Shown here piece after piece: positions 1 through 64,000 of a DNA stretch of 64,000 nt. The stretch lies in contig NZ_JBCFYD010000002.1 of assembly GCF_038594945.1 (NCBI RefSeq), positions 1,116,001 to 1,180,000 of the forward strand. Reading direction: 5' to 3'. The stretch's first letter is position 1; the number at the start of each line of letters is the position of its first letter. The position numbers were made by a program, and so were the translations under genes. This DNA is from Fodinibius sp. Rm-B-1B1-1. GTDB lineage: Bacteria > Bacteroidota > Rhodothermia > Balneolales > Balneolaceae. A model generated the notes under the pieces. That model saw only the letters and a list, made by a program, of their open reading frames with translations. It had not been told where the DNA came from and made no database searches.

Positions 1-123
1 GCGTCCACCATAGTTAGTAATGGCTATCTGCATGCCTTTTTCATTTTCGAGTTGAAAAAGGCGTGCATCAATGCCGTTAACAGCAGATTGAAATTCCTCT
101 TGTAGTGGGATCTCGTTATACAA
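1..123 (-). CDS. Aldose 1-epimerase (GalM-like), partial at window edge, possibly 5'-truncated
   Basis: The minus-strand frame runs off the left edge and encodes a segment ending in GMQIAITNYGGR. This is the N-terminal hallmark of galactose mutarotases, which interconvert the anomers of galactose. The only start I can offer is TTG at 121-123; an in-frame stop lies at 136-138. No signal peptide is encoded, although secreted relatives carry one before this segment. The gene may therefore have lost its 5' end, like other remains in this locus. A LacI-type operator lies about 90 bp upstream. A mutarotase fits a galactan locus. The family is fairly sure; start and integrity are not. Confidence 0.6.
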   Translation of the reverse strand, partial: MYNEIPLQEEFQSAVNGIDARLFQLENEKGMQIAITNYGGR

Positions 124-215
124 ATATGACTGTTTTTATTAAAAAACTGATTCCATCAAATTTAATTATGATGGTAGTGGCACTTTGATAGAATAACTAC
201 AAAACGCCATGCTAA

Positions 216-229
216 TGTTAGCGATAACA
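216..229. promoter_or_regulatory. LacI-type operator, TGTTAGCGATAACA
   Basis: Inverted repeat with arms TGTTA/TAACA around a central CG, flanked by A and A. It matches the consensus TGTTANCGNTAACA also seen at 15560, 17242 (one mismatch) and 22966. It lies upstream of the mutarotase fragment. Binding by the LacI protein encoded at 23053-24084 is inferred from co-occurrence in the same locus. Confidence 0.6.
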
Positions 230-291
230 AAGCTATATTACAAGTACTGAGTCCAAGCATATACGTTTTTTTAATAGGCCATATACCATAT

Positions 292-646
292 TTAAATTGC
301 TTCAAAAGAATGCTTTAATCGGATGTCTTTAGAAGATCGCCCGACTGCACGACTATCAGAAACCACCCCATCGCTGGTCGCAGGCAATATCCAAAATTGG
401 AGAATAAATATTAGTATATCCCAGTGCTTTAGCTTCTGAGCCTGTTACTTGTCCAATTTTAGATACCAGATCATCTACACGTTGTACTATATTTTTATTC
501 GGATCTTCATAGATATCTTTCTCTCCATTTTTATTAAAATCGATCCATCTTTCATGACATATATCGCTACTTTGTCCCATCGCTGAAATGGATAGGACAA
601 AGAGCAATACAAATGCGAAAACAAAGGTTTGGGCATTATGAATCAC
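292..646 (-). pseudogene. Decayed GH3 beta-glucosidase-type gene (N- and C-terminal ends only)
   Basis: A 96-codon frame starts with a clear signal peptide ending SAMGQ. It continues with GH3 N-terminal features: a YEDP-like motif, then RVDDLVSK, IGQVT, SEAKALGYTN and YSPILDIACDQRWGG. Intact GH3 proteins have about 70-100 residues between IGQ and the SEAKALG segment, and a further catalytic part after RWG; both are missing. The frame stops at 356-358. Immediately afterwards, in another frame, the sequence reads GRSSKDIRLKHSFEAI and a stop at 292-294, which resembles the extreme C-terminus (fibronectin-III-like domain) of GH3 enzymes. The gene has therefore lost its middle and been fused out of frame. 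The catalytic aspartate region is absent, so no activity is expected. It lies 15 bp after the GH2 gene. Confidence 0.8.
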
Positions 647-661
647 AATTAGATTACCTAT

Positions 662-3817
<3,156 letters not shown>

Positions 3818-4000
3818 TTAGTCGGTGTTATATCAATAATGATTTTTTAAAAATTCAGTTTTTCGAAAGTGTAACAGCACTTTTCATCTCACTCCAAATA
3901 GGGTAATTGCACCCTGGACACTTATATTATTACGTTCTATATGTATCTTTCCATTTTCTTTTAAAAAAACTCATAAGATTGAGCTAAAACTAGCAGTGAT

Positions 4001-5365
4001 TTATTCTGCTACCTGATTCATCTTGATGGAACTACTATAATTGGTATAATGGATGTATTCTTCGTTAAGCATCCACAATACCTGGAGCTTATTTCCCTCC
4101 ACCGCATTTCTAATAGCAACAGGACGTACGTTATCAGTATCAGAACCGGTGGTAATCGATTCCTGCTGCCATGATTTTCCACCGTCTGGGGTGACCCATT
4201 TTTCTATTTCAAATGTTCCTTCCCGCTGGCGGGACAAATACACGATATTGGGATTTTCGTGATCCAAGGCAATTCCCCCCGAATAATTGGGCTCACGTTC
4301 CTGCTCCCCCTCCGGTGTTTCGGGGAACCATCGTCCGGAATCAACCAGCTTATGATTTTGCCAACTACTGCCATCCCATTTTGCATAATGATAGATATGG
4401 GTAGAATCATTTGGGAAAGTAGCATAAACAATAGCCGGCGTTCCATTTTGATCTGCTGCCACATCCCAAATCCATGCCTTTGGACCTTCATTGCCATTAT
4501 AAACCAAGTCGGTTTCGGGCGGCGCAATAGGTAGGGTATCAGCAATCATTGATCCATCGGCATTACTATATTCTCCATCGTTGTAAGCCATATAGTAAAT
4601 ACTGTTGTTCTCCTCCAGCCGAGGATGCCCCTGTGTAAAAGCAAAATGAATTTTATCTCGTCCATTAGAAGCCAACTTTACATATGGGCGGCGATCTTTA
4701 TATTCTCTGTCGGGCAAAATTGCTATCTCTCCGCGACTCCAACTTTCTCCCCAATCTTTAGAAAAAGCATAATTGGGCTTAAAATCACTCCCACGCCAAA
4801 AAAGGTATAACGTATCCTCATCCTCCAAGTAGATTGGATTAGTGTACGTATAGGTATCACTATACTTGTTATACTTTTCATCATCATTGAGATCTAATTT
4901 CTCTGGCCCCTCCCATTCCATAATATCCTCAGGACTTTTAGACCTCTGCAACAAAATAGGTTCTTCTGTAGCATGTTTGGAATAAAAAACAAGAAGCTTA
5001 CCATCAGGTCTAATCACAATAGAAGGATTATTATGATCATCTGCCTGAAAATCTGGATCGATAATTTTTGTTTGAGTAGTTGAATCTTCGTGATCATAAT
5101 ACCCAACTACAATATCCCCTTCACTGCTGACCCATCCGGCATACGTACGCTGGTGCTTACCTTCAAAATAGACCGCTCTGGGATCAGAAAACCAGCACCA
5201 GGCACCATTTTCTGTAAAGACCGGAAAGTCTGCTCCTATAGTTGGCGATTTCTCGTCATAGCTTTCTGAACAACCAACGAATATCCCTAATAACAGAAAA
5301 CCTAAAATGAAATATCTGCTATTAGTCAGACCAGGATAAATTATATTTTGACTATTGTGTTCCAC
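4001..5365 (-). CDS. BNR-4-type beta-propeller lipoprotein, putative glycan-active enzyme
   Basis: The 454-residue protein has a long N-terminal region, a hydrophobic stretch and lipobox FVGC (C32), so it is probably a lipoprotein. The rest reads as a multi-bladed propeller with repeated strands and Asp-box-like turns such as SKDWGESW and TPDGGKSW. An aromatic-rich start, NGAWCWFSDPRAVYF, is typical of BNR-4 (PF15892-like) proteins. Related propellers include polysaccharide lyases (PL24, PL25, PL27) and the GH145 rhamnosidase. I cannot identify a catalytic residue or substrate. It lies between DUF1080 and the large GH2 gene. A role in debranching the same glycan is inferred from context only. 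It differs clearly from the second BNR protein at 17338-18675. Confidence 0.65.
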   Translation of the reverse strand: MEHNSQNIIYPGLTNSRYFILGFLLLGIFVGCSESYDEKSPTIGADFPVFTENGAWCWFSDPRAVYFEGKHQRTYAGWVSSEGDIVVGYYDHEDSTTQTKIIDPDFQADDHNNPSIVIRPDGKLLVFYSKHATEEPILLQRSKSPEDIMEWEGPEKLDLNDDEKYNKYSDTYTYTNPIYLEDEDTLYLFWRGSDFKPNYAFSKDWGESWSRGEIAILPDREYKDRRPYVKLASNGRDKIHFAFTQGHPRLEENNSIYYMAYNDGEYSNADGSMIADTLPIAPPETDLVYNGNEGPKAWIWDVAADQNGTPAIVYATFPNDSTHIYHYAKWDGSSWQNHKLVDSGRWFPETPEGEQEREPNYSGGIALDHENPNIVYLSRQREGTFEIEKWVTPDGGKSWQQESITTGSDTDNVRPVAIRNAVEGNKLQVLWMLNEEYIHYTNYSSSIKMNQVAE

Positions 5366-5466
5366 GATTTTTTATAATGTAATTTTTAAGAGAGATAACT
5401 AATCTCAGTTTCTATTCAATCTTCTACTGGCTATTATCAGCCAGTTTTTAACTCTTAATTTGTGGT

Positions 5467-6258
5467 TTATTCTAAGGGTTTGATCTTGATATCCTTAAAT
5501 TCTACGCCCTGCCCTTCGGCTTGCAAACCGATATAACCTTCTGTTAAAGCTTTCTCATCAACTTTTATATCAGGGTTAAAACCACTTACAACCCCACCCC
5601 CAATCTGGGGTTTGGTATATTCCAAAACTTTTGCACCATTTACTTTATGGATCACCAGTGAATCGCTGTAAACAACAAGCTCAGCATTTATCCATTCATC
5701 CCATTCAAAACTACCAGATGTAGAATTAATACAGTGTCGGTCATCGATCTCCCCCTTATAAAACACATCAGTACCGGGAGAACACATATTGGCCGTTGGC
5801 CTCGGATTTCCTTCTCTGTCAGCAGCCAGCATCTGGTATTCAACAGAAATAGGCCAATTTTGCTCTTTTAATATTGTTTCTGGATCCTGCGCGTGAAACA
5901 TTACACCACTATTTCTATGAGTATAGTCAGGTGCATCCTCTAACCACTGGTCCGTGAATCTATATTTGAACTTTAGGTGATACGAAGAAAAAGATTCCTC
6001 ATAAAATAAATGACCAAAACGTCCCCCAAATTTGTCATAGTCACCATAATTTACCTGGATAACTCCGTCTTTAACCCTAAATGTATTGGCATAATTTTCG
6101 CCCACTTCATGATGATGTATTTTAACAATCCAATCATCTATATCTTTACCATTGAAGAGGGGTTGCCATTTCGTACTATCTTTAGTTTGTGTTGTAGCAC
6201 CACCGGAGATAAAAAGCACCGAAATAGCTATTAATAAAATATATGTTGTATTATTCAT
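5467..6258 (-). CDS. DUF1080 (3-keto-disaccharide hydrolase-like) secreted protein
   Basis: A 263-residue protein with an N-terminal signal sequence and a single DUF1080 domain (PF06439), a concanavalin-like jelly roll. It starts at WQPLFNGKDIDDW and carries the family patterns NSGVMFHAQDPE in the middle and GYIGLQAEGQGVEFKDIKI at the end. Members are often found in Bacteroidota glycan loci, and some hydrolyse 3-keto-glycosides. No oxidoreductase that would make a 3-keto sugar is visible in this window, so that reaction is not supported here. A glycan-binding or ancillary hydrolytic role is equally possible. The gene lies 133 bp after the 812-residue GH2 gene in the same orientation. Confidence 0.75.
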   Translation of the reverse strand: MNNTTYILLIAISVLFISGGATTQTKDSTKWQPLFNGKDIDDWIVKIHHHEVGENYANTFRVKDGVIQVNYGDYDKFGGRFGHLFYEESFSSYHLKFKYRFTDQWLEDAPDYTHRNSGVMFHAQDPETILKEQNWPISVEYQMLAADREGNPRPTANMCSPGTDVFYKGEIDDRHCINSTSGSFEWDEWINAELVVYSDSLVIHKVNGAKVLEYTKPQIGGGVVSGFNPDIKVDEKALTEGYIGLQAEGQGVEFKDIKIKPLE

Positions 6259-6391
6259 TTAACTCTTTTCATCAGTTGGTGAATCAACTATTTCTTTAAT
6301 TCCATAATTAAGTGTTTTAATGTCAATCATATTAATATTTCCACCTTCAATAGATTTATCTGAATTAGATTAATCTTTTATAGAAAATTAC

Positions 6392-8830
6392 TTATTGAGC
6401 TTTAATGGTCACCTCAGCAGATTGCAGCCCTTTTCCTGTTGCTTTCACGTTAATATCTCCCTGCTTGCCATTGGATTGTAAAATAATCCGTGCCTTGCCA
6501 TTATAAACTTTCCGATAATCTGCTTTATAAGGCTCAATACTATTATGATTACTGTTTCCAACACCAATATTTTGGCCAGCACCCTCAATCATAAAATTAA
6601 TCTTATGCCGCGCATCAGGCACAACAACTCCTTCTCTGTCGGTAACCATAACCTCTACGCTAGAGATATCTTTACCATTAGCTCGTATTTCTGATCGATT
6701 AGGTTTCAATTCAATTTGATATGGTTCACCAGCAGTACTCAGTGTATAGGTAGCTACCTTTTTTCCTTCATTCTTAGCTTCAGCACGCAGTGTACCATTT
6801 TGATAAGGAACACTCCAACGAAGTGTATGGTTTTCAGCTTCGCTAATTTTTCTTGTTCCCATAGATTCTCCATTCAGGTATAACTCAACACTTTCAGCAT
6901 TAGAATAGGCAATAACCTCTACTTCTTCGTTTGTATAATCTTCCCAATTCCAGTGAGATTGAACCTCGGGCCAGTCATTTTCATCCGAAGGATTTATAGT
7001 TGATAGATAAACCATTGGCTCATCAGACCATAAACTTTGCCGATAATAAAAACCAGGTTTCCGGACATTGCTTAAACTTACCAGACCAGATCCATTACTA
7101 CGATTGGGAAACTGCCCAGCTTCTCCCAAGTAATCGATACCCGTCCATAGAAACTGTCCTGGTATATAATCGTTATTTTTAACTGCCAACCATGCTTCGT
7201 AGGAATCACCATTCTCACTACCAATCATTTTTCGACCAGGAAAATCTTGGTGATCTTCTTCATAAAATTCTTCTTGATAGTTATATCCTACTACATCAAG
7301 TAAAGCAGCATACCCGGTTTCATTTGCCAAGGGTATATTTGCTGATGCCGCGGTTACCGGACGGGTAGTATCAATTTCTTTTACATAGTCGTATAACTTA
7401 CGAGCAATTTCAGTTACGTGGTAACCGTCTGGTCGCCATTCCTGATAATTATCACGATTAGGATCGGTATAAGGATCGTTAGGATAATCAATTTCATTTC
7501 CAATACTCCATAATACAATAGAGGGATGATTCCGGTCGCGGCGAATCATATCCTGCAAATCCTTTTTTGCCCAGTCCTCAAAGAAATCGCTGTATCCATG
7601 TTGTGAATAATAGGTATTAAGCCCTGCTGCCCCTTCTTCTTCCCCAACATTCCATCCTTTAATCCATTTTTTCTTGCCAATTTCCCATTCATCAAAAGCT
7701 TCATCCATTACGATAAAACCCATTTCATCAGCCAAGTCAAGCAATTCTGGTGCCGGAGGATTATGACTTGTCCTGATAGCGTTAGCTCCCATCTCTTTCA
7801 TAATTTTAAGACGATCTTTCCATTCCTGTTTGGGTACAGCGGATCCCAGGGAACCGGCGTCGTTATGGAGACAAACCCCTTTGATAAGCATAGATTTTCC
7901 ATTCAGGAAGAATCCTTCATCGGCTTCAAATCGGAAGGTTCGAATACCAAATTTCGTTTCCTTTCGATCATAAATATTGTTATTGCTATAAATTTCCGTC
8001 ACATAATCATAAAGATGAGGATGCTCAACAGACCATCGGTTGGGATTGTCAACTGTTAGGACCTGATCCACTTTCCTTTCCGAATTTGGAGGTAGATGTA
8101 CAGAGGTTTCCCCATTGGAAATCTTTTTTCCAGATTTATTGACCATTCCCTTCAAAGTAATATTCTGTGATTCATCAGAATCATTTACTAAGGTAGTTGT
8201 TACCTTAACGGCAGCCTCACTCTCTGAAACTTCAGGAGTTCGAATATGTGTACCCCACTGTTTGATGTGCACCGGGTTCATCACCTTAAGCCAAACCTGC
8301 CGTGTAATACCGCTACCCGTATACCAGCGAGCATCAGCATAATTGGAATGGTCAACACGTACAGCAACTACATTTTCCTGATCTCCAAAATTAAGATGTT
8401 CAGTTAATTCGCGACTAAAGCTGATAAAACCATATGGACGTTTTCCCAGGTATTCGCCATTGATCCAAACCTCTGCATTTTGATAAACTCCATCGAAAAG
8501 GAGTTGAATCTTTTTATCACGCTTATCTTCCGATAAAGTAAAAGTTTTACGGTACCATCCAATCCCTCCCGGTAGATAGCCCTGTCCACTTGCCAGATCT
8601 TTACTAAATTTCTCTTCTATACTCCAGTCATGAGGTGTATCAATAGTACGCCATTCACTGTCATCAAATAAAGTAAACTGAGCTCCGTGGGCCTCTCCTA
8701 ACTGAAACTTCCAGTTATTATTAAAATCTATTTTCTCCCTGACCGGCTGCGCTAATAAAAGCGACGAAATGCTCAAAATTAAGAATAAAGCAATTCCCAA
8801 AATTTTAAGAAAGCGCATAAAATACCTCAT
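6392..8830 (-). CDS. Secreted GH2 beta-galactosidase-type enzyme with C-terminal Ig-like domains
   Basis: An 812-residue GH2 enzyme with signal peptide (about 1-28, ending SLLLAQ). Domains in order: sugar-binding jelly roll (GGIGWYRKTF, DGVYQNAEVWING), Ig-like sandwich, TIM barrel (VCLHNDAGSLGS, NAIRTSHNPP), then DUF4982-like and bacterial Ig-like domains from about residue 610. The acid/base is E446 in WSIGNEIDYP and the nucleophile E539 in MIGSENGDS. This type is common in plant-glycan loci and usually acts on beta-galactosides, though beta-glucuronidase or mannosidase activity in GH2 cannot be excluded from sequence. It lies 29 bp from the GH30 gene, so the two are probably co-transcribed. 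Confidence 0.88.
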   Translation of the reverse strand: MRYFMRFLKILGIALFLILSISSLLLAQPVREKIDFNNNWKFQLGEAHGAQFTLFDDSEWRTIDTPHDWSIEEKFSKDLASGQGYLPGGIGWYRKTFTLSEDKRDKKIQLLFDGVYQNAEVWINGEYLGKRPYGFISFSRELTEHLNFGDQENVVAVRVDHSNYADARWYTGSGITRQVWLKVMNPVHIKQWGTHIRTPEVSESEAAVKVTTTLVNDSDESQNITLKGMVNKSGKKISNGETSVHLPPNSERKVDQVLTVDNPNRWSVEHPHLYDYVTEIYSNNNIYDRKETKFGIRTFRFEADEGFFLNGKSMLIKGVCLHNDAGSLGSAVPKQEWKDRLKIMKEMGANAIRTSHNPPAPELLDLADEMGFIVMDEAFDEWEIGKKKWIKGWNVGEEEGAAGLNTYYSQHGYSDFFEDWAKKDLQDMIRRDRNHPSIVLWSIGNEIDYPNDPYTDPNRDNYQEWRPDGYHVTEIARKLYDYVKEIDTTRPVTAASANIPLANETGYAALLDVVGYNYQEEFYEEDHQDFPGRKMIGSENGDSYEAWLAVKNNDYIPGQFLWTGIDYLGEAGQFPNRSNGSGLVSLSNVRKPGFYYRQSLWSDEPMVYLSTINPSDENDWPEVQSHWNWEDYTNEEVEVIAYSNAESVELYLNGESMGTRKISEAENHTLRWSVPYQNGTLRAEAKNEGKKVATYTLSTAGEPYQIELKPNRSEIRANGKDISSVEVMVTDREGVVVPDARHKINFMIEGAGQNIGVGNSNHNSIEPYKADYRKVYNGKARIILQSNGKQGDINVKATGKGLQSAEVTIKAQ

Positions 8831-8859
8831 TATTATAGATTCAAGGTCACACAGGTATA

Positions 8860-10437
8860 CTAATTAGAAAGATCAGCTTGGAAAGTCATTATGGATCGAG
8901 CAGGAACCGTAATTGATTCATTAATAGGTATTGACTCTTGTCTTTGCAGGTTTTTATCACTGGATGTGAGATATGGTACAAACTCAGATAAACTTTGATC
9001 TCCAGAATTTTTAATACTGATCGAAATCTCTTTATCCAAATTCCCATAATTTACAAGTACAACGGTAAGTTGTCCTTTATCCTCATGAACATAAGCGGAG
9101 GCCATTACCTGCATGGCAGCTTCTTCTGCTGTAGCATCATCTGACCGACTAAGCCCCAACCGGACTGAACCCGGCCGTATAAATCTGCTATAGTTACCTA
9201 ATCCCCAAAGTAATTTTGAATCATAGATATCTCCATTCTCTATGTTTTTATCTATATAAACGAGTCCATCTTTATAATCATAAGGACTAACACCAAGCCA
9301 CCACTGCCAAGATGCAGCATTGGTAATAGTTAAATCAAAATGTATAATCCTGGCTACATAAAGGGCTGGATCTATACCTAAATCGCGCCCATTGCCCTGG
9401 ATTTCTTCATTATCGGCCAAGATACAATATTCAGACATCCAGTAATCAATAGGCTCATCAGCATTCTCTATATTTTTGCGTACTTGGCGACGGTGTTCAA
9501 TCATATCCGCAACTGGCCAAGTTGTAAAATAGCTATGTGCCGCCATTTTAGGAGCTATCGTTGAGAGATTTTTTACTTCACTTCCCGCTCCAAAAAAGTG
9601 TTCGGTCTGATTGCTTCTGCCAGAAAGATCTCCATCATATAAAAAATCGATCTGAGCTGTTTCTGGTATTTCAATTTTGCTATCTAAATCATATTCTTGA
9701 AGTTTCTGATCCAGAGCCTTAACTACTCCATCAATTTCTTCATTCTGATAAGGTGAACCCTCTTGCCCATTATCTTGTGACCAATCCCATTGGGGCTCAT
9801 TTACGGGACTAATGTAACTCAAAGGGGTTCCCTGACTGCTAAAATACTGGGCTATCTGAGCCAAATAATCGGCAAAATGCTCATAATTTGATTCAGAAAT
9901 ATTAGCTTCTTCGCCACCGTTCCCATAGGCTTGACCATTTTTAGTAAGTAGTATCGGGGGACTGTTCACGAATCCAATAAAATTCTCTACCCCCCGCTGG
10001 GATGCGGCTTCTACAAACCATTGCTGCCCCTGTTGACGACTCCAATCATAAGTACTGTCTGCAGCCAGAAAACTTTCGGCCCGGCGCCAAGGATCGCCAA
10101 TACCACTTTCATTGCCTTGGCGGGCACTCCCTGCCCCGATATTAAATCGCCATATTGATAATCCTATTCCTTCTGGATTACCTTGAGAATCTATCTCAGT
10201 ACTAAACAAATAGTCTGCTATATTTTCCCGTTTTTCCAGAGGCCAATTTTTTCCTACAAATTGGGTACTCCATGCGTCAGAAGCACCAAATCCTTCAATT
10301 TTTTGTTGTTTATTCTCAAAATCTACAGTCAGAGTCAAAATTTCTGACTCCGAATCAGAACTATTATTCCTTTCCTTAACGGTACCATCACATCCAATAA
10401 AAATGAGTAGAAGTCCCAGAAATATTTTACTTTTCAT
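8860..10437 (-). CDS. GH30 lipoprotein, probable endo-beta-1,6-galactanase
   Basis: A 525-residue GH30 enzyme with lipobox FIGC (C16), probably anchored in a membrane. It begins with QKIEGFGASDAWSTQFVGKN, a pattern found in GH30 beta-1,6-galactanases (subfamily 5), unlike the glucosylceramidase or xylanase subfamilies. The acid/base is E214 in SPVNEPQW and the nucleophile E336 in YWMSEYCIL. A C-terminal beta-sandwich follows from about residue 420. GH30_5 enzymes cut the beta-1,6-galactan side chains of arabinogalactan proteins. This gene is the strongest pointer that the locus targets type II arabinogalactan. The subfamily call rests on motif memory, not on a tree. Confidence 0.82.
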   Translation of the reverse strand: MKSKIFLGLLLIFIGCDGTVKERNNSSDSESEILTLTVDFENKQQKIEGFGASDAWSTQFVGKNWPLEKRENIADYLFSTEIDSQGNPEGIGLSIWRFNIGAGSARQGNESGIGDPWRRAESFLAADSTYDWSRQQGQQWFVEAASQRGVENFIGFVNSPPILLTKNGQAYGNGGEEANISESNYEHFADYLAQIAQYFSSQGTPLSYISPVNEPQWDWSQDNGQEGSPYQNEEIDGVVKALDQKLQEYDLDSKIEIPETAQIDFLYDGDLSGRSNQTEHFFGAGSEVKNLSTIAPKMAAHSYFTTWPVADMIEHRRQVRKNIENADEPIDYWMSEYCILADNEEIQGNGRDLGIDPALYVARIIHFDLTITNAASWQWWLGVSPYDYKDGLVYIDKNIENGDIYDSKLLWGLGNYSRFIRPGSVRLGLSRSDDATAEEAAMQVMASAYVHEDKGQLTVVLVNYGNLDKEISISIKNSGDQSLSEFVPYLTSSDKNLQRQESIPINESITVPARSIMTFQADLSN

Positions 10438-10471
10438 ATATAAATAGATGATAGGATCTTTTTAATTGTTA

Positions 10472-10636
10472 TTAACTTGAGATAAACTCTATAGCACACC
10501 CGCCAGCAGAAGCAAGTTGAATTTTCAGATCATCAGTTGCATTAACCTCCCTCTCCTCAATAATAATTAGCTTCGGCTGCTGTCCTGATTCAGGAGCATC
10601 TCTATAAAAAAATGAGTACTGTTTTAATACTGTTAT
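10472..10636 (-). pseudogene. C-terminal remnant of a GH97 gene
   Basis: An open stretch of 54 codons between stops at 10637-10639 and 10472-10474 has no start suited to a gene. It reads FYRDAPESGQQPKLIIIEER followed by a LKIQLASAGGCAIEF ending. This is the pattern of the last 40-50 residues of GH97 alpha-glucosidases/alpha-galactosidases: YRDxPxA, then IEExxV, then LKLAxGGGxAIxF. The rest of the gene is missing; the SusD gene begins about 55 bp upstream. A GH97 alpha-galactosidase would fit a galactan locus. The assignment rests on a short C-terminal match. Confidence 0.6.
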
Positions 10637-10691
10637 TTAGTAAATGGATAAGGGAGATACCCGATCATTGGTATCTCCCCCATTTAACCTG

Positions 10692-12401
10692 TTAATAACC
10701 GGGATTTTGTTCTAACTGACCATCTGATGCCTGTATTTCTTCTCTTGGAATTGGTAGCCAGTAATGTTTCTCTTCAAAGCTACGACCATCCAAAGCGACT
10801 TTACGTTCATATTCCAGGCTACCATCACCATTCTTTGTGATTCGCATGCCATATGCTGGCTCATTCTCGGTATCCATGGCTATCTCCCAACGTCTTACGT
10901 CATAGAATCGATGTTCTTCAAATGCTAATTCAATACGACGTTCATTACGAATGCGTTCTCTCATCTCGCTTTGGGTTAGATTCTGTGGCAGATCAGGCAT
11001 TCCAACACGGTTTCTAACCTCATTAACAGCATCATGAACACTTGCATCAGGTCCCGTTGCTTCATTCTGAGCTTCTGCATAATTGAGCAATACTTCAGCA
11101 TAGCGAATATATATCCAAGGCTGAGTGCTTTGACCATTCCAAGGATTAGTAATAGGTAAATCAGGATTGATGAATTTTCTAAGGTAGTACCCTGTTTTAC
11201 TCGTATTCCACGGCTGTTGCCCGTCTTCACTATCTCTGCCCCCGGGGACAAAAGTTTCTACCTCTCGGTCCCTATATTCAGCACCATTAAAAAGAATGGT
11301 TTCGTAAAATCGGGGGTCGCGATCTTCATAAGGATTTTGGGGATCATAACCTGAACCGGATTCATCTATAGGCATCCCATTATCCATCTCGTAATCATCC
11401 ACCAAGTTTTGGAGGGGAGTATTTCCAGCCCAACCACCGTATCCATTCGGTCCATTAGCAATCTCTAAAGGCAGGTGACGATTATCGAAGGTATATACAC
11501 GCTCAAAAATAATTTCAGAATTATTGTATGGTGTCAAAAACAACTCTCCATAATCGGGATATAATGAATATTTTTGCATATTCATTACCTCTTCTGCCGC
11601 ATCTGCTGCTGCTTGCCATTTATTTGGGTCATTATTTCCATCTGTATAAAGTGGACTGGCTGCATATAGAAGTAATCTGGATTTTAATGCTAAAGCTGCT
11701 CCTTTAGTAGCTCTTCCCTTTTCCCAATTAGAATTATGATCAGTCGGAAGATTTTGTGCCGCTTTATCCAGCTCAGAAACCACATAATCAATGGCTTCGC
11801 TGATGCTTGCTTTTTCATACAAGTCCTCTGCTAATAAGTTATCCTCAAGTTGGTACACTTCATCTCCCATAAGAGGCACTTCCCCATAATTTCTAATTAA
11901 ATCATGGTAGCGATATGCACGTACAAACTTAATTTCAGCAGTAAGCCTTTGTTTCTTAGACTCACTCATATTAACATCATCAATATTGTCTAAGAAAAGA
12001 TTACAATCGCGGATTACACGGTAACTTCTTCCCCAGATTGTACCAGCTATACCCAGATTGGCTGGAGAAAGTTCTCCTCTTTGTATCAGCCAGGTATCAT
12101 CATCATTATTATAAATTGATTCATCTGTAAGAGAACTCCAGAGAGCATATTCCCAGGTACGCCCAAATCCAGCGCCACTACTTTCCACACCTTCTTTGTT
12201 GGTCAGACGTGGACCTATATATGTATTAATAACAAATGCCTCAACCAATGAAGAATCTTGCCATATTGCATTATCTGCTAAACGATCTGTAGGTTGAACA
12301 TTTAATAGGTCTTGATCACAAGAACTTGTTATTAATAAGACTAATAACAATATCGTTGAATATATATATGTATATCTATTCTTATTCATAGCGTTATCCA
12401 T
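10692..12401 (-). CDS. SusD/RagB-family outer-membrane glycan-binding lipoprotein
   Basis: Surface lipoprotein that captures oligosaccharides and acts as the lid of the SusC transporter. 569 residues; a second in-frame start (12389) gives a more compact signal MNKNRYTYIY with lipobox SSC. SusD features include the N-terminal segment LLNVQPTDRLADNAIW, helical TPR-like repeats (EIKFVRAYRYHDLIRNYG) and the C-terminal RRIELAFEEHRFYDVRRW followed by YWLPIPREEI and NPGY. It begins 6 bp after the SusC stop, so the pair is co-transcribed. Its substrate is inferred from the neighbouring galactanases. Confidence 0.93.
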   Translation of the reverse strand: MDNAMNKNRYTYIYSTILLLVLLITSSCDQDLLNVQPTDRLADNAIWQDSSLVEAFVINTYIGPRLTNKEGVESSGAGFGRTWEYALWSSLTDESIYNNDDDTWLIQRGELSPANLGIAGTIWGRSYRVIRDCNLFLDNIDDVNMSESKKQRLTAEIKFVRAYRYHDLIRNYGEVPLMGDEVYQLEDNLLAEDLYEKASISEAIDYVVSELDKAAQNLPTDHNSNWEKGRATKGAALALKSRLLLYAASPLYTDGNNDPNKWQAAADAAEEVMNMQKYSLYPDYGELFLTPYNNSEIIFERVYTFDNRHLPLEIANGPNGYGGWAGNTPLQNLVDDYEMDNGMPIDESGSGYDPQNPYEDRDPRFYETILFNGAEYRDREVETFVPGGRDSEDGQQPWNTSKTGYYLRKFINPDLPITNPWNGQSTQPWIYIRYAEVLLNYAEAQNEATGPDASVHDAVNEVRNRVGMPDLPQNLTQSEMRERIRNERRIELAFEEHRFYDVRRWEIAMDTENEPAYGMRITKNGDGSLEYERKVALDGRSFEEKHYWLPIPREEIQASDGQLEQNPGY

Positions 12402-12407
12402 AATTGT

Positions 12408-15400
12408 TTAAAATTTCAGACTGAAGCCTACATTAAATATTCTTTGCTGTGGGTAAAATTGGCCACTCCCACTTGAGCCTTCAGGATCAAATCCTTTAGC
12501 TGGTGTAAACGTCAAGAGGTTATATCCACTAATATAGACACGTCCTCCTCTCCAATTTACTCCCGGTAATAAATCGGGGCTAATATTATACCCCAACTCT
12601 ACATTTTTAAGTCTCAAGAAGGCACTATTTCTCAGCCAAAAAGTACTGGGATAATTTCCTCCACTAATAGAAGAGGATGCCCTGGTAGTAACACGGGGAT
12701 AAGTTCCACTATGATCATTGGGGCGCCATCTATTTTCGGCCCAATAATTAGGAAAGTTGCCGACATCTCCCGATTCAGGTAAGATATACTGAGCAACTCT
12801 GGCTTGTCCTTGAAATAAAACTGAGAGATCAAAGTTTTTCCAGTTTGCTCCTACATTAAATCCATAAATAATTTCAGGAGAATCACTTCGATCTACACGA
12901 ACACGATCATCTGCAGTGATTTCACCATCACCATCATAATCTTCATAAATTAGATCTCCCGGTTGTGCGCCTGAAACATGGGGATAATTTTCCAAAGCCT
13001 CCTCATCTTCAAAGATTCCAATTGCTCTATATAACAACTGGCTACCCAGTGGTTTTCCGGTTTGACTCTGGTAGTCCAATGTATTTGGCGCTTCATCCAT
13101 AAAAATGACTTTATTTCTGGCATAAGTGATATTACCACCAATTGTATATTGGAATTCATTAGAAAAGCCTCCTTCATACTGAACCTGTCCTTCTATACCT
13201 TGATTTTCTACTTCACCAATATTTTCATCTGGGACTAATGGTTCACTATCATATGGATTGACAATACCTGTAACTTGTGGTATAGAACCACTTCTGGAAG
13301 TAAGAATATTCTCTCTTTTTTCATGAAAAACTGTTGTCTCAAAAGTTAAATTTTCAAATAAAACAGCTTCAATTGCTATATCAGCTTTTCTTGAGACCTC
13401 CCATGTAATATTTGAATTCTCCAACTTTGTTAAGTAAGCACTGGTTTTAATACTTTGACCGGTTGCATACCTATTATCTAAGGTATAATTGTTAAAATAT
13501 TGGAAAGCAGGTACCCTATCACTTCCAACTTCTCCATAAGAAGCTCTTATTTTCAAGTCGTCAACAAAAGAAACATTTTCTGAAAACCAGGGTTCTGAGG
13601 AAATTCTCCATCCTGCAGATACGCTTGGAAAGAAACCATATCGTTGACCTTCGGGAAAGATTGAAGAGCCATCATATCTAAATTGTAGCTCCATCATATA
13701 CTTACTCTGGTAATTATAGCTTAAACGACCCAAATAATTTCTCCTGGTTTCTCTATAGCTTGATCCTTCATTTGAGGCGTCCTCTGCCGCTGATCCACCC
13801 TGGGAAAGCTCTGGCAAAACTGAAGTTGGAAAATTTAACCTGGTAGCACTAAAATTGTCTGTTTCATAGATACTTTGTTCGTATCCTACAAAACCCTCGA
13901 TATTATGATAACCAGCGATCTCCTGCTCAAAATTTAATTTGATATTTGCTGTTACTAACGAGGTATTATCCTGCGACTCAGTAAGGTTAGGACTACTTCC
14001 TCCCACAATTTCTTCATTAAAATCACCGGATTGCTCTTCGTATTGATATATCGTATAAGGTTTGGCAAAAGATTTATTAATATTGAATTCTTTGTCAGCT
14101 GAAAGGAATCCATCCAAATAGATTCCATCAACAAAAGGCAATTCATAAGTACCGTTTAATTTCCCATTTAGAACATAACTGGGATTCTTAGTAGTCCCTC
14201 CTGCATCTGTAACCATCATAACCGGGTTACTGCCCTCTATACCGTAAGATGGGAGATCATTTTCTGGGTAATACGCATTTACTGTTGGATAAGCTCTATA
14301 AGCTGATCTGAAAATACTTGATGCCGGAGACTGAGGATAAATACGGTCTTCTTGACGTCCAGATAATGTTAGTCCTAAATCAAGATTGTCGTTCACCTCG
14401 GCATCTACATTTGAACGAACATTATACTGCTTATAATTAGTTACCCCATTTTCATATAATCCATCTTGGTTTAAGAAACCAGCTGAAACCCGATACTGTA
14501 CATTTTCATTACCACCAGAAACTGCAAGATTATGTCTATTCTGCATTGTTACTGGTTTCAAAGTTTCTTCCAACCAATCAGTATTGGGATAATTAAGTGG
14601 ATCACTCCCACTACGGAACAGTTCAATTTCTTCTGCTGTATATCGTTGATTCAATCCACCATTGGGATTATTATAGTAACTTATTTCATTTGCTATTGTA
14701 GCATACTCAGCTGAATTAGCCATTTCTGGAACTCTTGTCGGCATGGAAAATCCTTGGTTAAATGAATATTCCGCCTGGATATCTCCTTCTTGCCCACGTT
14801 TAGTAGTAACCAGAATAACGCCATTTGCAGCTCTTGATCCATAAATAGCAGCTGATGCGTCTTTCAGAACAGATACACTTTCAATATTACTCGGATCTAA
14901 GCGGTCTAAACCACCAATCTGACTCGGTACCCCATCTACCACAATCAAAGGATCATTATTATTTAAAGTAGCAGATCCTCTAATTCTAAGCGTTGATCCA
15001 TCATAACCTGGCTCTCCTGACCTACTATTTGCAATAATTCCCGGTGTTCTTCCCGCAAACGTATTCGAAAGATTTGCGGTAGGCGTTTTTTCTAAATCAG
15101 CCCCTTGAACAGAAGATACCGATCCAGTTACAGTAGCCTCTTCCTGTGTACCATAGCCAACTACAACTATATCCCCCCCAGAAATAGTTGTAGGATTTAA
15201 TTCAACATCAATCGTTGTCTGCCCATCAATGGGTACTTGTTTTTGCTTATATCCTATAAAAGAAAAAACCAACGTCCCTTCCAGGTCATCAATCGTTAAC
15301 TCATATTGACCATCCCTGTCAGTGCTCGTACCAGCTTTAGTACCTTGAACTGAAATGTTTACACCGGGTAAAACCTCACCAGTTTCTACATCAGTTACTG

Positions 15401-15494
15401 TACCTGAAACCGTATTATTTTGAGCTTCAGCTATACTGTAACCGGTTACAAACACCAGAATAAAAAGAATCCGCAAAGTGTATCTTAGTTTCAT
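12408..15494 (-). CDS. SusC/RagA-family TonB-dependent outer-membrane transporter
   Basis: TonB-dependent importer of oligosaccharides. 1028 residues: signal peptide (about 1-25), carboxypeptidase-regulatory-like domain (TVSGTVTDVETGEVLPGVNI), the SusC transition motif GGDIVVVGYGTQ, a plug with LIVVDGVPSQIGGLDRLDP and SVLKDASAAIYGSRAANGV, then a large beta-barrel ending in FNVGFSLKF with terminal phenylalanine. All hallmarks are intact. A LacI-type operator lies 66 bp before the start, so this is probably a regulated promoter for SusC-SusD and the GH30-GH2 genes beyond. Confidence 0.95.
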   Translation of the reverse strand: MKLRYTLRILFILVFVTGYSIAEAQNNTVSGTVTDVETGEVLPGVNISVQGTKAGTSTDRDGQYELTIDDLEGTLVFSFIGYKQKQVPIDGQTTIDVELNPTTISGGDIVVVGYGTQEEATVTGSVSSVQGADLEKTPTANLSNTFAGRTPGIIANSRSGEPGYDGSTLRIRGSATLNNNDPLIVVDGVPSQIGGLDRLDPSNIESVSVLKDASAAIYGSRAANGVILVTTKRGQEGDIQAEYSFNQGFSMPTRVPEMANSAEYATIANEISYYNNPNGGLNQRYTAEEIELFRSGSDPLNYPNTDWLEETLKPVTMQNRHNLAVSGGNENVQYRVSAGFLNQDGLYENGVTNYKQYNVRSNVDAEVNDNLDLGLTLSGRQEDRIYPQSPASSIFRSAYRAYPTVNAYYPENDLPSYGIEGSNPVMMVTDAGGTTKNPSYVLNGKLNGTYELPFVDGIYLDGFLSADKEFNINKSFAKPYTIYQYEEQSGDFNEEIVGGSSPNLTESQDNTSLVTANIKLNFEQEIAGYHNIEGFVGYEQSIYETDNFSATRLNFPTSVLPELSQGGSAAEDASNEGSSYRETRRNYLGRLSYNYQSKYMMELQFRYDGSSIFPEGQRYGFFPSVSAGWRISSEPWFSENVSFVDDLKIRASYGEVGSDRVPAFQYFNNYTLDNRYATGQSIKTSAYLTKLENSNITWEVSRKADIAIEAVLFENLTFETTVFHEKRENILTSRSGSIPQVTGIVNPYDSEPLVPDENIGEVENQGIEGQVQYEGGFSNEFQYTIGGNITYARNKVIFMDEAPNTLDYQSQTGKPLGSQLLYRAIGIFEDEEALENYPHVSGAQPGDLIYEDYDGDGEITADDRVRVDRSDSPEIIYGFNVGANWKNFDLSVLFQGQARVAQYILPESGDVGNFPNYWAENRWRPNDHSGTYPRVTTRASSSISGGNYPSTFWLRNSAFLRLKNVELGYNISPDLLPGVNWRGGRVYISGYNLLTFTPAKGFDPEGSSGSGQFYPQQRIFNVGFSLKF

Positions 15495-15559
15495 AATAAA
15501 GTATCCCTATTAATTATGCTGATCATTTTGCCAATTTTAAATTAAGGCAATCAATCTAA

Positions 15560-15573
15560 TGTTATCGCTAACA
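15560..15573. promoter_or_regulatory. LacI-type operator, TGTTATCGCTAACA
   Basis: Inverted repeat in the SusC promoter region; the symmetry extends to AATG/CATT on the flanks (15558-15575). It matches TGTTANCGNTAACA, shared with sites at 216 and 22966. The position 66 bp before the SusC start suits repression by the locus LacI protein. Confidence 0.75.
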
Positions 15574-15724
15574 TTGTGCTTTTAACTTGGTGAAAAATGA
15601 ATTACTTATCAAACAAAAATTAATTGAGGTGAAAATTTTCTATCACATCGATAGTAAAACTGGAATTACTTTCCGGAAACCCTATGATAAGGCTGCCCCG
15701 AGTTTCCAGTAAAGAGAATCCCTT

Positions 15725-16924
15725 TTATCTGTATTCAAATAATCTTTTCATCGCCTCTAAATAATAATAGTCAGCATAAGTTAAGGGAACATCTATCTCA
15801 CCACCCTGGGGCATATTACCTACACTGTGTTGTAGCAAGAAATTAGCATTTTCTCCTACTTTTGAACGATAGGGGGCTTGTGATAAGCTCTGAACAATTT
15901 GTTCTGCATTCTTGTAATAAGTTACTTCTTTTTCATTTCCAGCATAATTACTTAATTCCAGTAAAGCGGAAGCCATTATTGCTCCAGCAGAAGCATCACG
16001 TAATTTCTCTCCCCCCTGTTTAGGAGCATCAAAATCCCAATACGGAATGTTATCATCAGGCAGCCGGGGATGATCAAGCAAAAAATCTGCTATTTCTTTC
16101 GCTTTTTTTAAATAGCGATCAAAGCCTGTTTCCCGATAAGCCATTGTATAACCGTAGAGCCCCCAGGCCTGTCCTCTGGCCCATGCAGATGAATCAGCAT
16201 AACCCTGTGCGGTTCTTTTTTCAAGCACTTCGCCTGTTTGAGGATCATAGTCAACGACATGATAACTGCTTCCATCATCACGAAAATGATGTTCTAAGGT
16301 TTTATCAGCATGATTGATAGCAATATCAGCGTATGTTGAATCTCCGCTATACCCGGTAGCCCAGAACAGAAGTTCCAGGTTCATCATATTGTCAATAATA
16401 ACTTGATAAGGACCTTCCTGATCGTCCTTGTCACCCCATGACCTAATAGCCTGCACGTCTTCGTCGTATCGTTTGGTAAGCGTTTCGGCTGCCGTCATCA
16501 TCACATCGGCGTATGCCGAATCTCCGGTTATGCGAAAAGCATTACCAAAACTACAATATATCTTAAATCCAATATCATGATCCGAAGCATTATTTTTTTC
16601 TTGCTCTATTGCCCAGGTACGCTCTTTTGCAATTTTTTTCAGGGAATCGGATTCTGAGAACTCAGATAAATACCACAGACTGCCCGGGAAAAAACCACTC
16701 ACCCACCAGTCTGATTCACTGGTAACCAGGGAGTCGTTAGTCGTTGAAACAATGGTCTGTGGTGAGCGATCCTCAGGTACAGCTTCATGCAATGCTTTAT
16801 ATTGTGTAACAGCCGTTTCCAGAGAATGTTCTATTAATTCCTCTAACTCTTTTTCTGATTCTCCGGATTTCTGACACCCCACCCATATCAACAGAATTGA
16901 AACAAAGACAATAAAATTTTTCAT
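15725..16924 (-). CDS. GH88 unsaturated uronyl hydrolase lipoprotein
   Basis: Removes the 4,5-unsaturated uronic acid that polysaccharide lyases leave at the non-reducing end. 399 residues with lipobox WVGC (C17). The (alpha/alpha)6-barrel motifs are DHDIGFKIY, VIIDNMMNLELLFWA and SSAWARGQAWGLYGY. The two catalytic aspartates align as D117 and D178; their spacing of 61 equals that of D88/D149 in the characterised Bacillus GL1 enzyme, which favours GH88 over GH105. Its presence implies a lyase making unsaturated glucuronate or galacturonate; the BNR protein directly upstream is the candidate. In arabinogalactan, the uronic acid would be glucuronate on beta-1,6-galactan. Confidence 0.88.
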   Translation of the reverse strand: MKNFIVFVSILLIWVGCQKSGESEKELEELIEHSLETAVTQYKALHEAVPEDRSPQTIVSTTNDSLVTSESDWWVSGFFPGSLWYLSEFSESDSLKKIAKERTWAIEQEKNNASDHDIGFKIYCSFGNAFRITGDSAYADVMMTAAETLTKRYDEDVQAIRSWGDKDDQEGPYQVIIDNMMNLELLFWATGYSGDSTYADIAINHADKTLEHHFRDDGSSYHVVDYDPQTGEVLEKRTAQGYADSSAWARGQAWGLYGYTMAYRETGFDRYLKKAKEIADFLLDHPRLPDDNIPYWDFDAPKQGGEKLRDASAGAIMASALLELSNYAGNEKEVTYYKNAEQIVQSLSQAPYRSKVGENANFLLQHSVGNMPQGGEIDVPLTYADYYYLEAMKRLFEYR

Positions 16925-17337
16925 GTTATTTAAACAACTATCATTAGCATTTTCAATTGAACCAATCTTGTATTACCACGGATTATTTTTTTGATATATC
17001 TTGGTAAACGTATCATAGTCGCCCAAAATAGGACGAATTAAAAAACTATAGCTATATAACTGACCCCTTAACTAATATGGTGATTAGTGGATAAGAATTT
17101 TGACTCAAGCTATCATTCCCTCCCCATTATTTATGATCAATGTTAACAGTAATTATGTCACGATCAGGAAGCTCATGGGTTTGGTTAGCATCCTCCAAGT
17201 CAGATTACGTATAATACATAATTGTGTGCGACTATTAGCTATGTTAGCGATATCATCGCTGCTGTTTATATTGAAAAATATTCTATCCAGTTGCAATAAA
17301 CTTTTCAGACGCTTCTGCTTGATTATTTTAATTAAAC
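16925..17337. other. 413-bp intergenic region with one operator-like site
   Basis: Between the BNR gene and the GH88 gene. I see no coding remnant, tRNA or strong terminator. The only recognised element is the operator-like sequence at 17242-17255. The length and the isolated operator suggest a separate promoter for GH88, or a deleted gene whose promoter remains. Confidence 0.5.
17242..17255. promoter_or_regulatory. Degenerate LacI-type operator, TGTTAGCGATATCA
   Basis: Matches TGTTANCGNTAACA at all fixed positions except one (TATCA instead of TAACA). It lies 318 bp before the GH88 start, farther than the other sites from their genes. It may be a weakened site or may belong to a lost promoter. 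Confidence 0.45.
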
Positions 17338-18675
17338 CTAATCTCTATACAAAAAAGGAATCCACTTATAAATAAAAATGGATTGAGGCTTAACTTCTTC
17401 TACTTCTTCAGCATCTCCCTGTCCCACAAACTGTCCAAATAAATGGAGTTCTTTTTGGGTCTTCCATACCTGTGAATCATAATTCGGTTCCCACAACCCT
17501 ATAGACTTCTGATAAATATTTTCAATTTCCCATTGTTTATATTCTGGATCTTTTGATACCGCTATAGAAATCCCACCTCCTCGTTCAAAATCACGAAAAA
17601 TTAAGTAAAGATCTTTTTGCGATCCCGCTATAATTTGTGGTCTTGATATAGGAATGCGCTTGGTACCACCTCCATTAAGTGAAAAATCAAGCGTACGCTT
17701 TCCAACTTGCTCCATCTTCCACTCCCCATTGTCATTCCACACGATATAGAATTGGGGAACTTCTTGATCTTTGGGTTTCCAATAGGTTGCAATTACCGGT
17801 TCTCCATCACTATTAATAGTCATAGAAGTTTGATTAATTAGTTCACTCCCTTGGGGAATATTATGAACTACTTCAGCATTTGAACTATCAATGGGTAATT
17901 CGTACGTATTCCTTTTTGAGTCCAACCACTCACCTCCTTCATTCGGCGAATAGGCGTACATGATATCATGATTTGTAGCTACATCCCAAGATTCGCGCCA
18001 GGTCCATGAAATATGCCATCCTCCTTTGTCATCAATGGCTAATGAGTTCATATATGCATTACGTTCTCCCTCTCCCGATATCAACGGATGCTGTACGATA
18101 TTCCACATGCGAGAATCGGTATCATAACGATTAAGCATTATATCACCACTACCCGACTCACCATATCTATACAAAAACAGCAAGTCACCATTCCACAGAT
18201 TATAAAAACGTGGATATGTAACAGCATCTTCATGCTTTCCCGTCATAGATGTTACAGAAGAAAATGATAAGCTATCTGTGCTTTTACTCTTGGCATATTT
18301 GAGTTCATCGCCATGCATTCCCCAAGCCAAATGTATAATTCCGCGACCATCAACAGTCAAACTAATAGAATTATGAGCATCTTTTACATCAGCATGAAAT
18401 CGGGTAGGGTATATCTCCCAGTTTTCTGTACCAAGCGTCCGTTTGGCTACAATTATTTGTCCGACAGAATCATAATAAGCAACATATTGGCTGCCATTAC
18501 GGCTAAACACACTTTTCTCACGAAAGATTACTGTATTTATTGAATTTTTAGCCCAGCCTTTATCAATAGGAATATACTGCCTGTATTCTTTGGTTGAATC
18601 TCTATCTTGTCCGATTGAAATATTACAGCTAAATAGACCCAGTACGATAAACAGAAGAAAGGCCTTATATTTCAT
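17338..18675 (-). CDS. BNR beta-propeller protein, candidate rhamnosyl-glucuronate lyase or rhamnosidase
   Basis: About 446 residues from the ATG at 18675, which sits 6 nt after a strong GAGGAGG ribosome site; a longer GTG start at 18690 would include that site and is less likely. Signal sequence with a marginal lipobox (FSC, C17). Propeller strands carry DAHNSISLTVDGRGIIHLAW, YPRFYNLWNGDLLFLYRYG and SRPQIIAGSQKDLYLIFRD. These patterns occur in the PL24/PL25 ulvan lyase, PL27 and GH145 propellers, which act on rhamnose linked to uronic acid; the histidine of DAHN is a candidate catalytic residue. The next gene is GH88, needed after a lyase. Together they fit removal of rhamnose-glucuronate caps of arabinogalactan. 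The exact activity is inference. Confidence 0.7.
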   Translation of the reverse strand: MKYKAFLLFIVLGLFSCNISIGQDRDSTKEYRQYIPIDKGWAKNSINTVIFREKSVFSRNGSQYVAYYDSVGQIIVAKRTLGTENWEIYPTRFHADVKDAHNSISLTVDGRGIIHLAWGMHGDELKYAKSKSTDSLSFSSVTSMTGKHEDAVTYPRFYNLWNGDLLFLYRYGESGSGDIMLNRYDTDSRMWNIVQHPLISGEGERNAYMNSLAIDDKGGWHISWTWRESWDVATNHDIMYAYSPNEGGEWLDSKRNTYELPIDSSNAEVVHNIPQGSELINQTSMTINSDGEPVIATYWKPKDQEVPQFYIVWNDNGEWKMEQVGKRTLDFSLNGGGTKRIPISRPQIIAGSQKDLYLIFRDFERGGGISIAVSKDPEYKQWEIENIYQKSIGLWEPNYDSQVWKTQKELHLFGQFVGQGDAEEVEEVKPQSIFIYKWIPFLYRD

Positions 18676-18838
18676 TTTCATCCTCCTCACACGATTGCCT
18701 TACCTTCAGCATAGTGAACATTTCGATGTCGTCAGTTTCTTCGGGATCCACAATCGTTTTGACCAGCTTCTGGGCGACTTTCTTCCCTATTTTATAAGCC
18801 GGCTGACAAATAGGTTTAAGTGTTACATTTAAACTCAC
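18665..18838 (-). pseudogene. C-terminal remnant of a second LacI-family regulator
   Basis: A 57-codon open stretch, closed upstream by a stop at 18851-18853, reads VTLKPICQPAYKIGKKVAQK followed by LVKTIVDPEETDD and a terminal LKVRQSCEE. This parallels the end of the intact LacI protein at 23053 (VPLTTVHQPAYEMGERAAEK ... SLKIRSSCG) residue by residue. The DNA-binding and most of the sugar-binding domain are gone. Its last codons overlap the ribosome site and first codons of the BNR gene, so the 5' leader of that gene is old regulator coding sequence. The match to the family is convincing despite the length. Confidence 0.8.
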
Positions 18839-18920
18839 AAATATGAATATCTATTACCATTGAGACTTAAAATTTAGTAGAAAAACATTTCTAAATAACT
18901 AACAATAATTAAACAGTATC

Positions 18921-18936
18921 TTAACAACGTTATTAA
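18921..18936. promoter_or_regulatory. Inverted repeat TTAACAACGTTATTAA
   Basis: Near-perfect palindrome (arms TTAAYAAC) with a central CG, in the gap between the GH53 gene and the LacI remnant. Its size and central CG resemble LacI-type operators but its arms differ from the TGTTA consensus of this locus. It could be an operator for the BNR gene or a relic of the lost regulator. Chance in AT-rich DNA is possible. Confidence 0.3.
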
Positions 18937-18958
18937 TCTGATCTTTTATCAACTTCTT

Positions 18959-20065
18959 CTAATCGGGTATTCCCTGCTCTTCTTTTTGGCCCAGCCGATA
19001 TTTATCAAACACATTCATTACCGGTAAAGCATTGCCCTCGTCATCGAAATAACTTCGAGCACCCAACCCACCTTCTACGGCCGGTTCCCACCAAAAAATC
19101 CCTTTTATTTTTGGGGATGAAATATTGAGCAATGTTTCATTTACGGATTCTAAAAACTCTCGCTGCCCGGCTGGTGTTTCGGGATACGGTGCAATCGTAT
19201 CTTCATACTCTGATGGCTGCCAATGATAGGCTGTTTCTACAAGAATAATATCTTTTGTGAAGTTTTTTACCAGCGATAATAAATTTTGGCGTAACTCCAA
19301 CAGATTCCCATGCCACCATGGGTAGTATGAAAGCCCAATAATGTCGTAGGGAATATTGTAGGAATTAAATCTGTCGTAATACTTTTTAGTGCCATCCGTG
19401 TCTGCACCCTGATCGTAGTGAATCATAATCAACGGACGTGCGGCCTGTCCTCGTCCGGCATCCACACCATCAACACCAGCCTTCACCAACTTGGCAAAAT
19501 TGTCCCAATTATCGGGCAGTTTTCCCGTAGGCCACAACATGCCATTGCGCGTTTCATTCCCAATCTGAACCATCTCGGGCATAACACCAGCCTCCCGAAA
19601 AGCCTCAATCGTATTTTTGGTGTACTGATAGACAGAATCGGCCAATACATCTACTGATAAGTCCTTCCAAGCTTCGGGTATAGGCTGCTTTCCCGGATCG
19701 GCCCAGCTATCGGCGTAGTGATAGTCGAGCAGAAATTTGTATCCTCGTTTTTGGGCCTCTTGGGCTAACTCGATGGTATAGTCTAAATCATTGGGCAACT
19801 CATCGGGAGAATGAAACAGACGCAGGCGTATCCAGTTGTAGCCATGGGATTTAAAAATATCGAGTCCGGGTTTTACTTCACCGTTGTCTTTGAATTTCTT
19901 ACCGTTATCTTCGGCGCTTTTTAGAAATGACATGTCGGCCCCAACGGCATAGGTAATATCGACGGTGCCTTTAGGCTTGGTGGAGTCTTGGGCAACACTA
20001 TGGCTAACTCCCGCAAAGAACAGAATACAAAATCCAATAATTTTAGTAAGAAATGTCTTCATCAC
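18959..20065 (-). CDS. GH53 arabinogalactan endo-beta-1,4-galactanase
   Basis: Cuts beta-1,4-galactan (pectic type I arabinogalactan). 368 residues, signal peptide of about 26 residues ending HSVAQ, then one GH53 TIM barrel beginning TYAVGADMSFLKSAEDNGKK. Motifs: NWIRLRLFHSP, LLDYHYADSWADPGKQ, acid/base E171 in MVQIGNETRNGMLWP and nucleophile E277 in ILVETAYHW. No lipobox, so probably periplasmic. The C-terminus is short and lacks the WGTGSSWEN segment present in the GH53 remnant at 22612, so the two represent different GH53 types. Confidence 0.93.
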   Translation of the reverse strand: MMKTFLTKIIGFCILFFAGVSHSVAQDSTKPKGTVDITYAVGADMSFLKSAEDNGKKFKDNGEVKPGLDIFKSHGYNWIRLRLFHSPDELPNDLDYTIELAQEAQKRGYKFLLDYHYADSWADPGKQPIPEAWKDLSVDVLADSVYQYTKNTIEAFREAGVMPEMVQIGNETRNGMLWPTGKLPDNWDNFAKLVKAGVDGVDAGRGQAARPLIMIHYDQGADTDGTKKYYDRFNSYNIPYDIIGLSYYPWWHGNLLELRQNLLSLVKNFTKDIILVETAYHWQPSEYEDTIAPYPETPAGQREFLESVNETLLNISSPKIKGIFWWEPAVEGGLGARSYFDDEGNALPVMNVFDKYRLGQKEEQGIPD

Positions 20066-20120
20066 GATATGGTTTAACTATTCTTTTTATTGTTGTCCCT
20101 TTTTAAACCAAACACTGTAT

Positions 20121-20180
20121 GTCATATGGAACTCGTTTCAGCATCTGTTGTAATAGACCCTGAAATAAATTCAGGGTGAC
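20121..20180. repeat. Two-hairpin palindromic element, probably dispersed in the genome
   Basis: Two neighbouring palindromes: GTCATATGGAACTCGTTTCA (imperfect, with GCATC following) and ACCCTGAAATAAATTCAGGG with perfect 8-bp arms around a short loop. Elements of the type CCTGAAATAAATTCAGG followed by GTGAC are familiar as intergenic repeats in Bacteroidota and relatives. Only one copy is in this window, so its repeated nature is inferred. It sits between GH2 and GH53 and could influence message ends. Confidence 0.45.
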
Positions 20181-20207
20181 ACGCGTTTAAGTAGGCTATC
20201 TAAATAA

Positions 20208-22604
20208 TCATTCTATTTCTACCTGCTTAGTTGCCTGTTCTAATTCCTCGTTTGTTGCAGTAATAGTTACTGATCCGGATTTATCGCCAGCTCGCAGTAA
20301 AATGGTAGCAATGCCGGCTTCGGCGTTGATAGGATTATCGCCTACCAATTCTACGCCTTCTACAGTAAATGAAATATCGTGCTCGGCATCGGGAATTACG
20401 GTTCCATTTTCATCCACAATCGAAGCATAGACAAATACCACGTCTTTTTGTCCGGCTTCGAGTGGTTTATTGCTAAGATCTATCTCCAAATCAATAGCAG
20501 CGGGTTCACCGGGAGTAGTTTGAGCGTGGGCTGCGACCTCCTCCCCATCAATATAGCCGACCGCCCGAAGTGTTCCGGGCTCAAATTCATCCAGCTCAAA
20601 CGTAAAGGGCGGATTATTCAAATAACTAGCCACCCGATTACTGTCGGGCGATTGACGTCCCAATGACTCTCCATTCAAAAACAGCTCTACTTCTTCACTA
20701 TTGCTGTATACTTTGGCAGTGGTAAAATTTTTATCCGACCAAAAATTGGCTATGTAGACCATCGGCTTTCCAAACTTGGCGTCGGACTCCAAATTTGGTC
20801 CGGCCTGACTACGATAGAAGTAATAAGTAAACTTTGGAATACGAAAAATATCACGAATGCCCGAAGCTTCTAAGTTATCGGCATATCCGCGATTGTAATC
20901 AAACATCACCCAATTAGCATCCCCAAAAGAATTGCCCTTTCGATTGCTGTTATGGGCTTCTTGAAAATTCAAAGCCTGTTGAGCCAAACGCTTTTGCCCA
21001 TCACCGCGCAGCTGACGCGAATTTCGGGCGTCTTCCGTCAAATCCTCAAACTCATCCTGATTAAATCCAGCGTTATGAGCATAATATTCCCAGTCGCCAT
21101 ATTCGGCAATAAAGTAGGGTTTATCCGTTTTGTAGTTGTTCCAGTATTCTGGTGGATCAGCATGTTGACGTGCCGGAATAAACACATCATAAGCGTAATC
21201 CATCCAACCGGTAGAGTACGTATTTTGGTATGGTAGCTCATCATGGACAATCGCATGAGCACTATCCATAAAAGCCTCCGGCATATCAGATTCGTTGAGC
21301 GAGGCTTCCCAAAGAACAATGCTGGGATGATTACGATCGCGGCGAATCATCTGACGTATATCGCGATATGCAAGTTGCTGGAATTCTTCATTCCCGAAAA
21401 ACTGCCAGCCGGGAATGGCGTTCATGAACAATAATCCCAGCTTATCGGCCGCATCTAAAAAAGCAGGCGACGGTGGATAGTGAGCCGTGCGAATAAAATT
21501 AAACCCAGCCTCTTTTATCTTGTAAGCATCGCGGTATTGGGCATTATCCGACAGCGCATAACCAATGTATGGATACGATTGATGCCGATTTGTCCCACGC
21601 AGCCGCAACACTTCTCCGTTTAGTAGGAACTGGTTATCCTCGTTAAAACCAAACGTTCGGATGCCCACCTTCTCCTGCTTGGTATCAACCACTTCGCCAT
21701 CCTTGTATAGCTCTACCGTTAACATATACAAATAAGGATTATCGGGCGACCATGGGTTGGGATTGGAAATGGTAAACTGTTGATCAAATTGATGATAAGT
21801 GCCTGCTGAAATTTCTTCTCGGGATGTCTGATCCTCGGCCACAACGTTACCTTCTAAATCACGAAGGACTAATCGAACAGCTCCTGACTGCACACCTTCA
21901 TCGTTGTTAACAATATCTGTCTGTATAGATACGGTTGCAGATTCATCCGTGAGCTCTTCGGTTCTAATCAAGATTCCACCACGAGCTACGCGATCAGCGG
22001 CAATGGGATCGGAGATATGTAGCTTGTCATCCATCAGTAAATAAGCGTTACGATAGAGTCCGCTAAAATAGTTGAAATCCAGATTCTCGATGGGTTTCCC
22101 GGGCGGGATAGTCGGATTATCCTCGTTATTGAGCTTTACCAGCAGCACATTTTCCTGATCAAACTGCACGTAATCAGTGATATCTACCAGAAAAGGCAGG
22201 TAGCCACCTTTATGATTAATCAGCTTTTCTCCGTTGAGGTATACGTCAGCTTCGTGCATGGCTGCGCCAAATTTAATGACAATCTGCTTTTCTCTGTTTT
22301 CAGAATTAATCTCAAAGAACTTTCGATAAAAAGCCGTGCCCTGCCACTGCTGATCTTCAATGACCAACGACTCGATGTGTGCGGTATGCGGCAGCGCCAC
22401 TTCTTCCCAGGCAAGTTCGCTCTGCTTGCTAAAAAGCTCGTCCGTTACTGTAGTACCCGCATCGCGGACAAACTGCCAATCACTATTAAAATTAAGCGTG
22501 GTATGGTCTGTAAATTCTGATGCTTTGTTTTTGGAGCCACATCCAATAAGAATTAACAATGGAATAACAAATACGAAGTACCTCTTTAATATTGTTGATA
22601 TCAT
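20208..22604 (-). CDS. GH2 beta-galactosidase-type lipoprotein
   Basis: About 798 residues from ATG at 22604, chosen because it gives a compact lipoprotein signal (MISTILKRYF ... LILIGC, C22); longer in-frame starts up to 22685 would overlap the GH53 remnant. Domains: jelly roll (WQGTAFYRKFF), Ig-like, TIM barrel (TNRHQSYPYIGYA, FIRTAHYPP), then C-terminal Ig-like domains (EVELFLNGESLG and an invasin-like end). Acid/base E438 in LWEASLNESDMPE and nucleophile E501 in FIAEYGDWEYY. The WEASLNE form is a distinct GH2 subgroup in Bacteroidota. Likely releases galactose from GH53 products. The nearest operator is at 22966, so its message probably starts with the GH53 remnant. Confidence 0.88.
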   Translation of the reverse strand: MISTILKRYFVFVIPLLILIGCGSKNKASEFTDHTTLNFNSDWQFVRDAGTTVTDELFSKQSELAWEEVALPHTAHIESLVIEDQQWQGTAFYRKFFEINSENREKQIVIKFGAAMHEADVYLNGEKLINHKGGYLPFLVDITDYVQFDQENVLLVKLNNEDNPTIPPGKPIENLDFNYFSGLYRNAYLLMDDKLHISDPIAADRVARGGILIRTEELTDESATVSIQTDIVNNDEGVQSGAVRLVLRDLEGNVVAEDQTSREEISAGTYHQFDQQFTISNPNPWSPDNPYLYMLTVELYKDGEVVDTKQEKVGIRTFGFNEDNQFLLNGEVLRLRGTNRHQSYPYIGYALSDNAQYRDAYKIKEAGFNFIRTAHYPPSPAFLDAADKLGLLFMNAIPGWQFFGNEEFQQLAYRDIRQMIRRDRNHPSIVLWEASLNESDMPEAFMDSAHAIVHDELPYQNTYSTGWMDYAYDVFIPARQHADPPEYWNNYKTDKPYFIAEYGDWEYYAHNAGFNQDEFEDLTEDARNSRQLRGDGQKRLAQQALNFQEAHNSNRKGNSFGDANWVMFDYNRGYADNLEASGIRDIFRIPKFTYYFYRSQAGPNLESDAKFGKPMVYIANFWSDKNFTTAKVYSNSEEVELFLNGESLGRQSPDSNRVASYLNNPPFTFELDEFEPGTLRAVGYIDGEEVAAHAQTTPGEPAAIDLEIDLSNKPLEAGQKDVVFVYASIVDENGTVIPDAEHDISFTVEGVELVGDNPINAEAGIATILLRAGDKSGSVTITATNEELEQATKQVEIE

Positions 22605-22611
22605 AAAACCA

Positions 22612-22920
22612 TTAATTGTATTCATATTCATGCTGCAAAAACTCAATGCCCTCGTGGACATTCCCTTCAAAATCAAAAAGAGCATTATTTTCCCATGATG
22701 ATCCCGTACCCCAGCGATCTTTCATATCAGAAGTAATCCAGGCTGGCTCCCAATACATGATACCGGTTCCTCCACCGGCTATAATTTCATTGGTGAGATC
22801 GACCATAAAATCACACTGACCTTCTTTGGTGGCAGGATATCCATCTACATGTGCATTCTGGTTGAAAATATTATTATAGTTATCAGCATTTTCGAGAGTC
22901 TAAACATAGGCTGCTTCAAC
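22612..22920 (-). pseudogene. C-terminal remnant of a second GH53 galactanase, with an internal stop
   Basis: About 103 codons read VEAAY, then a TAG at 22900-22902, then TLENADNYNNIF, DGYPATKEGQ, GGGTGIMYWEPAW and WGTGSSWENNALFDFEGN to the stop at 22612-22614. Intact GH53 enzymes have VETAYPWTL at the nucleophile; here the tryptophan codon has become TAG. The first two thirds of the gene, including the acid/base, are gone. The remnant begins about 45 bp after the operator at 22966, as if the 5' part was deleted while the promoter region was kept. Confidence 0.85.
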
Positions 22921-22965
22921 AAGCATCGCTAAAAGGTTGGAATAAGCAACCCATAACTAATTTAA

Positions 22966-22979
22966 TGTTATCGATAACA
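22966..22979. promoter_or_regulatory. LacI-type operator, perfect palindrome TGTTATCGATAACA
   Basis: The most symmetrical copy of the locus operator; symmetry extends to ATGTTATCGATAACAT (22965-22980). It lies between the LacI gene and the GH53 remnant/GH2 gene, all on the minus strand, so it probably controls transcription of the GH2 gene at 22604. Confidence 0.8.
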
Positions 22980-23052
22980 TCAATAACAAAAATATACAGT
23001 TATGGTAATTGTAATCAAATAAAATTGATCAAATTACAGTTTTTAACAGAAC

Positions 23053-24084
23053 TCAGTCTGTAGAATTGCATCCACATGAAGAGCGTATCTTGAGCGAAGT
23101 TGGTACCTCAATTTTTTCAACTGACAGATCATCATTTTCAATAACCTGTATCAATTTTTCTGCAGCTCGCTCTCCCATTTCATATGCAGGCTGATGAACA
23201 GTTGTTAAGGGTACTTCCAGCAATGGCGAACGTATATCATCAGTAAAACCAACAATAGCAATATCTTCTGGAATACGCAGACCATATTCTTTAAGTGCTT
23301 TAATAGCACCAATCGCCGTAGGATCATTAACAGCCACTATAGCTTGTGGCAAATTACCTTCATGCTGTTCCAAAAGTCTCACCATGGCTTCGTAACCGGT
23401 GTTCTCTTTAAATCCGGCCTGTACAATAAATTCTTCATTGATGGATAAATCGTGAGCTTTATGGGCCTCTTTGAAACCCTCCAACCGTTCTTTTCCAATG
23501 GAGACTTTTTGCGGTCCACTTAAGTGGGCAATATCTGTGTAACTATGCTCGACAATTAAATGTTCAGTAATTTCTTTTGCACTTTCACGATCATTAACGC
23601 TCACGCAGCTGGCACCAATATCCTCAATACAGCGGTCAAAGAACACCACCTTCGCTCCTCCTTCAATAATACTTTCGTAAAACACATAGTCCTCCTCTGT
23701 CAGTGATGATGAGACAAGTAACCCATCCACACGTTGTGCCCGCAGTGTCTCAATCGCCTCTTTTTCGCGATCAAACTGTTCGTTGGCGTTGGTTAGAAAA
23801 AGTTGATAATCAGAATTATAGGCTACTTCTTCGATACCCCGGACAACTTCAGGAAAAAAGGCGTGTGTAATCTCGGGAATGACAACCCCAATGGTATGCG
23901 TTTTACGAGATACCAAACTTTTGGCAACACGATTAGGGGTATATCCCATACTGCGTGCTTTTTTACGCACTCGTTCTTTGGTTTTCTCATCTACGTTATC
24001 CCGATCATTTAAAGCACGAGAAACGGTCATAGCCGAAACGCCCAATGCATCAGCAATATTTTTTAAGGTAACTTCTGAACCCAC
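23053..24084 (-). CDS. LacI-family transcriptional regulator of the arabinogalactan locus
   Basis: 343 residues. N-terminal helix-turn-helix (TLKNIADALGVSAMTVSRALN, about residues 6-26) and hinge helix (YTPNRVAKSLVS), then a periplasmic-binding-protein-like effector domain from THTIGVVIPEI onwards. Proteins of this type bind palindromes with a central CG; TGTTANCGNTAACA sites at 216, 15560, 17242 and 22966 are the obvious candidates. The gene lies at the upstream end of the locus, in the same orientation. The effector is unknown; a galactose-containing sugar is inferred. The C-terminal SCGCNSTD tail is cysteine-containing, as is that of the LacI remnant at 18665. Confidence 0.9.
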   Translation of the reverse strand: MGSEVTLKNIADALGVSAMTVSRALNDRDNVDEKTKERVRKKARSMGYTPNRVAKSLVSRKTHTIGVVIPEITHAFFPEVVRGIEEVAYNSDYQLFLTNANEQFDREKEAIETLRAQRVDGLLVSSSLTEEDYVFYESIIEGGAKVVFFDRCIEDIGASCVSVNDRESAKEITEHLIVEHSYTDIAHLSGPQKVSIGKERLEGFKEAHKAHDLSINEEFIVQAGFKENTGYEAMVRLLEQHEGNLPQAIVAVNDPTAIGAIKALKEYGLRIPEDIAIVGFTDDIRSPLLEVPLTTVHQPAYEMGERAAEKLIQVIENDDLSVEKIEVPTSLKIRSSCGCNSTD

Positions 24085-24177
24085 TTTTCAGCTTTTTAGT
24101 TAACAATTATTCAACCGGGTAATGTAATCAGCTTTACAGACTTTTGATAATGACCGAATAACTATTCTCCCGACTGT

Positions 24178-25215
24178 CTAAAACTCCCAATAAAGCGTCA
24201 TTCGTGGGATGATATCAGTATCAGGTGATAAACCCTGCGCATTTTCGCCATACACAACAGCCTCAACGTTGGGCATCAGATGGATTTTTTCTGCAAGCAG
24301 AAAGTCGGCTCCGGCAACCATAAAGGTCGACTCAACTTCTTCAGCAAATGGGATATATGAATTATTCCTCCCTCCCTGGTATCCATCAAAAAGGTGATCA
24401 ACCCGCAGGTATCCTTTGGCTTTTTCGGTGATCGAGAAGTTCGAGAATACTGATACTAAATCCAGATTTCGCGAACGCCCTCCAAGAGTACCTTCATGGT
24501 ACTGATTGGAATATAAGGCACCAATATTTAAATCATCGGATTGATACCCCCCAAACACCTGAGCACTATAACTGTCAGCCCTATTAGTCTGACTATTATA
24601 GTCGGTATATCCCTCGACCACCAGTTTATCCGTAAAATAATATGCCATGGATAAACTTACTTTCTTCCCTTTATCAATATCGGGACGATTACTATTACCG
24701 TTGCCTAAAGACAAGTGATATTGGACTTTTTCAGCTGATCCCAACTTCCCTTTGGCCGCCAAGCCAAAATCACGGGAGCTGCTAAAATCATACAGGTCCT
24801 GTGGAGACTTCTCTACCGAACGATAGCCCCATACATCTTCGGTAAGCCCAAACATGGGGGTCCCAGAGATTCCTGCATAAATTTCGTGCGTACCATTCGA
24901 CCATTTTAGGTAGGCATCTTTAACGGTAGGGGTCATCTCAGTGTTGGTTACAAAGTCACCGGACGAATTCATCTCAAGTCGCAACTGGGTCGAAAATGAC
25001 TCGTTTAAATCATGGTTATACGTCGCATAAATACGACGAAACCAAAAACCGTTTTTCCCTTCAATATTTTCGTTATGATGCTGTGCCATCCAATAATAAT
25101 CGCTGTACACTTTGCCACTGAGTGTAGCATCTTCGCTAACAGAGACTTGAGCAGCCGTCGGCATAGCATACAAACATAACAATAGTATCCCTATAACTGA
25201 TATACGGTAACCCAT
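24178..25215 (-). CDS. Outer-membrane porin, phosphate-selective porin-like
   Basis: 345 residues with a signal peptide (to about 22, MPTAAQ). The rest is alternating beta-strands with many tyrosines and a terminal aromatic (TLYWEF), as in outer-membrane barrels. The segments FRRIYATYNHDLNESFSTQL and YLKWSNGTHEIYAGISGTP resemble OprO/OprP-like porins (PF07396). It follows phoU by 115 bp in the same orientation, so phosphate entry across the outer membrane is a likely role. It might instead be a general anion porin. The family call rests on layout and context. Confidence 0.65.
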   Translation of the reverse strand: MGYRISVIGILLLCLYAMPTAAQVSVSEDATLSGKVYSDYYWMAQHHNENIEGKNGFWFRRIYATYNHDLNESFSTQLRLEMNSSGDFVTNTEMTPTVKDAYLKWSNGTHEIYAGISGTPMFGLTEDVWGYRSVEKSPQDLYDFSSSRDFGLAAKGKLGSAEKVQYHLSLGNGNSNRPDIDKGKKVSLSMAYYFTDKLVVEGYTDYNSQTNRADSYSAQVFGGYQSDDLNIGALYSNQYHEGTLGGRSRNLDLVSVFSNFSITEKAKGYLRVDHLFDGYQGGRNNSYIPFAEEVESTFMVAGADFLLAEKIHLMPNVEAVVYGENAQGLSPDTDIIPRMTLYWEF

Positions 25216-25330
25216 AGATTTATTTTTTTTAGTGTGCTGATCTGATCTTTTTTAAAAAAGCTGCAGGTATAAGGTGCTTACTTAGAAGAAAAAACTGCAG
25301 GTAAATCCCAGTAAATTATAATAAAAAATC

Positions 25331-26029
25331 CTATTGAGAATTGCCGTTGTCACCATTTTTTGATTTCATCTTCTTGTGCTTAAGCACTTTGGCTTCAATA
25401 AAGAAGATGAGTTCTTCGGCAATATTTTTAGTGAGGTCTCCTACCCGCTCCAGCTTTCGAATAATAGAAAACAAGTACAGGTAATTTTGGGTCTGATCAA
25501 TATTCTCTTTAATAAGGTCTGTGGTTGCTTCTGACACATCCCTGTTTATTTCATTGAGCGTTTCATCCAGACGAAAAACTTTTCGAGCCAAATCGGTATT
25601 CTCAGTTATAAAGGCGTTAAAAACGTTGCTCACCATCTTATTTGATGTATTATACATTTCATCTAAACGCATCTTTTTGAGCGTATCCTCATCAATTTTA
25701 CGCCCGAAATCTACAATATACTTAGCAATACTGTTTGCATGATCACCAATGCGTTCTAAGTCAGAATTAATTTTAAATGCCGCCATCACAAAACGTAAAT
25801 CCACGGCAACGGGATTATGAAGAGCCAATAGATTTTCGCAATCACGATCAATGGTCAACTCAAGGCTGTCCACTCTTTTTTCGTTAGCCATTATTTCGTG
25901 AGCCAGCTCTTCATCAAAATTATCAAGTGCTCTCTGTCCCTTTTCGAGCTGATTCTTGACCAAAAACATCAGCTCAAGCACATTATCTTTTAACAATTTG
26001 AGCTCGCTATCTAAATGTTGTGGTGCCAT
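25331..26029 (-). CDS. phoU: PhoU, phosphate transport/signalling regulator
   Basis: 232 residues forming two PhoU helical repeats: first LKLLKDNVLELMFLVKNQLE with RVDSLELTIDRDCENLLAL and VDLRFVMAAFKINSDLERIGDHA, second from about residue 115 with LYLFSIIRKLERVGDLTKNIAEE. PhoU links Pst transport to phosphate sensing and restrains uptake under excess. A charged lysine-rich tail follows. It lies 38 bp after pstB. No phoR/phoB pair is in the window. Confidence 0.95.
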   Translation of the reverse strand: MAPQHLDSELKLLKDNVLELMFLVKNQLEKGQRALDNFDEELAHEIMANEKRVDSLELTIDRDCENLLALHNPVAVDLRFVMAAFKINSDLERIGDHANSIAKYIVDFGRKIDEDTLKKMRLDEMYNTSNKMVSNVFNAFITENTDLARKVFRLDETLNEINRDVSEATTDLIKENIDQTQNYLYLFSIIRKLERVGDLTKNIAEELIFFIEAKVLKHKKMKSKNGDNGNSQ

Positions 26030-26067
26030 ATTTATAATATATTTTTTGGAAACTTTGTGTACTGATG

Positions 26068-26907
26068 CTATCCGAACCGACCGGTGATATAATTCTGCGT
26101 GCGATCTTTCTCAGGGTTCGTAAATATTTTCTGTGTATCACCGTATTCTACCAAATTGCCCATATACAAGAAAGCGGTATTATCACTTACTCGCGCCGCC
26201 TGCTGCATATTGTGAGTAACAATCACAATAGTAAATTCTTTCTTTAACTCGTGAATCAAATCCTCAATTTTTCCGGATGAAATAGGATCGAGCGCCGAAG
26301 TAGGTTCATCCATTAGTAATACCGATGGTTTCACCGCCAAGGCCCGGGCAATACAAAGTCGCTGCTGCTGTCCACCAGATAATGCCAACGCCTGTTTATC
26401 AAGATTATCATCTACCTCGCTATACAACGTGGCTTGTTTTAAAGATTCAATAACGCGATTCTCAATAAATTCTTCATCCTTGATGCCCTGTATGCGCAAG
26501 CCATAAGCCACATTTTCAAAAATAGATTTTGGAAATGGATTGGGCTTTTGAAAAACCATTCCTACCGTCTTTCTCAACTCCTCAACCCTAATTGAGGGAT
26601 CATAAATATTCTTGCCATCCATCAGAATATTTCCATTCATGTGAAAGCCATCAATGTTGTCGTTCATACGATTAAACAACCTCAAAAAGGTAGACTTACC
26701 ACAACCCGACGGTCCAATAAAAGCGGTGATGGATTGCTCTATAACATCAAGACTGATATTATCAATGGCCTTAAAATCATCATAAAACACATCCACATTT
26801 TTGGCCTGTAGCTTAAATGACTGATTTTTTGAGTTCAGCTTCGGCTTCGTTTCTACTTGTGATGTCCTTGGCTTTTTACTCTGTGTTGTATCTGAATCCA
26901 TTATCAT
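26068..26907 (-). CDS. pstB: PstB, phosphate ABC transporter ATPase
   Basis: 279 residues. ATP-binding cassette with Walker [10 protein letters not shown], signature LSGGQQQRL, Walker [14 protein letters not shown] and the family segment [18 protein letters not shown], which is diagnostic for PstB. About 25 extra N-terminal residues rich in serine and lysine precede the domain, so the true start could be internal. It powers phosphate import together with PstA and PstC. Confidence 0.96.
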
Positions 26908-26934
26908 AGTGATCGAATTAAAAATAAATGAGGT

Positions 26935-27792
26935 CTACCAGTTTACTTTACGTTGCCACTTATTACGCAGGTAAACCGCAATACCATTCATCGCAAACGT
27001 TATCAACAATAATACGATAATTGCTGCCGCAGCATTAATCAAAAACTCTTCTTGCGGACGTGAAACCCAATTGAAAATCTGTATGGGCAGCACGGTAAAT
27101 TCGTCCAATGGTCCCGCTGGCGCAAATGGAACATACGCCAGTGCACCTACCACAATCAGCGGCGCCGTTTCACCTACTGCTCGCGATAGCGCCAGAATAA
27201 CCCCCGTCAATATACCGCCAAAAGAAGCTGGCAATATCTGATGCCAAATTGTCTGCCATTTTGATGCCCCAAGTGCATTCGAGGCATCCCGAACCGTGCT
27301 TGGAACCGCACGGAGTGATTCTCGGGTTGATACAATAATGATCGGCAAAATCAACAGCGCCAACGTAAGCGAACCAGCTAAAATGCTGTTGCCCATCTTC
27401 ATCATGCGGACAAACACTTCGAGTCCGAGCAAACCATAAATAATAGAAGGCACTCCTGCCAGGTTCGCTATATTAATTTCCAGGAAGGTAGCGAGTCGAC
27501 TTTTTTTGCCATATTCTTCTAAATAAATGCCCGCGCCAACTCCCAGTGGAAATGAAATAATCGTTGTAAATACCAATACCCAAACGGTACCAATCCAAGC
27601 CGTATAAATACCGGATTGTTCAGCAAAACGGGACGGCAAACTGATCAAAAAATCCCAACTGAGTCGCTCAATCCCCATATAAATCACAAATCCCACGAAG
27701 ATTGCCAATACCAACAGGCACAAAATCGTGATGCCGATACCGAGGTAACGAAAACCTTTATCTAACAGTCTGCTTTTCTGAGCGTTATTCAT
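26935..27792 (-). CDS. pstA: PstA, phosphate ABC transporter permease
   Basis: 285 residues with about six membrane segments and the permease loop ASNALGASKWQTIWHQILPA. The start overlaps the pstC end by 8 bp, indicating translational coupling. Partner of PstC in the inner-membrane phosphate channel. Confidence 0.95.
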   Translation of the reverse strand: MNNAQKSRLLDKGFRYLGIGITILCLLVLAIFVGFVIYMGIERLSWDFLISLPSRFAEQSGIYTAWIGTVWVLVFTTIISFPLGVGAGIYLEEYGKKSRLATFLEINIANLAGVPSIIYGLLGLEVFVRMMKMGNSILAGSLTLALLILPIIIVSTRESLRAVPSTVRDASNALGASKWQTIWHQILPASFGGILTGVILALSRAVGETAPLIVVGALAYVPFAPAGPLDEFTVLPIQIFNWVSRPQEEFLINAAAAIIVLLLITFAMNGIAVYLRNKWQRKVNW

Positions 27793-28660
27793 ATTTCTCC
27801 TGATATCTTGATTTGATCCAATAGCTAATATTGTTCAGGATAAAAGTGAACACAAAGAGCGTAATACCGGCCGCAAAAATAGTCTGGTATGCTATTGATC
27901 CGTGTGGAACGTCTCCCATACTTACCTGAACAATATAGGAGGTTATCGTTTGTATGGGCACGGTGGGATCAAACGAAAAGCGCGGCTGCATACCTGCTGC
28001 AATAGCTACAATCATTGTTTCGCCTACGGCTCGAGAAAGCGCCAAGATAGCCGAGACAATAATCCCTGATGAGGCGGCCGGAACCATCACGCGGAAAGCA
28101 GTCTGAAACTTTGTCGATCCCATCCCAAAAGATGCCTGACGCAGTGAATCGGGAACTGAGCTCAACGCATCTTCACTGAGTGAAGATACAAAGGGGATAA
28201 TCATAATCCCCATAACGAGACCGGGCGAAAGGGCATTAAATCCCGATATGCCGGGGATAAACATCTTTAAAAATGGCGTCACTATCATCAGCGCAAAAAA
28301 ACCGTATACAACTGTAGGAACTACCGCCAAAACTTCTAACAGGGGCTTTAAAATCCGGCGCATCCGATCGGTGGCATATTCATTTAGATAAACCGCGATA
28401 ATAATACCCACCGGCAATGCCACTGCAATTGCAATCAAGGTTGTTAATGCCGTCCCCGACAGCAGTGGGAGTATTCCATAACTCTTTTGCGTAAAAAGCG
28501 GAGTCCACTCTGTTGAAGTAAAAAATTCGACCATACTTACTTCGCCAAAAAAGCTTACCGCCTCAACAGCCAGAATCAAGATAATTCCAAGCGTCGTAAG
28601 TATGGTAATAATGGCACATAAGGCCAGAATTTTTTCAATGATCTTTTCTTGTACTCGCAT
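27785..28660 (-). CDS. pstC: PstC, phosphate ABC transporter permease
   Basis: 291 residues, about six membrane segments, permease loop ASFGMGSTKFQTAFRVMVPA, and the PstC-typical stretch VVPTVVYGFFALMIVTPFL. It lies 57 bp after pstS and overlaps pstA. Forms the transmembrane channel with PstA. Confidence 0.95.
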   Translation of the reverse strand: MRVQEKIIEKILALCAIITILTTLGIILILAVEAVSFFGEVSMVEFFTSTEWTPLFTQKSYGILPLLSGTALTTLIAIAVALPVGIIIAVYLNEYATDRMRRILKPLLEVLAVVPTVVYGFFALMIVTPFLKMFIPGISGFNALSPGLVMGIMIIPFVSSLSEDALSSVPDSLRQASFGMGSTKFQTAFRVMVPAASSGIIVSAILALSRAVGETMIVAIAAGMQPRFSFDPTVPIQTITSYIVQVSMGDVPHGSIAYQTIFAAGITLFVFTFILNNISYWIKSRYQEKYE

Positions 28661-28717
28661 ACCTGACTAAGTAGGATTTTAAAACTGTTGCCAGATTTGC
28701 CTGGCAACAATCAACAA

Positions 28718-29668
28718 TTATTCGGCTACAGTTGTATCGCTAACTGATTGAGCGCTAAATTTTTCGAACTTGTTTAGCTCTTTCTGGTAAAGAGAGTCAG
28801 GCATTGCAACATATCCCACCGAACGAGTAACGTTAGAGGCATTATTTAAGTAGAAGTTAACAAAATCTTTAGTCGTCGATTGTTGAGCGGCCTTATCCGT
28901 AACGTAAATAAAAAGTGGTCGGGAAAGCGGTGTATAAGTGTTGTTGGATACCGTCTGAACGGTAGGCTCAACTGGATCTTTGTCACCATTCTTTACAGGC
29001 ACAACTTTCAACTTCTCTGTGTTTTCCTCGTAATATGCCAAACCAAAAAAGCCAAGAGCATTCTGATCAGTACTCACCCCCTGTACCAACACATTATCAT
29101 CTTCACTTGCCGTAAAATCGCCTCGACTTGCTCCACTTTCACCTACAATAGCTTCTGTAAAATAATCATAGGTTCCTGATGCCGTTCCAGGGCCATACAA
29201 ATTAATGGGACGATCGGGCCATTCTTCGCGCACATCACTCCAATTCATTATCTCACCCTGTGCTTCGGGCTCCCAAATTTTTCTAAGCTCCTCAACCGTT
29301 ATATAATCCACCCAGTCGTTATCGGGATGCACAACAACCGACAAACCATCATAAGCCACAGAAAGCTCAAGGAATTCTATGCCATTCTCACGCGCCACCT
29401 CCACTTCACTTTCTTTTATCTCACGGGAGGCATTATTAATATCAATATCTCCACGGATAAACTTTTGGAATCCCCCACCTGTTCCTGAGCGACCAACCGT
29501 AACACGAACATTGGGAGCCTCACTTCTATACTCTTCTGCAATGGCTTCGGTTAACGGAAAAACAGTGCTGGACCCATCAATCTGGATTTGCTCTGTGGAT
29601 CCACCTGATCCGCATGAATATAAGAAAACACCGCTGAACAGGATAAGTACAAATATTTTTTTAACCAT
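28718..29668 (-). CDS. pstS: PstS, phosphate-binding lipoprotein
   Basis: 316 residues with lipobox LYSC (C19). Binding-protein motifs [37 protein letters not shown] and [12 protein letters not shown] provide the phosphate-binding serines, threonines and arginine seen in PstS. It is first gene of the pst operon. A direct-repeat element about 90-110 bp upstream may be the Pho box. Confidence 0.95.
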
Positions 29669-29754
29669 TATCTCAATAATTTAGAATTGACCGTTTATGT
29701 GATTTTGTGCGCTGAAATTTGATGTTTAAATGTATTTTAAAATTTAGAGTCTTT

Positions 29755-29771
29755 TGTTAAGCCAATGTTAA
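29755..29771 (-). promoter_or_regulatory. Candidate Pho box: TGTTAA direct repeat, 11-bp period
   Basis: TGTTAA occurs at 29755-29760 and 29766-29771 on the plus strand (TTAACA-N5-TTAACA when read toward pstS). Two repeats one helical turn apart are the layout of PhoB-family sites. A weaker third element follows at 29776. It sits in the 348-bp gap between pstS and the divergent NYN gene; I see nothing else recognisable in that gap. Confidence 0.45.
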
Positions 29772-30016
29772 ATATTGACGTCCAACCCTCTCCAAATCCC
29801 GTTCAAAAGGACTTACTGTTAATTTTCGAAAAAAATGTTGTGCATGATTTAATCAAAAGTTGGTCGCGGAGCGATAGCTGATTTTGCCCTTGAATAGGTA
29901 ATTGCAAACAATCCCATGGATACAACTTCAGCTATACAATGGGCTCTCCTCTTGGAGTTAAGCGTTAATATCGTAAATTAATGCCCTTATCACTTTAATT
30001 GAATGTAATATGAAAT

Positions 30017-30760
30017 ATGGATCAAGAAACTTCCCACAAATTAGCGGTGCTCGTCGATGCCGATAACGCTCAACCTGCCATTGTTGAGGGACTTTTAGCT
30101 GAAATTGCCAAATATGGTACAGCGAATGTTAAACGCATTTACGGCGACTGGACTTCCACCAAACTCCGCGGCTGGAAAGAACACCTCCTCGATCACTCCA
30201 TTCAGCCCATACAACAATTTGGCTACACCACTGGCAAAAATGCCACCGACAGCGCCATGATTATTGATGCTATGGATCTGCTATACACTGGCCAGTTTGA
30301 TGGCTTCTGCATTGTATCAAGCGATAGTGATTTTACTAAGCTGGCTGCCCGTATTCGTGAAGAAGGACTTGTTGTATACGGATTTGGCGAACAGAAAACG
30401 CCTGATCCTTTTGTAGCGGCTTGTGATAAGTTTATCTATACCGAAGTGCTGCGAAGTGAGGAAGAAACTACCGAAGAATCCTCTATCCACCGTATGAGTA
30501 CCAACGAACTAAAACAAGATACGAAGCTCGTTAATTTGATGCGGAATGCCATTGAAGCTTCTTCTGATGAAAGTGGCTGGGCACATCTGGGCCAAGCAGG
30601 CAGTTATATCGCCAAACAGTCTCCCGAATTTGATCCACGTAATTATGGATACCGTAAGCTAAGCAACCTTGTGAAAGCTATAAATCTCTTTCAGATTGAA
30701 GAACGCTCAACAGGTGAAGGGCAATCGAAAGCGGTATATATTAAAGATAAGCGAAAGTAG
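30017..30760 (+). CDS. NYN-domain (LabA/DUF88-like) putative ribonuclease with OST-HTH domain
   Basis: 247 residues. The N-terminal NYN domain (about 8-135) is a PIN-like nuclease fold; its acidic residues D14/D16 (VDADN), D78, D84 and D103/D105 (SSDSDFTKLA) would hold the metal. The C-terminal part (about 165-240, KLVNLMRNAIEASSDESGWA ... NYGYRKLSNLVKAINLFQI) matches an OST-HTH/LOTUS RNA-binding domain. Such proteins are thought to act on RNA; no specific target is known from sequence. It is transcribed away from pstS and looks monocistronic. Confidence 0.88.
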   Translation: MDQETSHKLAVLVDADNAQPAIVEGLLAEIAKYGTANVKRIYGDWTSTKLRGWKEHLLDHSIQPIQQFGYTTGKNATDSAMIIDAMDLLYTGQFDGFCIVSSDSDFTKLAARIREEGLVVYGFGEQKTPDPFVAACDKFIYTEVLRSEEETTEESSIHRMSTNELKQDTKLVNLMRNAIEASSDESGWAHLGQAGSYIAKQSPEFDPRNYGYRKLSNLVKAINLFQIEERSTGEGQSKAVYIKDKRK

Positions 30761-30804
30761 GATTATTTACTTCAACGTTTTCTTCCCCTCCTAATTCAAG
30801 TTTA

Positions 30805-31005
30805 TAACTTTGAAAATTAGTAGCATCAACATGGGTGGATCAATTTCTCTCCCAACGCTTTTAATAAAATTCTAAAAAAATTGTAAGGATTACCCACTTC
30901 GATGGTCTTACTAACAGTTGGGGGAATCCCCAATATGATTGGGACTAGATAATAAATAAGGCCATAAATGAATCCTGTTCGGTTAAATGCCGAGCAGGAT
31001 TTTTT
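30805..31005 (+). ncRNA. Candidate structured small RNA with own promoter element and terminator
   Basis: The gap after the NYN gene has no reading frame but is structured. TAACTTTG at 30805-30812 matches the Bacteroidota -7 element TAnnTTTG, so RNA would begin near 30819. Three hairpins follow: GTAAG/CTTAC (30884-30912, with inner ACC/GGT pairing), TTGGGG/CCCCAA with a 4-nt loop (30919-30934), and the terminator. I do not recognise it as tmRNA, 6S, SRP or RNase P RNA. It could also be a riboswitch-free 3' trailer of the NYN message. Confidence 0.35.
30972..31005 (+). terminator. Intrinsic terminator
   Basis: Arms ATCCTGTTCGG and CCGAGCAGGAT pair with one mismatch around a 7-nt loop and are followed by a run of T. 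It ends the NYN gene or candidate RNA transcript and faces the convergent ftsX unit. Confidence 0.8.
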
Positions 31006-31053
31006 ATTGATCTGCAGCAGTTAACTGAATCCAAACCACCTACTTTCTATTCT

Positions 31054-31938
31054 CTACTCTGAAATAGAAGTTTCTTTAATAAACTTCCGCGCAGCCCACT
31101 GGCTGCCCCAAAAACCCATAAACACTGCCAGCAACAACATCGCTCCGCAAAGGTAATACCAGCGACCAAATGGCCATTCAAGTATTCCCAACTGGGGTAT
31201 ATATTCGGGTAGAATATAATGGAATGCGCCAAACATTACTCCCACAGCAAGCAAGCCTGCAATAAGCCCCTGCAAAACGCCTTCTACAACAAAGGGTCGA
31301 CGAATAAATCCATTGGTCGCTCCTACCAATTTCATTGCTTTAATAAGATCACGTTTGGCATAGATCGTCAACCGAATTGTGTTAAAAACCAAAATCATCG
31401 AGGCAAGCAAAATTAAAACGCCCAAACCACCACCAACCATTGCTGCTGTCTCAAAGTTTGATTCTATACGTTTGAGCAATTGCTGATTAAACTGTACCTC
31501 ATCCACACCGCGATATTCCTGAATTTCACCAACCAGCGAATCCACTTGCGATACATCAGCATCGGGATCGATATTGAGCTTAAAGGAAGCAGGCAAAAAT
31601 TTTAGATCAGCTAATGAACTCCCCGCCGCGCCAAATTCATTTTCAAAAATTGCCGCAGCACTGTCTTTCGAAATGTAGGTAACCTCCTGAACCAGTTGTT
31701 GCTGTTCAAACTCCCGAGACAGTTCATTGGTAGTACGATCATCAAGATCTACCAAAAAAACCTCTACATCAATCGACTGTTTAAGCGATTGGGCAACCTC
31801 ATAGCCATTGTATCCCAATCGAGCCAACAATCCCAACAGCAAAACTGCAATGAACAGTGAGAACATGGATGTAAATGCTGCCAGACGTGCACGACTTATT
31901 CCGGCAATACCTTCTTTAACTACATAACCTAAACTCAT
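31054..31938 (-). CDS. ftsX: FtsX, cell-division ABC transporter-like permease
   Basis: 294 residues: one N-terminal membrane helix (about 20-45), a periplasmic domain (about 50-165, with FEQQQLVQEVTYISKDSAAA and FKLNIDPDADVSQVDSL), then three helices of the FtsX permease domain including LTIYAKRDLIKAMKLVGATN. With FtsE it activates peptidoglycan hydrolases at the septum. No ftsE is adjacent, which is common in Bacteroidota. It lies 15 bp after the upstream barrel gene, in a cinA-barrel-ftsX unit. Confidence 0.9.
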   Translation of the reverse strand: MSLGYVVKEGIAGISRARLAAFTSMFSLFIAVLLLGLLARLGYNGYEVAQSLKQSIDVEVFLVDLDDRTTNELSREFEQQQLVQEVTYISKDSAAAIFENEFGAAGSSLADLKFLPASFKLNIDPDADVSQVDSLVGEIQEYRGVDEVQFNQQLLKRIESNFETAAMVGGGLGVLILLASMILVFNTIRLTIYAKRDLIKAMKLVGATNGFIRRPFVVEGVLQGLIAGLLAVGVMFGAFHYILPEYIPQLGILEWPFGRWYYLCGAMLLLAVFMGFWGSQWAARKFIKETSISE

Positions 31939-31953
31939 GCTGTAAAGTCAATT

Positions 31954-34026
31954 TTAATTTCTAAAAAGTGCCCGTACGCTAAAAATAAATCGCCGTTGCG
32001 ACATGGGATATTGAGCAGTCTCAAAGTAGCCGAGTTGACTAACATCGTCAAGCACATTTTCCCATCGCAAAATAAACATAATTGACCGCACCCGTGCCGA
32101 TATATCTACATCTAATCGATTATACATCGGCAACTGCTGATCAGCACTCAGCGGTTGCCAAAAATTTAATGTAGGATTATAGTGATCGGCCTGGTACCGA
32201 AATGGCGACGCCATCCCGGAAACACCCGCTTTTACATACGTAGCACGATCAAAAAGATAGCCCTTCCAATACGCACTACCTTTTAACCACAAACGTTCCT
32301 GTGGCTGCATAGGAATAGTTCCCGTCGGCGAAAGATAACTGTCTGCAAAGCGATGGAAAATCGTTGATCCTTCAAATTCAAAATGGGTCAAATTCCATTC
32401 GAAAAAGGCCGTAGCCGACTGCGAGGCATAGCTATCAACATTTGCAAACAAACTATCCGACATCATAATGCCATCGGTAATATCTTTATGCTGCCCGCGA
32501 ACGCCAATTTTAGTATCAGGAGTAATATGATATTTAAGCTCCCCGCGAACCTCCTGCACTTTTTCATTTTGTAAGTCTGGGTTACCATTTAAATTCTGGG
32601 AATCCCAATACAGCTGTTGCGGCGTAGGCATTACCGATCCCGATGAGAGTCCGGCTGAAAGCAGAAAATCGCCTATAAACATTTCTCCTTCCCCATTCAG
32701 CAAATAAGACTGAAACCCATCGCTTCTAATTTGAAATTCAGCATCGCCAATCAGGCTTAAAAATGGAATCACATCAATACTCAAGCTACCATCAACCCTG
32801 GCTGTGCCCCAGTTATCAGCGAAGAAACTTCGTTGTGTGGGCGTATTGTTTAAAAAGTACTGGCCATTAGCTCCCCCTTCCAACTCCAGCCCGCCCCACT
32901 GCCACCATTTACGAATATTTGCACCATACGATGATAAGCTATACCCGGTGGTGTCGTTTGTTACATCTATCAAGCGTTCATTGGCTTTACGAAATAATCC
33001 CACCCGGAAGTGATCGTTGGTTTCCGTTGAATCAGCCTTGCGTTGATAGTAGTTCAAAGCCAATATACTGGTGCTCTTCTCAGAAACTGCAGATGGTTGA
33101 TTAGGAGAGGTCGTATAACGATCAAAGTTGTAGGCAAAATGGTTGGGAATGTTGTATCCAAATGGTAGACTCACATCATCACTATTAGTAACGTAGTTTA
33201 ATTTCAAATACTGGTTGTTCCCCAAATGATGACTGGCTTTGGCATAAATTTGTCGACCGGTAGTTTGAGAATTATCATATTCACCCCCTGTGCGTCGATC
33301 CCAATAGCTCAGTTCAATATTAGTACGCTGGGACAAATTATGGCTCACTTCAAACTCAAGGTTGCGATGGTTAAACTTACTTTCGCTGTATATTAACCTC
33401 GACAGTGGCTTATTGATGTAATATTGGTGATTAAAATACCGAGATCGATGGATTGTACCCACATCACGCTCATAAAACGCCGAAACCTTACTCTGTGGAA
33501 TAATTCCCCAATTTACCGTTCCCGAAACCGGGTCATTAAGTGAAATATCCTCCCAATATAACTGCTGATAACGCGGCTCATGCGCATTACGCTGCACGGC
33601 ATTCGATCGGTAGCTGGTCCCCAGCCGATAACTTATAATCCCGGGTTCACGATTTAGTTTATACGTCCAGTCCGGCCAGTTTTGCCATCGCAAGGTACTA
33701 TCAGTTGCTGCCTTTTTAGCTCCCGTTGGCGCACGAAAGTCCCATGGTTGTATCTCCACAAGCTGTTCCTTCTCTTCTCCTATCTCTATAGTATCGTTGG
33801 CAGCAGAAAAGGTGGGTGGAAATAAAAATAGGGTATCCGTAGCGGTTGTACTAAGAGCTACTGTATCAGCAGGAAAGGTGTACTCTGGACTAAATAAAAA
33901 AAGCGTGTCAATGACTGTCGAATCCAAGGCTACCGAATCTACAGCTGTGGTATCCACCTGCGCCATACCCACTGAGGAAAACCCCAGCAGCAAACAAATA
34001 AGATATGTAATACGTAATGATTTCAA
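31954..34026 (-). CDS. Outer-membrane beta-barrel with TonB-plug-like segment, unknown function
   Basis: 690 residues with a signal peptide (to about 22, VGMAQ). Residues 25-80 are low in complexity and carry two copies of a DTLFLFxP element (about 40-55 and 64-79). A segment near residue 145 (QQLYWEDISLNDPVSGTVNW) resembles the plug of TonB-dependent receptors, but the protein is short and has no carboxypeptidase-like domain. The remainder is beta-barrel strands ending FSVRALFRN. Similar putative porins occur in Balneolota and relatives. It overlaps cinA by 4 bp, so it is translationally coupled. Substrate unknown. Confidence 0.7.
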   Translation of the reverse strand: MKSLRITYLICLLLGFSSVGMAQVDTTAVDSVALDSTVIDTLFLFSPEYTFPADTVALSTTATDTLFLFPPTFSAANDTIEIGEEKEQLVEIQPWDFRAPTGAKKAATDSTLRWQNWPDWTYKLNREPGIISYRLGTSYRSNAVQRNAHEPRYQQLYWEDISLNDPVSGTVNWGIIPQSKVSAFYERDVGTIHRSRYFNHQYYINKPLSRLIYSESKFNHRNLEFEVSHNLSQRTNIELSYWDRRTGGEYDNSQTTGRQIYAKASHHLGNNQYLKLNYVTNSDDVSLPFGYNIPNHFAYNFDRYTTSPNQPSAVSEKSTSILALNYYQRKADSTETNDHFRVGLFRKANERLIDVTNDTTGYSLSSYGANIRKWWQWGGLELEGGANGQYFLNNTPTQRSFFADNWGTARVDGSLSIDVIPFLSLIGDAEFQIRSDGFQSYLLNGEGEMFIGDFLLSAGLSSGSVMPTPQQLYWDSQNLNGNPDLQNEKVQEVRGELKYHITPDTKIGVRGQHKDITDGIMMSDSLFANVDSYASQSATAFFEWNLTHFEFEGSTIFHRFADSYLSPTGTIPMQPQERLWLKGSAYWKGYLFDRATYVKAGVSGMASPFRYQADHYNPTLNFWQPLSADQQLPMYNRLDVDISARVRSIMFILRWENVLDDVSQLGYFETAQYPMSQRRFIFSVRALFRN

Positions 34027-35309
34027 GCAGACTGTTTTTTAAATCCGTATGGCATTTCATCTATTCCCAAAATGGAGCGGCGGACTATCTCTAAGGCAAC
34101 GGCCGACGAGCGTTCTTTATTGATGAGTCGATCATTGGTAAATCGTGCCCTGATTGCAAAATGTTCTTTACTGCTCCAACATCCAATCCAAACTGTACCG
34201 ACCGGCTTTTCCTTCGTTCCTCCTCCGGGTCCGGCCACCCCCGTTGTGGAGATACCAATATCGGCACCCAAACGCTCAGCTACGCCTTTTGCCATTTGCA
34301 GCGCCACCACTTTACTTACCGCACCCTGGCTCTCTAAATCATCCGATAAAACCCCAAGCTGATTAACTTTGACGCTGTTGGCATACGCAATAAGGCCGCC
34401 CAGCATATATCGACTACTGCCCGGCACGTCGGTTATAGCATTGGCAATATGTCCGCCGGTACAACTCTCAGCGACACTTATTGTGAGCCCTTTTTCAACC
34501 AGCAATTCTCCAACAGATTGCGACAAATTCCAATCCTTGCCCTCTCCAATAATGTATTTACCAGCCTTCTTCTTGATGTGACTAATGACTATACCAATAC
34601 GGTCATCAATCTCCTTATCGGATCGACCGAAGGCACTTATACGGATACGCGTACCCTGTGTACTTGGTAGATAGGCTACACTTACATGGTCAGGCAGGAC
34701 GTCATCCAGCGAACCAATAATCTCATCACTAAGTGTACTTTCACCAATGCCAGCCGTAGTAATATAATGAGAGCGGCGAAACTCCGTTTCTCCATTAATC
34801 TTGCGAATCCTGGGCAACACTTTTTCATTCACCAGATGCTTCATTTCGTGGGGTACCCCCGGCAGTACCGCCAGCTTTACCCCATCCCTATCGAACCACA
34901 TGCCTGGTGCTGTACCCTGCGTATTAAAAAATACCTCACAGCAATCCGGCACTTCGGCCTGATGGTAATTCGACTGACTAAAAGGGATATTACGCTTTTT
35001 AAATACTTTTTTAATGAATTTGAGTACCGATTCATCCAAAACAAGCTCACAATCAAAAAGTTCGGTTACAGCCTGCTTGGTGATATCATCATGAGTAGGC
35101 CCCAATCCCCCAGTTGTGATGACCAGATCGGAAGCGGAAAGCGATTCTTCAAGCACTTCTTTCATGATCTGCAAATCATCCCCAATGGTATAAACATGCG
35201 TCACCTCAATACCGGCCTCGGTAAGCACATCGCCTAACCAGCTGGCATTCGTATTTACGGTATCGCCAATCAGCAGTTCGTTACCTATGCTGACAATTCT
35301 ACACTGCAT
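34023..35309 (-). CDS. cinA: CinA-family protein (ADP-ribose pyrophosphatase / NMN amidase)
   Basis: 428 residues, two domains. The N-terminal MoCF-like domain (about 1-170) has GNELLIGDTVNTNASWLGD and TTGGLGPTHDDITKQAV. The C-terminal PncC domain (about 270-420) has SVAESCTGGHIANAITDVPG and TGVAGPGGGTKEKPVGTVW. The family recycles pyridine nucleotides, deamidating NMN and cleaving ADP-ribose. First gene of a unit with the barrel protein and ftsX; divergent from pgsA. Confidence 0.95.
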   Translation of the reverse strand: MQCRIVSIGNELLIGDTVNTNASWLGDVLTEAGIEVTHVYTIGDDLQIMKEVLEESLSASDLVITTGGLGPTHDDITKQAVTELFDCELVLDESVLKFIKKVFKKRNIPFSQSNYHQAEVPDCCEVFFNTQGTAPGMWFDRDGVKLAVLPGVPHEMKHLVNEKVLPRIRKINGETEFRRSHYITTAGIGESTLSDEIIGSLDDVLPDHVSVAYLPSTQGTRIRISAFGRSDKEIDDRIGIVISHIKKKAGKYIIGEGKDWNLSQSVGELLVEKGLTISVAESCTGGHIANAITDVPGSSRYMLGGLIAYANSVKVNQLGVLSDDLESQGAVSKVVALQMAKGVAERLGADIGISTTGVAGPGGGTKEKPVGTVWIGCWSSKEHFAIRARFTNDRLINKERSSAVALEIVRRSILGIDEMPYGFKKQSA

Positions 35310-35434
35310 GTATCAAAAGGTTTAAGGAATTCATAAAACGCTGATCAAAATATTAAACAATCACCCCTTTTCGAAGCAAATAATTGCTCTACAAAAAAGA
35401 TTTAATTCTCTATAACAATTACTATCTTTGGGCC

Positions 35435-36046
35435 GTGCGTCGAATACCCAACATACTGAGCACCATCCGGATAATTTTAGCTCCTATCTTTTTGATCCTG
35501 TATGTTCAGGACGAAGTAGTGTGGCGTGCTCTTAGTGTAGGTATTTTTGCCGTTGCTGTAGTCACCGATTTTTTTGATGGATATATTGCGCGACTATATG
35601 GTGTAGAAAGCGATTACGGGGTTTTCTTAGACCCACTGGCTGATAAATTTTTAACTTTTGCAGGTTTTATCTGTTTGCCCTTTATTGATGCCGGACAATT
35701 TCCATGGTGGGCTATAGGGGTTATCGTCTTTAGGGATATTTTAGTTACAGGGATGCGTATGCTGGCTGACTACCGTAACATCACTATGGATACCCGACTT
35801 ACAGCCAAAGTAAAAACCCTGAGCCAGATGTTCTTTTTGTATCTGGTATTAATGGTAGGTGTTTTTATCGAAACGGATGTCTGGCTTAGTGCCTACTGCA
35901 TTCAGCTATTAGAGTCCGGGCTTTTAGGATGGGCCATGATCGCCATCGTTATTATCACCGTATACTCAGGATTAGAATACATTTATATAAATAAAAATAT
36001 TTTTTCAATACACAGTGATGCCAAAACTAAAACCGATACTCGGTAG
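35435..36046 (+). CDS. pgsA: PgsA, CDP-diacylglycerol-glycerol-3-phosphate phosphatidyltransferase
   Basis: Makes phosphatidylglycerophosphate in the inner membrane. GTG at 35435 gives the usual start VRRIPNILSTIRIILAP; a longer frame from TTG at 35384 adds 17 residues not typical of the family. The CDP-alcohol phosphotransferase motif is complete: DFFDGYIARLYGVESDYG then FLDPLADK. Several membrane helices follow. TATCTTTG, a match to the Bacteroidota -7 element, lies at 35423-35430, so transcription could begin nearly at the GTG. The end overlaps pgpA by 29 bp, coupling two successive steps of the pathway. Confidence 0.92.
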   Translation: MRRIPNILSTIRIILAPIFLILYVQDEVVWRALSVGIFAVAVVTDFFDGYIARLYGVESDYGVFLDPLADKFLTFAGFICLPFIDAGQFPWWAIGVIVFRDILVTGMRMLADYRNITMDTRLTAKVKTLSQMFFLYLVLMVGVFIETDVWLSAYCIQLLESGLLGWAMIAIVIITVYSGLEYIYINKNIFSIHSDAKTKTDTR

Positions 36047-36491
36047 TTGTTTCTATGCGGGATTTTTGCCCAATGCCCCCGGCACATGGGGTAGCTTCTT
36101 TGCGCTATTTCCTATTTACTTTATGGGGACGTATAGTCCTGTTATAGGAATGGCTTTACTAACTGTACTCTTTTCATTTTTGACCGTATGGGTATCAGAG
36201 GCATGCGAAGAAGCATGGGGCGGCGACCCTTCTCCCCTGGTGATGGATGAGTTTGCTGGCCAGGCTATGGCATTTGTTGCTATCTCATTTACAGGAGAAC
36301 TGACATACGATTTATCGCTCCTGCTTGTTGGTTTTATCTTCTTTCGTTTTTTTGATATTCAAAAACCACTGGGGGTCAACAAGCTGCAAAGCGTACCAGG
36401 TGGCTGGGGCATTTTGTTAGATGATCTCCTGGCAGGCGTATATGCCTTTATCTGTATGCATGGATTACTTTTTATTTTAGATATCATCTAA
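36018..36491 (+). CDS. pgpA: PgpA, phosphatidylglycerophosphatase A
   Basis: 157 residues from ATG 36018 (a GTG directly before it is the alternative). Dephosphorylates the product of PgsA to phosphatidylglycerol. Motifs: GFLPNAPGTWGSFFAL, DPSPLVMDEFAGQ (acidic metal site) and FRFFDIQKPLGVNKLQSVPGG as two shorter parts of the family pattern. Four membrane segments. Overlaps pgsA, so enzyme pair is translated together. Confidence 0.93.
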   Translation: MPKLKPILGSCFYAGFLPNAPGTWGSFFALFPIYFMGTYSPVIGMALLTVLFSFLTVWVSEACEEAWGGDPSPLVMDEFAGQAMAFVAISFTGELTYDLSLLLVGFIFFRFFDIQKPLGVNKLQSVPGGWGILLDDLLAGVYAFICMHGLLFILDII

Positions 36492-36578
36492 TCATAATAT
36501 TTGGATTCTAACACCTTAATAAAATTGCACTATCATCAGTGAGTATTTGATCACAAAATAAACTGAAAAGAATTGGAT

Positions 36579-37220
36579 ATGATTATTGATCAACAATTTT
36601 CAAAAGAAATTGCACTCGATTTACTTAAGATTAACGCGGTTATCCTCCGCCCCAACGATCCATTTACGTGGTCTTCGGGTTGGAATTCCCCTATCTATTG
36701 TGATAACCGGCTGACGATGCGTTATCCAAAAATACGTAAGAAGATTGCGAAAAAGTTCGTTGAATTTATAAACGAAAAATATTCTGACGTTGATGTCATT
36801 ACGGGTACCGCCACTGCAGGTATCCCCCACGCGGCTTGGGTAGCCGAAAATATGGATAAACCAATGTCATATGTCCGTGCCAAAGCAAAAGCTTACGGGC
36901 TGGGTAACCAGATTGAAGGTGGCATCCAAAAAGGCGAAACCACGGTAATTATTGAAGACCTTATTTCTACCGGCGGGTCGGCTATTTCAGTAGTCGAAGC
37001 CCTGCAGTTTATCAGCGCCGAAATTGAAGCCGTGCTAAGCATTTTCACCTATGGATTTGATAAAGCGACCAAACGATTTAAGGATGCGGGCGTACCTATG
37101 TTTACCCTTACCGACTATTCTACGCTTATTGATGTAGCCAGCGAACACGATTACGTGAATAAATCTGATCTGGAGACATTGGCCGAATGGCGTAAAACTC
37201 CCGACACCTGGCCAAATTAA
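36579..37220 (+). CDS. pyrE: PyrE, orotate phosphoribosyltransferase
   Basis: About 213 residues from ATG 36579; a TTG two codons earlier is the alternative. Converts orotate and PRPP to OMP in pyrimidine synthesis. PRPP-binding motif VIIEDLISTGGSA, substrate segment FTWSSGWNSPIYCDNR and TGTATAGIPHAAWVAE are all present. No other pyr gene nearby. A strong hairpin follows at 37246. Confidence 0.95.
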   Translation: MIIDQQFSKEIALDLLKINAVILRPNDPFTWSSGWNSPIYCDNRLTMRYPKIRKKIAKKFVEFINEKYSDVDVITGTATAGIPHAAWVAENMDKPMSYVRAKAKAYGLGNQIEGGIQKGETTVIIEDLISTGGSAISVVEALQFISAEIEAVLSIFTYGFDKATKRFKDAGVPMFTLTDYSTLIDVASEHDYVNKSDLETLAEWRKTPDTWPN

Positions 37221-37245
37221 ATCTATACTTTTTCAAGTGCTTTTA

Positions 37246-37276
37246 TCTGGTTGCAACGTTTATCGTTGTAACCAGA
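37246..37276 (+). terminator. 13-bp hairpin after pyrE
   Basis: TCTGGTTGCAACG and CGTTGTAACCAGA pair over 13 positions (one G-U) around a 5-nt loop. No long T run follows, so termination may be factor-assisted, or the stem protects the message 3' end. Confidence 0.55.
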
Positions 37277-37424
37277 CCTGCATTTTGAAATTCTTAATAT
37301 CGTCATAAGATAAACCTTTGGCTCTTTATACCCTGTTACCAACCTAAAACAACAGCTTCATAAAGAGCTAAACTCTCCTTATATTCACCAGTCTAATCAA
37401 TTCGTAACAAAACACCGTTCTAAC

Positions 37425-38789
37425 GTGGATCAACGTAACTTTTATATCGAAACGTACGGCTGTCAAATGAACGTTTCTGACACCGAAATTGTCAACTCCA
37501 TTTTGATGGAAGAAGGCATGCAGCCGGTCAACGAACCTGACGATGCTGAAGTTGTTTTTATTAACACTTGTTCGATCCGGGAAAATGCCGAAGAACGCGT
37601 TTGGAATCGCCTTAAAGAGTTTAAAGCACTTAAAAGGGAACGAGACAAAGACATGACAGTAGGCGTTCTGGGCTGTATGGCCGAACGTATCCGCGAAAAA
37701 ATTATGGAAAAAGAAGAGCTCGTTGATCTTGTCGTAGGTCCGGATGCCTATCGCGACCTGCCCAAGTTGCTTTCGGATGTCGATGACGGACGCAAAGCTG
37801 TAAATACGATCCTTTCGCTCGAAGAAACCTATGCTGATATCAAGCCGGTGCGCCGAAATGATAATGGGGTGAGTGCTTTTGTTACGATTATGCGTGGCTG
37901 CGATAATATGTGTGCATTTTGCGTGGTTCCCTTTACACGTGGACGAGAACGCAGTCGCAAGGCTGACAGTATTATTGAAGAACTTCAACAGCTTAGCAAT
38001 CAAGGATATAAAGAGGTTACCCTGCTGGGACAAAACGTAAACTCTTACGACGATGGGGAAAATTCTTTTGCCGATCTGATGTACAAGGCCAGCCAGGTTG
38101 ATCCAGAAATGCGCATTCGCTTCTCCTCTCCACATCCCAAAGACTTCCCGGAAGAATTGCTCGAAATTATTGCCGAGCAACCAAACCTCTGTAATTATAT
38201 CCACATTCCAGCTCAATCCGGAAATAACGAGGTGCTCGAACGAATGCGACGTCCGTATACCCGCGAACAATATTTAGAACTGGTTGAAAAAATGCGAGAT
38301 ATCATTCCGGGAGTTACCTTATCGACCGATATTATTACTGGTTTTTGTGGAGAGACCGAAGAAGAGCATGAGGATACGATGTCACTTATGGCCAAGGTGA
38401 AATACGATCTTGCGTATATGTTTGCTTATTCTGAACGCGGACGCACCTTAGCTCAGCGCAAATACGAAGACGATGTGCCGGAAGATGTTAAAAAACGTCG
38501 TCTCTCAGAGATTATTGAACAGCAAATGAATATCCAGGAAGAGCTCAACAAAAAAGAAATTGGCCGACGTCATCTTGTCTTGGTTGAAGGCACCAGTAAG
38601 CGCTCTGATGAGCAACTATGCGGCCGTACCGATACAAATAAAATGGTTGTTTTTGACCGTCAAGATAATCTCGAAAAAGGCGACTATGTTGAAGTGACCA
38701 TTACCGACTGTACCTCTGCAACTTTGATGGGTGATGTTATCAAGAAAAGTAGTATTAAAGAGTATGACCAAGAAACTGTTGCGGCTTAA
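37425..38789 (+). CDS. miaB: MiaB, tRNA-2-methylthio-N6-dimethylallyladenosine synthase
   Basis: 454 residues, starting at GTG. Radical-SAM methylthiotransferase that modifies A37 of tRNAs reading U-starting codons. N-terminal UPF0004 domain with cluster cysteines C13 (YGCQMN), C49 and C84; radical-SAM cysteines C159/C163/C166 in [21 protein letters not shown]-terminal TRAM domain from about 380 ([19 protein letters not shown]). All cluster ligands are present. Followed by a sigma-54 activator and lptE, an order I associate with Bacteroidota and relatives. Confidence 0.96.
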
Positions 38790-38926
38790 TCGTCAATTAT
38801 TACTTAATACGAACCCCTGCTGACCGGACAATTCACATTAATTGTTTATGGATCTAAAGCAGTAATTATTACCTTTATATACATAAAAGAGCTTAATACA
38901 AATTTAGTTTAATCAGCTTCTCCTCT

Positions 38927-40225
38927 ATGGATCGTGAAGCATTTCAAGAACAATTTGGACTTATTGGCGAATCGGCCGCGCTAAAGCAAGTCATTGACAA
39001 AGTTATCCAAGTGGCCGATACTGATATTACCGTCCTTCTTCAAGGTGAAAGTGGAGTTGGTAAGGATGTAACCGCCAAAGCCATCCACGAGATTAGTCAC
39101 CGCAAAGATAACGATATGGTGATTGTCAACTGTGGAGCCATTCCCGAAGGGATTATTGAAAGTGAACTTTTTGGTCACGAAAAAGGTGCTTTTACCGGAG
39201 CACACGAAGCACGTCAAGGGTATTTTGAAAAAGCTGACAACGGTACCATCTTTTTGGATGAGATTGGCGATACTCCCGCAAATGTACAAGTAAAATTATT
39301 GCGTGTCCTTGAAACGGGGGAATATTTCCGTGTAGGCTCCAGTAAAGTTCGAAAAACAGATGTCCGTGTTGTAGCAGCTACCAATAAAGATTTGTGGCAG
39401 TTGGTTCAGGATGAAGAATTCAGAGAAGACTTGTATTACCGGCTGGATACGGTCAAGGTTAAGCTCCCCCCTCTTCGCGAGCGTCCCGATGATATTATCC
39501 CCATATTTCGAAAATTTGTTACTGAATTTTCTGCCAAATACGATTCTGTTTTTAAAGGATTTTCAGATGAAGCCAAAGAGCTTTTAATTTCATATCGTTG
39601 GCCGGGGAACGTCCGTGAACTTCGAAATGTAGCCGAGCAACTGGTTGTACTCGAAAAGTCACAATTCATTGATACTGATACACTTCAGAAATACCTCAAG
39701 GGACGGCAACATACCGGTTCAGCTGATAACTTACCTATTCTTGCGGATAAAGAGTCCAATCAACAATCCAACGGCTCCCTTGGTGGTGAAGACCAACGTC
39801 TTATTTACCGGGCTTTGGTTGAACTGCAAAGTGATATTGGCGACCTGAAAAAAATGTTGGGTACATTTCTCTACTCCACCTTCTCGCAAAAAAATATGAA
39901 AGCATTACCTCAGAACATCCAAGATGAGTTTAGCCAAGGTAATATGTCAGATAGGGACATAAACGTAGGTGATGCCGCAGATGAAGAAATTGGAGGTATC
40001 GATTCTTTTACGGAAGCTGATATTTCTGAAGAAGATGAAACGGAAGAAAATGCATTTTCGAAATTTTTTAGTGAAGAGAATATTCCTTCTATTGAAAAGG
40101 CCGAACAGTTTTTGATCGAACAAGCTCTTAAAAAATATGATGGCAACCGGCGCAAAGCATCCGAAGCCCTGGGCGTAAGTGAACGTACTCTTTACCGTAA
40201 GCTGGACCAATATGATCTACAATAA
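38927..40225 (+). CDS. Sigma-54-dependent transcriptional activator without receiver domain
   Basis: 432 residues. AAA+ domain begins almost at the N-terminus: Walker A GESGVGKD (40-47), sigma-54 contact loop GAFTGA (87-92), Walker B TIFLDEIGD (D111/E112), arginine-rich sensor PPLRERPDDI and VRELRNVAEQ. A roughly 130-residue acidic linker (about 255-390) leads to a Fis-type helix-turn-helix (NRRKASEALGVSERTLYRKL, about 405-425). No receiver, GAF or PAS domain precedes the ATPase, so activity may be set by level, a partner or the linker. Its end overlaps lptE, which may hint at envelope control. Confidence 0.92.
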   Translation: MDREAFQEQFGLIGESAALKQVIDKVIQVADTDITVLLQGESGVGKDVTAKAIHEISHRKDNDMVIVNCGAIPEGIIESELFGHEKGAFTGAHEARQGYFEKADNGTIFLDEIGDTPANVQVKLLRVLETGEYFRVGSSKVRKTDVRVVAATNKDLWQLVQDEEFREDLYYRLDTVKVKLPPLRERPDDIIPIFRKFVTEFSAKYDSVFKGFSDEAKELLISYRWPGNVRELRNVAEQLVVLEKSQFIDTDTLQKYLKGRQHTGSADNLPILADKESNQQSNGSLGGEDQRLIYRALVELQSDIGDLKKMLGTFLYSTFSQKNMKALPQNIQDEFSQGNMSDRDINVGDAADEEIGGIDSFTEADISEEDETEENAFSKFFSEENIPSIEKAEQFLIEQALKKYDGNRRKASEALGVSERTLYRKLDQYDLQ

Positions 40226-40730
40226 TAATTCAGGTGTAGTTGCGATACTCATTATCGCATTTGCGCTAAGTGGTTGTTTTCGCTATAGTTTTACCGGCAC
40301 CTCAATCCCCGATGATGTAAATTCTATTTATATTCCCTTCTTTGCAGATCAATCGTCAGGGGGTGTTGGTAACCTAAGTGATCGTCTAAATGAAGCACTC
40401 ATTAATCGTTTTATCAATCAAACCCGTTTACAGCTTGCCAATTCTCGGGATGTTGCCGATGCAGTTCTGGAAGGATCTATTACCAACTATGCCAACGAAC
40501 CATTTAGTGTAACGGGTGAGGGACAAAGTAGCCTTAATGAAGTTACTATTACCGTTCGGGCTACTTTTCAATACACCGACAACGAACAGGCAGAATGGAG
40601 TAGCACTTTCCGGGGATCAGAAACATACGATACCAATGAAAATCCTATCGAAGGAGAAACCAATGCCGCTGCTGAAGCCCTCAATCAAGTGGCTAATAAT
40701 ATGTTTAACGATGCTGTAAGCGGTTGGTAA
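40212..40730 (+). CDS. lptE: LptE-like LPS-assembly lipoprotein
   Basis: 172 residues from ATG 40212, inside the end of the activator gene (14-bp overlap); a longer start at 40179 would lack a proper signal. Lipobox ALSGC (C22). The body has the LptE pattern: YSFTGTSIPDDVNSIYIPFF, then LSDRLNEALINRFINQTRLQ, and ADAVLEGSITNYANEPFSV. LptE plugs the LptD channel that inserts lipopolysaccharide in the outer membrane. Gene order miaB-activator-lptE supports the call. Confidence 0.85.
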   Translation: MIYNNNSGVVAILIIAFALSGCFRYSFTGTSIPDDVNSIYIPFFADQSSGGVGNLSDRLNEALINRFINQTRLQLANSRDVADAVLEGSITNYANEPFSVTGEGQSSLNEVTITVRATFQYTDNEQAEWSSTFRGSETYDTNENPIEGETNAAAEALNQVANNMFNDAVSGW

Positions 40731-40814
40731 TATCAAATTCCATTTTGATCGTTTTTATAAATCTGTGTATATAATTGAACTCTAAATCGGTTGGGAATCA
40801 GTAAAATTTAGCCA

Positions 40815-41444
40815 ATGCCTCAATTACCGTTCAAAATTCCTAAATCTCTTGCTTCGTATGCCGAACATTTTGATAAAGAACCTATTGAAGCAACAAAACG
40901 CTTAAAAAAACAGCTCAAAAAACGTGGTCCCGATGCGGTGGGACACTTTCTTTTGGCTTGGTTTTATCACCTCGAAGGTATGGACGATCAAGCGGTAGAC
41001 GAAGCTCTCAAGGCACGGATATTTGCTCCCGGCAGTCCTTTCTTTGAAAAGCTGCATTACTATTTGAGTCATCCTAACACTTTAGAAGCATGGACCCCTG
41101 AATCTACATCTGCTTCTACAAAAACCTCTTCTACGATTGATGAACCCGGCCCGGTTCTTAATCTGGACTCCCTCATTGAAAAACTTTCTTCTGTAGAATC
41201 AAAGAGGATTCGTCCGCAAAAAGAAGAAGAGACACAAACTAAATCTAAAAAACAAATGCCAGGTGATAATGTCGATGATATCGTATCAGAAACCCTGGCT
41301 CAAATTCATGAACGGCAAGGAAAATTTAGTGCTGCCATCAATACATATGAGCAGCTAATAAATCTTCATCCTAATAAAAAGGACCACTATAACGAAGAGA
41401 TAGCTCGGTTGAAAGCTTTACGAGAAGAAAACGAAGGAGAGTAA
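40815..41444 (+). CDS. TPR-like helical protein, unknown function
   Basis: 209 residues, no signal peptide or membrane segment. Two helical-repeat parts: about 45-90 (GPDAVGHFLLAWFYHLEGMD) and 155-205 (VSETLAQIHERQGKFSAAIN), the latter a clear tetratricopeptide unit ending LHPNKKDHYNEEIARLKALR. A Ser/Thr/Lys-rich linker joins them. TPRs usually mediate protein contacts; partner unknown. It ends 1 bp before the convergent metallo-hydrolase gene. Confidence 0.7.
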   Translation: MPQLPFKIPKSLASYAEHFDKEPIEATKRLKKQLKKRGPDAVGHFLLAWFYHLEGMDDQAVDEALKARIFAPGSPFFEKLHYYLSHPNTLEAWTPESTSASTKTSSTIDEPGPVLNLDSLIEKLSSVESKRIRPQKEEETQTKSKKQMPGDNVDDIVSETLAQIHERQGKFSAAINTYEQLINLHPNKKDHYNEEIARLKALREENEGE

Positions 41445-41445
41445 C

Positions 41446-42081
41446 CTATGCTTTTACAAAGGGATTGGCCTGCTTTTCGTGCCCAATAGTCGTTTTTGGC
41501 CCGTGTCCGGGATACACCACTGTATCATCCGGAAGGGAATAAAGCTGTTCACGAATTGCTTTTTCCAACACCTTAAAATCTCCTTTGTAAAGATCAGTTC
41601 GTCCAATGCCTTCTCGGAAGAGAGCATCTCCGGCAATAACAATTCCATCCTCTGAACTATACAGGGATACATGATCGGGCGCATGACCCGGCGTGTAGCG
41701 CACATCAAACGAAAAATCACCAATCTGCCATTCTTCTGTAACGGGTAATACTTCCGGCTCAAAATCAAAATCATTGGAAGTTAGGCCGAACATCGCCGCC
41801 TGGGACCCGAAATTATTCCACAAGTACCGATCCCTTTCACTAAGATAGACGGGCACATCAAAATCATCCAGCACACGCTGTAATCCCAATACATGATCGA
41901 CATGGGCATGTGTTAGCAGTACCGCAAGGAGATCAATATCATGCTCCCGAAGCTTCTTTTTTACGTGCTCAAATTCTTGATCTTCTACAAAACCGGGATC
42001 AATTAGCAAGGCCTCCCCTCCTTCGGTCAACAGATAAGTATTTTCAGCAAAAGGTCCAACAGTAAACGAAGATATATTCAT
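41446..42081 (-). CDS. Metallo-beta-lactamase-fold hydrolase (glyoxalase II-like)
   Basis: 211 residues. Zinc ligands visible: H58/H60/D62/H63 in LTHAHVDHVLG, H133 in YTPGHAPDH, D152 in AGDALF and H193 in YPGHGPKTTIGHE. This is the compact hydroxyacylglutathione-hydrolase-like class found widely; the C-terminal glutathione-binding domain is missing, so the true substrate is unclear. Cytosolic. Tightly convergent with the TPR gene. Confidence 0.88.
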   Translation of the reverse strand: MNISSFTVGPFAENTYLLTEGGEALLIDPGFVEDQEFEHVKKKLREHDIDLLAVLLTHAHVDHVLGLQRVLDDFDVPVYLSERDRYLWNNFGSQAAMFGLTSNDFDFEPEVLPVTEEWQIGDFSFDVRYTPGHAPDHVSLYSSEDGIVIAGDALFREGIGRTDLYKGDFKVLEKAIREQLYSLPDDTVVYPGHGPKTTIGHEKQANPFVKA

Positions 42082-42113
42082 AAAAATGGATGGGCTATAT
42101 AGTTTTCACAAAT

Positions 42114-42148
42114 AAAAAAAAGGATGCATCTCTCATCGAAATGCACCC
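42114..42148 (-). terminator. Intrinsic terminator of the bL31 gene
   Basis: Read on the minus strand, GGGTGCAT and ATGCATCC form an 8-bp stem (one G-U) followed by seven T. It sits directly after the bL31 gene and before the metallo-hydrolase gene. Confidence 0.8.
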
Positions 42149-42171
42149 CAAAATTCCAAATCTTCCAGTAC

Positions 42172-42387
42172 TTAGTCTTCTTTTCCGTAACGCTTCTTGA
42201 AACGATCGATACGTCCGGCCTTCTTCTGGAAGTTCATGTTACCGGTGTAAAAGGGATGGTTTTTAGAATCAACCTCGCTTCGATACACACCGTCTTGGGT
42301 ATCCATCGTACTGCGAGTCTTAAATTCTGTACCATCGCTCATCACAACCGTGATTTCGTTGTACTCTGGGTGAATTCCGTCTTTCAT
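42172..42387 (-). CDS. rpmE: Ribosomal protein bL31, cysteine-free form
   Basis: 71 residues. MKDGIHPEYNEITVVMSDGT at the start and HPFYTGN, AGRIDRFKKRYGK at the end are typical of bL31. The four zinc cysteines of the classical form are all missing (no cysteine in the protein), so it is a zinc-independent variant. Ribosomes with such variants do not depend on zinc supply. Whether a zinc form exists elsewhere cannot be seen. Terminator follows at once, so it is probably transcribed alone. Confidence 0.93.
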   Translation of the reverse strand: MKDGIHPEYNEITVVMSDGTEFKTRSTMDTQDGVYRSEVDSKNHPFYTGNMNFQKKAGRIDRFKKRYGKED

Positions 42388-42461
42388 GGGATCAATTAAT
42401 TTCTTTATTGCTTTATTCAGTCGCTAAATATAAGGCCTTATCAACCTACTTGCAATCACAA

Positions 42462-43961
42462 TCACTTATCAAAATCATCGAAATCATCCAGATCGTCAAT
42501 AGATCCGAGCATGCTACCCAGCATATCCGAATAACTTCGGACATTGTCTAAATCCTCTTTACCCACCATCGAATGCTGGTGCAACGCTTCAATCACAAAA
42601 TCCATTAATACAAACTTATTGCTACTCTTATCCAACAGTGAATTGCCATCTACAAGAGAAGCTAAACCTTCTACAGATTTCAATTTTTGCTCATATTCAT
42701 CCTGACTTATGGTATCACCAATCTCCAGTGTATTTCCATCAGCAAACCAATCTAAAACCGGTTGGTACATGTTTTCCTCACTTTTCTTCTGCTCTGCAGG
42801 ATCAGGAAAATACTGGGCAAATGTTTTCTTTATCGCTTTACCAATGATATGCTTGGCTACATTGAGAGCCCCCTCCTGCTCACCTTCATAAACAAGTTCC
42901 AGCTTTCCAGTCAACGCCGGCAAAATATGAAACACATCCGTAATACGAACCGTCGTATTCTCCTCACCATTTGTTAATGCCCTGCGCTCTGCCGCAGAAA
43001 CCAGTTGCTCCATCGCCGTAATCGTCATTCTTGTAGAAACTCCGCTTTTCTGATCGATGTATTCCGATTCACGAGCTACAAACGCCACCTGTTCTAACAA
43101 CTCTTTAATAATAGAAGGAACCGTAACCTCAATGGCACTATCTCTGGAAATCCAGGCCTCTTGATCGGTAATTTTCATTCCCGTGTCTAACTCTTTGGGA
43201 TAATGCGTTAAAATCTGGGAGTCGATTCGATCTTTTAGCGGTGTGATAATACTACCACGGTTGGTATAATCTTCGGGATTGGCAGAAAACACCATCAGTA
43301 CATCCAGCGGGATACGCACATTAAAACCTCGAATCTGGATATCGCGCTCCTGCATAATATTAAGGAGCGCCACCTGTATACGCGGCTGCAGATCAGGAAG
43401 CTCGTTAATAGCAAAAATTCCCCGATTGGTACGGGGGACCAATCCAAAATTGATCACATTTTCATTGGCCAAGGTTAGTTTTTCAGCCGCTGCTTTAATA
43501 GGATCAATATCACCAATAAGATCTGCCACAGCCGTATCCGGGGTAGCCAGTTTTTCGCCATAGCGTTCACTTCGGTGTATCCATTCAATCGGCGTATCAT
43601 CGCCTTTTTCATCCACCAGCTCACGGGCATATTTTGATATTGGATTAAAAGGATCATCGTTGATCTCTGATCCCCGCACAATAGGCATATACTCATCCAA
43701 CAAGACTGTAAGCTGACGTAATATCTTCGTCTTGGCCTGCCCCCTTAGCCCCAGTAAAATAATATCATGCTTGGACAACAGCGCATTTTGCAACTGAGGG
43801 ATTACCGAATTATCATATCCCAAAATATTGGAAAAGATCGGCTCATCGGCTTTTATCTTTTTAATAAGATTTTGACGCACTTCTTCTTTCACCGATTTCG
43901 ATTGCCAATCCGAAGCCCTTAATTCTCCCAGCGTTGTTACCTGTTCTCGCATACAATCCAT
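42462..43961 (-). CDS. AAA+ ATPase of the magnesium chelatase ChlI-like family
   Basis: 499 residues; an internal ATG (MREQVTTLG, fourth codon) is an alternative start. The nucleotide site is unusual: Walker A GLRGQAKT (71-78) has alanine where glycine is usual, and Walker B GIFAINELPD has asparagine (N186) in place of the aspartate before E187. The rest follows the family: RIQVALLNIMQERDIQIRG, VFSANPEDYTNRGSIITPLK (sensor) and a helical lid. I recall these variants as shared by this subgroup, so they need not mean inactivity. Such ATPases usually work with a von Willebrand-A partner; none lies adjacent here. It is not a real chlorophyll enzyme by context. Function unknown. Confidence 0.75.
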   Translation of the reverse strand: MDCMREQVTTLGELRASDWQSKSVKEEVRQNLIKKIKADEPIFSNILGYDNSVIPQLQNALLSKHDIILLGLRGQAKTKILRQLTVLLDEYMPIVRGSEINDDPFNPISKYARELVDEKGDDTPIEWIHRSERYGEKLATPDTAVADLIGDIDPIKAAAEKLTLANENVINFGLVPRTNRGIFAINELPDLQPRIQVALLNIMQERDIQIRGFNVRIPLDVLMVFSANPEDYTNRGSIITPLKDRIDSQILTHYPKELDTGMKITDQEAWISRDSAIEVTVPSIIKELLEQVAFVARESEYIDQKSGVSTRMTITAMEQLVSAAERRALTNGEENTTVRITDVFHILPALTGKLELVYEGEQEGALNVAKHIIGKAIKKTFAQYFPDPAEQKKSEENMYQPVLDWFADGNTLEIGDTISQDEYEQKLKSVEGLASLVDGNSLLDKSSNKFVLMDFVIEALHQHSMVGKEDLDNVRSYSDMLGSMLGSIDDLDDFDDFDK

Positions 43962-44141
43962 TCTTAATTATTTTTGATTCGAGAGATAGTAAACCCGATA
44001 ACACCCAAAATCATTTCATCCCCGCAACAATATCAACCGAAAATTTAATACCTTCAGGCAATATCATTGCTGAAGGTATGAGCAAAATGTAATTTAAAAC
44101 CACTTGAAACTCTCCATAGAAATCCTTAGATATCAGAAGCA

Positions 44142-44157
44142 ATGAAAGCGCTTACAT
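44142..44157. promoter_or_regulatory. Operator half of a mirrored pair, ATGAAAGCGCTTACAT
   Basis: CcpA/MalR-like LacI-family site upstream of the starch susC. It is the exact reverse complement of the site at 44190, with centres 48 bp apart. Similar palindrome TGTAAGGGCTTACA precedes the LacI gene at 62615, so that protein is the likely binder. Confidence 0.78.
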
Positions 44158-44189
44158 AATCTACTGGAATCCTTATTTTTTTGTACGGA

Positions 44190-44205
44190 ATGTAAGCGCT
44201 TTCAT
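44190..44205. promoter_or_regulatory. Operator, second of a mirrored pair, ATGTAAGCGCTTTCAT
   Basis: Exact reverse complement of 44142-44157, 82 bp before the susC start. The 32-bp spacer is AT-rich and may hold the promoter. Apart from the pair, I see nothing else in the 326-bp gap 43962-44287. Confidence 0.78.
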
Positions 44206-44287
44206 AAGTAACATTTTAAATTCGATCAACACACTTAGCTACTGAAAAGTATGTTCAGAATATCCACAATAATCTAAACCAAACTCT

Positions 44288-47257
44288 ATGATACCTATCA
44301 AAAAGCTACTCATTACGTCATGCCTGATCTTGGGTCTTACACTACCCGGATTAGCACAGACTTCCGTTTCGGGAACGGTAATAGATGCCGAAACAGGTGA
44401 AACCCTGCCCGGTGTTAATATTACGGTCAAAGATATGCCCGAACGCGGAACGGCTACTAACATAGACGGTGAATTCACCTTAAATGTACCTTCATTAGAA
44501 GAAACACTGGTCTTTTCTTTTGTCGGTTACGTTACCCAAGAAGTACCTCTTAACGGACAACAAAACATCGAAGTTTCGCTCTCTCCCGATGTACAACAGT
44601 TAGAAGATGTTGTTGTTATTGGTTACGGAACACAGGATGTCGATGATAATACCGGTTCGGTGACAGCCGTCAATGCTAGTGATTTTAACGAAGGAGCTGT
44701 TACGAATGCTGGTGAATTGTTTCAAGGTAAAGCCGCTGGTGTTAACGTCACATCAAATGATGGTGCACCCGGCAGTGGAACAACCATACGAATTCGCGGT
44801 GGGTCTTCCCTGTCAGCAAGCAACGATCCCCTCTTTGTGGTTGACGGGGTGCCTCTTGATGGGGAAAGTGTTTCAGGGATGCGTAATCCACTTAATACTA
44901 TTAATCCCAATGATATCGAATCAATTTCCATTCTGAAAGATGCCTCAGCAACAGCCATTTATGGTTCACGTGCTTCAAATGGTGTGATTCTTATCACTAC
45001 CAAGCGCGGCAGTGCCGAACGAGGATTTGAAGCCAGCTACACCGGCAAACTCTCGTATCAAACCAAAACCAAAGAGGTGGATGTTCTTTCAGCTAATGAA
45101 TTTCGTTCGACCGTTGAAGAAAACCTGAATCCATCTGCTCAACAACTACTCGGGGATGCAAATACAAACTGGCAAAGTCAAATTTATGATGATGCCATAA
45201 GTCAAGAACACAACATCAGTTTCTCGGGTGCAGCAAGTAACGTCCCATATCGCGTTTCTTTAGGGTTCAATGGCAGCAACGGTATCCTCAAAACATCCAG
45301 TATGGATCGTTTTACGGGATCTATCGCAGTGAATCCTTCTTTTCTTGATGATGACTTACAAGTTGATCTTAACTTAAAAGGATCACGTGTTGATAACCGG
45401 TTTGCTGAGCGTGGAGCCATTAATACGGCTATTACGTACGATCCCACAAAACCAGTAAGTGTAGAAAATAACTTTGGCAACTATTACGCCTGGACGGGGC
45501 AAAATGGTAATCCAATTTCGATTGCACCGGCAAATCCAATGGCATTGTTGGAACAAACTAAAGATGAAGCTACGACATATCGTACAATTGGTAGTGCTAA
45601 ATTTGACTATATAATGCCGTTCCAGGAAAATTTAACGGCTACATTAAATCTTGGTTTTGACTACTCTGATGTAGGAGATGGAAGTATCAGGATAACAGAC
45701 CAAGCTGCTTTTGACTATGTTGGAGAAGGCGAACCTAATGGTACACGTCAATCTTACGATCAACGAAAAGAAAATGAACTCCTCGATTTCTACCTGAACT
45801 ATAAAGAAGATTTGGAATCGATAAACAGTAATTTGGATGTAACAGCTGGATATTCCTGGGAACATCATTACGAAGAAAGTTCTAATTATGTTACCAATTT
45901 CAACACCTCCGATACGTTGGTTGTTGATGAGGACACTGACTTTAGAACTGAACATTATATTGTCTCATTCTTTGGACGAATGAACTATACGTTCAATGAT
46001 AAGTACTTATTAACCGCTACCTTGCGTCAAGATGGTACTTCCCGGTTTGCTGAAGATGAGCGCTGGGGACTCTTCCCTTCTGCAGCAGTTGCCTGGAAAA
46101 TACATGAAGAGTCTTTCTTAGATGGGTTTGAAGACCTTAACCAGCTCAAATTACGTTTGGGTTACGGGGTAACAGGTCAGCAGCGTATTGGCCAGGGTGA
46201 TTATCCCTATCTTGCACGATACACAGCCAGTGAATCCACTGCACGATATCTGTTTGGTAACGATTTTGTTACTACCCTGCGTCCCGAAGGTTATAACGCG
46301 AACCTAAAGTGGGAAGAAACGACAACCTATAATGTCGCCTTAGATTACGGGTTCTTTAATGACCGACTGTTTGGTTCTGTTGAAGCGTATCATCGCAGAA
46401 CGGACGATCTGTTGAATGTGATTCCTGTTCCCGCTGGTACAAACTTCACGAACCGAATCCTATCCAATATTGGTACGCTTGAAGTACAAGGGCTCGAGTT
46501 TAATGTAACAGGACGCTTGATATCTACCGAAGATTCGTACTTAGAAGTAGGATTTAACGCTTCTCACAACGTTAACGAAATCACCAAGCTTACCAATGTT
46601 GAGTCTGAAAACTACATTGGCGTAGAAACCGGTGGCATTTCTGGAGGCGTAGGTAACACCATTCAAATTCACAGTGAGGGGCATCCACGAAGTTCATTCT
46701 TTGTGTATGAACAAGTGTACGACGAAAATGGAAACCCCTTAGACGGCGTTTATGTTGACCGTAACGGTGACGGACAGATAACAGCTGATGATAAATACCG
46801 TTATGAAGACCCTGCACCTGATTTTACCTTTGGCTTCTCTTCCAGGTTTGAATACAAAAATTGGGATGCCTCTTTCTCTGCCCGGGCAAATGTTGGAAAC
46901 TATGTATACAATAACGTAGCGTCTAATCACACGGTATACGAGTTTATGTACAACAGTCAGGGCTATTTAAATAATGCAATGACCGACATCAACGATTATG
47001 GATTCAGCAATGCGCAATATATGTCTGATCACTATGTCGAAAACGCTTCATTCCTCCGAATGGATAATATGTCGGTAGGATACAGTTTTAATAATCTGTT
47101 TGACCGGGTTAAATCGCTGCGCGTTTCTGGTACTGTGCAAAATGCTTTTGTAATAACCAATTACAGTGGGCTTGACCCCGAGGTATTTAATGGCATAGAC
47201 AATGAAGTATATCCACGGCCACGTACCTTTATTCTCGGCCTTAGCCTGAACTTTTAA
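44288..47257 (+). CDS. SusC-family TonB-dependent transporter for starch/maltodextrins
   Basis: 989 residues: signal peptide (to about 24, LPGLAQ), carboxypeptidase-regulatory-like domain (SVSGTVIDAETGETLPGVNI), plug with EDVVVIGYGTQ, LFVVDGVPLDGESVSG and SILKDASATAIYGSRASNGV, then beta-barrel ending TFILGLSLNF. Imports maltooligosaccharides with its SusD partner 25 bp downstream. Preceded by two operators. Substrate is inferred from the GH13/GH65 genes. Confidence 0.95.
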   Translation: MIPIKKLLITSCLILGLTLPGLAQTSVSGTVIDAETGETLPGVNITVKDMPERGTATNIDGEFTLNVPSLEETLVFSFVGYVTQEVPLNGQQNIEVSLSPDVQQLEDVVVIGYGTQDVDDNTGSVTAVNASDFNEGAVTNAGELFQGKAAGVNVTSNDGAPGSGTTIRIRGGSSLSASNDPLFVVDGVPLDGESVSGMRNPLNTINPNDIESISILKDASATAIYGSRASNGVILITTKRGSAERGFEASYTGKLSYQTKTKEVDVLSANEFRSTVEENLNPSAQQLLGDANTNWQSQIYDDAISQEHNISFSGAASNVPYRVSLGFNGSNGILKTSSMDRFTGSIAVNPSFLDDDLQVDLNLKGSRVDNRFAERGAINTAITYDPTKPVSVENNFGNYYAWTGQNGNPISIAPANPMALLEQTKDEATTYRTIGSAKFDYIMPFQENLTATLNLGFDYSDVGDGSIRITDQAAFDYVGEGEPNGTRQSYDQRKENELLDFYLNYKEDLESINSNLDVTAGYSWEHHYEESSNYVTNFNTSDTLVVDEDTDFRTEHYIVSFFGRMNYTFNDKYLLTATLRQDGTSRFAEDERWGLFPSAAVAWKIHEESFLDGFEDLNQLKLRLGYGVTGQQRIGQGDYPYLARYTASESTARYLFGNDFVTTLRPEGYNANLKWEETTTYNVALDYGFFNDRLFGSVEAYHRRTDDLLNVIPVPAGTNFTNRILSNIGTLEVQGLEFNVTGRLISTEDSYLEVGFNASHNVNEITKLTNVESENYIGVETGGISGGVGNTIQIHSEGHPRSSFFVYEQVYDENGNPLDGVYVDRNGDGQITADDKYRYEDPAPDFTFGFSSRFEYKNWDASFSARANVGNYVYNNVASNHTVYEFMYNSQGYLNNAMTDINDYGFSNAQYMSDHYVENASFLRMDNMSVGYSFNNLFDRVKSLRVSGTVQNAFVITNYSGLDPEVFNGIDNEVYPRPRTFILGLSLNF

Positions 47258-47282
47258 TTGAAATTTTTTAAAACCGACCATT

Positions 47283-49181
47283 ATGTTTAACACAAAACTA
47301 AAAATAGTTTCGGTAGCACTAATTGCCTTAATGGCTGTTACTGTTACTTCGTGTACGGACGATCTCAATACCAGTCCGATTGATGACGATGTTGAAACAT
47401 CAGAGTCAGTATACACCGGTCCAGATAAATACCGTCAAGTACTGGCTAAGTTATATGCAGGGTTTGCCACTACGGGTCAACAAGGACCTGCAGGTAATCC
47501 TGATATCCAGGGCATCGATGAAGGCTTTTCAAGCTATATTCGACAGCTGTGGGTTGCGCAAGAAATCTCAACAGACGAAGCTGTTGTAGGATGGAATGAT
47601 ACGGGCCTTCCCGAATTCAACTACCAAGAATGGAATGCCTCCAATGACTTTGTCATGGCGCTTTACAGCCGAATATACTATCAAATTGCCCTTGCTAACG
47701 AGTTTATTCGTAATGCCCAAGGCAATGACAACCAGCAGGTGCAGCAGTACCTTGCTGAAGCTCGTTTTTTGCGGGCACTTAGTTACTGGCATGCACTCGA
47801 TATGTTTGGTGGCAACGTACCATTTGTAACCGAAGACGATCCTGTTGGGGCCTACCAACCAGAACCAATTGGTGCACAGGAACTCTTCAATTACATTGAG
47901 ACTGAACTCACTGAAATTGAAAGTGAAATGCCTGCCCCTGGTGATAACGATTATGGACGTGCTGATCAGGGTGCCGTTTGGACGCTGTTAACGAAACTGT
48001 ACCTCAATGCAGAAGTGTATACTGATGAAGCTCGTTATGACGATGCCGTTACTTATGCCAACAATGTGATTGATCAAGGTGGTTATACCCTGGATGAAGA
48101 TTATGAGCACTTATTCATGGCCGATAACCATGAAGCCGAAGGATTGATTTTCTCTATCCCCTTTGATGGTGTGAATACCCAAACGTACGGTGGAACAACC
48201 TTCATCCACCATGCTGCTATTGGTGGTAATATGAATCCATCTAATTTTGGCACAGGCGAAGCCTGGGCCGGACATCGCACTACTCCGCAGTTTGTAGATA
48301 AACTGGATGAGGGTGAACGTTTTGAAGGATACGAAACAGAAAATCCTGGTGGAAACAACGAAGTATACGTTCCCGGTGGATATCAACCAAATAGTGGTTA
48401 TGGAGCCGAATGGTCTCCGGCTGATGCTCCCCCCCTTGTCTCAGAAAATAATGACGATGTATACACTGGTTACTTTTATGTGAACAGCGCAGGAGCAGAA
48501 ATACAAATTACTGCTGAACGAGACTGGAATGAATCATACGGTGGAGCGGATGGAAATCTCGAAGCAGGTGGAAGTAATATCATCTTACAAAAACCAGGTC
48601 TTCACAGAATGACTGTAGATCTAAACAACATGACCTACGAGGTTGATGCTGCTGATAGCCGAAACACCTTGTTTACTGACGGCCAGGAAAAAGAAATTCC
48701 AACACTGGCAGAATTTACAAATGGCTATGGTCTTGCAAAGTGGAAGAATGTTACACAAAGTGGCCAGTCAGGATCAGATGCCGTTTTTGTAGATGTTGAC
48801 TTCCCAATGTTCCGCCTTGCCGATGTCTACCTAATGTACGCAGAAGCCACATTGCGTGGAAATTCGGGTGATATGAACAAAGCTGTTGGTCTTATAAACG
48901 ATCTCCGAGAACGTTCATACGGTTCTGATATAGCAGATATCAGTTCTGGTGACCTTACACTCGAATTTATCCTCGATGAACGAGGAAGAGAACTGTATTG
49001 GGAAGGCCATCGCCGAACTGATCTCGTTCGATATGGACAATTTACCGGCAACGAATATGTTTGGTCATGGAAAGGAGAATCCTCTGATGGGAGAGGCACA
49101 GATGATCGGTATAACCTGTTCCCTATTCCTGCTGCCGATGTAAACTCAAACCTAAACTTAACCCAAAACCCGGGCTACTGA
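47283..49181 (+). CDS. SusD-family starch-binding lipoprotein with an inserted SusE/F-like module
   Basis: 632 residues, lipobox VTSC (C24). SusD features: EARFLRALSYWHALDMFGGN, GRADQGAVWTLLTKLYLNAE, and at the end LDERGRELYWEGHRRTDLVR with LFPIPAADVNSNLNLTQNPGY. Residues about 358-456 form an extra module absent from ordinary SusD proteins: EVYVPGGYQPN, EWSPADAP, DDVYTGYFYV, DGNLEAGGSNI and VDLNNMTYEV. The same pattern forms the first module of the SusE-like protein encoded next (residues about 161-256). The chain returns to SusD sequence afterwards, so this is an insertion, not a frameshift. It probably adds a second glycan-binding site at the lid of SusC. Confidence 0.92.
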   Translation: MFNTKLKIVSVALIALMAVTVTSCTDDLNTSPIDDDVETSESVYTGPDKYRQVLAKLYAGFATTGQQGPAGNPDIQGIDEGFSSYIRQLWVAQEISTDEAVVGWNDTGLPEFNYQEWNASNDFVMALYSRIYYQIALANEFIRNAQGNDNQQVQQYLAEARFLRALSYWHALDMFGGNVPFVTEDDPVGAYQPEPIGAQELFNYIETELTEIESEMPAPGDNDYGRADQGAVWTLLTKLYLNAEVYTDEARYDDAVTYANNVIDQGGYTLDEDYEHLFMADNHEAEGLIFSIPFDGVNTQTYGGTTFIHHAAIGGNMNPSNFGTGEAWAGHRTTPQFVDKLDEGERFEGYETENPGGNNEVYVPGGYQPNSGYGAEWSPADAPPLVSENNDDVYTGYFYVNSAGAEIQITAERDWNESYGGADGNLEAGGSNIILQKPGLHRMTVDLNNMTYEVDAADSRNTLFTDGQEKEIPTLAEFTNGYGLAKWKNVTQSGQSGSDAVFVDVDFPMFRLADVYLMYAEATLRGNSGDMNKAVGLINDLRERSYGSDIADISSGDLTLEFILDERGRELYWEGHRRTDLVRYGQFTGNEYVWSWKGESSDGRGTDDRYNLFPIPAADVNSNLNLTQNPGY

Positions 49182-49225
49182 TTTAGTCTGAGTCAAACGA
49201 TTTTAAATATTAAAACCGAATTACT

Positions 49226-50308
49226 ATGAAGAAACTAAGCCTACTATCATTTTTATTGGCCGGGCTCCTGATCTTCTCCTCTTGCGACAAAGGGGAGCTT
49301 GGGCCTGTTGCTAACTCTTCAGATCCTGAAGCACCCGAAATAAGTTCTCCCTCATCTGGTGAAAGTTTTGCCCTTAATGAGGAAAATGCCGAAGAAGTTG
49401 CAATGACTATCGAATGGTCTAAACCTGACTTCGGTTTCTCATCGGCTCCAACATACACCATTGAGTTTGCCGAAGCTGGCAGTGACTCTGGTTTTGTTGA
49501 ACTCGATAGAACGCAACAAACTTCTTATGATGTTGTAACACAAGACCTAAATAATGCCCTTATCGGTGAAGAATTCGCTACAGGTCAAGAGCACTCAATT
49601 GATTTAAGAGTAGTTGCTTCTCTTCCGGACGAATCAGTTTCACCAGTAATTTCTACAGCGAAAACAATAGCAATTACGCCTTACTTTGCAGAGATTAGCT
49701 ATCCGGAAATTTACGTACCAGGTGGCTATCAAGGAGCCAGTAATGAAGGCACTGACTGGACTCCAAGCGATGCTCCTGCCCTTTACTCTTTTGAAGACAA
49801 TGATATGTATGAGGGCTATGTATATATGGCTGGTACAGATAATCTTTTTAAGTTTACTCCTGATCCCACTTGGGATAATGGCGACTGGGGTGATACCGGA
49901 GCTGATGGTACCTTAGATGAAGGTGGAGACAATATTTCTCTTACCGAATCTGGATACTATTATATGGAGGTAGACCTAAATGACCTGACCTATTCAGTAA
50001 CAAATACCGAATGGGCTGTTACTGGTAGTGCTACACCAAATGGATGGGCCAATGAAGATGAAGGTATATCAGACCATAATATGACATATGATTCAGCAAA
50101 TAAGGTGTGGACTATTGATTTGAACTTGTCTGCAGGTGAAATGAAATTCCGTGCAAACGATGCGTGGGATATAGAATATGGTGATGACGAAGGTGACGGC
50201 AGGCTTGAATTAGGTGGTAGTAACATCGCTATTGAAGAAGCCGGTAATTATACCATTGAACTTGACCTTAGTGAAGCACCATTTAGTTACACGGTTACAC
50301 AAAACTAA
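49226..50308 (+). CDS. SusE-like surface lipoprotein with two starch-binding-type modules
   Basis: 360 residues, lipobox FSSC (C20). Layout: N-terminal SusE-type Ig domain (about 30-150, EVAMTIEWSKPDFGFSSAPT), first module (161-256, EIYVPGGYQGASNEGTDW ... MEVDLNDLTYSV), second module (about 259-358, EWAVTGSATPNGW ... MKFRANDAWDIEYGDD ... YTIELDLSEAPFSYTV). The second is the classical SusE/SusF starch-binding pattern. Captures starch on the cell surface. It ends the susCDE set; a strong terminator follows at 50331. Confidence 0.88.
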   Translation: MKKLSLLSFLLAGLLIFSSCDKGELGPVANSSDPEAPEISSPSSGESFALNEENAEEVAMTIEWSKPDFGFSSAPTYTIEFAEAGSDSGFVELDRTQQTSYDVVTQDLNNALIGEEFATGQEHSIDLRVVASLPDESVSPVISTAKTIAITPYFAEISYPEIYVPGGYQGASNEGTDWTPSDAPALYSFEDNDMYEGYVYMAGTDNLFKFTPDPTWDNGDWGDTGADGTLDEGGDNISLTESGYYYMEVDLNDLTYSVTNTEWAVTGSATPNGWANEDEGISDHNMTYDSANKVWTIDLNLSAGEMKFRANDAWDIEYGDDEGDGRLELGGSNIAIEEAGNYTIELDLSEAPFSYTVTQN

Positions 50309-50330
50309 GTTAAAATTAATCATCAGATTA

Positions 50331-50364
50331 AAGCCCACTCATCCATTGATGGGTGGGCTTTTTT
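50331..50364 (+). terminator. Intrinsic terminator after susE
   Basis: AAGCCCAC(T)CATC and GATGGGTGGGCTT form a long stem around a short loop, followed by six T. It separates susCDE from the two GH13 genes, which may be read through at lower level or have their own promoter. Confidence 0.88.
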
Positions 50365-50381
50365 ATTAACTCTACTTTTTT

Positions 50382-53252
50382 ATGCGACGTATTACTACTA
50401 CGCTCCTATTTATATTGGGGCTTATTATTACAGCGCAGGCGCAAGTTATCACAACCGTTCCAGAATTTCCTACCTTCGACCAGTCTGTGACCATTACCTT
50501 TGACGCCACCGAAGGGACCGGCGGACTCGAGGACTACTCCGGGGATGTCTATGCCCACACAGGAGTCATTACTGATGAAAGTACAGACAATTCAGATTGG
50601 AAATATGTTGTTGCCGAATGGGACGAAAATATCGAAAAAGCGAAAATGGAGCGTGATGCCAATAATCCGGATCTTTATACCTTGGAAATCACCCCCTCTA
50701 TTCGGGAGTACTATGGTGTATCTGAAGAAGAAACAATCGAGCAGATGGCATTCGTTTTTCGAAGCAGCGACGGAGCGCTGGAAGGCAAGGATGACGACGG
50801 AGAAGATATTTTTGCTACTGTTTACGAAGGATTCACAGTCGAATTCGACAATCCGACCAAAGACCCATCATTTTACGAGCTAAACAGCAGTATCACGATT
50901 GAAGGCAGCGCCATAACCGACAGCACAGAATACGAACTCACACTCTTTATCGATGGACAAGAGGAAGAACAGGTTACAGACCAAAGTCTCTCGTACAATT
51001 TTAACGCATCCACTAAGGGAAACTACACACTTACACTGGCTGGTACTGACGGTGCCACCTCAGATACGTTGTCACAGCAACTAATTGTAAATCCCGAAAT
51101 GACCGAACAGGCACGCCCACAAGGTCTGCAAGACGGTATTACCTACGTGGATGACAATACCATTCGGCTTTCGCTTTTTGCGCCGGACAAGGAGTTTGTC
51201 TACGTAATTGGTGGTTTTACGAATTGGAAAATTGATCCTAACTACTTCATGAACAAAGAAGTAGTAAATATTGATAGTAGCTATTACTGGATTGAATTTG
51301 ATATACCCGATCCTAACAAGGAATACGGCTTTCAATATTTGGTGGACGGAGAAGTTCGCGTGGCCGACCCCTATTCGGAAAAGATCCTACATCCCGAGGA
51401 CCAATATATATCCGAAGAAACATATCCCGGCTTACAACCTTACCCTAAGGAAACTGACTTTGCGGTTGGCATACTACAACCTGGCAAAGCTGAGTACCAA
51501 TGGCAGCACGAGCAATATGATCGCCCGGAGGATGACGAGCTTGTTATTTATGAATTGCTGGTTCGAGACTTTGTAGAAAATCACGATTACAAAACCCTTA
51601 CCGATACCTTGGACTATCTCGACCGACTGGGTGTTAATGCTATTGAACTGATGCCGGTGATGGAATTTGAGGGCAATAGCAGCTGGGGCTACAACTCCTC
51701 TTTTTTGTTTGCAACGGATAAATATTACGGCCCTGCTGAAGACCTTAAGGAATTCATTGACGAAGCCCATTCACGCGACATGGCGATTATATTGGATATC
51801 GTGCTGAACCACGTGTATGGTCAATCACCGCTGGTACGGCTCTGGAATGAGGGAGATTACGGGCGACCTATAGCTGAGAATCCATACCTAAATGTTGAAT
51901 CTCCCAATCAAACCTATTCCTGGGGATATGATTTCAATCACGAGTCACAAGCCACCAAGTATTACGTGGATCGAGTCACCCGCTACTGGCTGGAGGAATT
52001 TAATGCAGATGGCTACCGCTTTGATTTCACCAAGGGATTCACTCAAAATTCCGGAGACGGATGGGATCGGGATGATGATCGCATCCGGCTTCTTAAGCGC
52101 ATGGCCGATCAGCAGTGGGCAGTAGATGACTCTTCATACGTAATTCTTGAACATCTGACTGCTAACAGCGAAGAGCAGGAACTCTCCAACTATGGCATGC
52201 TACTTTGGGGCAACCAACACTACAATTACAAACAAGCCTCCATGGCGTATAACGACAACGAGGAAAGCGATTTTTCGGGCATTTATTATGAAGAGCGCAG
52301 CTGGGATGCCCCCAATTTACTGGGCTATATGGAAAGTCATGACGAAGAGCGTCTAATGTTTGAAAACCTTAACTACGGCGACAGCAATAGTAATGGCAAC
52401 TATGATATCACAGACGAAAATACGGCATTAAATCGCGTGAAGCTCTCAGCGGCCTTTTTCTTTCCCGTACCTGGGCCTAAAATGTTCTGGCAGTTTGGGG
52501 AATTAGGCTACGATTACAGCATTAATCACTGTGAAGATGGCTCTGTTAATGATGCCTGCCGGACATCGCCCAAACCCATTCGATGGGATTATTACGACGA
52601 TGAAGAACGTAAAAAACTGTATGACACCTACAGAGCCCTTATCAAACTTCGTACGTCGCATGAAGCCTTTACATCCAAAGAATCGGAGGTGACAATGAAC
52701 GTCGATGGTACGACCAAACGAATTGCGATCAGCCATCCCAAAATGGAAGTAACTATTGCCGGTAATTTTGATGTTGAAGATGCCGATTTACAGCCCCAGT
52801 TTTCGCAGTCCGGTGAATGGTACGATTTCTTTTCCGGGGATACGCTGTCGGTCAGTGATACCGATACCACCATTACCATGCAAGCGGGTGAATTTCATAT
52901 TTATACGACCGAGAAGTTTGAAAAGCCGGCCGGTAATCCAGTTTCGTTTGAGAGTAAAAATGGTGACGGAGAAGGTAAGACCACTGAGAAATTAGAGCTA
53001 CACCAAAACTACCCTAATCCATTCAATCCATCCACTACTATTCCCTACGACCTGCCCGAGGATGCCAAGGTACATTTGGAAGTCTTTAATATCTTGGGAC
53101 AAAAAGTTCTTGAACAAGATTTAGGCGAACAGACTGCCGGAGCCGACAAAGAAATCACCGTGGATTTTTCTCATCTTTCCTCGGGCGTATATATTTACCG
53201 AATACAAGCCGGTGGCGAGATCAAATCCAAAAAAATGATGATGGTGAAGTAA
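50382..53252 (+). CDS. Secreted GH13 alpha-amylase/pullulanase-type enzyme with type IX sorting domain
   Basis: 956 residues. Signal peptide (to about 21), N-terminal beta-sandwich modules of Bacteroidota amylases (about 22-240), a CBM48-like module (about 245-345, TIRLSLFAPDKEFVYVIGGF), GH13 barrel (about 395-790) and a C-terminal type IX secretion domain (about 875-956: LHQNYPNPFNPSTTIPYDLP ... GVYIYRIQAGG ... KKMMMVK). Catalytic residues: D548 in GYRFDFTKGF, E590 in VILEHLTAN and D654 in ESHDEER; the usual NHD reads SHD. It is predicted to be exported by type IX secretion and act on starch outside the cell. Precise linkage preference cannot be told. Confidence 0.9.
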   Translation: MRRITTTLLFILGLIITAQAQVITTVPEFPTFDQSVTITFDATEGTGGLEDYSGDVYAHTGVITDESTDNSDWKYVVAEWDENIEKAKMERDANNPDLYTLEITPSIREYYGVSEEETIEQMAFVFRSSDGALEGKDDDGEDIFATVYEGFTVEFDNPTKDPSFYELNSSITIEGSAITDSTEYELTLFIDGQEEEQVTDQSLSYNFNASTKGNYTLTLAGTDGATSDTLSQQLIVNPEMTEQARPQGLQDGITYVDDNTIRLSLFAPDKEFVYVIGGFTNWKIDPNYFMNKEVVNIDSSYYWIEFDIPDPNKEYGFQYLVDGEVRVADPYSEKILHPEDQYISEETYPGLQPYPKETDFAVGILQPGKAEYQWQHEQYDRPEDDELVIYELLVRDFVENHDYKTLTDTLDYLDRLGVNAIELMPVMEFEGNSSWGYNSSFLFATDKYYGPAEDLKEFIDEAHSRDMAIILDIVLNHVYGQSPLVRLWNEGDYGRPIAENPYLNVESPNQTYSWGYDFNHESQATKYYVDRVTRYWLEEFNADGYRFDFTKGFTQNSGDGWDRDDDRIRLLKRMADQQWAVDDSSYVILEHLTANSEEQELSNYGMLLWGNQHYNYKQASMAYNDNEESDFSGIYYEERSWDAPNLLGYMESHDEERLMFENLNYGDSNSNGNYDITDENTALNRVKLSAAFFFPVPGPKMFWQFGELGYDYSINHCEDGSVNDACRTSPKPIRWDYYDDEERKKLYDTYRALIKLRTSHEAFTSKESEVTMNVDGTTKRIAISHPKMEVTIAGNFDVEDADLQPQFSQSGEWYDFFSGDTLSVSDTDTTITMQAGEFHIYTTEKFEKPAGNPVSFESKNGDGEGKTTEKLELHQNYPNPFNPSTTIPYDLPEDAKVHLEVFNILGQKVLEQDLGEQTAGADKEITVDFSHLSSGVYIYRIQAGGEIKSKKMMMVK

Positions 53253-53285
53253 ATATTAAATTATGATACCGAAACAGACCCTACC

Positions 53286-53298
53286 CCCGAAAGTCGGG
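53286..53298. repeat. GC-rich hairpin CCCGA-AAG-TCGGG
   Basis: A perfect 5-bp stem in the 143-bp gap between two GH13 genes, with ACCC before it. No T run follows. It may be part of a dispersed intergenic element or a weak message-end structure. Confidence 0.3.
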
Positions 53299-53395
53299 AC
53301 ACAGCAAGGTCACGAGAATACTACAATTATTACTCAACAAAAATCTTTATCAGGTTTCTATTTTTGATCACATTTATAATACTAACTCTAATATT

Positions 53396-55264
53396 ATGCC
53401 CATAAATCACAACTTTCGTTCGCTGATTCTCTCACTTTTTTTCACGCTCTTTCTCTTTGGATCCGCCCATGCCCAAGATTATAATATCGATCGTGTGGAG
53501 CCGCTTCATTGGTGGGTTGGGATGGAAAATCCCGAGCTCCAGCTTATGATCTACGGTGATGATGTGGGGGACCTCTCTCCTGCTATTGATTATAAAGGCG
53601 TTATCATCAAACGTATCCAAAAGGTAGAAAACGACAACTACCTGTTTGTCTACCTGGATATCTCCAAGGATGCTGAGCCCGGCTCCTTTGATATTACCTT
53701 ATCGAAAGATGGCAAACAGGAACTTAGTCACGCCTATGAACTCAAAGAGCGGGAGGAAAACTCTGCTCAGCGTCAAGGATTCAACTCCTCGGATGTGATG
53801 TACTTGATTACGCCTGATCGTTTTGCCAACGGTAACTCCAACAACGACAGCATAGCGGGTTACCAGGACTCCCTCGATCGGGATGATGATTACGGACGTC
53901 ACGGTGGGGATATCCAAGGCATTATTAATCATCTGGATTACATCGAAGAAATGGGCTTTACGGCTATTTGGCTGAATCCCATAAAAGAAAATGCCATGAA
54001 AAGTTCCTCCTATCATGGCTATGCCACCACCGATTATTACAAAGTAGATCCACGGTATGGAAGCAATGAGCTTTATAAAAAACTGAGTGAAGAAGCTGAA
54101 AAACGGGGTATCAAGTTGGTTATGGATATGATTATGAACCACTCGGGCTCTAACCACTGGTGGATGAATGATCTGCCTACCGAGGACTGGGTGCATTATC
54201 CCGATGAATATCAGCAAACCAATCACCGGCGAACCACACTACACGATCCTTACGCCTCTGATATCGACACAAAACGAATGACAGACGGCTGGTTTGTGAA
54301 ATCGATGCCCGACTTAAATCAGGATAATCCCCTGTTGGCCGACTACCTAATTTACAACAGCCTCTGGTGGATCGAGTATGCAGGACTCGGTGGCATTCGT
54401 CACGATACCCATCCCTATGCCGGACAGGAATTTATGGCTGAGTGGACCTGCCGCATTATGGAAGAGTATCCGAACTTTAATATTGTAGGTGAAGAATGGA
54501 GTGTTGATCCGTTAGTAATATCTAAATGGCAGCGCGGCAGCGACAAGCCCGACGACTTTAGTTCCTGCCTGCCCAGCCTGATGGACTTCCCCATCCAGAC
54601 CACCCTCGTTGATGCCTTAACCAGCGAAGAAAGCTGGGGCAGTGGATTTGTGGACCTATACGAAACCCTGAGTTTTGATTATGCATATGCCAATCCCTTT
54701 AATATGGTGATCTTTCCCGATAATCACGATATGGATCGTTTTTATCGTCAGGTAAACCAAGACTTGGACCTGTACAAAATGGGACTGGCCTATATTATGA
54801 CGATGCGGGGTATTCCGCAGTTTTACTACGGTACGGAACTACTAATGAGTAACGAAAAAGAACACGACCACGGACAAATCCGCGAAGACTTCCCCGGGGG
54901 ATGGGAAAGCGATACCAAAAACGGTTTTACGGGTAAAGGCTTATCGGATAAGCAAAAAGAGGCCCAATCATTCGTCAAAAAGCTGGTCAACTGGCGAAAG
55001 AACAATCCCGTTATCCACGATGGCAAGCTCATGCAATATGCGCCCAATCATGATGGTACCTATGTTTACTTTCGATATAACGAAGAAAAATCGGTAATGG
55101 TGGCTTTTAACAAGGCGGAGGAAGCAAAAACATTAGACACCGATTACTACTACGAGCAACTGGGTGGTTTTAGCAAAGGAACCGATGTTATTACTGGCCA
55201 AACGTATGAGTTGGACACCCTCGAAATTCCAGCCCGTTCAGTGCTTATCCTGGAGTTGGAATAA
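53396..55264 (+). CDS. GH13 cyclomaltodextrinase/neopullulanase-type enzyme (SusA-like)
   Basis: 622 residues with a signal peptide (to about 26, GSAHAQ). An N-terminal cyclomaltodextrinase-type domain (about 30-125) precedes a GH13 barrel starting VMYLITPDRFANGNSNND. Catalytic residues: D337 in GGIRHDTHPYAG, E366 in NIVGEEWS, D445 in PDNHDMDR. This matches SusA, the periplasmic enzyme that trims imported maltodextrins. No lipobox or sorting domain, in keeping with a periplasmic place. Last gene of the plus-strand unit. Confidence 0.92.
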   Translation: MPINHNFRSLILSLFFTLFLFGSAHAQDYNIDRVEPLHWWVGMENPELQLMIYGDDVGDLSPAIDYKGVIIKRIQKVENDNYLFVYLDISKDAEPGSFDITLSKDGKQELSHAYELKEREENSAQRQGFNSSDVMYLITPDRFANGNSNNDSIAGYQDSLDRDDDYGRHGGDIQGIINHLDYIEEMGFTAIWLNPIKENAMKSSSYHGYATTDYYKVDPRYGSNELYKKLSEEAEKRGIKLVMDMIMNHSGSNHWWMNDLPTEDWVHYPDEYQQTNHRRTTLHDPYASDIDTKRMTDGWFVKSMPDLNQDNPLLADYLIYNSLWWIEYAGLGGIRHDTHPYAGQEFMAEWTCRIMEEYPNFNIVGEEWSVDPLVISKWQRGSDKPDDFSSCLPSLMDFPIQTTLVDALTSEESWGSGFVDLYETLSFDYAYANPFNMVIFPDNHDMDRFYRQVNQDLDLYKMGLAYIMTMRGIPQFYYGTELLMSNEKEHDHGQIREDFPGGWESDTKNGFTGKGLSDKQKEAQSFVKKLVNWRKNNPVIHDGKLMQYAPNHDGTYVYFRYNEEKSVMVAFNKAEEAKTLDTDYYYEQLGGFSKGTDVITGQTYELDTLEIPARSVLILELE

Positions 55265-55292
55265 GAACTATTCCACATAAGAAATCTTATTT

Positions 55293-55326
55293 AAAATGCC
55301 CGGCACCTTTAATGGGTCGGGCATTT
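55293..55326. terminator. Bidirectional terminator between convergent starch units
   Basis: AAAATGCCCG and CGGGCATTTT form a perfect 10-bp stem around a 14-nt loop, with A and T runs on either side, so it can stop transcripts from both directions. Confidence 0.85.
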
Positions 55327-55495
55327 TGTATTCGTCTTAACTATCTAATCTGGTTACATAGCTCTCTGCACAACGAATAGAGCCTGGGCAATTAAACTAT
55401 CCTTTCGGTACTCTGCTTTAGCTATAGCCTGGCAATAAATCATCAGACTATGATATTCCCGATGGCAAACCCAGCCACCGGATGGGAATAAATAA

Positions 55496-57061
55496 TTATT
55501 CGGCAGGTTCAAGAGCATCTGGCTCGTTCATTTCTTGTGCGGCTTTGTCATCCACAAAAATCATCATGAGGGCAGCAAACGCCATTGCTCCCCCTCCTGC
55601 TATCAGGGCAAAGATTGCTTCCCCACTAAAGAGATTTCTAAGCATGGTTCCCAAAATACTGGCCGCCACAATCTGTGGAATCACAATAAAGAAATTAAAC
55701 AATCCCATATACACGCCCATCTTCTTGGCAGGAATGGCTCCCGAAAGAATAGCATACGGCATAGCCAAAATACTGCCCCAGGCTACACCAATGCCTAACA
55801 TAGGCAGAATGAGCATCATGGGGTCACTTATCAGATAGATACTTGCAAGGCTTACTCCTCCTATCAACAGGGAAACGGCATGCACAATCTTGCGACTGGT
55901 CAATTTTGCAAAATACGGCAATGCAAATGCAATAAGAGCTGCAAACCCATTGTAGATAGCAAATAACATTCCCACCCAATCGGCTCCCTCATTATAGAGC
56001 GCCGTAGTCGTATCACTGGTTCCGTATACATGCGACGTAACCGCAGCAGTGGTATAAATCCACATGGCAAATAATGCAAACCATGAAAAGAATTGCACCG
56101 CCGAAAGCTGAACCATCGTTTTGGGCATACTTAAAAAATCAGAAACAACCACGACCAAACCGTGTTCATCTTTGCCCAATGTCTGCTGCATAAACCCGGC
56201 AACAGCCATAACCAACCCAAATACTGCTACACCAATGCTAAATATGTAAAGCTCTTGCTCAAAATTAGCGCCATAAATATAATAGGTTAACGCAAGTCCG
56301 GCAGCAATTAAAACTCCACCAATGGTGAACTTTCGCTGCGCAGTACCGGTATCAATCTCTCCTTTTTTCGCGGCATCAATGATAGACCCTTCTCCCGGTT
56401 CATTTTCTGAATATCGATCAAGCTCTTCGGGTGGATACTCTTCTGTCGTCCAAACCGTCCATAGAACAGCTCCCAAAAAAGTAGCTGCACCAATATAAAA
56501 CGACCATTGTACGGCCGGCGGAATTTTACCAGGTCCAGCGGTATTGGCCAATCCCACCCAGTTGGTCATAATATACGGCAATGCTGATGCAATCACGGCC
56601 CCTGTACCAATAAAGAAGGTCTGCATAGCAAATCCTTTGGTATGCTGGTCAGCGGGAAGCATATCCCCCACAAAAGCTCGAAATGGCTCCATAGAAATGT
56701 TAATCGAGGCATCCATAATCCAAAGCATACCCGCTGCCACCCACAACACAGGCGAATTGGGCATGATAATTAATGCCAGTGACGCAAAGATTGCTCCAAA
56801 TAGAAAATAGGGCCTTCGACGACCCAGGCTATTCCAAGTGCGGTCGCTCAGGTGACCAATAATGGGCTGGACGACCAATCCCGTAACCGGAGCCGCAATC
56901 CACAAAATGGGAATATCATCCACGCTTGCACCGAGAGTTTCAAAAATACGGCTAACGTTGGCATTTTGGAGAGCAAATCCGAATTGTATCCCCAAAAAGC
57001 CAAAGCTCATATTCCAGATATCCCAAAAACTTAGCTTAGGCTTTTCCGTCTGTTTATTCAT
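55496..57061 (-). CDS. MFS (GPH/SLC45-like) maltose transporter
   Basis: 521 residues, about 12 membrane segments. It starts LSFWDIWNMSFGFLGIQFGF, then QPIIGHLSDRTWNSLGRRRP, the pattern of Bacteroidota inner-membrane sugar transporters next to maltose phosphorylases. A charged cytosolic loop lies around residues 205-250. It brings maltose and short dextrins into the cell for GH65. Last gene of the lacI-led unit. Confidence 0.88.
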   Translation of the reverse strand: MNKQTEKPKLSFWDIWNMSFGFLGIQFGFALQNANVSRIFETLGASVDDIPILWIAAPVTGLVVQPIIGHLSDRTWNSLGRRRPYFLFGAIFASLALIIMPNSPVLWVAAGMLWIMDASINISMEPFRAFVGDMLPADQHTKGFAMQTFFIGTGAVIASALPYIMTNWVGLANTAGPGKIPPAVQWSFYIGAATFLGAVLWTVWTTEEYPPEELDRYSENEPGEGSIIDAAKKGEIDTGTAQRKFTIGGVLIAAGLALTYYIYGANFEQELYIFSIGVAVFGLVMAVAGFMQQTLGKDEHGLVVVVSDFLSMPKTMVQLSAVQFFSWFALFAMWIYTTAAVTSHVYGTSDTTTALYNEGADWVGMLFAIYNGFAALIAFALPYFAKLTSRKIVHAVSLLIGGVSLASIYLISDPMMLILPMLGIGVAWGSILAMPYAILSGAIPAKKMGVYMGLFNFFIVIPQIVAASILGTMLRNLFSGEAIFALIAGGGAMAFAALMMIFVDDKAAQEMNEPDALEPAE

Positions 57062-57110
57062 GGCAATATGTTTTCATTGAGATGATAGAAAGTTCAAACC
57101 ACGCTGACTG

Positions 57111-58493
57111 TTATTTTTCAAGAACTATATATGCATTGGCGCCAAGTGTAATGCCATCACTGTTAACGGTGATCGTATCATCATTAAATACATCGGTGTA
57201 TTCCGTTTCTTCCACTAAATCGGGGAAAGAAATATCCTGCTCACTACCTTCAAAATTCAGGATCACAAATACTTCATCATCCCCTTTTACCCGTTTATAG
57301 GCATACGTTTGACCGTCTGATTCGGTATCTACTGGTACAAAATCACCACCATACTGACCATTCCAGAGCGCTTTATTACGATCTTTCAGCTCAAACAGCG
57401 TTTGGTAGAAATCTTCATACTCTTCGTCCTCCCATTCGATGGGATCTTTTTGGAAAAACTCCAGCCGTTTATCCAAGGCTGTCTCCTGTCCGCTATATAC
57501 CAACGGCATACCATCAATGGTAGCAGTTAACACTGCAAAATTTTCGAAATTATCACCATAAAGCTCTTCGTCGGTACCATTCCAGGAATTTTCATCGTGA
57601 TTGGAAGTGAAATAGAGACGATATGCATGATCTGGAAATCGCTCCTGATCTTTTTTTATCTGTGCTGTAATCTCATCAACCGGAGCCTCACCCGCTGCAA
57701 CTTCTGTAATTAAGTGAAAGAACTCCCATGTGTAGGTAGCATCGAACCAAGGATGCATCTCAGGGGTATTCCATTCGGCCAGCCAAAAGAAATCTTTTTT
57801 TGATTCATTCACTTCAGGAATAGCTCGTTTCCAAAAGTCTAATGGAATATCATGTCCCGCGTGATCTACGCGATAGCCGTCAATATTGGTCTCTTCAATC
57901 CAAAACTTCATTTTTTCGATCATCTTATCCCACAGCTCTTTGTTTTCATAATTGAGCTGCGCAATATCAGTCCAGTCCGCCTCATAAGTAATAGCACCGG
58001 TAGAATCCTTCATGTAGTACTCAGGATGCTCTTCGGTCCATGGATGATCCCAAGCCGTATGATTGGGCACCCAATCTAAAAACAACTTCATATCATGCTC
58101 ATGAGTTGCTTCAACCAATTCTTTGAAGTCTTCCATTGTCCCAAAGTTTGGATTTACAGCCGTGTAATCCTTGATAGAATAATAGCTGCCCAACTCTCCT
58201 TTGCGCTTCTTTTCTCCGATGGGATGGACTGGCATCAACCAAAGAATATCGATCCCCATTTCTTTAAGACGTGGCAGGTGCTCCTGAAACGCTTTGAAGG
58301 TACCCTCTTCGGTATATTGCCGAATATTGACCTCGTACATATTAGCACTTTTCGACCACTCCGGGTGCTCAATATGCTCTTGCGGATCTGCTTGCTGCTC
58401 GGAAGTATTACTACAGCCCAGAGTAAACACAGAAACCGAAAACAGTAATACGACCGGTAGTATTCGGGTATAAAATGAGGAACGATTTATCAT
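57111..58493 (-). CDS. GH13 alpha-amylase lipoprotein
   Basis: 460 residues with lipobox TLGC (C27). A compact GH13 barrel: MYEVNIRQYTEEGTFKAF, LFLDWVPNHTAWDHPW, nucleophile D210 in DGYRVDHAG, acid/base E240 in FWLAEWN, and D300 in TSNHDEN, then a short C-terminal beta domain. Hydrolyses alpha-1,4-glucans, on the cell surface or in the periplasm. It has no binding modules, so SusD/SusE probably hold the substrate. 36 bp from GH65. Confidence 0.92.
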   Translation of the reverse strand: MINRSSFYTRILPVVLLFSVSVFTLGCSNTSEQQADPQEHIEHPEWSKSANMYEVNIRQYTEEGTFKAFQEHLPRLKEMGIDILWLMPVHPIGEKKRKGELGSYYSIKDYTAVNPNFGTMEDFKELVEATHEHDMKLFLDWVPNHTAWDHPWTEEHPEYYMKDSTGAITYEADWTDIAQLNYENKELWDKMIEKMKFWIEETNIDGYRVDHAGHDIPLDFWKRAIPEVNESKKDFFWLAEWNTPEMHPWFDATYTWEFFHLITEVAAGEAPVDEITAQIKKDQERFPDHAYRLYFTSNHDENSWNGTDEELYGDNFENFAVLTATIDGMPLVYSGQETALDKRLEFFQKDPIEWEDEEYEDFYQTLFELKDRNKALWNGQYGGDFVPVDTESDGQTYAYKRVKGDDEVFVILNFEGSEQDISFPDLVEETEYTDVFNDDTITVNSDGITLGANAYIVLEK

Positions 58494-58529
58494 AGTGATA
58501 GTTGGTTTATTTGATCATTAAAAAATTGG

Positions 58530-60851
58530 TTATCGGCTCAGTACCGATGCTGCTGCCACGGCTTCTTTGTCCGGCGAAACCGTATATTCGTCTCCGTAAA
58601 TAAATAAGGTTGTTTCACTGCCCTTCTCACAGCTGACCGTTACCCGCTCCGGCTCAACACGTACATTCAGTCGATTACCATTATGCAGCATTTTAAAAGA
58701 ATAGGCATCCCACTCTTCGGGTAACGAAGGCGTAAAATACAGCTGACCATCTTTGGCCCGCTTGCCGGCAAATCCTTCTACAATCGACATCCACGTCCCG
58801 GCCATACTGGTGATGTGCAACCCCTGGTGGACCTCCTTGTTATAGTCATCTAAATCGAGACGTGCCGTCCGCAAATAAAGCTGATAAGCCTTGTCCTCGT
58901 AGCCAAGCTTCGAGGACATTATCGCATGAATACAGGGCGAAAGCGACGATTCATGTAACGTACGAGGCTCGTAAAAATCAAAATTGCGCCGAATCGTATC
59001 TTCATCAAAATGATCCTCAAAAAAGTACAAACCCTGCACCACATCGCCCTGCTTGATAAAGCAAGAACGCAGAATACGATCCCACGACCAGTACTGGTTA
59101 ATAGGTCGCTCACTTTCATCGAGCTCACTGGCTGTTCGCTGAACTTTATCAAGATAGTTATCCTGCTGTAAGAAAATCCCAAGATCCCCATTTTCACCAA
59201 GATAAACCCGATCTAAAATATCTTTCCAGCGCTCGGTTTCCGTATCATCATACGATGTTTTCTGCTGAATCTCTTCGAATGCTTCCGGCGCTTCTTCACG
59301 CACCTTATCAACCACTTCCATCGTATAGCGCATGCACCAGCAAGCAATATACGAGGTGTACCAGTTGTTATTGATATTATTTTCATACTCATTGGGACCC
59401 GTAACGCCAAGCATAACATACTTCTGACGCTTTTCAGAGAAGTTAAAACGCTGGCTCCAAAATCTGGAGATCGCAATTAGTACTTCGAGTCCCGCTTCTT
59501 GGAGATATGATTCATCGCCGGTGTGACGGATATAGTTGTAAATAGCATAAGCAATAGCACCATTACGGTGGACTTCCTCAAACGTAATTTCCCACTCATT
59601 ATGGCACTCTTCCCCATTCATTGTCACCATGGGATACAATGCAGCACCATCTGTAAATCCGAGCTTCTCGGCATTTTCAATAGCTTTGGGCAGGTGCCGG
59701 TAGCGGTACCACAATAGCTGCCGAGCCACCTTGTCAGGGGCCGTATTCAAATAAAACGGCAAGCAGTATGCCTCGGTATCCCAGTAAGTACAACCGCCAT
59801 ACTTTTCGCCGGTAAACCCTTTGGGACCAATATTTAAGCGCTCATCTTCTCCCGTATAGGTTTGATAGAGTTGAAAGATATTAAATCGGATGCCTTGCTG
59901 GGCCTCATCATCCCCTTCAATATGGACGTCGCTTCCTTCCCAAATCGTTGCCCAACGGTCGATGTGTTCTTGTTTCAGCTGATCGAATCCAACGGAAGCC
60001 ACATCAGCCACAGACTGCTTAGTATGCGAATGTAAGCGCTTACGATCATGGTTCAAAGAAGAAGCGACCACCGCATATTTATGCAAAGAAATTTCATCAT
60101 TCTCCTCTACTGGTAATTCATACAATTGTTCAGCAAACATAGAAGAGATAGAGCCACTGCCGCCAATATCCAATTGCTGGCCATTTTTGTAGAGCTCGTT
60201 TTTCATTGCCGCCGACACATGAAAGTCGAGCTTTTTTGTCTTGGTCGTTATGACTCCACCATTATCAAACGAATTTTGCTGCAGCTCATCCCAAAACAGT
60301 TCATCATAGTTAGCATCCTCGTTATACACTTTGCCATTGATATATGGCTTAAGTGAAACAGAACCTGAAAAATTAAGCGGCTTTATAGCATACTCAATCA
60401 CTCCCACTTCAGACCGCTCCATACTTACAAAGCGACAAGCTTCAATCGCAATTTTATTGCCACTTTCGAGCTCAGCTACAAAACTCCGTTGCAGCAAGCC
60501 CTGTTTCATATCCAAAGTTCGCGTAAAATCAGAGATCGTACATTTAGCCAGATCTAACTGCTCACCGTTAATATGGACATCAATACCAATCCAATTAACC
60601 GAATTAAGCACCTTCGCAAAATATTCGGGGTACCCGTTTTTCCACCATCCTACTTTGGTGGGATCAGGATAATAAATACCCCCGATATAGCTGCCCTGCA
60701 GCGAATCGCCACTATAGTGTTCCTCAAAATTAGCACGCTGCCCCATATGTCCGTTACCAATACTAAAAATACTTTCTGAAGAACGCTGACGGGCAGGGTC
60801 AAAACCTTCTTCAACAATTTTCCATTTATCCGTTTTTAAATACTTATTCAT
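58530..60851 (-). CDS. GH65 maltose phosphorylase
   Basis: 773 residues, no signal peptide, so cytosolic. Converts maltose and phosphate to glucose and beta-glucose 1-phosphate. Layout: N-terminal beta-sandwich, (alpha/alpha)6 barrel, C-terminal beta domain. General acid E488 in GPNEYENNINNNWYT corresponds to E487 of the Lactobacillus brevis enzyme; phosphate-site motif LHESSLSPCIHA and substrate segment KYGGCTYWDTEAYCLPFYL are present. The pgmB gene 27 bp upstream handles its product, which favours maltose phosphorylase over trehalose or kojibiose variants. Confidence 0.93.
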   Translation of the reverse strand: MNKYLKTDKWKIVEEGFDPARQRSSESIFSIGNGHMGQRANFEEHYSGDSLQGSYIGGIYYPDPTKVGWWKNGYPEYFAKVLNSVNWIGIDVHINGEQLDLAKCTISDFTRTLDMKQGLLQRSFVAELESGNKIAIEACRFVSMERSEVGVIEYAIKPLNFSGSVSLKPYINGKVYNEDANYDELFWDELQQNSFDNGGVITTKTKKLDFHVSAAMKNELYKNGQQLDIGGSGSISSMFAEQLYELPVEENDEISLHKYAVVASSLNHDRKRLHSHTKQSVADVASVGFDQLKQEHIDRWATIWEGSDVHIEGDDEAQQGIRFNIFQLYQTYTGEDERLNIGPKGFTGEKYGGCTYWDTEAYCLPFYLNTAPDKVARQLLWYRYRHLPKAIENAEKLGFTDGAALYPMVTMNGEECHNEWEITFEEVHRNGAIAYAIYNYIRHTGDESYLQEAGLEVLIAISRFWSQRFNFSEKRQKYVMLGVTGPNEYENNINNNWYTSYIACWCMRYTMEVVDKVREEAPEAFEEIQQKTSYDDTETERWKDILDRVYLGENGDLGIFLQQDNYLDKVQRTASELDESERPINQYWSWDRILRSCFIKQGDVVQGLYFFEDHFDEDTIRRNFDFYEPRTLHESSLSPCIHAIMSSKLGYEDKAYQLYLRTARLDLDDYNKEVHQGLHITSMAGTWMSIVEGFAGKRAKDGQLYFTPSLPEEWDAYSFKMLHNGNRLNVRVEPERVTVSCEKGSETTLFIYGDEYTVSPDKEAVAAASVLSR
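60031..60044. promoter_or_regulatory. Operator-like site inside the GH65 gene, TGTAAGCGCTTACG
   Basis: Differs from the ideal TGTAAGCGCTTACA by one base and lies within the coding sequence (codons for RKRLH on the minus strand). It may be an auxiliary operator or a chance match. Confidence 0.35.
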
Positions 60852-60878
60852 AAAATCGTGAAATTTTAATCGCGTATG

Positions 60879-61541
60879 TTACTTGTCACTAATTTGATTG
60901 AAAAGTTTCTCCGGTGTTAAATCCTTAAAGTTCTGAATCACAAGATCAGCCGCTCCTAAATATTCTTCGGAGCCGACGCCAATACTAACGAAACCACCCC
61001 TGTTCGCCGCCTCTACTCCTGAAGCGGCATCCTCAAAAACAATTGTTTTAACCGGATCGGCATTCAATGCCCGGGCTCCTTTTAGAAACACCTCGGGATC
61101 AGGCTTCGTATTTTCAACTTTATTTCCATCGATAATAACACCAAATGTACTATTTAACTGTAGGTAATCAATAATATAAGGTGCATTTTTACTGGATGAT
61201 CCTATTCCCAACGGAATCTCCATTTCTTGCAGTTGTTCCAAAAATTCTGGTACCCCATCAAGAATATCATCTGGCGTAAGCTCTGCTATAGAATCCTGAT
61301 ACCAGCCATTCTTTTTATCCATAAGTTGTTGAATTTCGTCTTCCGGGAGCTCACGATCATCCAGGGCTAAAATTTTTTCGATTGATTTTCGCCGGCTCAC
61401 TCCCTTTAACTGCTCATTAAATTCCTCTCCAAAAGATATATCCAGTGATTCTGCCAGCCGTTGCCAAGCGTTAAAATGAGCATCCGATGTTTCAACAATA
61501 ACGCCGTCAAGATCGAAAATACACGCTTCAGGTTTCGTCAT
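60879..61541 (-). CDS. pgmB: Beta-phosphoglucomutase
   Basis: 220 residues, HAD superfamily. Catalytic D10 and D12 in CIFDLDGVIVET; the family loop GVSRRKSIEKIL; motif GIGSSSKNA; acidic motif VFEDAASGVEAA. Converts beta-glucose 1-phosphate from the GH65 reaction to glucose 6-phosphate. Directly between lacI and GH65 in one unit. Confidence 0.95.
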   Translation of the reverse strand: MTKPEACIFDLDGVIVETSDAHFNAWQRLAESLDISFGEEFNEQLKGVSRRKSIEKILALDDRELPEDEIQQLMDKKNGWYQDSIAELTPDDILDGVPEFLEQLQEMEIPLGIGSSSKNAPYIIDYLQLNSTFGVIIDGNKVENTKPDPEVFLKGARALNADPVKTIVFEDAASGVEAANRGGFVSIGVGSEEYLGAADLVIQNFKDLTPEKLFNQISDK

Positions 61542-61595
61542 AAATCAGATAAAAACATTAAAATTGGAAATTTGTTGGTGACCTTCTTTGAACAT

Positions 61596-62615
61596 TTAGG
61601 CTTGTTCTTCAAGCTCTACATCTGTAGAGGAACGTAAAATAAGCTCGGGGGCAAACACTTTATGCTGTGGATCCATATTCCTGTTTCTCATTCGTTCCAT
61701 TAACCGTTTGGTTGCCAACGTCCCCATATCATACATGGGTTGGCGAATAGTAGACAACCCAATAAAATTGGAAATGGTGATATCATCATATCCAATAATA
61801 GGAATCTGCCGACCTTTTTCTTCCATCGCCTTCATTGCTCCCACCGCCTGTATATCAGAGGTACAAAAACACGCTTGAGGGGGATTGGGTAAGTCAAGCA
61901 ATTTCTTCATAGCCTCATACCCATTCTGTTCCGAAAAGCCATCACGGTACGTTGATTCCCCGGTCACAATCAATTCTTCATCAATAGCTACTCCCGCTTC
62001 ATTAAGAGCATTCTTATACCCCTCAATGCGCTGCTTACCAGGTTTTGATGTCTTCATACCGCTAATCATGGCAATACGAGTCATCCCCTGATCTAAAAAG
62101 TAATGCATAGCCTTTTCAATGCCCTTGTCATTGTCTACAGATACCGAGTCCATCCCGGGATGTGACTCGTCAATCAGTGTAATGGGCATGTCATAATTCT
62201 GTAATTTCTTGAGCTCTTCGTCGTGCATATGTGTTGAAATAAAGAGATACCCATCCGCCCATTGACGTTTGATAATATTTTCAACCTGAGAAAACATATT
62301 ATCATCGCCATTGCTCTGCACGTTAAAAATGTTAAGATCATAATCATAATTGGATATCTCATCCTGTATACCAGCCAACACTTCCATAAAAAAGTAGTTC
62401 GACAGCACTGGTACCACAACCATAATGATATTCTTTTTCTTTCGCGCCAACCCCTGTGCATAAGCTTGCGGGTAATATCCAAGCTCATCAGCTACCTTCA
62501 ATACCTTCTCCCTCGTTTTATCTGCAATACCATCACTATTATTAACCACTCTTGATACAGTAGCAATACTTACACCCGCTTTTTTTGCGATATCATAAAT
62601 TGTACTTCCAGCCAA
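61596..62615 (-). CDS. LacI-family regulator of the starch/maltose system
   Basis: 339 residues. Helix-turn-helix STIYDIAKKAGVSIATVSRV (about 4-23), hinge YYPQAYAQGLARKKK and an effector-binding domain. The GVSIATVSRVVN recognition helix is that of CcpA/MalR-type proteins, which bind TGTAAGCGCTTACA-like sites. Such sites lie directly upstream (62663), in front of the starch susC (two) and one within GH65. It heads its own operon, so autoregulation is likely. Effector probably maltose or a related sugar. Confidence 0.92.
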   Translation of the reverse strand: MAGSTIYDIAKKAGVSIATVSRVVNNSDGIADKTREKVLKVADELGYYPQAYAQGLARKKKNIIMVVVPVLSNYFFMEVLAGIQDEISNYDYDLNIFNVQSNGDDNMFSQVENIIKRQWADGYLFISTHMHDEELKKLQNYDMPITLIDESHPGMDSVSVDNDKGIEKAMHYFLDQGMTRIAMISGMKTSKPGKQRIEGYKNALNEAGVAIDEELIVTGESTYRDGFSEQNGYEAMKKLLDLPNPPQACFCTSDIQAVGAMKAMEEKGRQIPIIGYDDITISNFIGLSTIRQPMYDMGTLATKRLMERMRNRNMDPQHKVFAPELILRSSTDVELEEQA

Positions 62616-62662
62616 TTGTAGGTTCCTCTAACTCCTAATTACAAAGATAATTTAAAAATAAA

Positions 62663-62676
62663 TGTAAGGGCTTACA
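62663..62676. promoter_or_regulatory. Operator TGTAAGGGCTTACA before lacI
   Basis: Palindrome with extended flanks (AAATG/CATTT) 48 bp before the LacI start, matching the susC operators except for the centre (GG instead of GC). Suggests autoregulation of the lacI-pgmB-GH65-GH13-MFS unit. Confidence 0.75.
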
Positions 62677-62772
62677 TTTGTAATAATAACCAATTTAAAG
62701 GATTTCGCAACCCCTCTTTTTAGTCCTACCAATAACCCCTCAAGCCCTGCTATAAGCATTTTTAACAAGTAA

Positions 62773-64000
62773 TTATACTTTTCGGTGGTTTTCAACAGCA
62801 TCTATGAGCGCACGAGCTTTAACTTGTGTCTCCTCCCATTCCCGTTCAGGGTCCGAATCACCGGTTATGGCCCCACCTACCGAATAGTATAATTGTTCGT
62901 TTTTTATAATTGCTGTGCGAATAACTACATTAAAATCAAAATCGCCACCGGGCGTTATGTACCCTATTGCTCCCGAGTAGATGCCTCGTTTATAATCCTC
63001 CAACTTTTCAATGGTTTTCATAGCACTAATTTTGGGTGCGCCCGTCATCGATCCCATCGGAAAGCATGCCTTAACAACCTCAACAGGGTTTGCTTCCATC
63101 GTTTGTGCCTTAATAGTCGACACCATCTGATGTACCGTCTCAAATGATTGAACCTCAAAAAGCTCAGTTACTTCTACAGTCCCCTGTTGAGCAATTTTAC
63201 TCAAGTCATTGCGCACCAAATCTACGATCATCAAATTTTCGGCCCGCTCTTTTTCTGATGATACCAATGCATCAACCAAGCTCTTATCTTCTTCGCCTGA
63301 ATACCCTCGTTTAGCTGTTCCTTTTATCGGCTGAGAGTATACCGTAGCTCCTTCTTTACGAAGGAAACGCTCCGGCGATTGACAGCAAATCGATAGATCT
63401 CCGACCTTCATAAAACTGCCAAAAGGTACTGGTCCAGCCTCCATCATCTTTTGGTATAGATCAACTGATTCACCATCGAATGAGGCCTTCATCTGGTGAG
63501 AGAGATTGACTTCATAAAAGTTTCCCTCTTTAATGTGCTGCTGTGCTTGGTAAATCTTTTGTATATAATCTTTTCGACTCGTTTGAAAGTACAACCTTCC
63601 AAATTTAAAAGCGTTAGAATCTGTACTGTTCTTTAAAGTCATTTCATTATCCGAAGAGAGCTCCCCTTTTAACACAGCCGTCTCCCCACTATAGTGATCA
63701 AAGCGCAACAATACCCCCGGATTCATAAAATAGAGATCAGGCGCCTTAACCTCATCGGGATTTGATGAGTGCAATCGTTCCACATGGTTTTTAAGATCAT
63801 ATCCAAGATAACCGAACAGCCAATTATCTACTCGGTCCCGAAAATCATGTAATGCTTCCCACGGATTCTCGGTATAACGGCTTTCCTTTTCCCCAATTTG
63901 GGTGATAATATTTTCCCCATACGCTTCAATTTTTGCGGATGGTTGTGCTGCTAAAAATGAAAACCTTGCCGATGGATGTTCTGTTAACTGGGACTGCAAC
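62773..64000 (-). CDS. pabB: Aminodeoxychorismate synthase component I (PabB), partial
   Basis: 409 codons are visible; the frame is open to the right edge and the N-terminus is missing. Makes 4-amino-4-deoxychorismate for folate. The chorismate-binding domain has PIKGTAKRGY with the PabB-specific lysine (anthranilate synthases have PIAGT), DLVRNDLSKIA, FPMGSMTGAPKISAM and YSGAIGYITPGGDFDFNV. So PabB is favoured over TrpE. A pabA/pabC partner is not in the window. Confidence 0.9.
   Translation of the reverse strand, partial: LQSQLTEHPSARFSFLAAQPSAKIEAYGENIITQIGEKESRYTENPWEALHDFRDRVDNWLFGYLGYDLKNHVERLHSSNPDEVKAPDLYFMNPGVLLRFDHYSGETAVLKGELSSDNEMTLKNSTDSNAFKFGRLYFQTSRKDYIQKIYQAQQHIKEGNFYEVNLSHQMKASFDGESVDLYQKMMEAGPVPFGSFMKVGDLSICCQSPERFLRKEGATVYSQPIKGTAKRGYSGEEDKSLVDALVSSEKERAENLMIVDLVRNDLSKIAQQGTVEVTELFEVQSFETVHQMVSTIKAQTMEANPVEVVKACFPMGSMTGAPKISAMKTIEKLEDYKRGIYSGAIGYITPGGDFDFNVVIRTAIIKNEQLYYSVGGAITGDSDPEREWEETQVKARALIDAVENHRKV

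Follow-up and report, generated by a model that had tools for sequence, protein, structure and literature searches.

The field has yet to settle how surface glycan-binding proteins hand glycan chains over to their SusCD importers. Passages of PMC7618045 describe the levan and dextran utilisomes as having a mobile glycan-grappling domain at the SusCD mouth, carried on a separate protein docked on SusC, and report disagreement over whether the starch proteins SusE/F, SusG, and SusCD make one stable complex. According to PMC11267923, the SusG amylase has CBM58 inserted in its domain B. The window analyzed here, a stretch of 64,000 nucleotides from Fodinibius sp. Rm-B-1B1-1, encodes an alpha-glucan SusD of which a SusE/X25-type domain is itself part. 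The proposed arrangement follows the same logic as the levan and dextran utilisomes, except that their binding domains are docked separately. It resembles SusG in that a carbohydrate-binding module is inserted in a Sus surface protein; however, the SusG host is an enzyme and the host here a transporter lid. The SusDs of Bacteroides thetaiotaomicron (3ck7-3ckc) and B. vulgatus (3jys) have the core fold and the equivalents of R87, W104, Y302, and W328 in common with the window SusD but show no embedded module in the alignments. The modules of SusE/SusF (PF16411) and X25 (PF22058: pullulanase 2wan, SusF 4fe9, Ruminococcus bromii Sca5/Sas20 7rpy) resemble the window module in sequence and in most maltotriose-contact positions, yet they sit in separate binding proteins, scaffoldins, or enzymes rather than inside a transporter lid. 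Searches of open-licence papers brought up no SusD described as carrying SusE or X25 modules.

An Alpha-Glucan SusD with an Embedded Module

The SusD gene lies between genes for a SusC-type transporter and a protein that passes the gathering score of SusE PF14292 (70.3 vs. 25.2 bits), in the following setting (positions in the window):

44288..47257, + strand, SusC-type TonB-dependent transporter, 989 aa (Pfam Plug, CarbopepD_reg_2, TonB_dep_Rec_b-barrel)
47283..49181, + strand, alpha-glucan-type SusD carrying the module, 632 aa (PF07980 128 bits; best solved matches 3jys and B. thetaiotaomicron 3ck7; model pLDDT 93.4)
47283..48311, + strand, SusD core part 1 (residues 1-343), which holds R87, W104, Y302, and W328 (alignment)
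48351..48650, + strand, embedded SusE/X25-type module (residues ~357-456; module 359-456) (BLASTP, profiles, model)
48654..49178, + strand, SusD core part 2 (residues 458-632) (alignment)
49226..50308, + strand, SusE-type surface glycan-binding protein, 360 aa (PF14292 70.3 bits, PF16411 49 bits)
49676..50014, + strand, SusE module 1 (type 1, YVPGxYQ...W.P), relative of the SusD insert
50018..50299, + strand, SusE module 2 (type 2, WxxxGSATPxGW)
50382..53252, + strand, GH13 alpha-amylase-type enzyme with type IX secretion tail; alpha-glucan context
53396..55264, + strand, GH13 cyclomaltodextrinase-type enzyme
55496..57061, - strand, MFS sugar transporter
57111..58493, - strand, GH13 enzyme with SusG-type C-terminal domain
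58530..60851, - strand, GH65 enzyme

The SusD protein scores 128.4 bits against the SusD/RagB profile PF07980 (gathering score 23.1 bits). At 451.7 bits it misses the 725-bit cut-off of NCBIfam NF033071 (starch SusD, an "exception" model), as does its insert-free relative L034 at 458.1 bits, and it is filed only as an alpha-glucan-type SusD, outside NF033071. Residues R81, W98, N101, Y296, and W320 of B. thetaiotaomicron SusD, which we take to be its starch-ligand residues, are identical in the window SusD at four of five positions (R81, W98, Y296, and W320 correspond to R87, W104, Y302, and W328), while N101 aligns with D106. The loop that carries the insert starts ~15 residues after W328.

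The earlier note on this DNA asked for a structure prediction of SusD, and the AlphaFold model (pLDDT 93.4, pTM 0.90) places the segment in a beta domain of its own, attached to a SusD core of the usual kind and outside the SusD fold, with block means above 90 across residues 351-460; a model from an earlier 13-sequence alignment (A1) reached pLDDT 54.6 and was set aside. The core of the predicted model matches 3jys, the closest solved SusD, with Z 51.8 and 1.8 Å over 464 residues, and 3jys has only 13 residues between the aligned halves. The Foldseek and VIA lists for the model were filled by SusD-family chains. That the segment is part of the normal SusD fold is ruled out by the model, the PDB matches, and insert-free orthologues: a search of 58 genomes, own included, gave a match in 13, and in 6 of these the orthologue has no insert; three orthologues of the same genus, at the same locus, lack the module.

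The likeness to SusE that had first drawn attention to the segment holds motif by motif, with all five pairs present (SusD/SusE: EVYVPGGYQ/EIYVPGGYQ, EWSPADAP/DWTPSDAP, YTGYFY/YEGYVY, DGNLEAGGSNI/DGTLDEGGDNI, and VDLNNMTYEV/VDLNDLTYSV). The coordinates first given were also right, the insert spanning ~344-457 relative to insert-free orthologues and the module 359-456. By BLASTP, SusD 360-454 and SusE 161-258 share 45.9% identity (E 2.4e-20). The Smith–Waterman score of the insert against SusE is 225, compared with a mean of 37 (SD 6.7, maximum 81) for 1000 insert shuffles, which rules out a chance likeness; the SusD core minus the insert scores 38. The match is to SusE module 1, and SusE module 2 (~265-358) differs. 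The module passes the 27-bit gathering score of X25 PF22058 (32.7 bits alone, 28.3 bits in the whole protein) and stays below the 27.5 bits of SusF_SusE PF16411 (24.9 bits for the window SusD, 25.9 for the module alone), as does the one-module SusD L044 (24.9 bits); the two-module and three-module SusDs tested pass that cut-off (L051 at 50.4 and L063 at 83.9 bits). The kinship of the module with X25/SusF is drawn from these sequence profiles; matches to PDB profiles were weak (E 4e-4, 0.002, and 0.32).

Occurrence in Related SusDs

In a sample of 91 alpha-glucan SusDs that is skewed towards the window SusD, the loop carries no module in 36, one in 15, two in 39, and three in 1, and modules stand at this same loop in both Balneolota and Bacteroidota; in the phylum sample, most alpha-glucan SusDs are without a module. 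The claim that ordinary SusDs lack the module, so that it is not universal, is borne out by these 36 proteins and by 3jys. L040 and L049, duplicates of G004 and G007, were dropped before counting; L122 and L123 are identical in SusD to L041 and L042. Two-module inserts follow SusE's own module order (type 1, type 2), and the single modules of flavobacterial SusDs belong to SusE's other type (type 2). At the level of sequence, then, one SusD loop is a repeated acceptor of SusE/X25-type modules of two types, and since it holds one to three modules in many relatives, importers seem to have gained such an arm more than once.

A single ancestral two-module insertion behind all inserts, with later loss of one or both modules, is the less favored account, and we regard it as rather unlikely. 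In the quick tree of 112 rows, the best tree constrained to group the Balneolota inserts with the first modules of two-module inserts outscored the unconstrained one (lnL +38, p-AU 0.84). A constraint uniting the Balneolota with the flavobacterial inserts was not rejected there (p 0.21); nor was a shared origin of Balneolota and two-module inserts in the careful type-1 tree (p 0.32), and L044, of the flavobacterial-group inserts, falls with the second modules (82/78). However, uniting all six flavobacterial inserts with the second modules of two-module inserts was rejected (p-AU 0.003), presence and absence on the SusD core tree require 11 changes, and, in groups named after the identity table was seen, the flavobacterial single modules average 51% identity to SusE E1of3 vs. 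37% to those second modules.

The alignments behind the module trees span just 95-106 columns, and the trees leave many forks open. After quick trees of 244 and 112 modules, careful trees were built from selected subsets. The type-1 tree took 9/9 Balneolota inserts, 22/39 first modules of two-module inserts, and 34/56 first modules of two-module SusEs; the type-2 tree took 6/6 flavobacterial inserts and 17/39 second modules of two-module inserts, with 12/12 E1of3, 6/12 E2of3, 6/12 E3of3, and 12/56 SusE second modules on the SusE side. The strongly diverged SusE modules L029, L030, L031, and L054, with many others, were omitted from both careful trees. Alignment A2 held 77/91 SusDs and 35 SusE modules, leaving out near-duplicates, partial rows, L062, L063, L085, and L089; A3 and A4 held 30/31 and 36/39 chosen modules.

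Origin of the Insert

The earlier note took the likeness of SusD and SusE as a sign of module copying between neighboring genes, but it does not show copying between these two. The window module is ~61-62% identical to the orthologous G004 insert vs. 46% to its own SusE. Of the eight other Balneolota inserts, six resemble it more than that SusE does (the exceptions are L033 at 46% and L032 at 40%), so it is not a recent copy of its neighbor; identity to the SusE module 1 of a different genome is as high as 54%. For 83 SusD modules, the locus also encodes a SusE-type or five-module protein, and only 5 of them find their best such match there. Recent duplication or ongoing gene conversion of the adjacent genes would account for 46% identity within one locus and for module trees in which the SusD inserts of Balneolota lie close to module 1 of the SusEs of that group; the closeness to G004 and the 5/83 same-locus matches rule it out as a recent event, and we consider it most improbable. 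The best type-1 tree would be consistent with earlier copying from a Balneolota-lineage SusE, although the shared origin with the two-module inserts is not rejected on it.

Ligand Residues and Proposed Function

The modules of SusE/F do bind. PMC9112005 gives W620, K654, W661, N684, and N687 as the maltotriose contacts of Sca5X25-2, and reports that a lone X25 module of Sca5 did not bind alone. These contacts align with W377, Q408, W415, G429, and N432 of the window SusD, so that the two stacking tryptophans W377 and W415 are retained along with N432, with Gln in place of Lys at 408 and Gly at one Asn position; Lys stands at the Q408 position in 7/9 Balneolota inserts. Both tryptophans are present in all Balneolota (9/9) and flavobacterial (6/6) inserts, in 56/56 first modules of two-module SusEs, in all three modules of the three-module SusD L063, and, in two-module SusDs outside a Saprospiraceae-type clade, in 27/27 first and 26/27 second modules.

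We propose, with a probability of roughly 0.6, that the embedded module is a starch-catching arm built into the SusD lid, one that would have been repurposed in the Saprospiraceae-type clade. Because the two ligand tryptophans are kept, a merging of transporter-lid and glycan-binding functions in the window SusD may reasonably be inferred. Against the arm stand the failure of the lone Sca5 X25 to bind, the replacement of the Lys and one Asn in the window module, the module's faster evolution than the core, the Saprospiraceae-type clade that retains modules without the site, and the lack of a module in most alpha-glucan SusDs. The lid of this alpha-glucan importer has acquired a complete SusE/X25-type module in the loop after W328, which in the proposed mechanism would be a second alpha-glucan site on the moving lid. 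With the lid open, the module would catch a chain and then deliver it to the binding site of SusD, acting alongside SusE and close to the pore; covalent carriage on the lid would fix geometry and stoichiometry, and no further docking surface on SusC would be needed. If this function is confirmed, catching can be done by the lid itself. Uptake, binding, and lid motion could readily be compared between orthologues of a single genus that have or lack the module, and with a clade that has the module without the site.

We consider it improbable that the insert has no function and is simply tolerated. The module does evolve faster than the core in 9 of 10 non-identical pairs (L060/L061 are nearly equal, 0.96 vs. 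0.97; the window module is 61% identical to that of G004 vs. 83% for the core), close relatives lack it, and one clade has lost the ligand site. Yet all seven finite dN/dS values lie under 0.3, four of them usable (0.08, 0.08, 0.09, and 0.25), the tryptophan pair is conserved outside that one clade, and the same class of module recurs at one loop in two phyla. The 12 pairs included two identical and three saturated in the module, and three of the seven finite values have dS >2; for the window's own lineage, dN/dS cannot be relied on, since the sequences are identical or dS is saturated or >2.

A Clade with Modules but No Sugar Site

All 12 two-module SusDs of the Saprospiraceae-type clade retain both modules, but the tryptophan pair is absent from module 1 in 12/12 and from module 2 in 10/12. 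The insert can therefore be retained without the site, and the modules must do something else there, perhaps docking or spacing. The same could hold for the window SusD, with the module a protein–protein or spacing element that docks SusE, a surface amylase, or a neighboring SusCD rather than binding starch. We think this rather unlikely: besides the clade, the lysine contact lost in the window copy points this way, and B. thetaiotaomicron SusE reportedly aids starch uptake independently of starch binding, to judge by the title of Foley et al. 2018, a reference of PMC11093988 and PMC10316084. Outside the clade, however, the tryptophan pair is present in all but one module examined, and SusC is of similar size with or without the SusD insert (988-1012 aa across 13 loci). 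Taken jointly, the observations may be read, at about even odds, as an alpha-glucan SusD lid loop that is a recurrent landing site for SusE/X25 modules (from zero to three per loop, drawn from two types and acquired in two or more insertions), which would serve as the importer's own grappling arm in most bearers, the window SusD included, and as a docking or spacing part of the lid in the Saprospiraceae-type clade.

At the loci of this clade, SusE was mostly not found, and a five-module protein appears to have taken the place of the SusE lipoprotein there; the one such protein checked carries a type IX secretion tail. The idea that SusD modules replace a lost SusE, raised by nine SusE-poor loci, was dropped: the clade's SusD modules have lost the site, whereas the five-module proteins mostly retain it.

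The SusE/X25-type module in the window SusD

The module (residues ~357-456) lies in the SusD of an alpha-glucan utilisation locus that runs from SusC to GH65:

44288-47257, + strand, SusC
47283-49181, + strand, SusD
49226-50308, + strand, SusE
+ strand, the same as SusC, SusD and SusE, two GH13 genes
Minus strand, MFS transporter, third GH13 and GH65

In a Pfam analysis of the whole SusD, the SusD_RagB core (128 bits) contains a match to X25_BaPul_like at ~361-464 (28.3 bits; cut-off 27), together with a SusF_SusE match over the same residues that falls below its cut-off (24.9 bits against 27.5); the isolated module scores 32.7 bits with the X25 profile. The module is 46% identical to residues 161-258 of the adjacent SusE (E 2.4e-20), and the alignment scores 225, where the highest of 1000 shuffles reached 81. 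All the motifs on which the earlier note had based its claim of a SusE-like copy inside SusD were found in the two proteins.

The insertion is real and is conserved in relatives. When 58 genomes, including its own, were searched for orthologues (SusD match at E <= 1e-30 and the same locus type), 13 contained a SusD of the window locus type, seven with the module and six without; three of these six belong to the window's genus. The 13-row alignment breaks sharply between FVDKFD and a ...R..F.TDGQ motif, which are separated by ~5 residues in the module-free orthologues. A structure model built from 112 sequences (pLDDT 93.4, pTM 0.90) bears out the proposal of an independent domain, since residues 351-460 fold into a beta domain of their own (block means >90). 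The core of the model superimposes on the B. vulgatus protein 3jys (Z 51.8, 1.8 Å, 464 residues) and on B. theta SusD 3ck9 (Z 49.0, 2.0 Å, 474 residues); where the module sits with respect to this core is a prediction of the model.

SusC is of equal size with and without the SusD insert (988-1012 aa). A second SusC/SusD pair in the window (10692-15494), close to GH2 and GH88 genes, contains no SusE/X25-type module by Pfam. The GH13 at 50382-53252, which carries a secretion tail, has 956 aa in the window and 1270-1291 aa in five of the searched genomes (G004, G009, G010, G003 and G008), where ~330 additional residues precede the tail; Pfam (E <= 0.001) named no domain for this part in the G004 protein.

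Ligand residues and proposed role

The B. theta SusD residues R81, W98, N101, Y296 and W320, which we take to be its starch-binding positions, align with R87, W104, D106, Y302 and W328 of the window SusD, and the insert starts ~15 residues past W328. Such ligand positions are described as generally conserved in marine alpha-glucan SusDs (PMC11093988).

By profile, the solved structures nearest to the module are the pullulanase X25 2wan (E 4e-4), SusF 4fe9 (E 0.002) and Sca5X25-2 7rpy (E 0.32). The maltotriose contacts of Sca5X25-2, which include W620, K654, W661, N684 and N687 (PMC9112005), correspond to window residues W377, Q408, W415, G429 and N432, as counted along the alignment with an offset chosen to bring W, K and W into register. 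The tryptophan pair is kept in 9/9 Balneolota inserts, 6/6 flavobacterial inserts and 56/56 first modules of two-module SusEs; the lysine position is Lys in seven of the nine Balneolota inserts and Gln in the window and one other (locus L029). Judged from sequence, the aromatic platform of the window module is intact and one polar contact is changed. Module dN/dS is 0.08, 0.08, 0.09 and 0.25 in the usable pairs, and 0.05, 0.12 and 0.13 in three further pairs with dS >2, among them window/G004. The core has a lower dN/dS than the module in all four usable pairs and also in L050/L056.

In the importers for levan and dextran, the SusD lid is reported to be open and mobile when substrate is absent, and glycan to be caught by a mobile, separate binding protein located at the lip of SusC (PMC7618045). 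Carried on the lid, an X25 module would place a catching site near the SusD site while using no SusC surface. For the window module, we infer starch binding, orientation and benefit alike. The building principle has a precedent in SusG, whose CBM58 sits within domain B and whose activity on insoluble substrates is lowered by its removal (PMC11267923). The parts of the insert are known families in a variant arrangement; we found no description of SusE/X25 modules inside SusD in the open-licence literature searched.

Distribution of the modules

We compared 91 SusDs, namely the best 80 loci of a contig scan, a sample biased towards the window SusD, plus 13 loci of the window and its relatives, minus two duplicates. 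In this biased set, 36 SusDs have no module, 15 have one, 39 have two and one has three, always at the loop of the window insert; one module-free SusD (L085) has an unrelated insertion at another place. One-module SusDs come from Balneolota (nine) and flavobacterial genomes (six), and two-module SusDs from Saprospiraceae, Lewinellaceae, Prolixibacteraceae, Lentimicrobiaceae and other Bacteroidota. The three-module SusD (L063:7947-10526, 860 aa) has W-K-W in all modules, and the 52% identity of its second and third modules suggests a duplication inside the insert. The SusDs L129:1501-3372 and L130:1435-3306 carry a ~80-residue insert at the same loop with no SusE/X25 likeness, either a strongly diverged module or a different domain.

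In a less biased phylum sample of 394 genomes, 100 have a SusD at E <= 1e-60, and the best SusD bears modules, confirmed by the module profile, in 13 of these (8/12 in the window's family vs 5/88 elsewhere). Two genomes (G321 and G350) have a ~80-residue insert at the same loop in which module likeness is not detectable. The other 85 were scored by frame length (<=609 aa), and the module profile found no module in the 15 of them that it was also used to read. Three candidates were scored per genome, so paralogues may be missed.

History of the modules

The modules fall into two types, type 1 (YVPGxYQ...W.P), which is that of SusE module 1, and type 2 (WGxIGSATPxGW), to which most second modules of SusE belong, as do the modules of SusEs with three; profile comparison relates the two (99.5%). 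For each of the 39 two-module inserts, the SusE module most like the first module is itself a first module, from a two-module SusE, and the second module is likewise closest to a second module (34-69% identity); the two modules of one SusD are 16-40% identical to each other. Balneolota single inserts are type 1, with mean identities of 46% to Balneolota SusE module 1 and 41% to first modules of two-module inserts. Flavobacterial single inserts are type 2, with mean identities of 51% to the first module of three-module SusEs and 37% to second modules of two-module inserts. Uniting all six flavobacterial inserts with these second modules is rejected (p-AU 0.003); one of them (L044) falls near the second modules (82/78).

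The careful type-1 tree gathers the first modules of two-module inserts into a single cluster (97/92), which also takes in one SusE row. This cluster and the majority of the remaining SusE rows lie on one side of a 94/95 branch; on the other are the Balneolota inserts, 11/12 of the SusE modules from Balneolota and a single SusE module from Neolewinella. Balneolota inserts form a single group with low support in this tree (73/0) and with 97 in the quick tree. Constraining them with first modules of two-module inserts (p 0.32, careful tree; the same constraint beats the free quick tree by 38 units), with Balneolota SusE modules (p 0.40, careful tree) or with flavobacterial inserts (p 0.21, quick tree) is in no case rejected, and the number of origins therefore cannot be counted with confidence. 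The SusD core tree, from which insert columns were excluded, requires 11 presence/absence changes, eight of which well-supported branches make unavoidable, and 13 changes in module number, with gains not separable from losses. We read this as two or more insertions into this one SusD loop, plus losses.

In three insert-bearing loci (L029, L030 and L031; genomes G009, G010 and G030), the SusD insert is ordinary and the SusE modules are strongly diverged, reaching at best 24-28% identity to the module in the SusD of their own locus.

Two-module SusDs without the tryptophan pair

Module 1 keeps the tryptophan pair in 27/39 two-module SusDs. The 12 that lack it (L062, L065, L068, L077, L079, L080, L082, L083, L084, L089, L092 and L119) together make up the 12-row Saprospiraceae-type group of the SusD core tree (support 84); module 2 also lacks the pair in 10/12 of this clade vs 1/27 elsewhere, gaps being scored as lacking. 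Nine of these loci contain a further gene:

L080:10257-12053, five-module SusE/F-type gene; similar genes in L062, L065, L079, L082, L083, L089, L092 and L119

These genes were found only in loci whose two-module SusD lacks the module 1 ligand tryptophans; they keep W-K-W in 38/45 modules, and a type IX secretion tail was identified in the L080 protein, the one tested.

A two- or three-module SusE-like gene is present in the loci of 29/36 module-free, 14/15 one-module, 24/39 two-module and 1/1 three-module SusDs; several loci stop too soon for such a gene to be seen. In the nine genomes with the five-module gene, mostly metagenome assemblies of unstated completeness, a search for SusE (PF14292) gave no match in eight, and the ninth had a weak one, in a frame of 907 aa; SusE was found in 4/4 chosen comparison genomes with a two-module SusD and a SusE neighbour. 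Because the nine genomes form one clade, the apparent absence of SusE counts as one event, not nine. This argues against a takeover of the SusE role by the SusD modules, since the clade in which SusE was mostly not found is the one whose SusD modules lack the ligand site. As read from these sequences, the clade shows that an insert can apparently be retained for a reason other than sugar binding.
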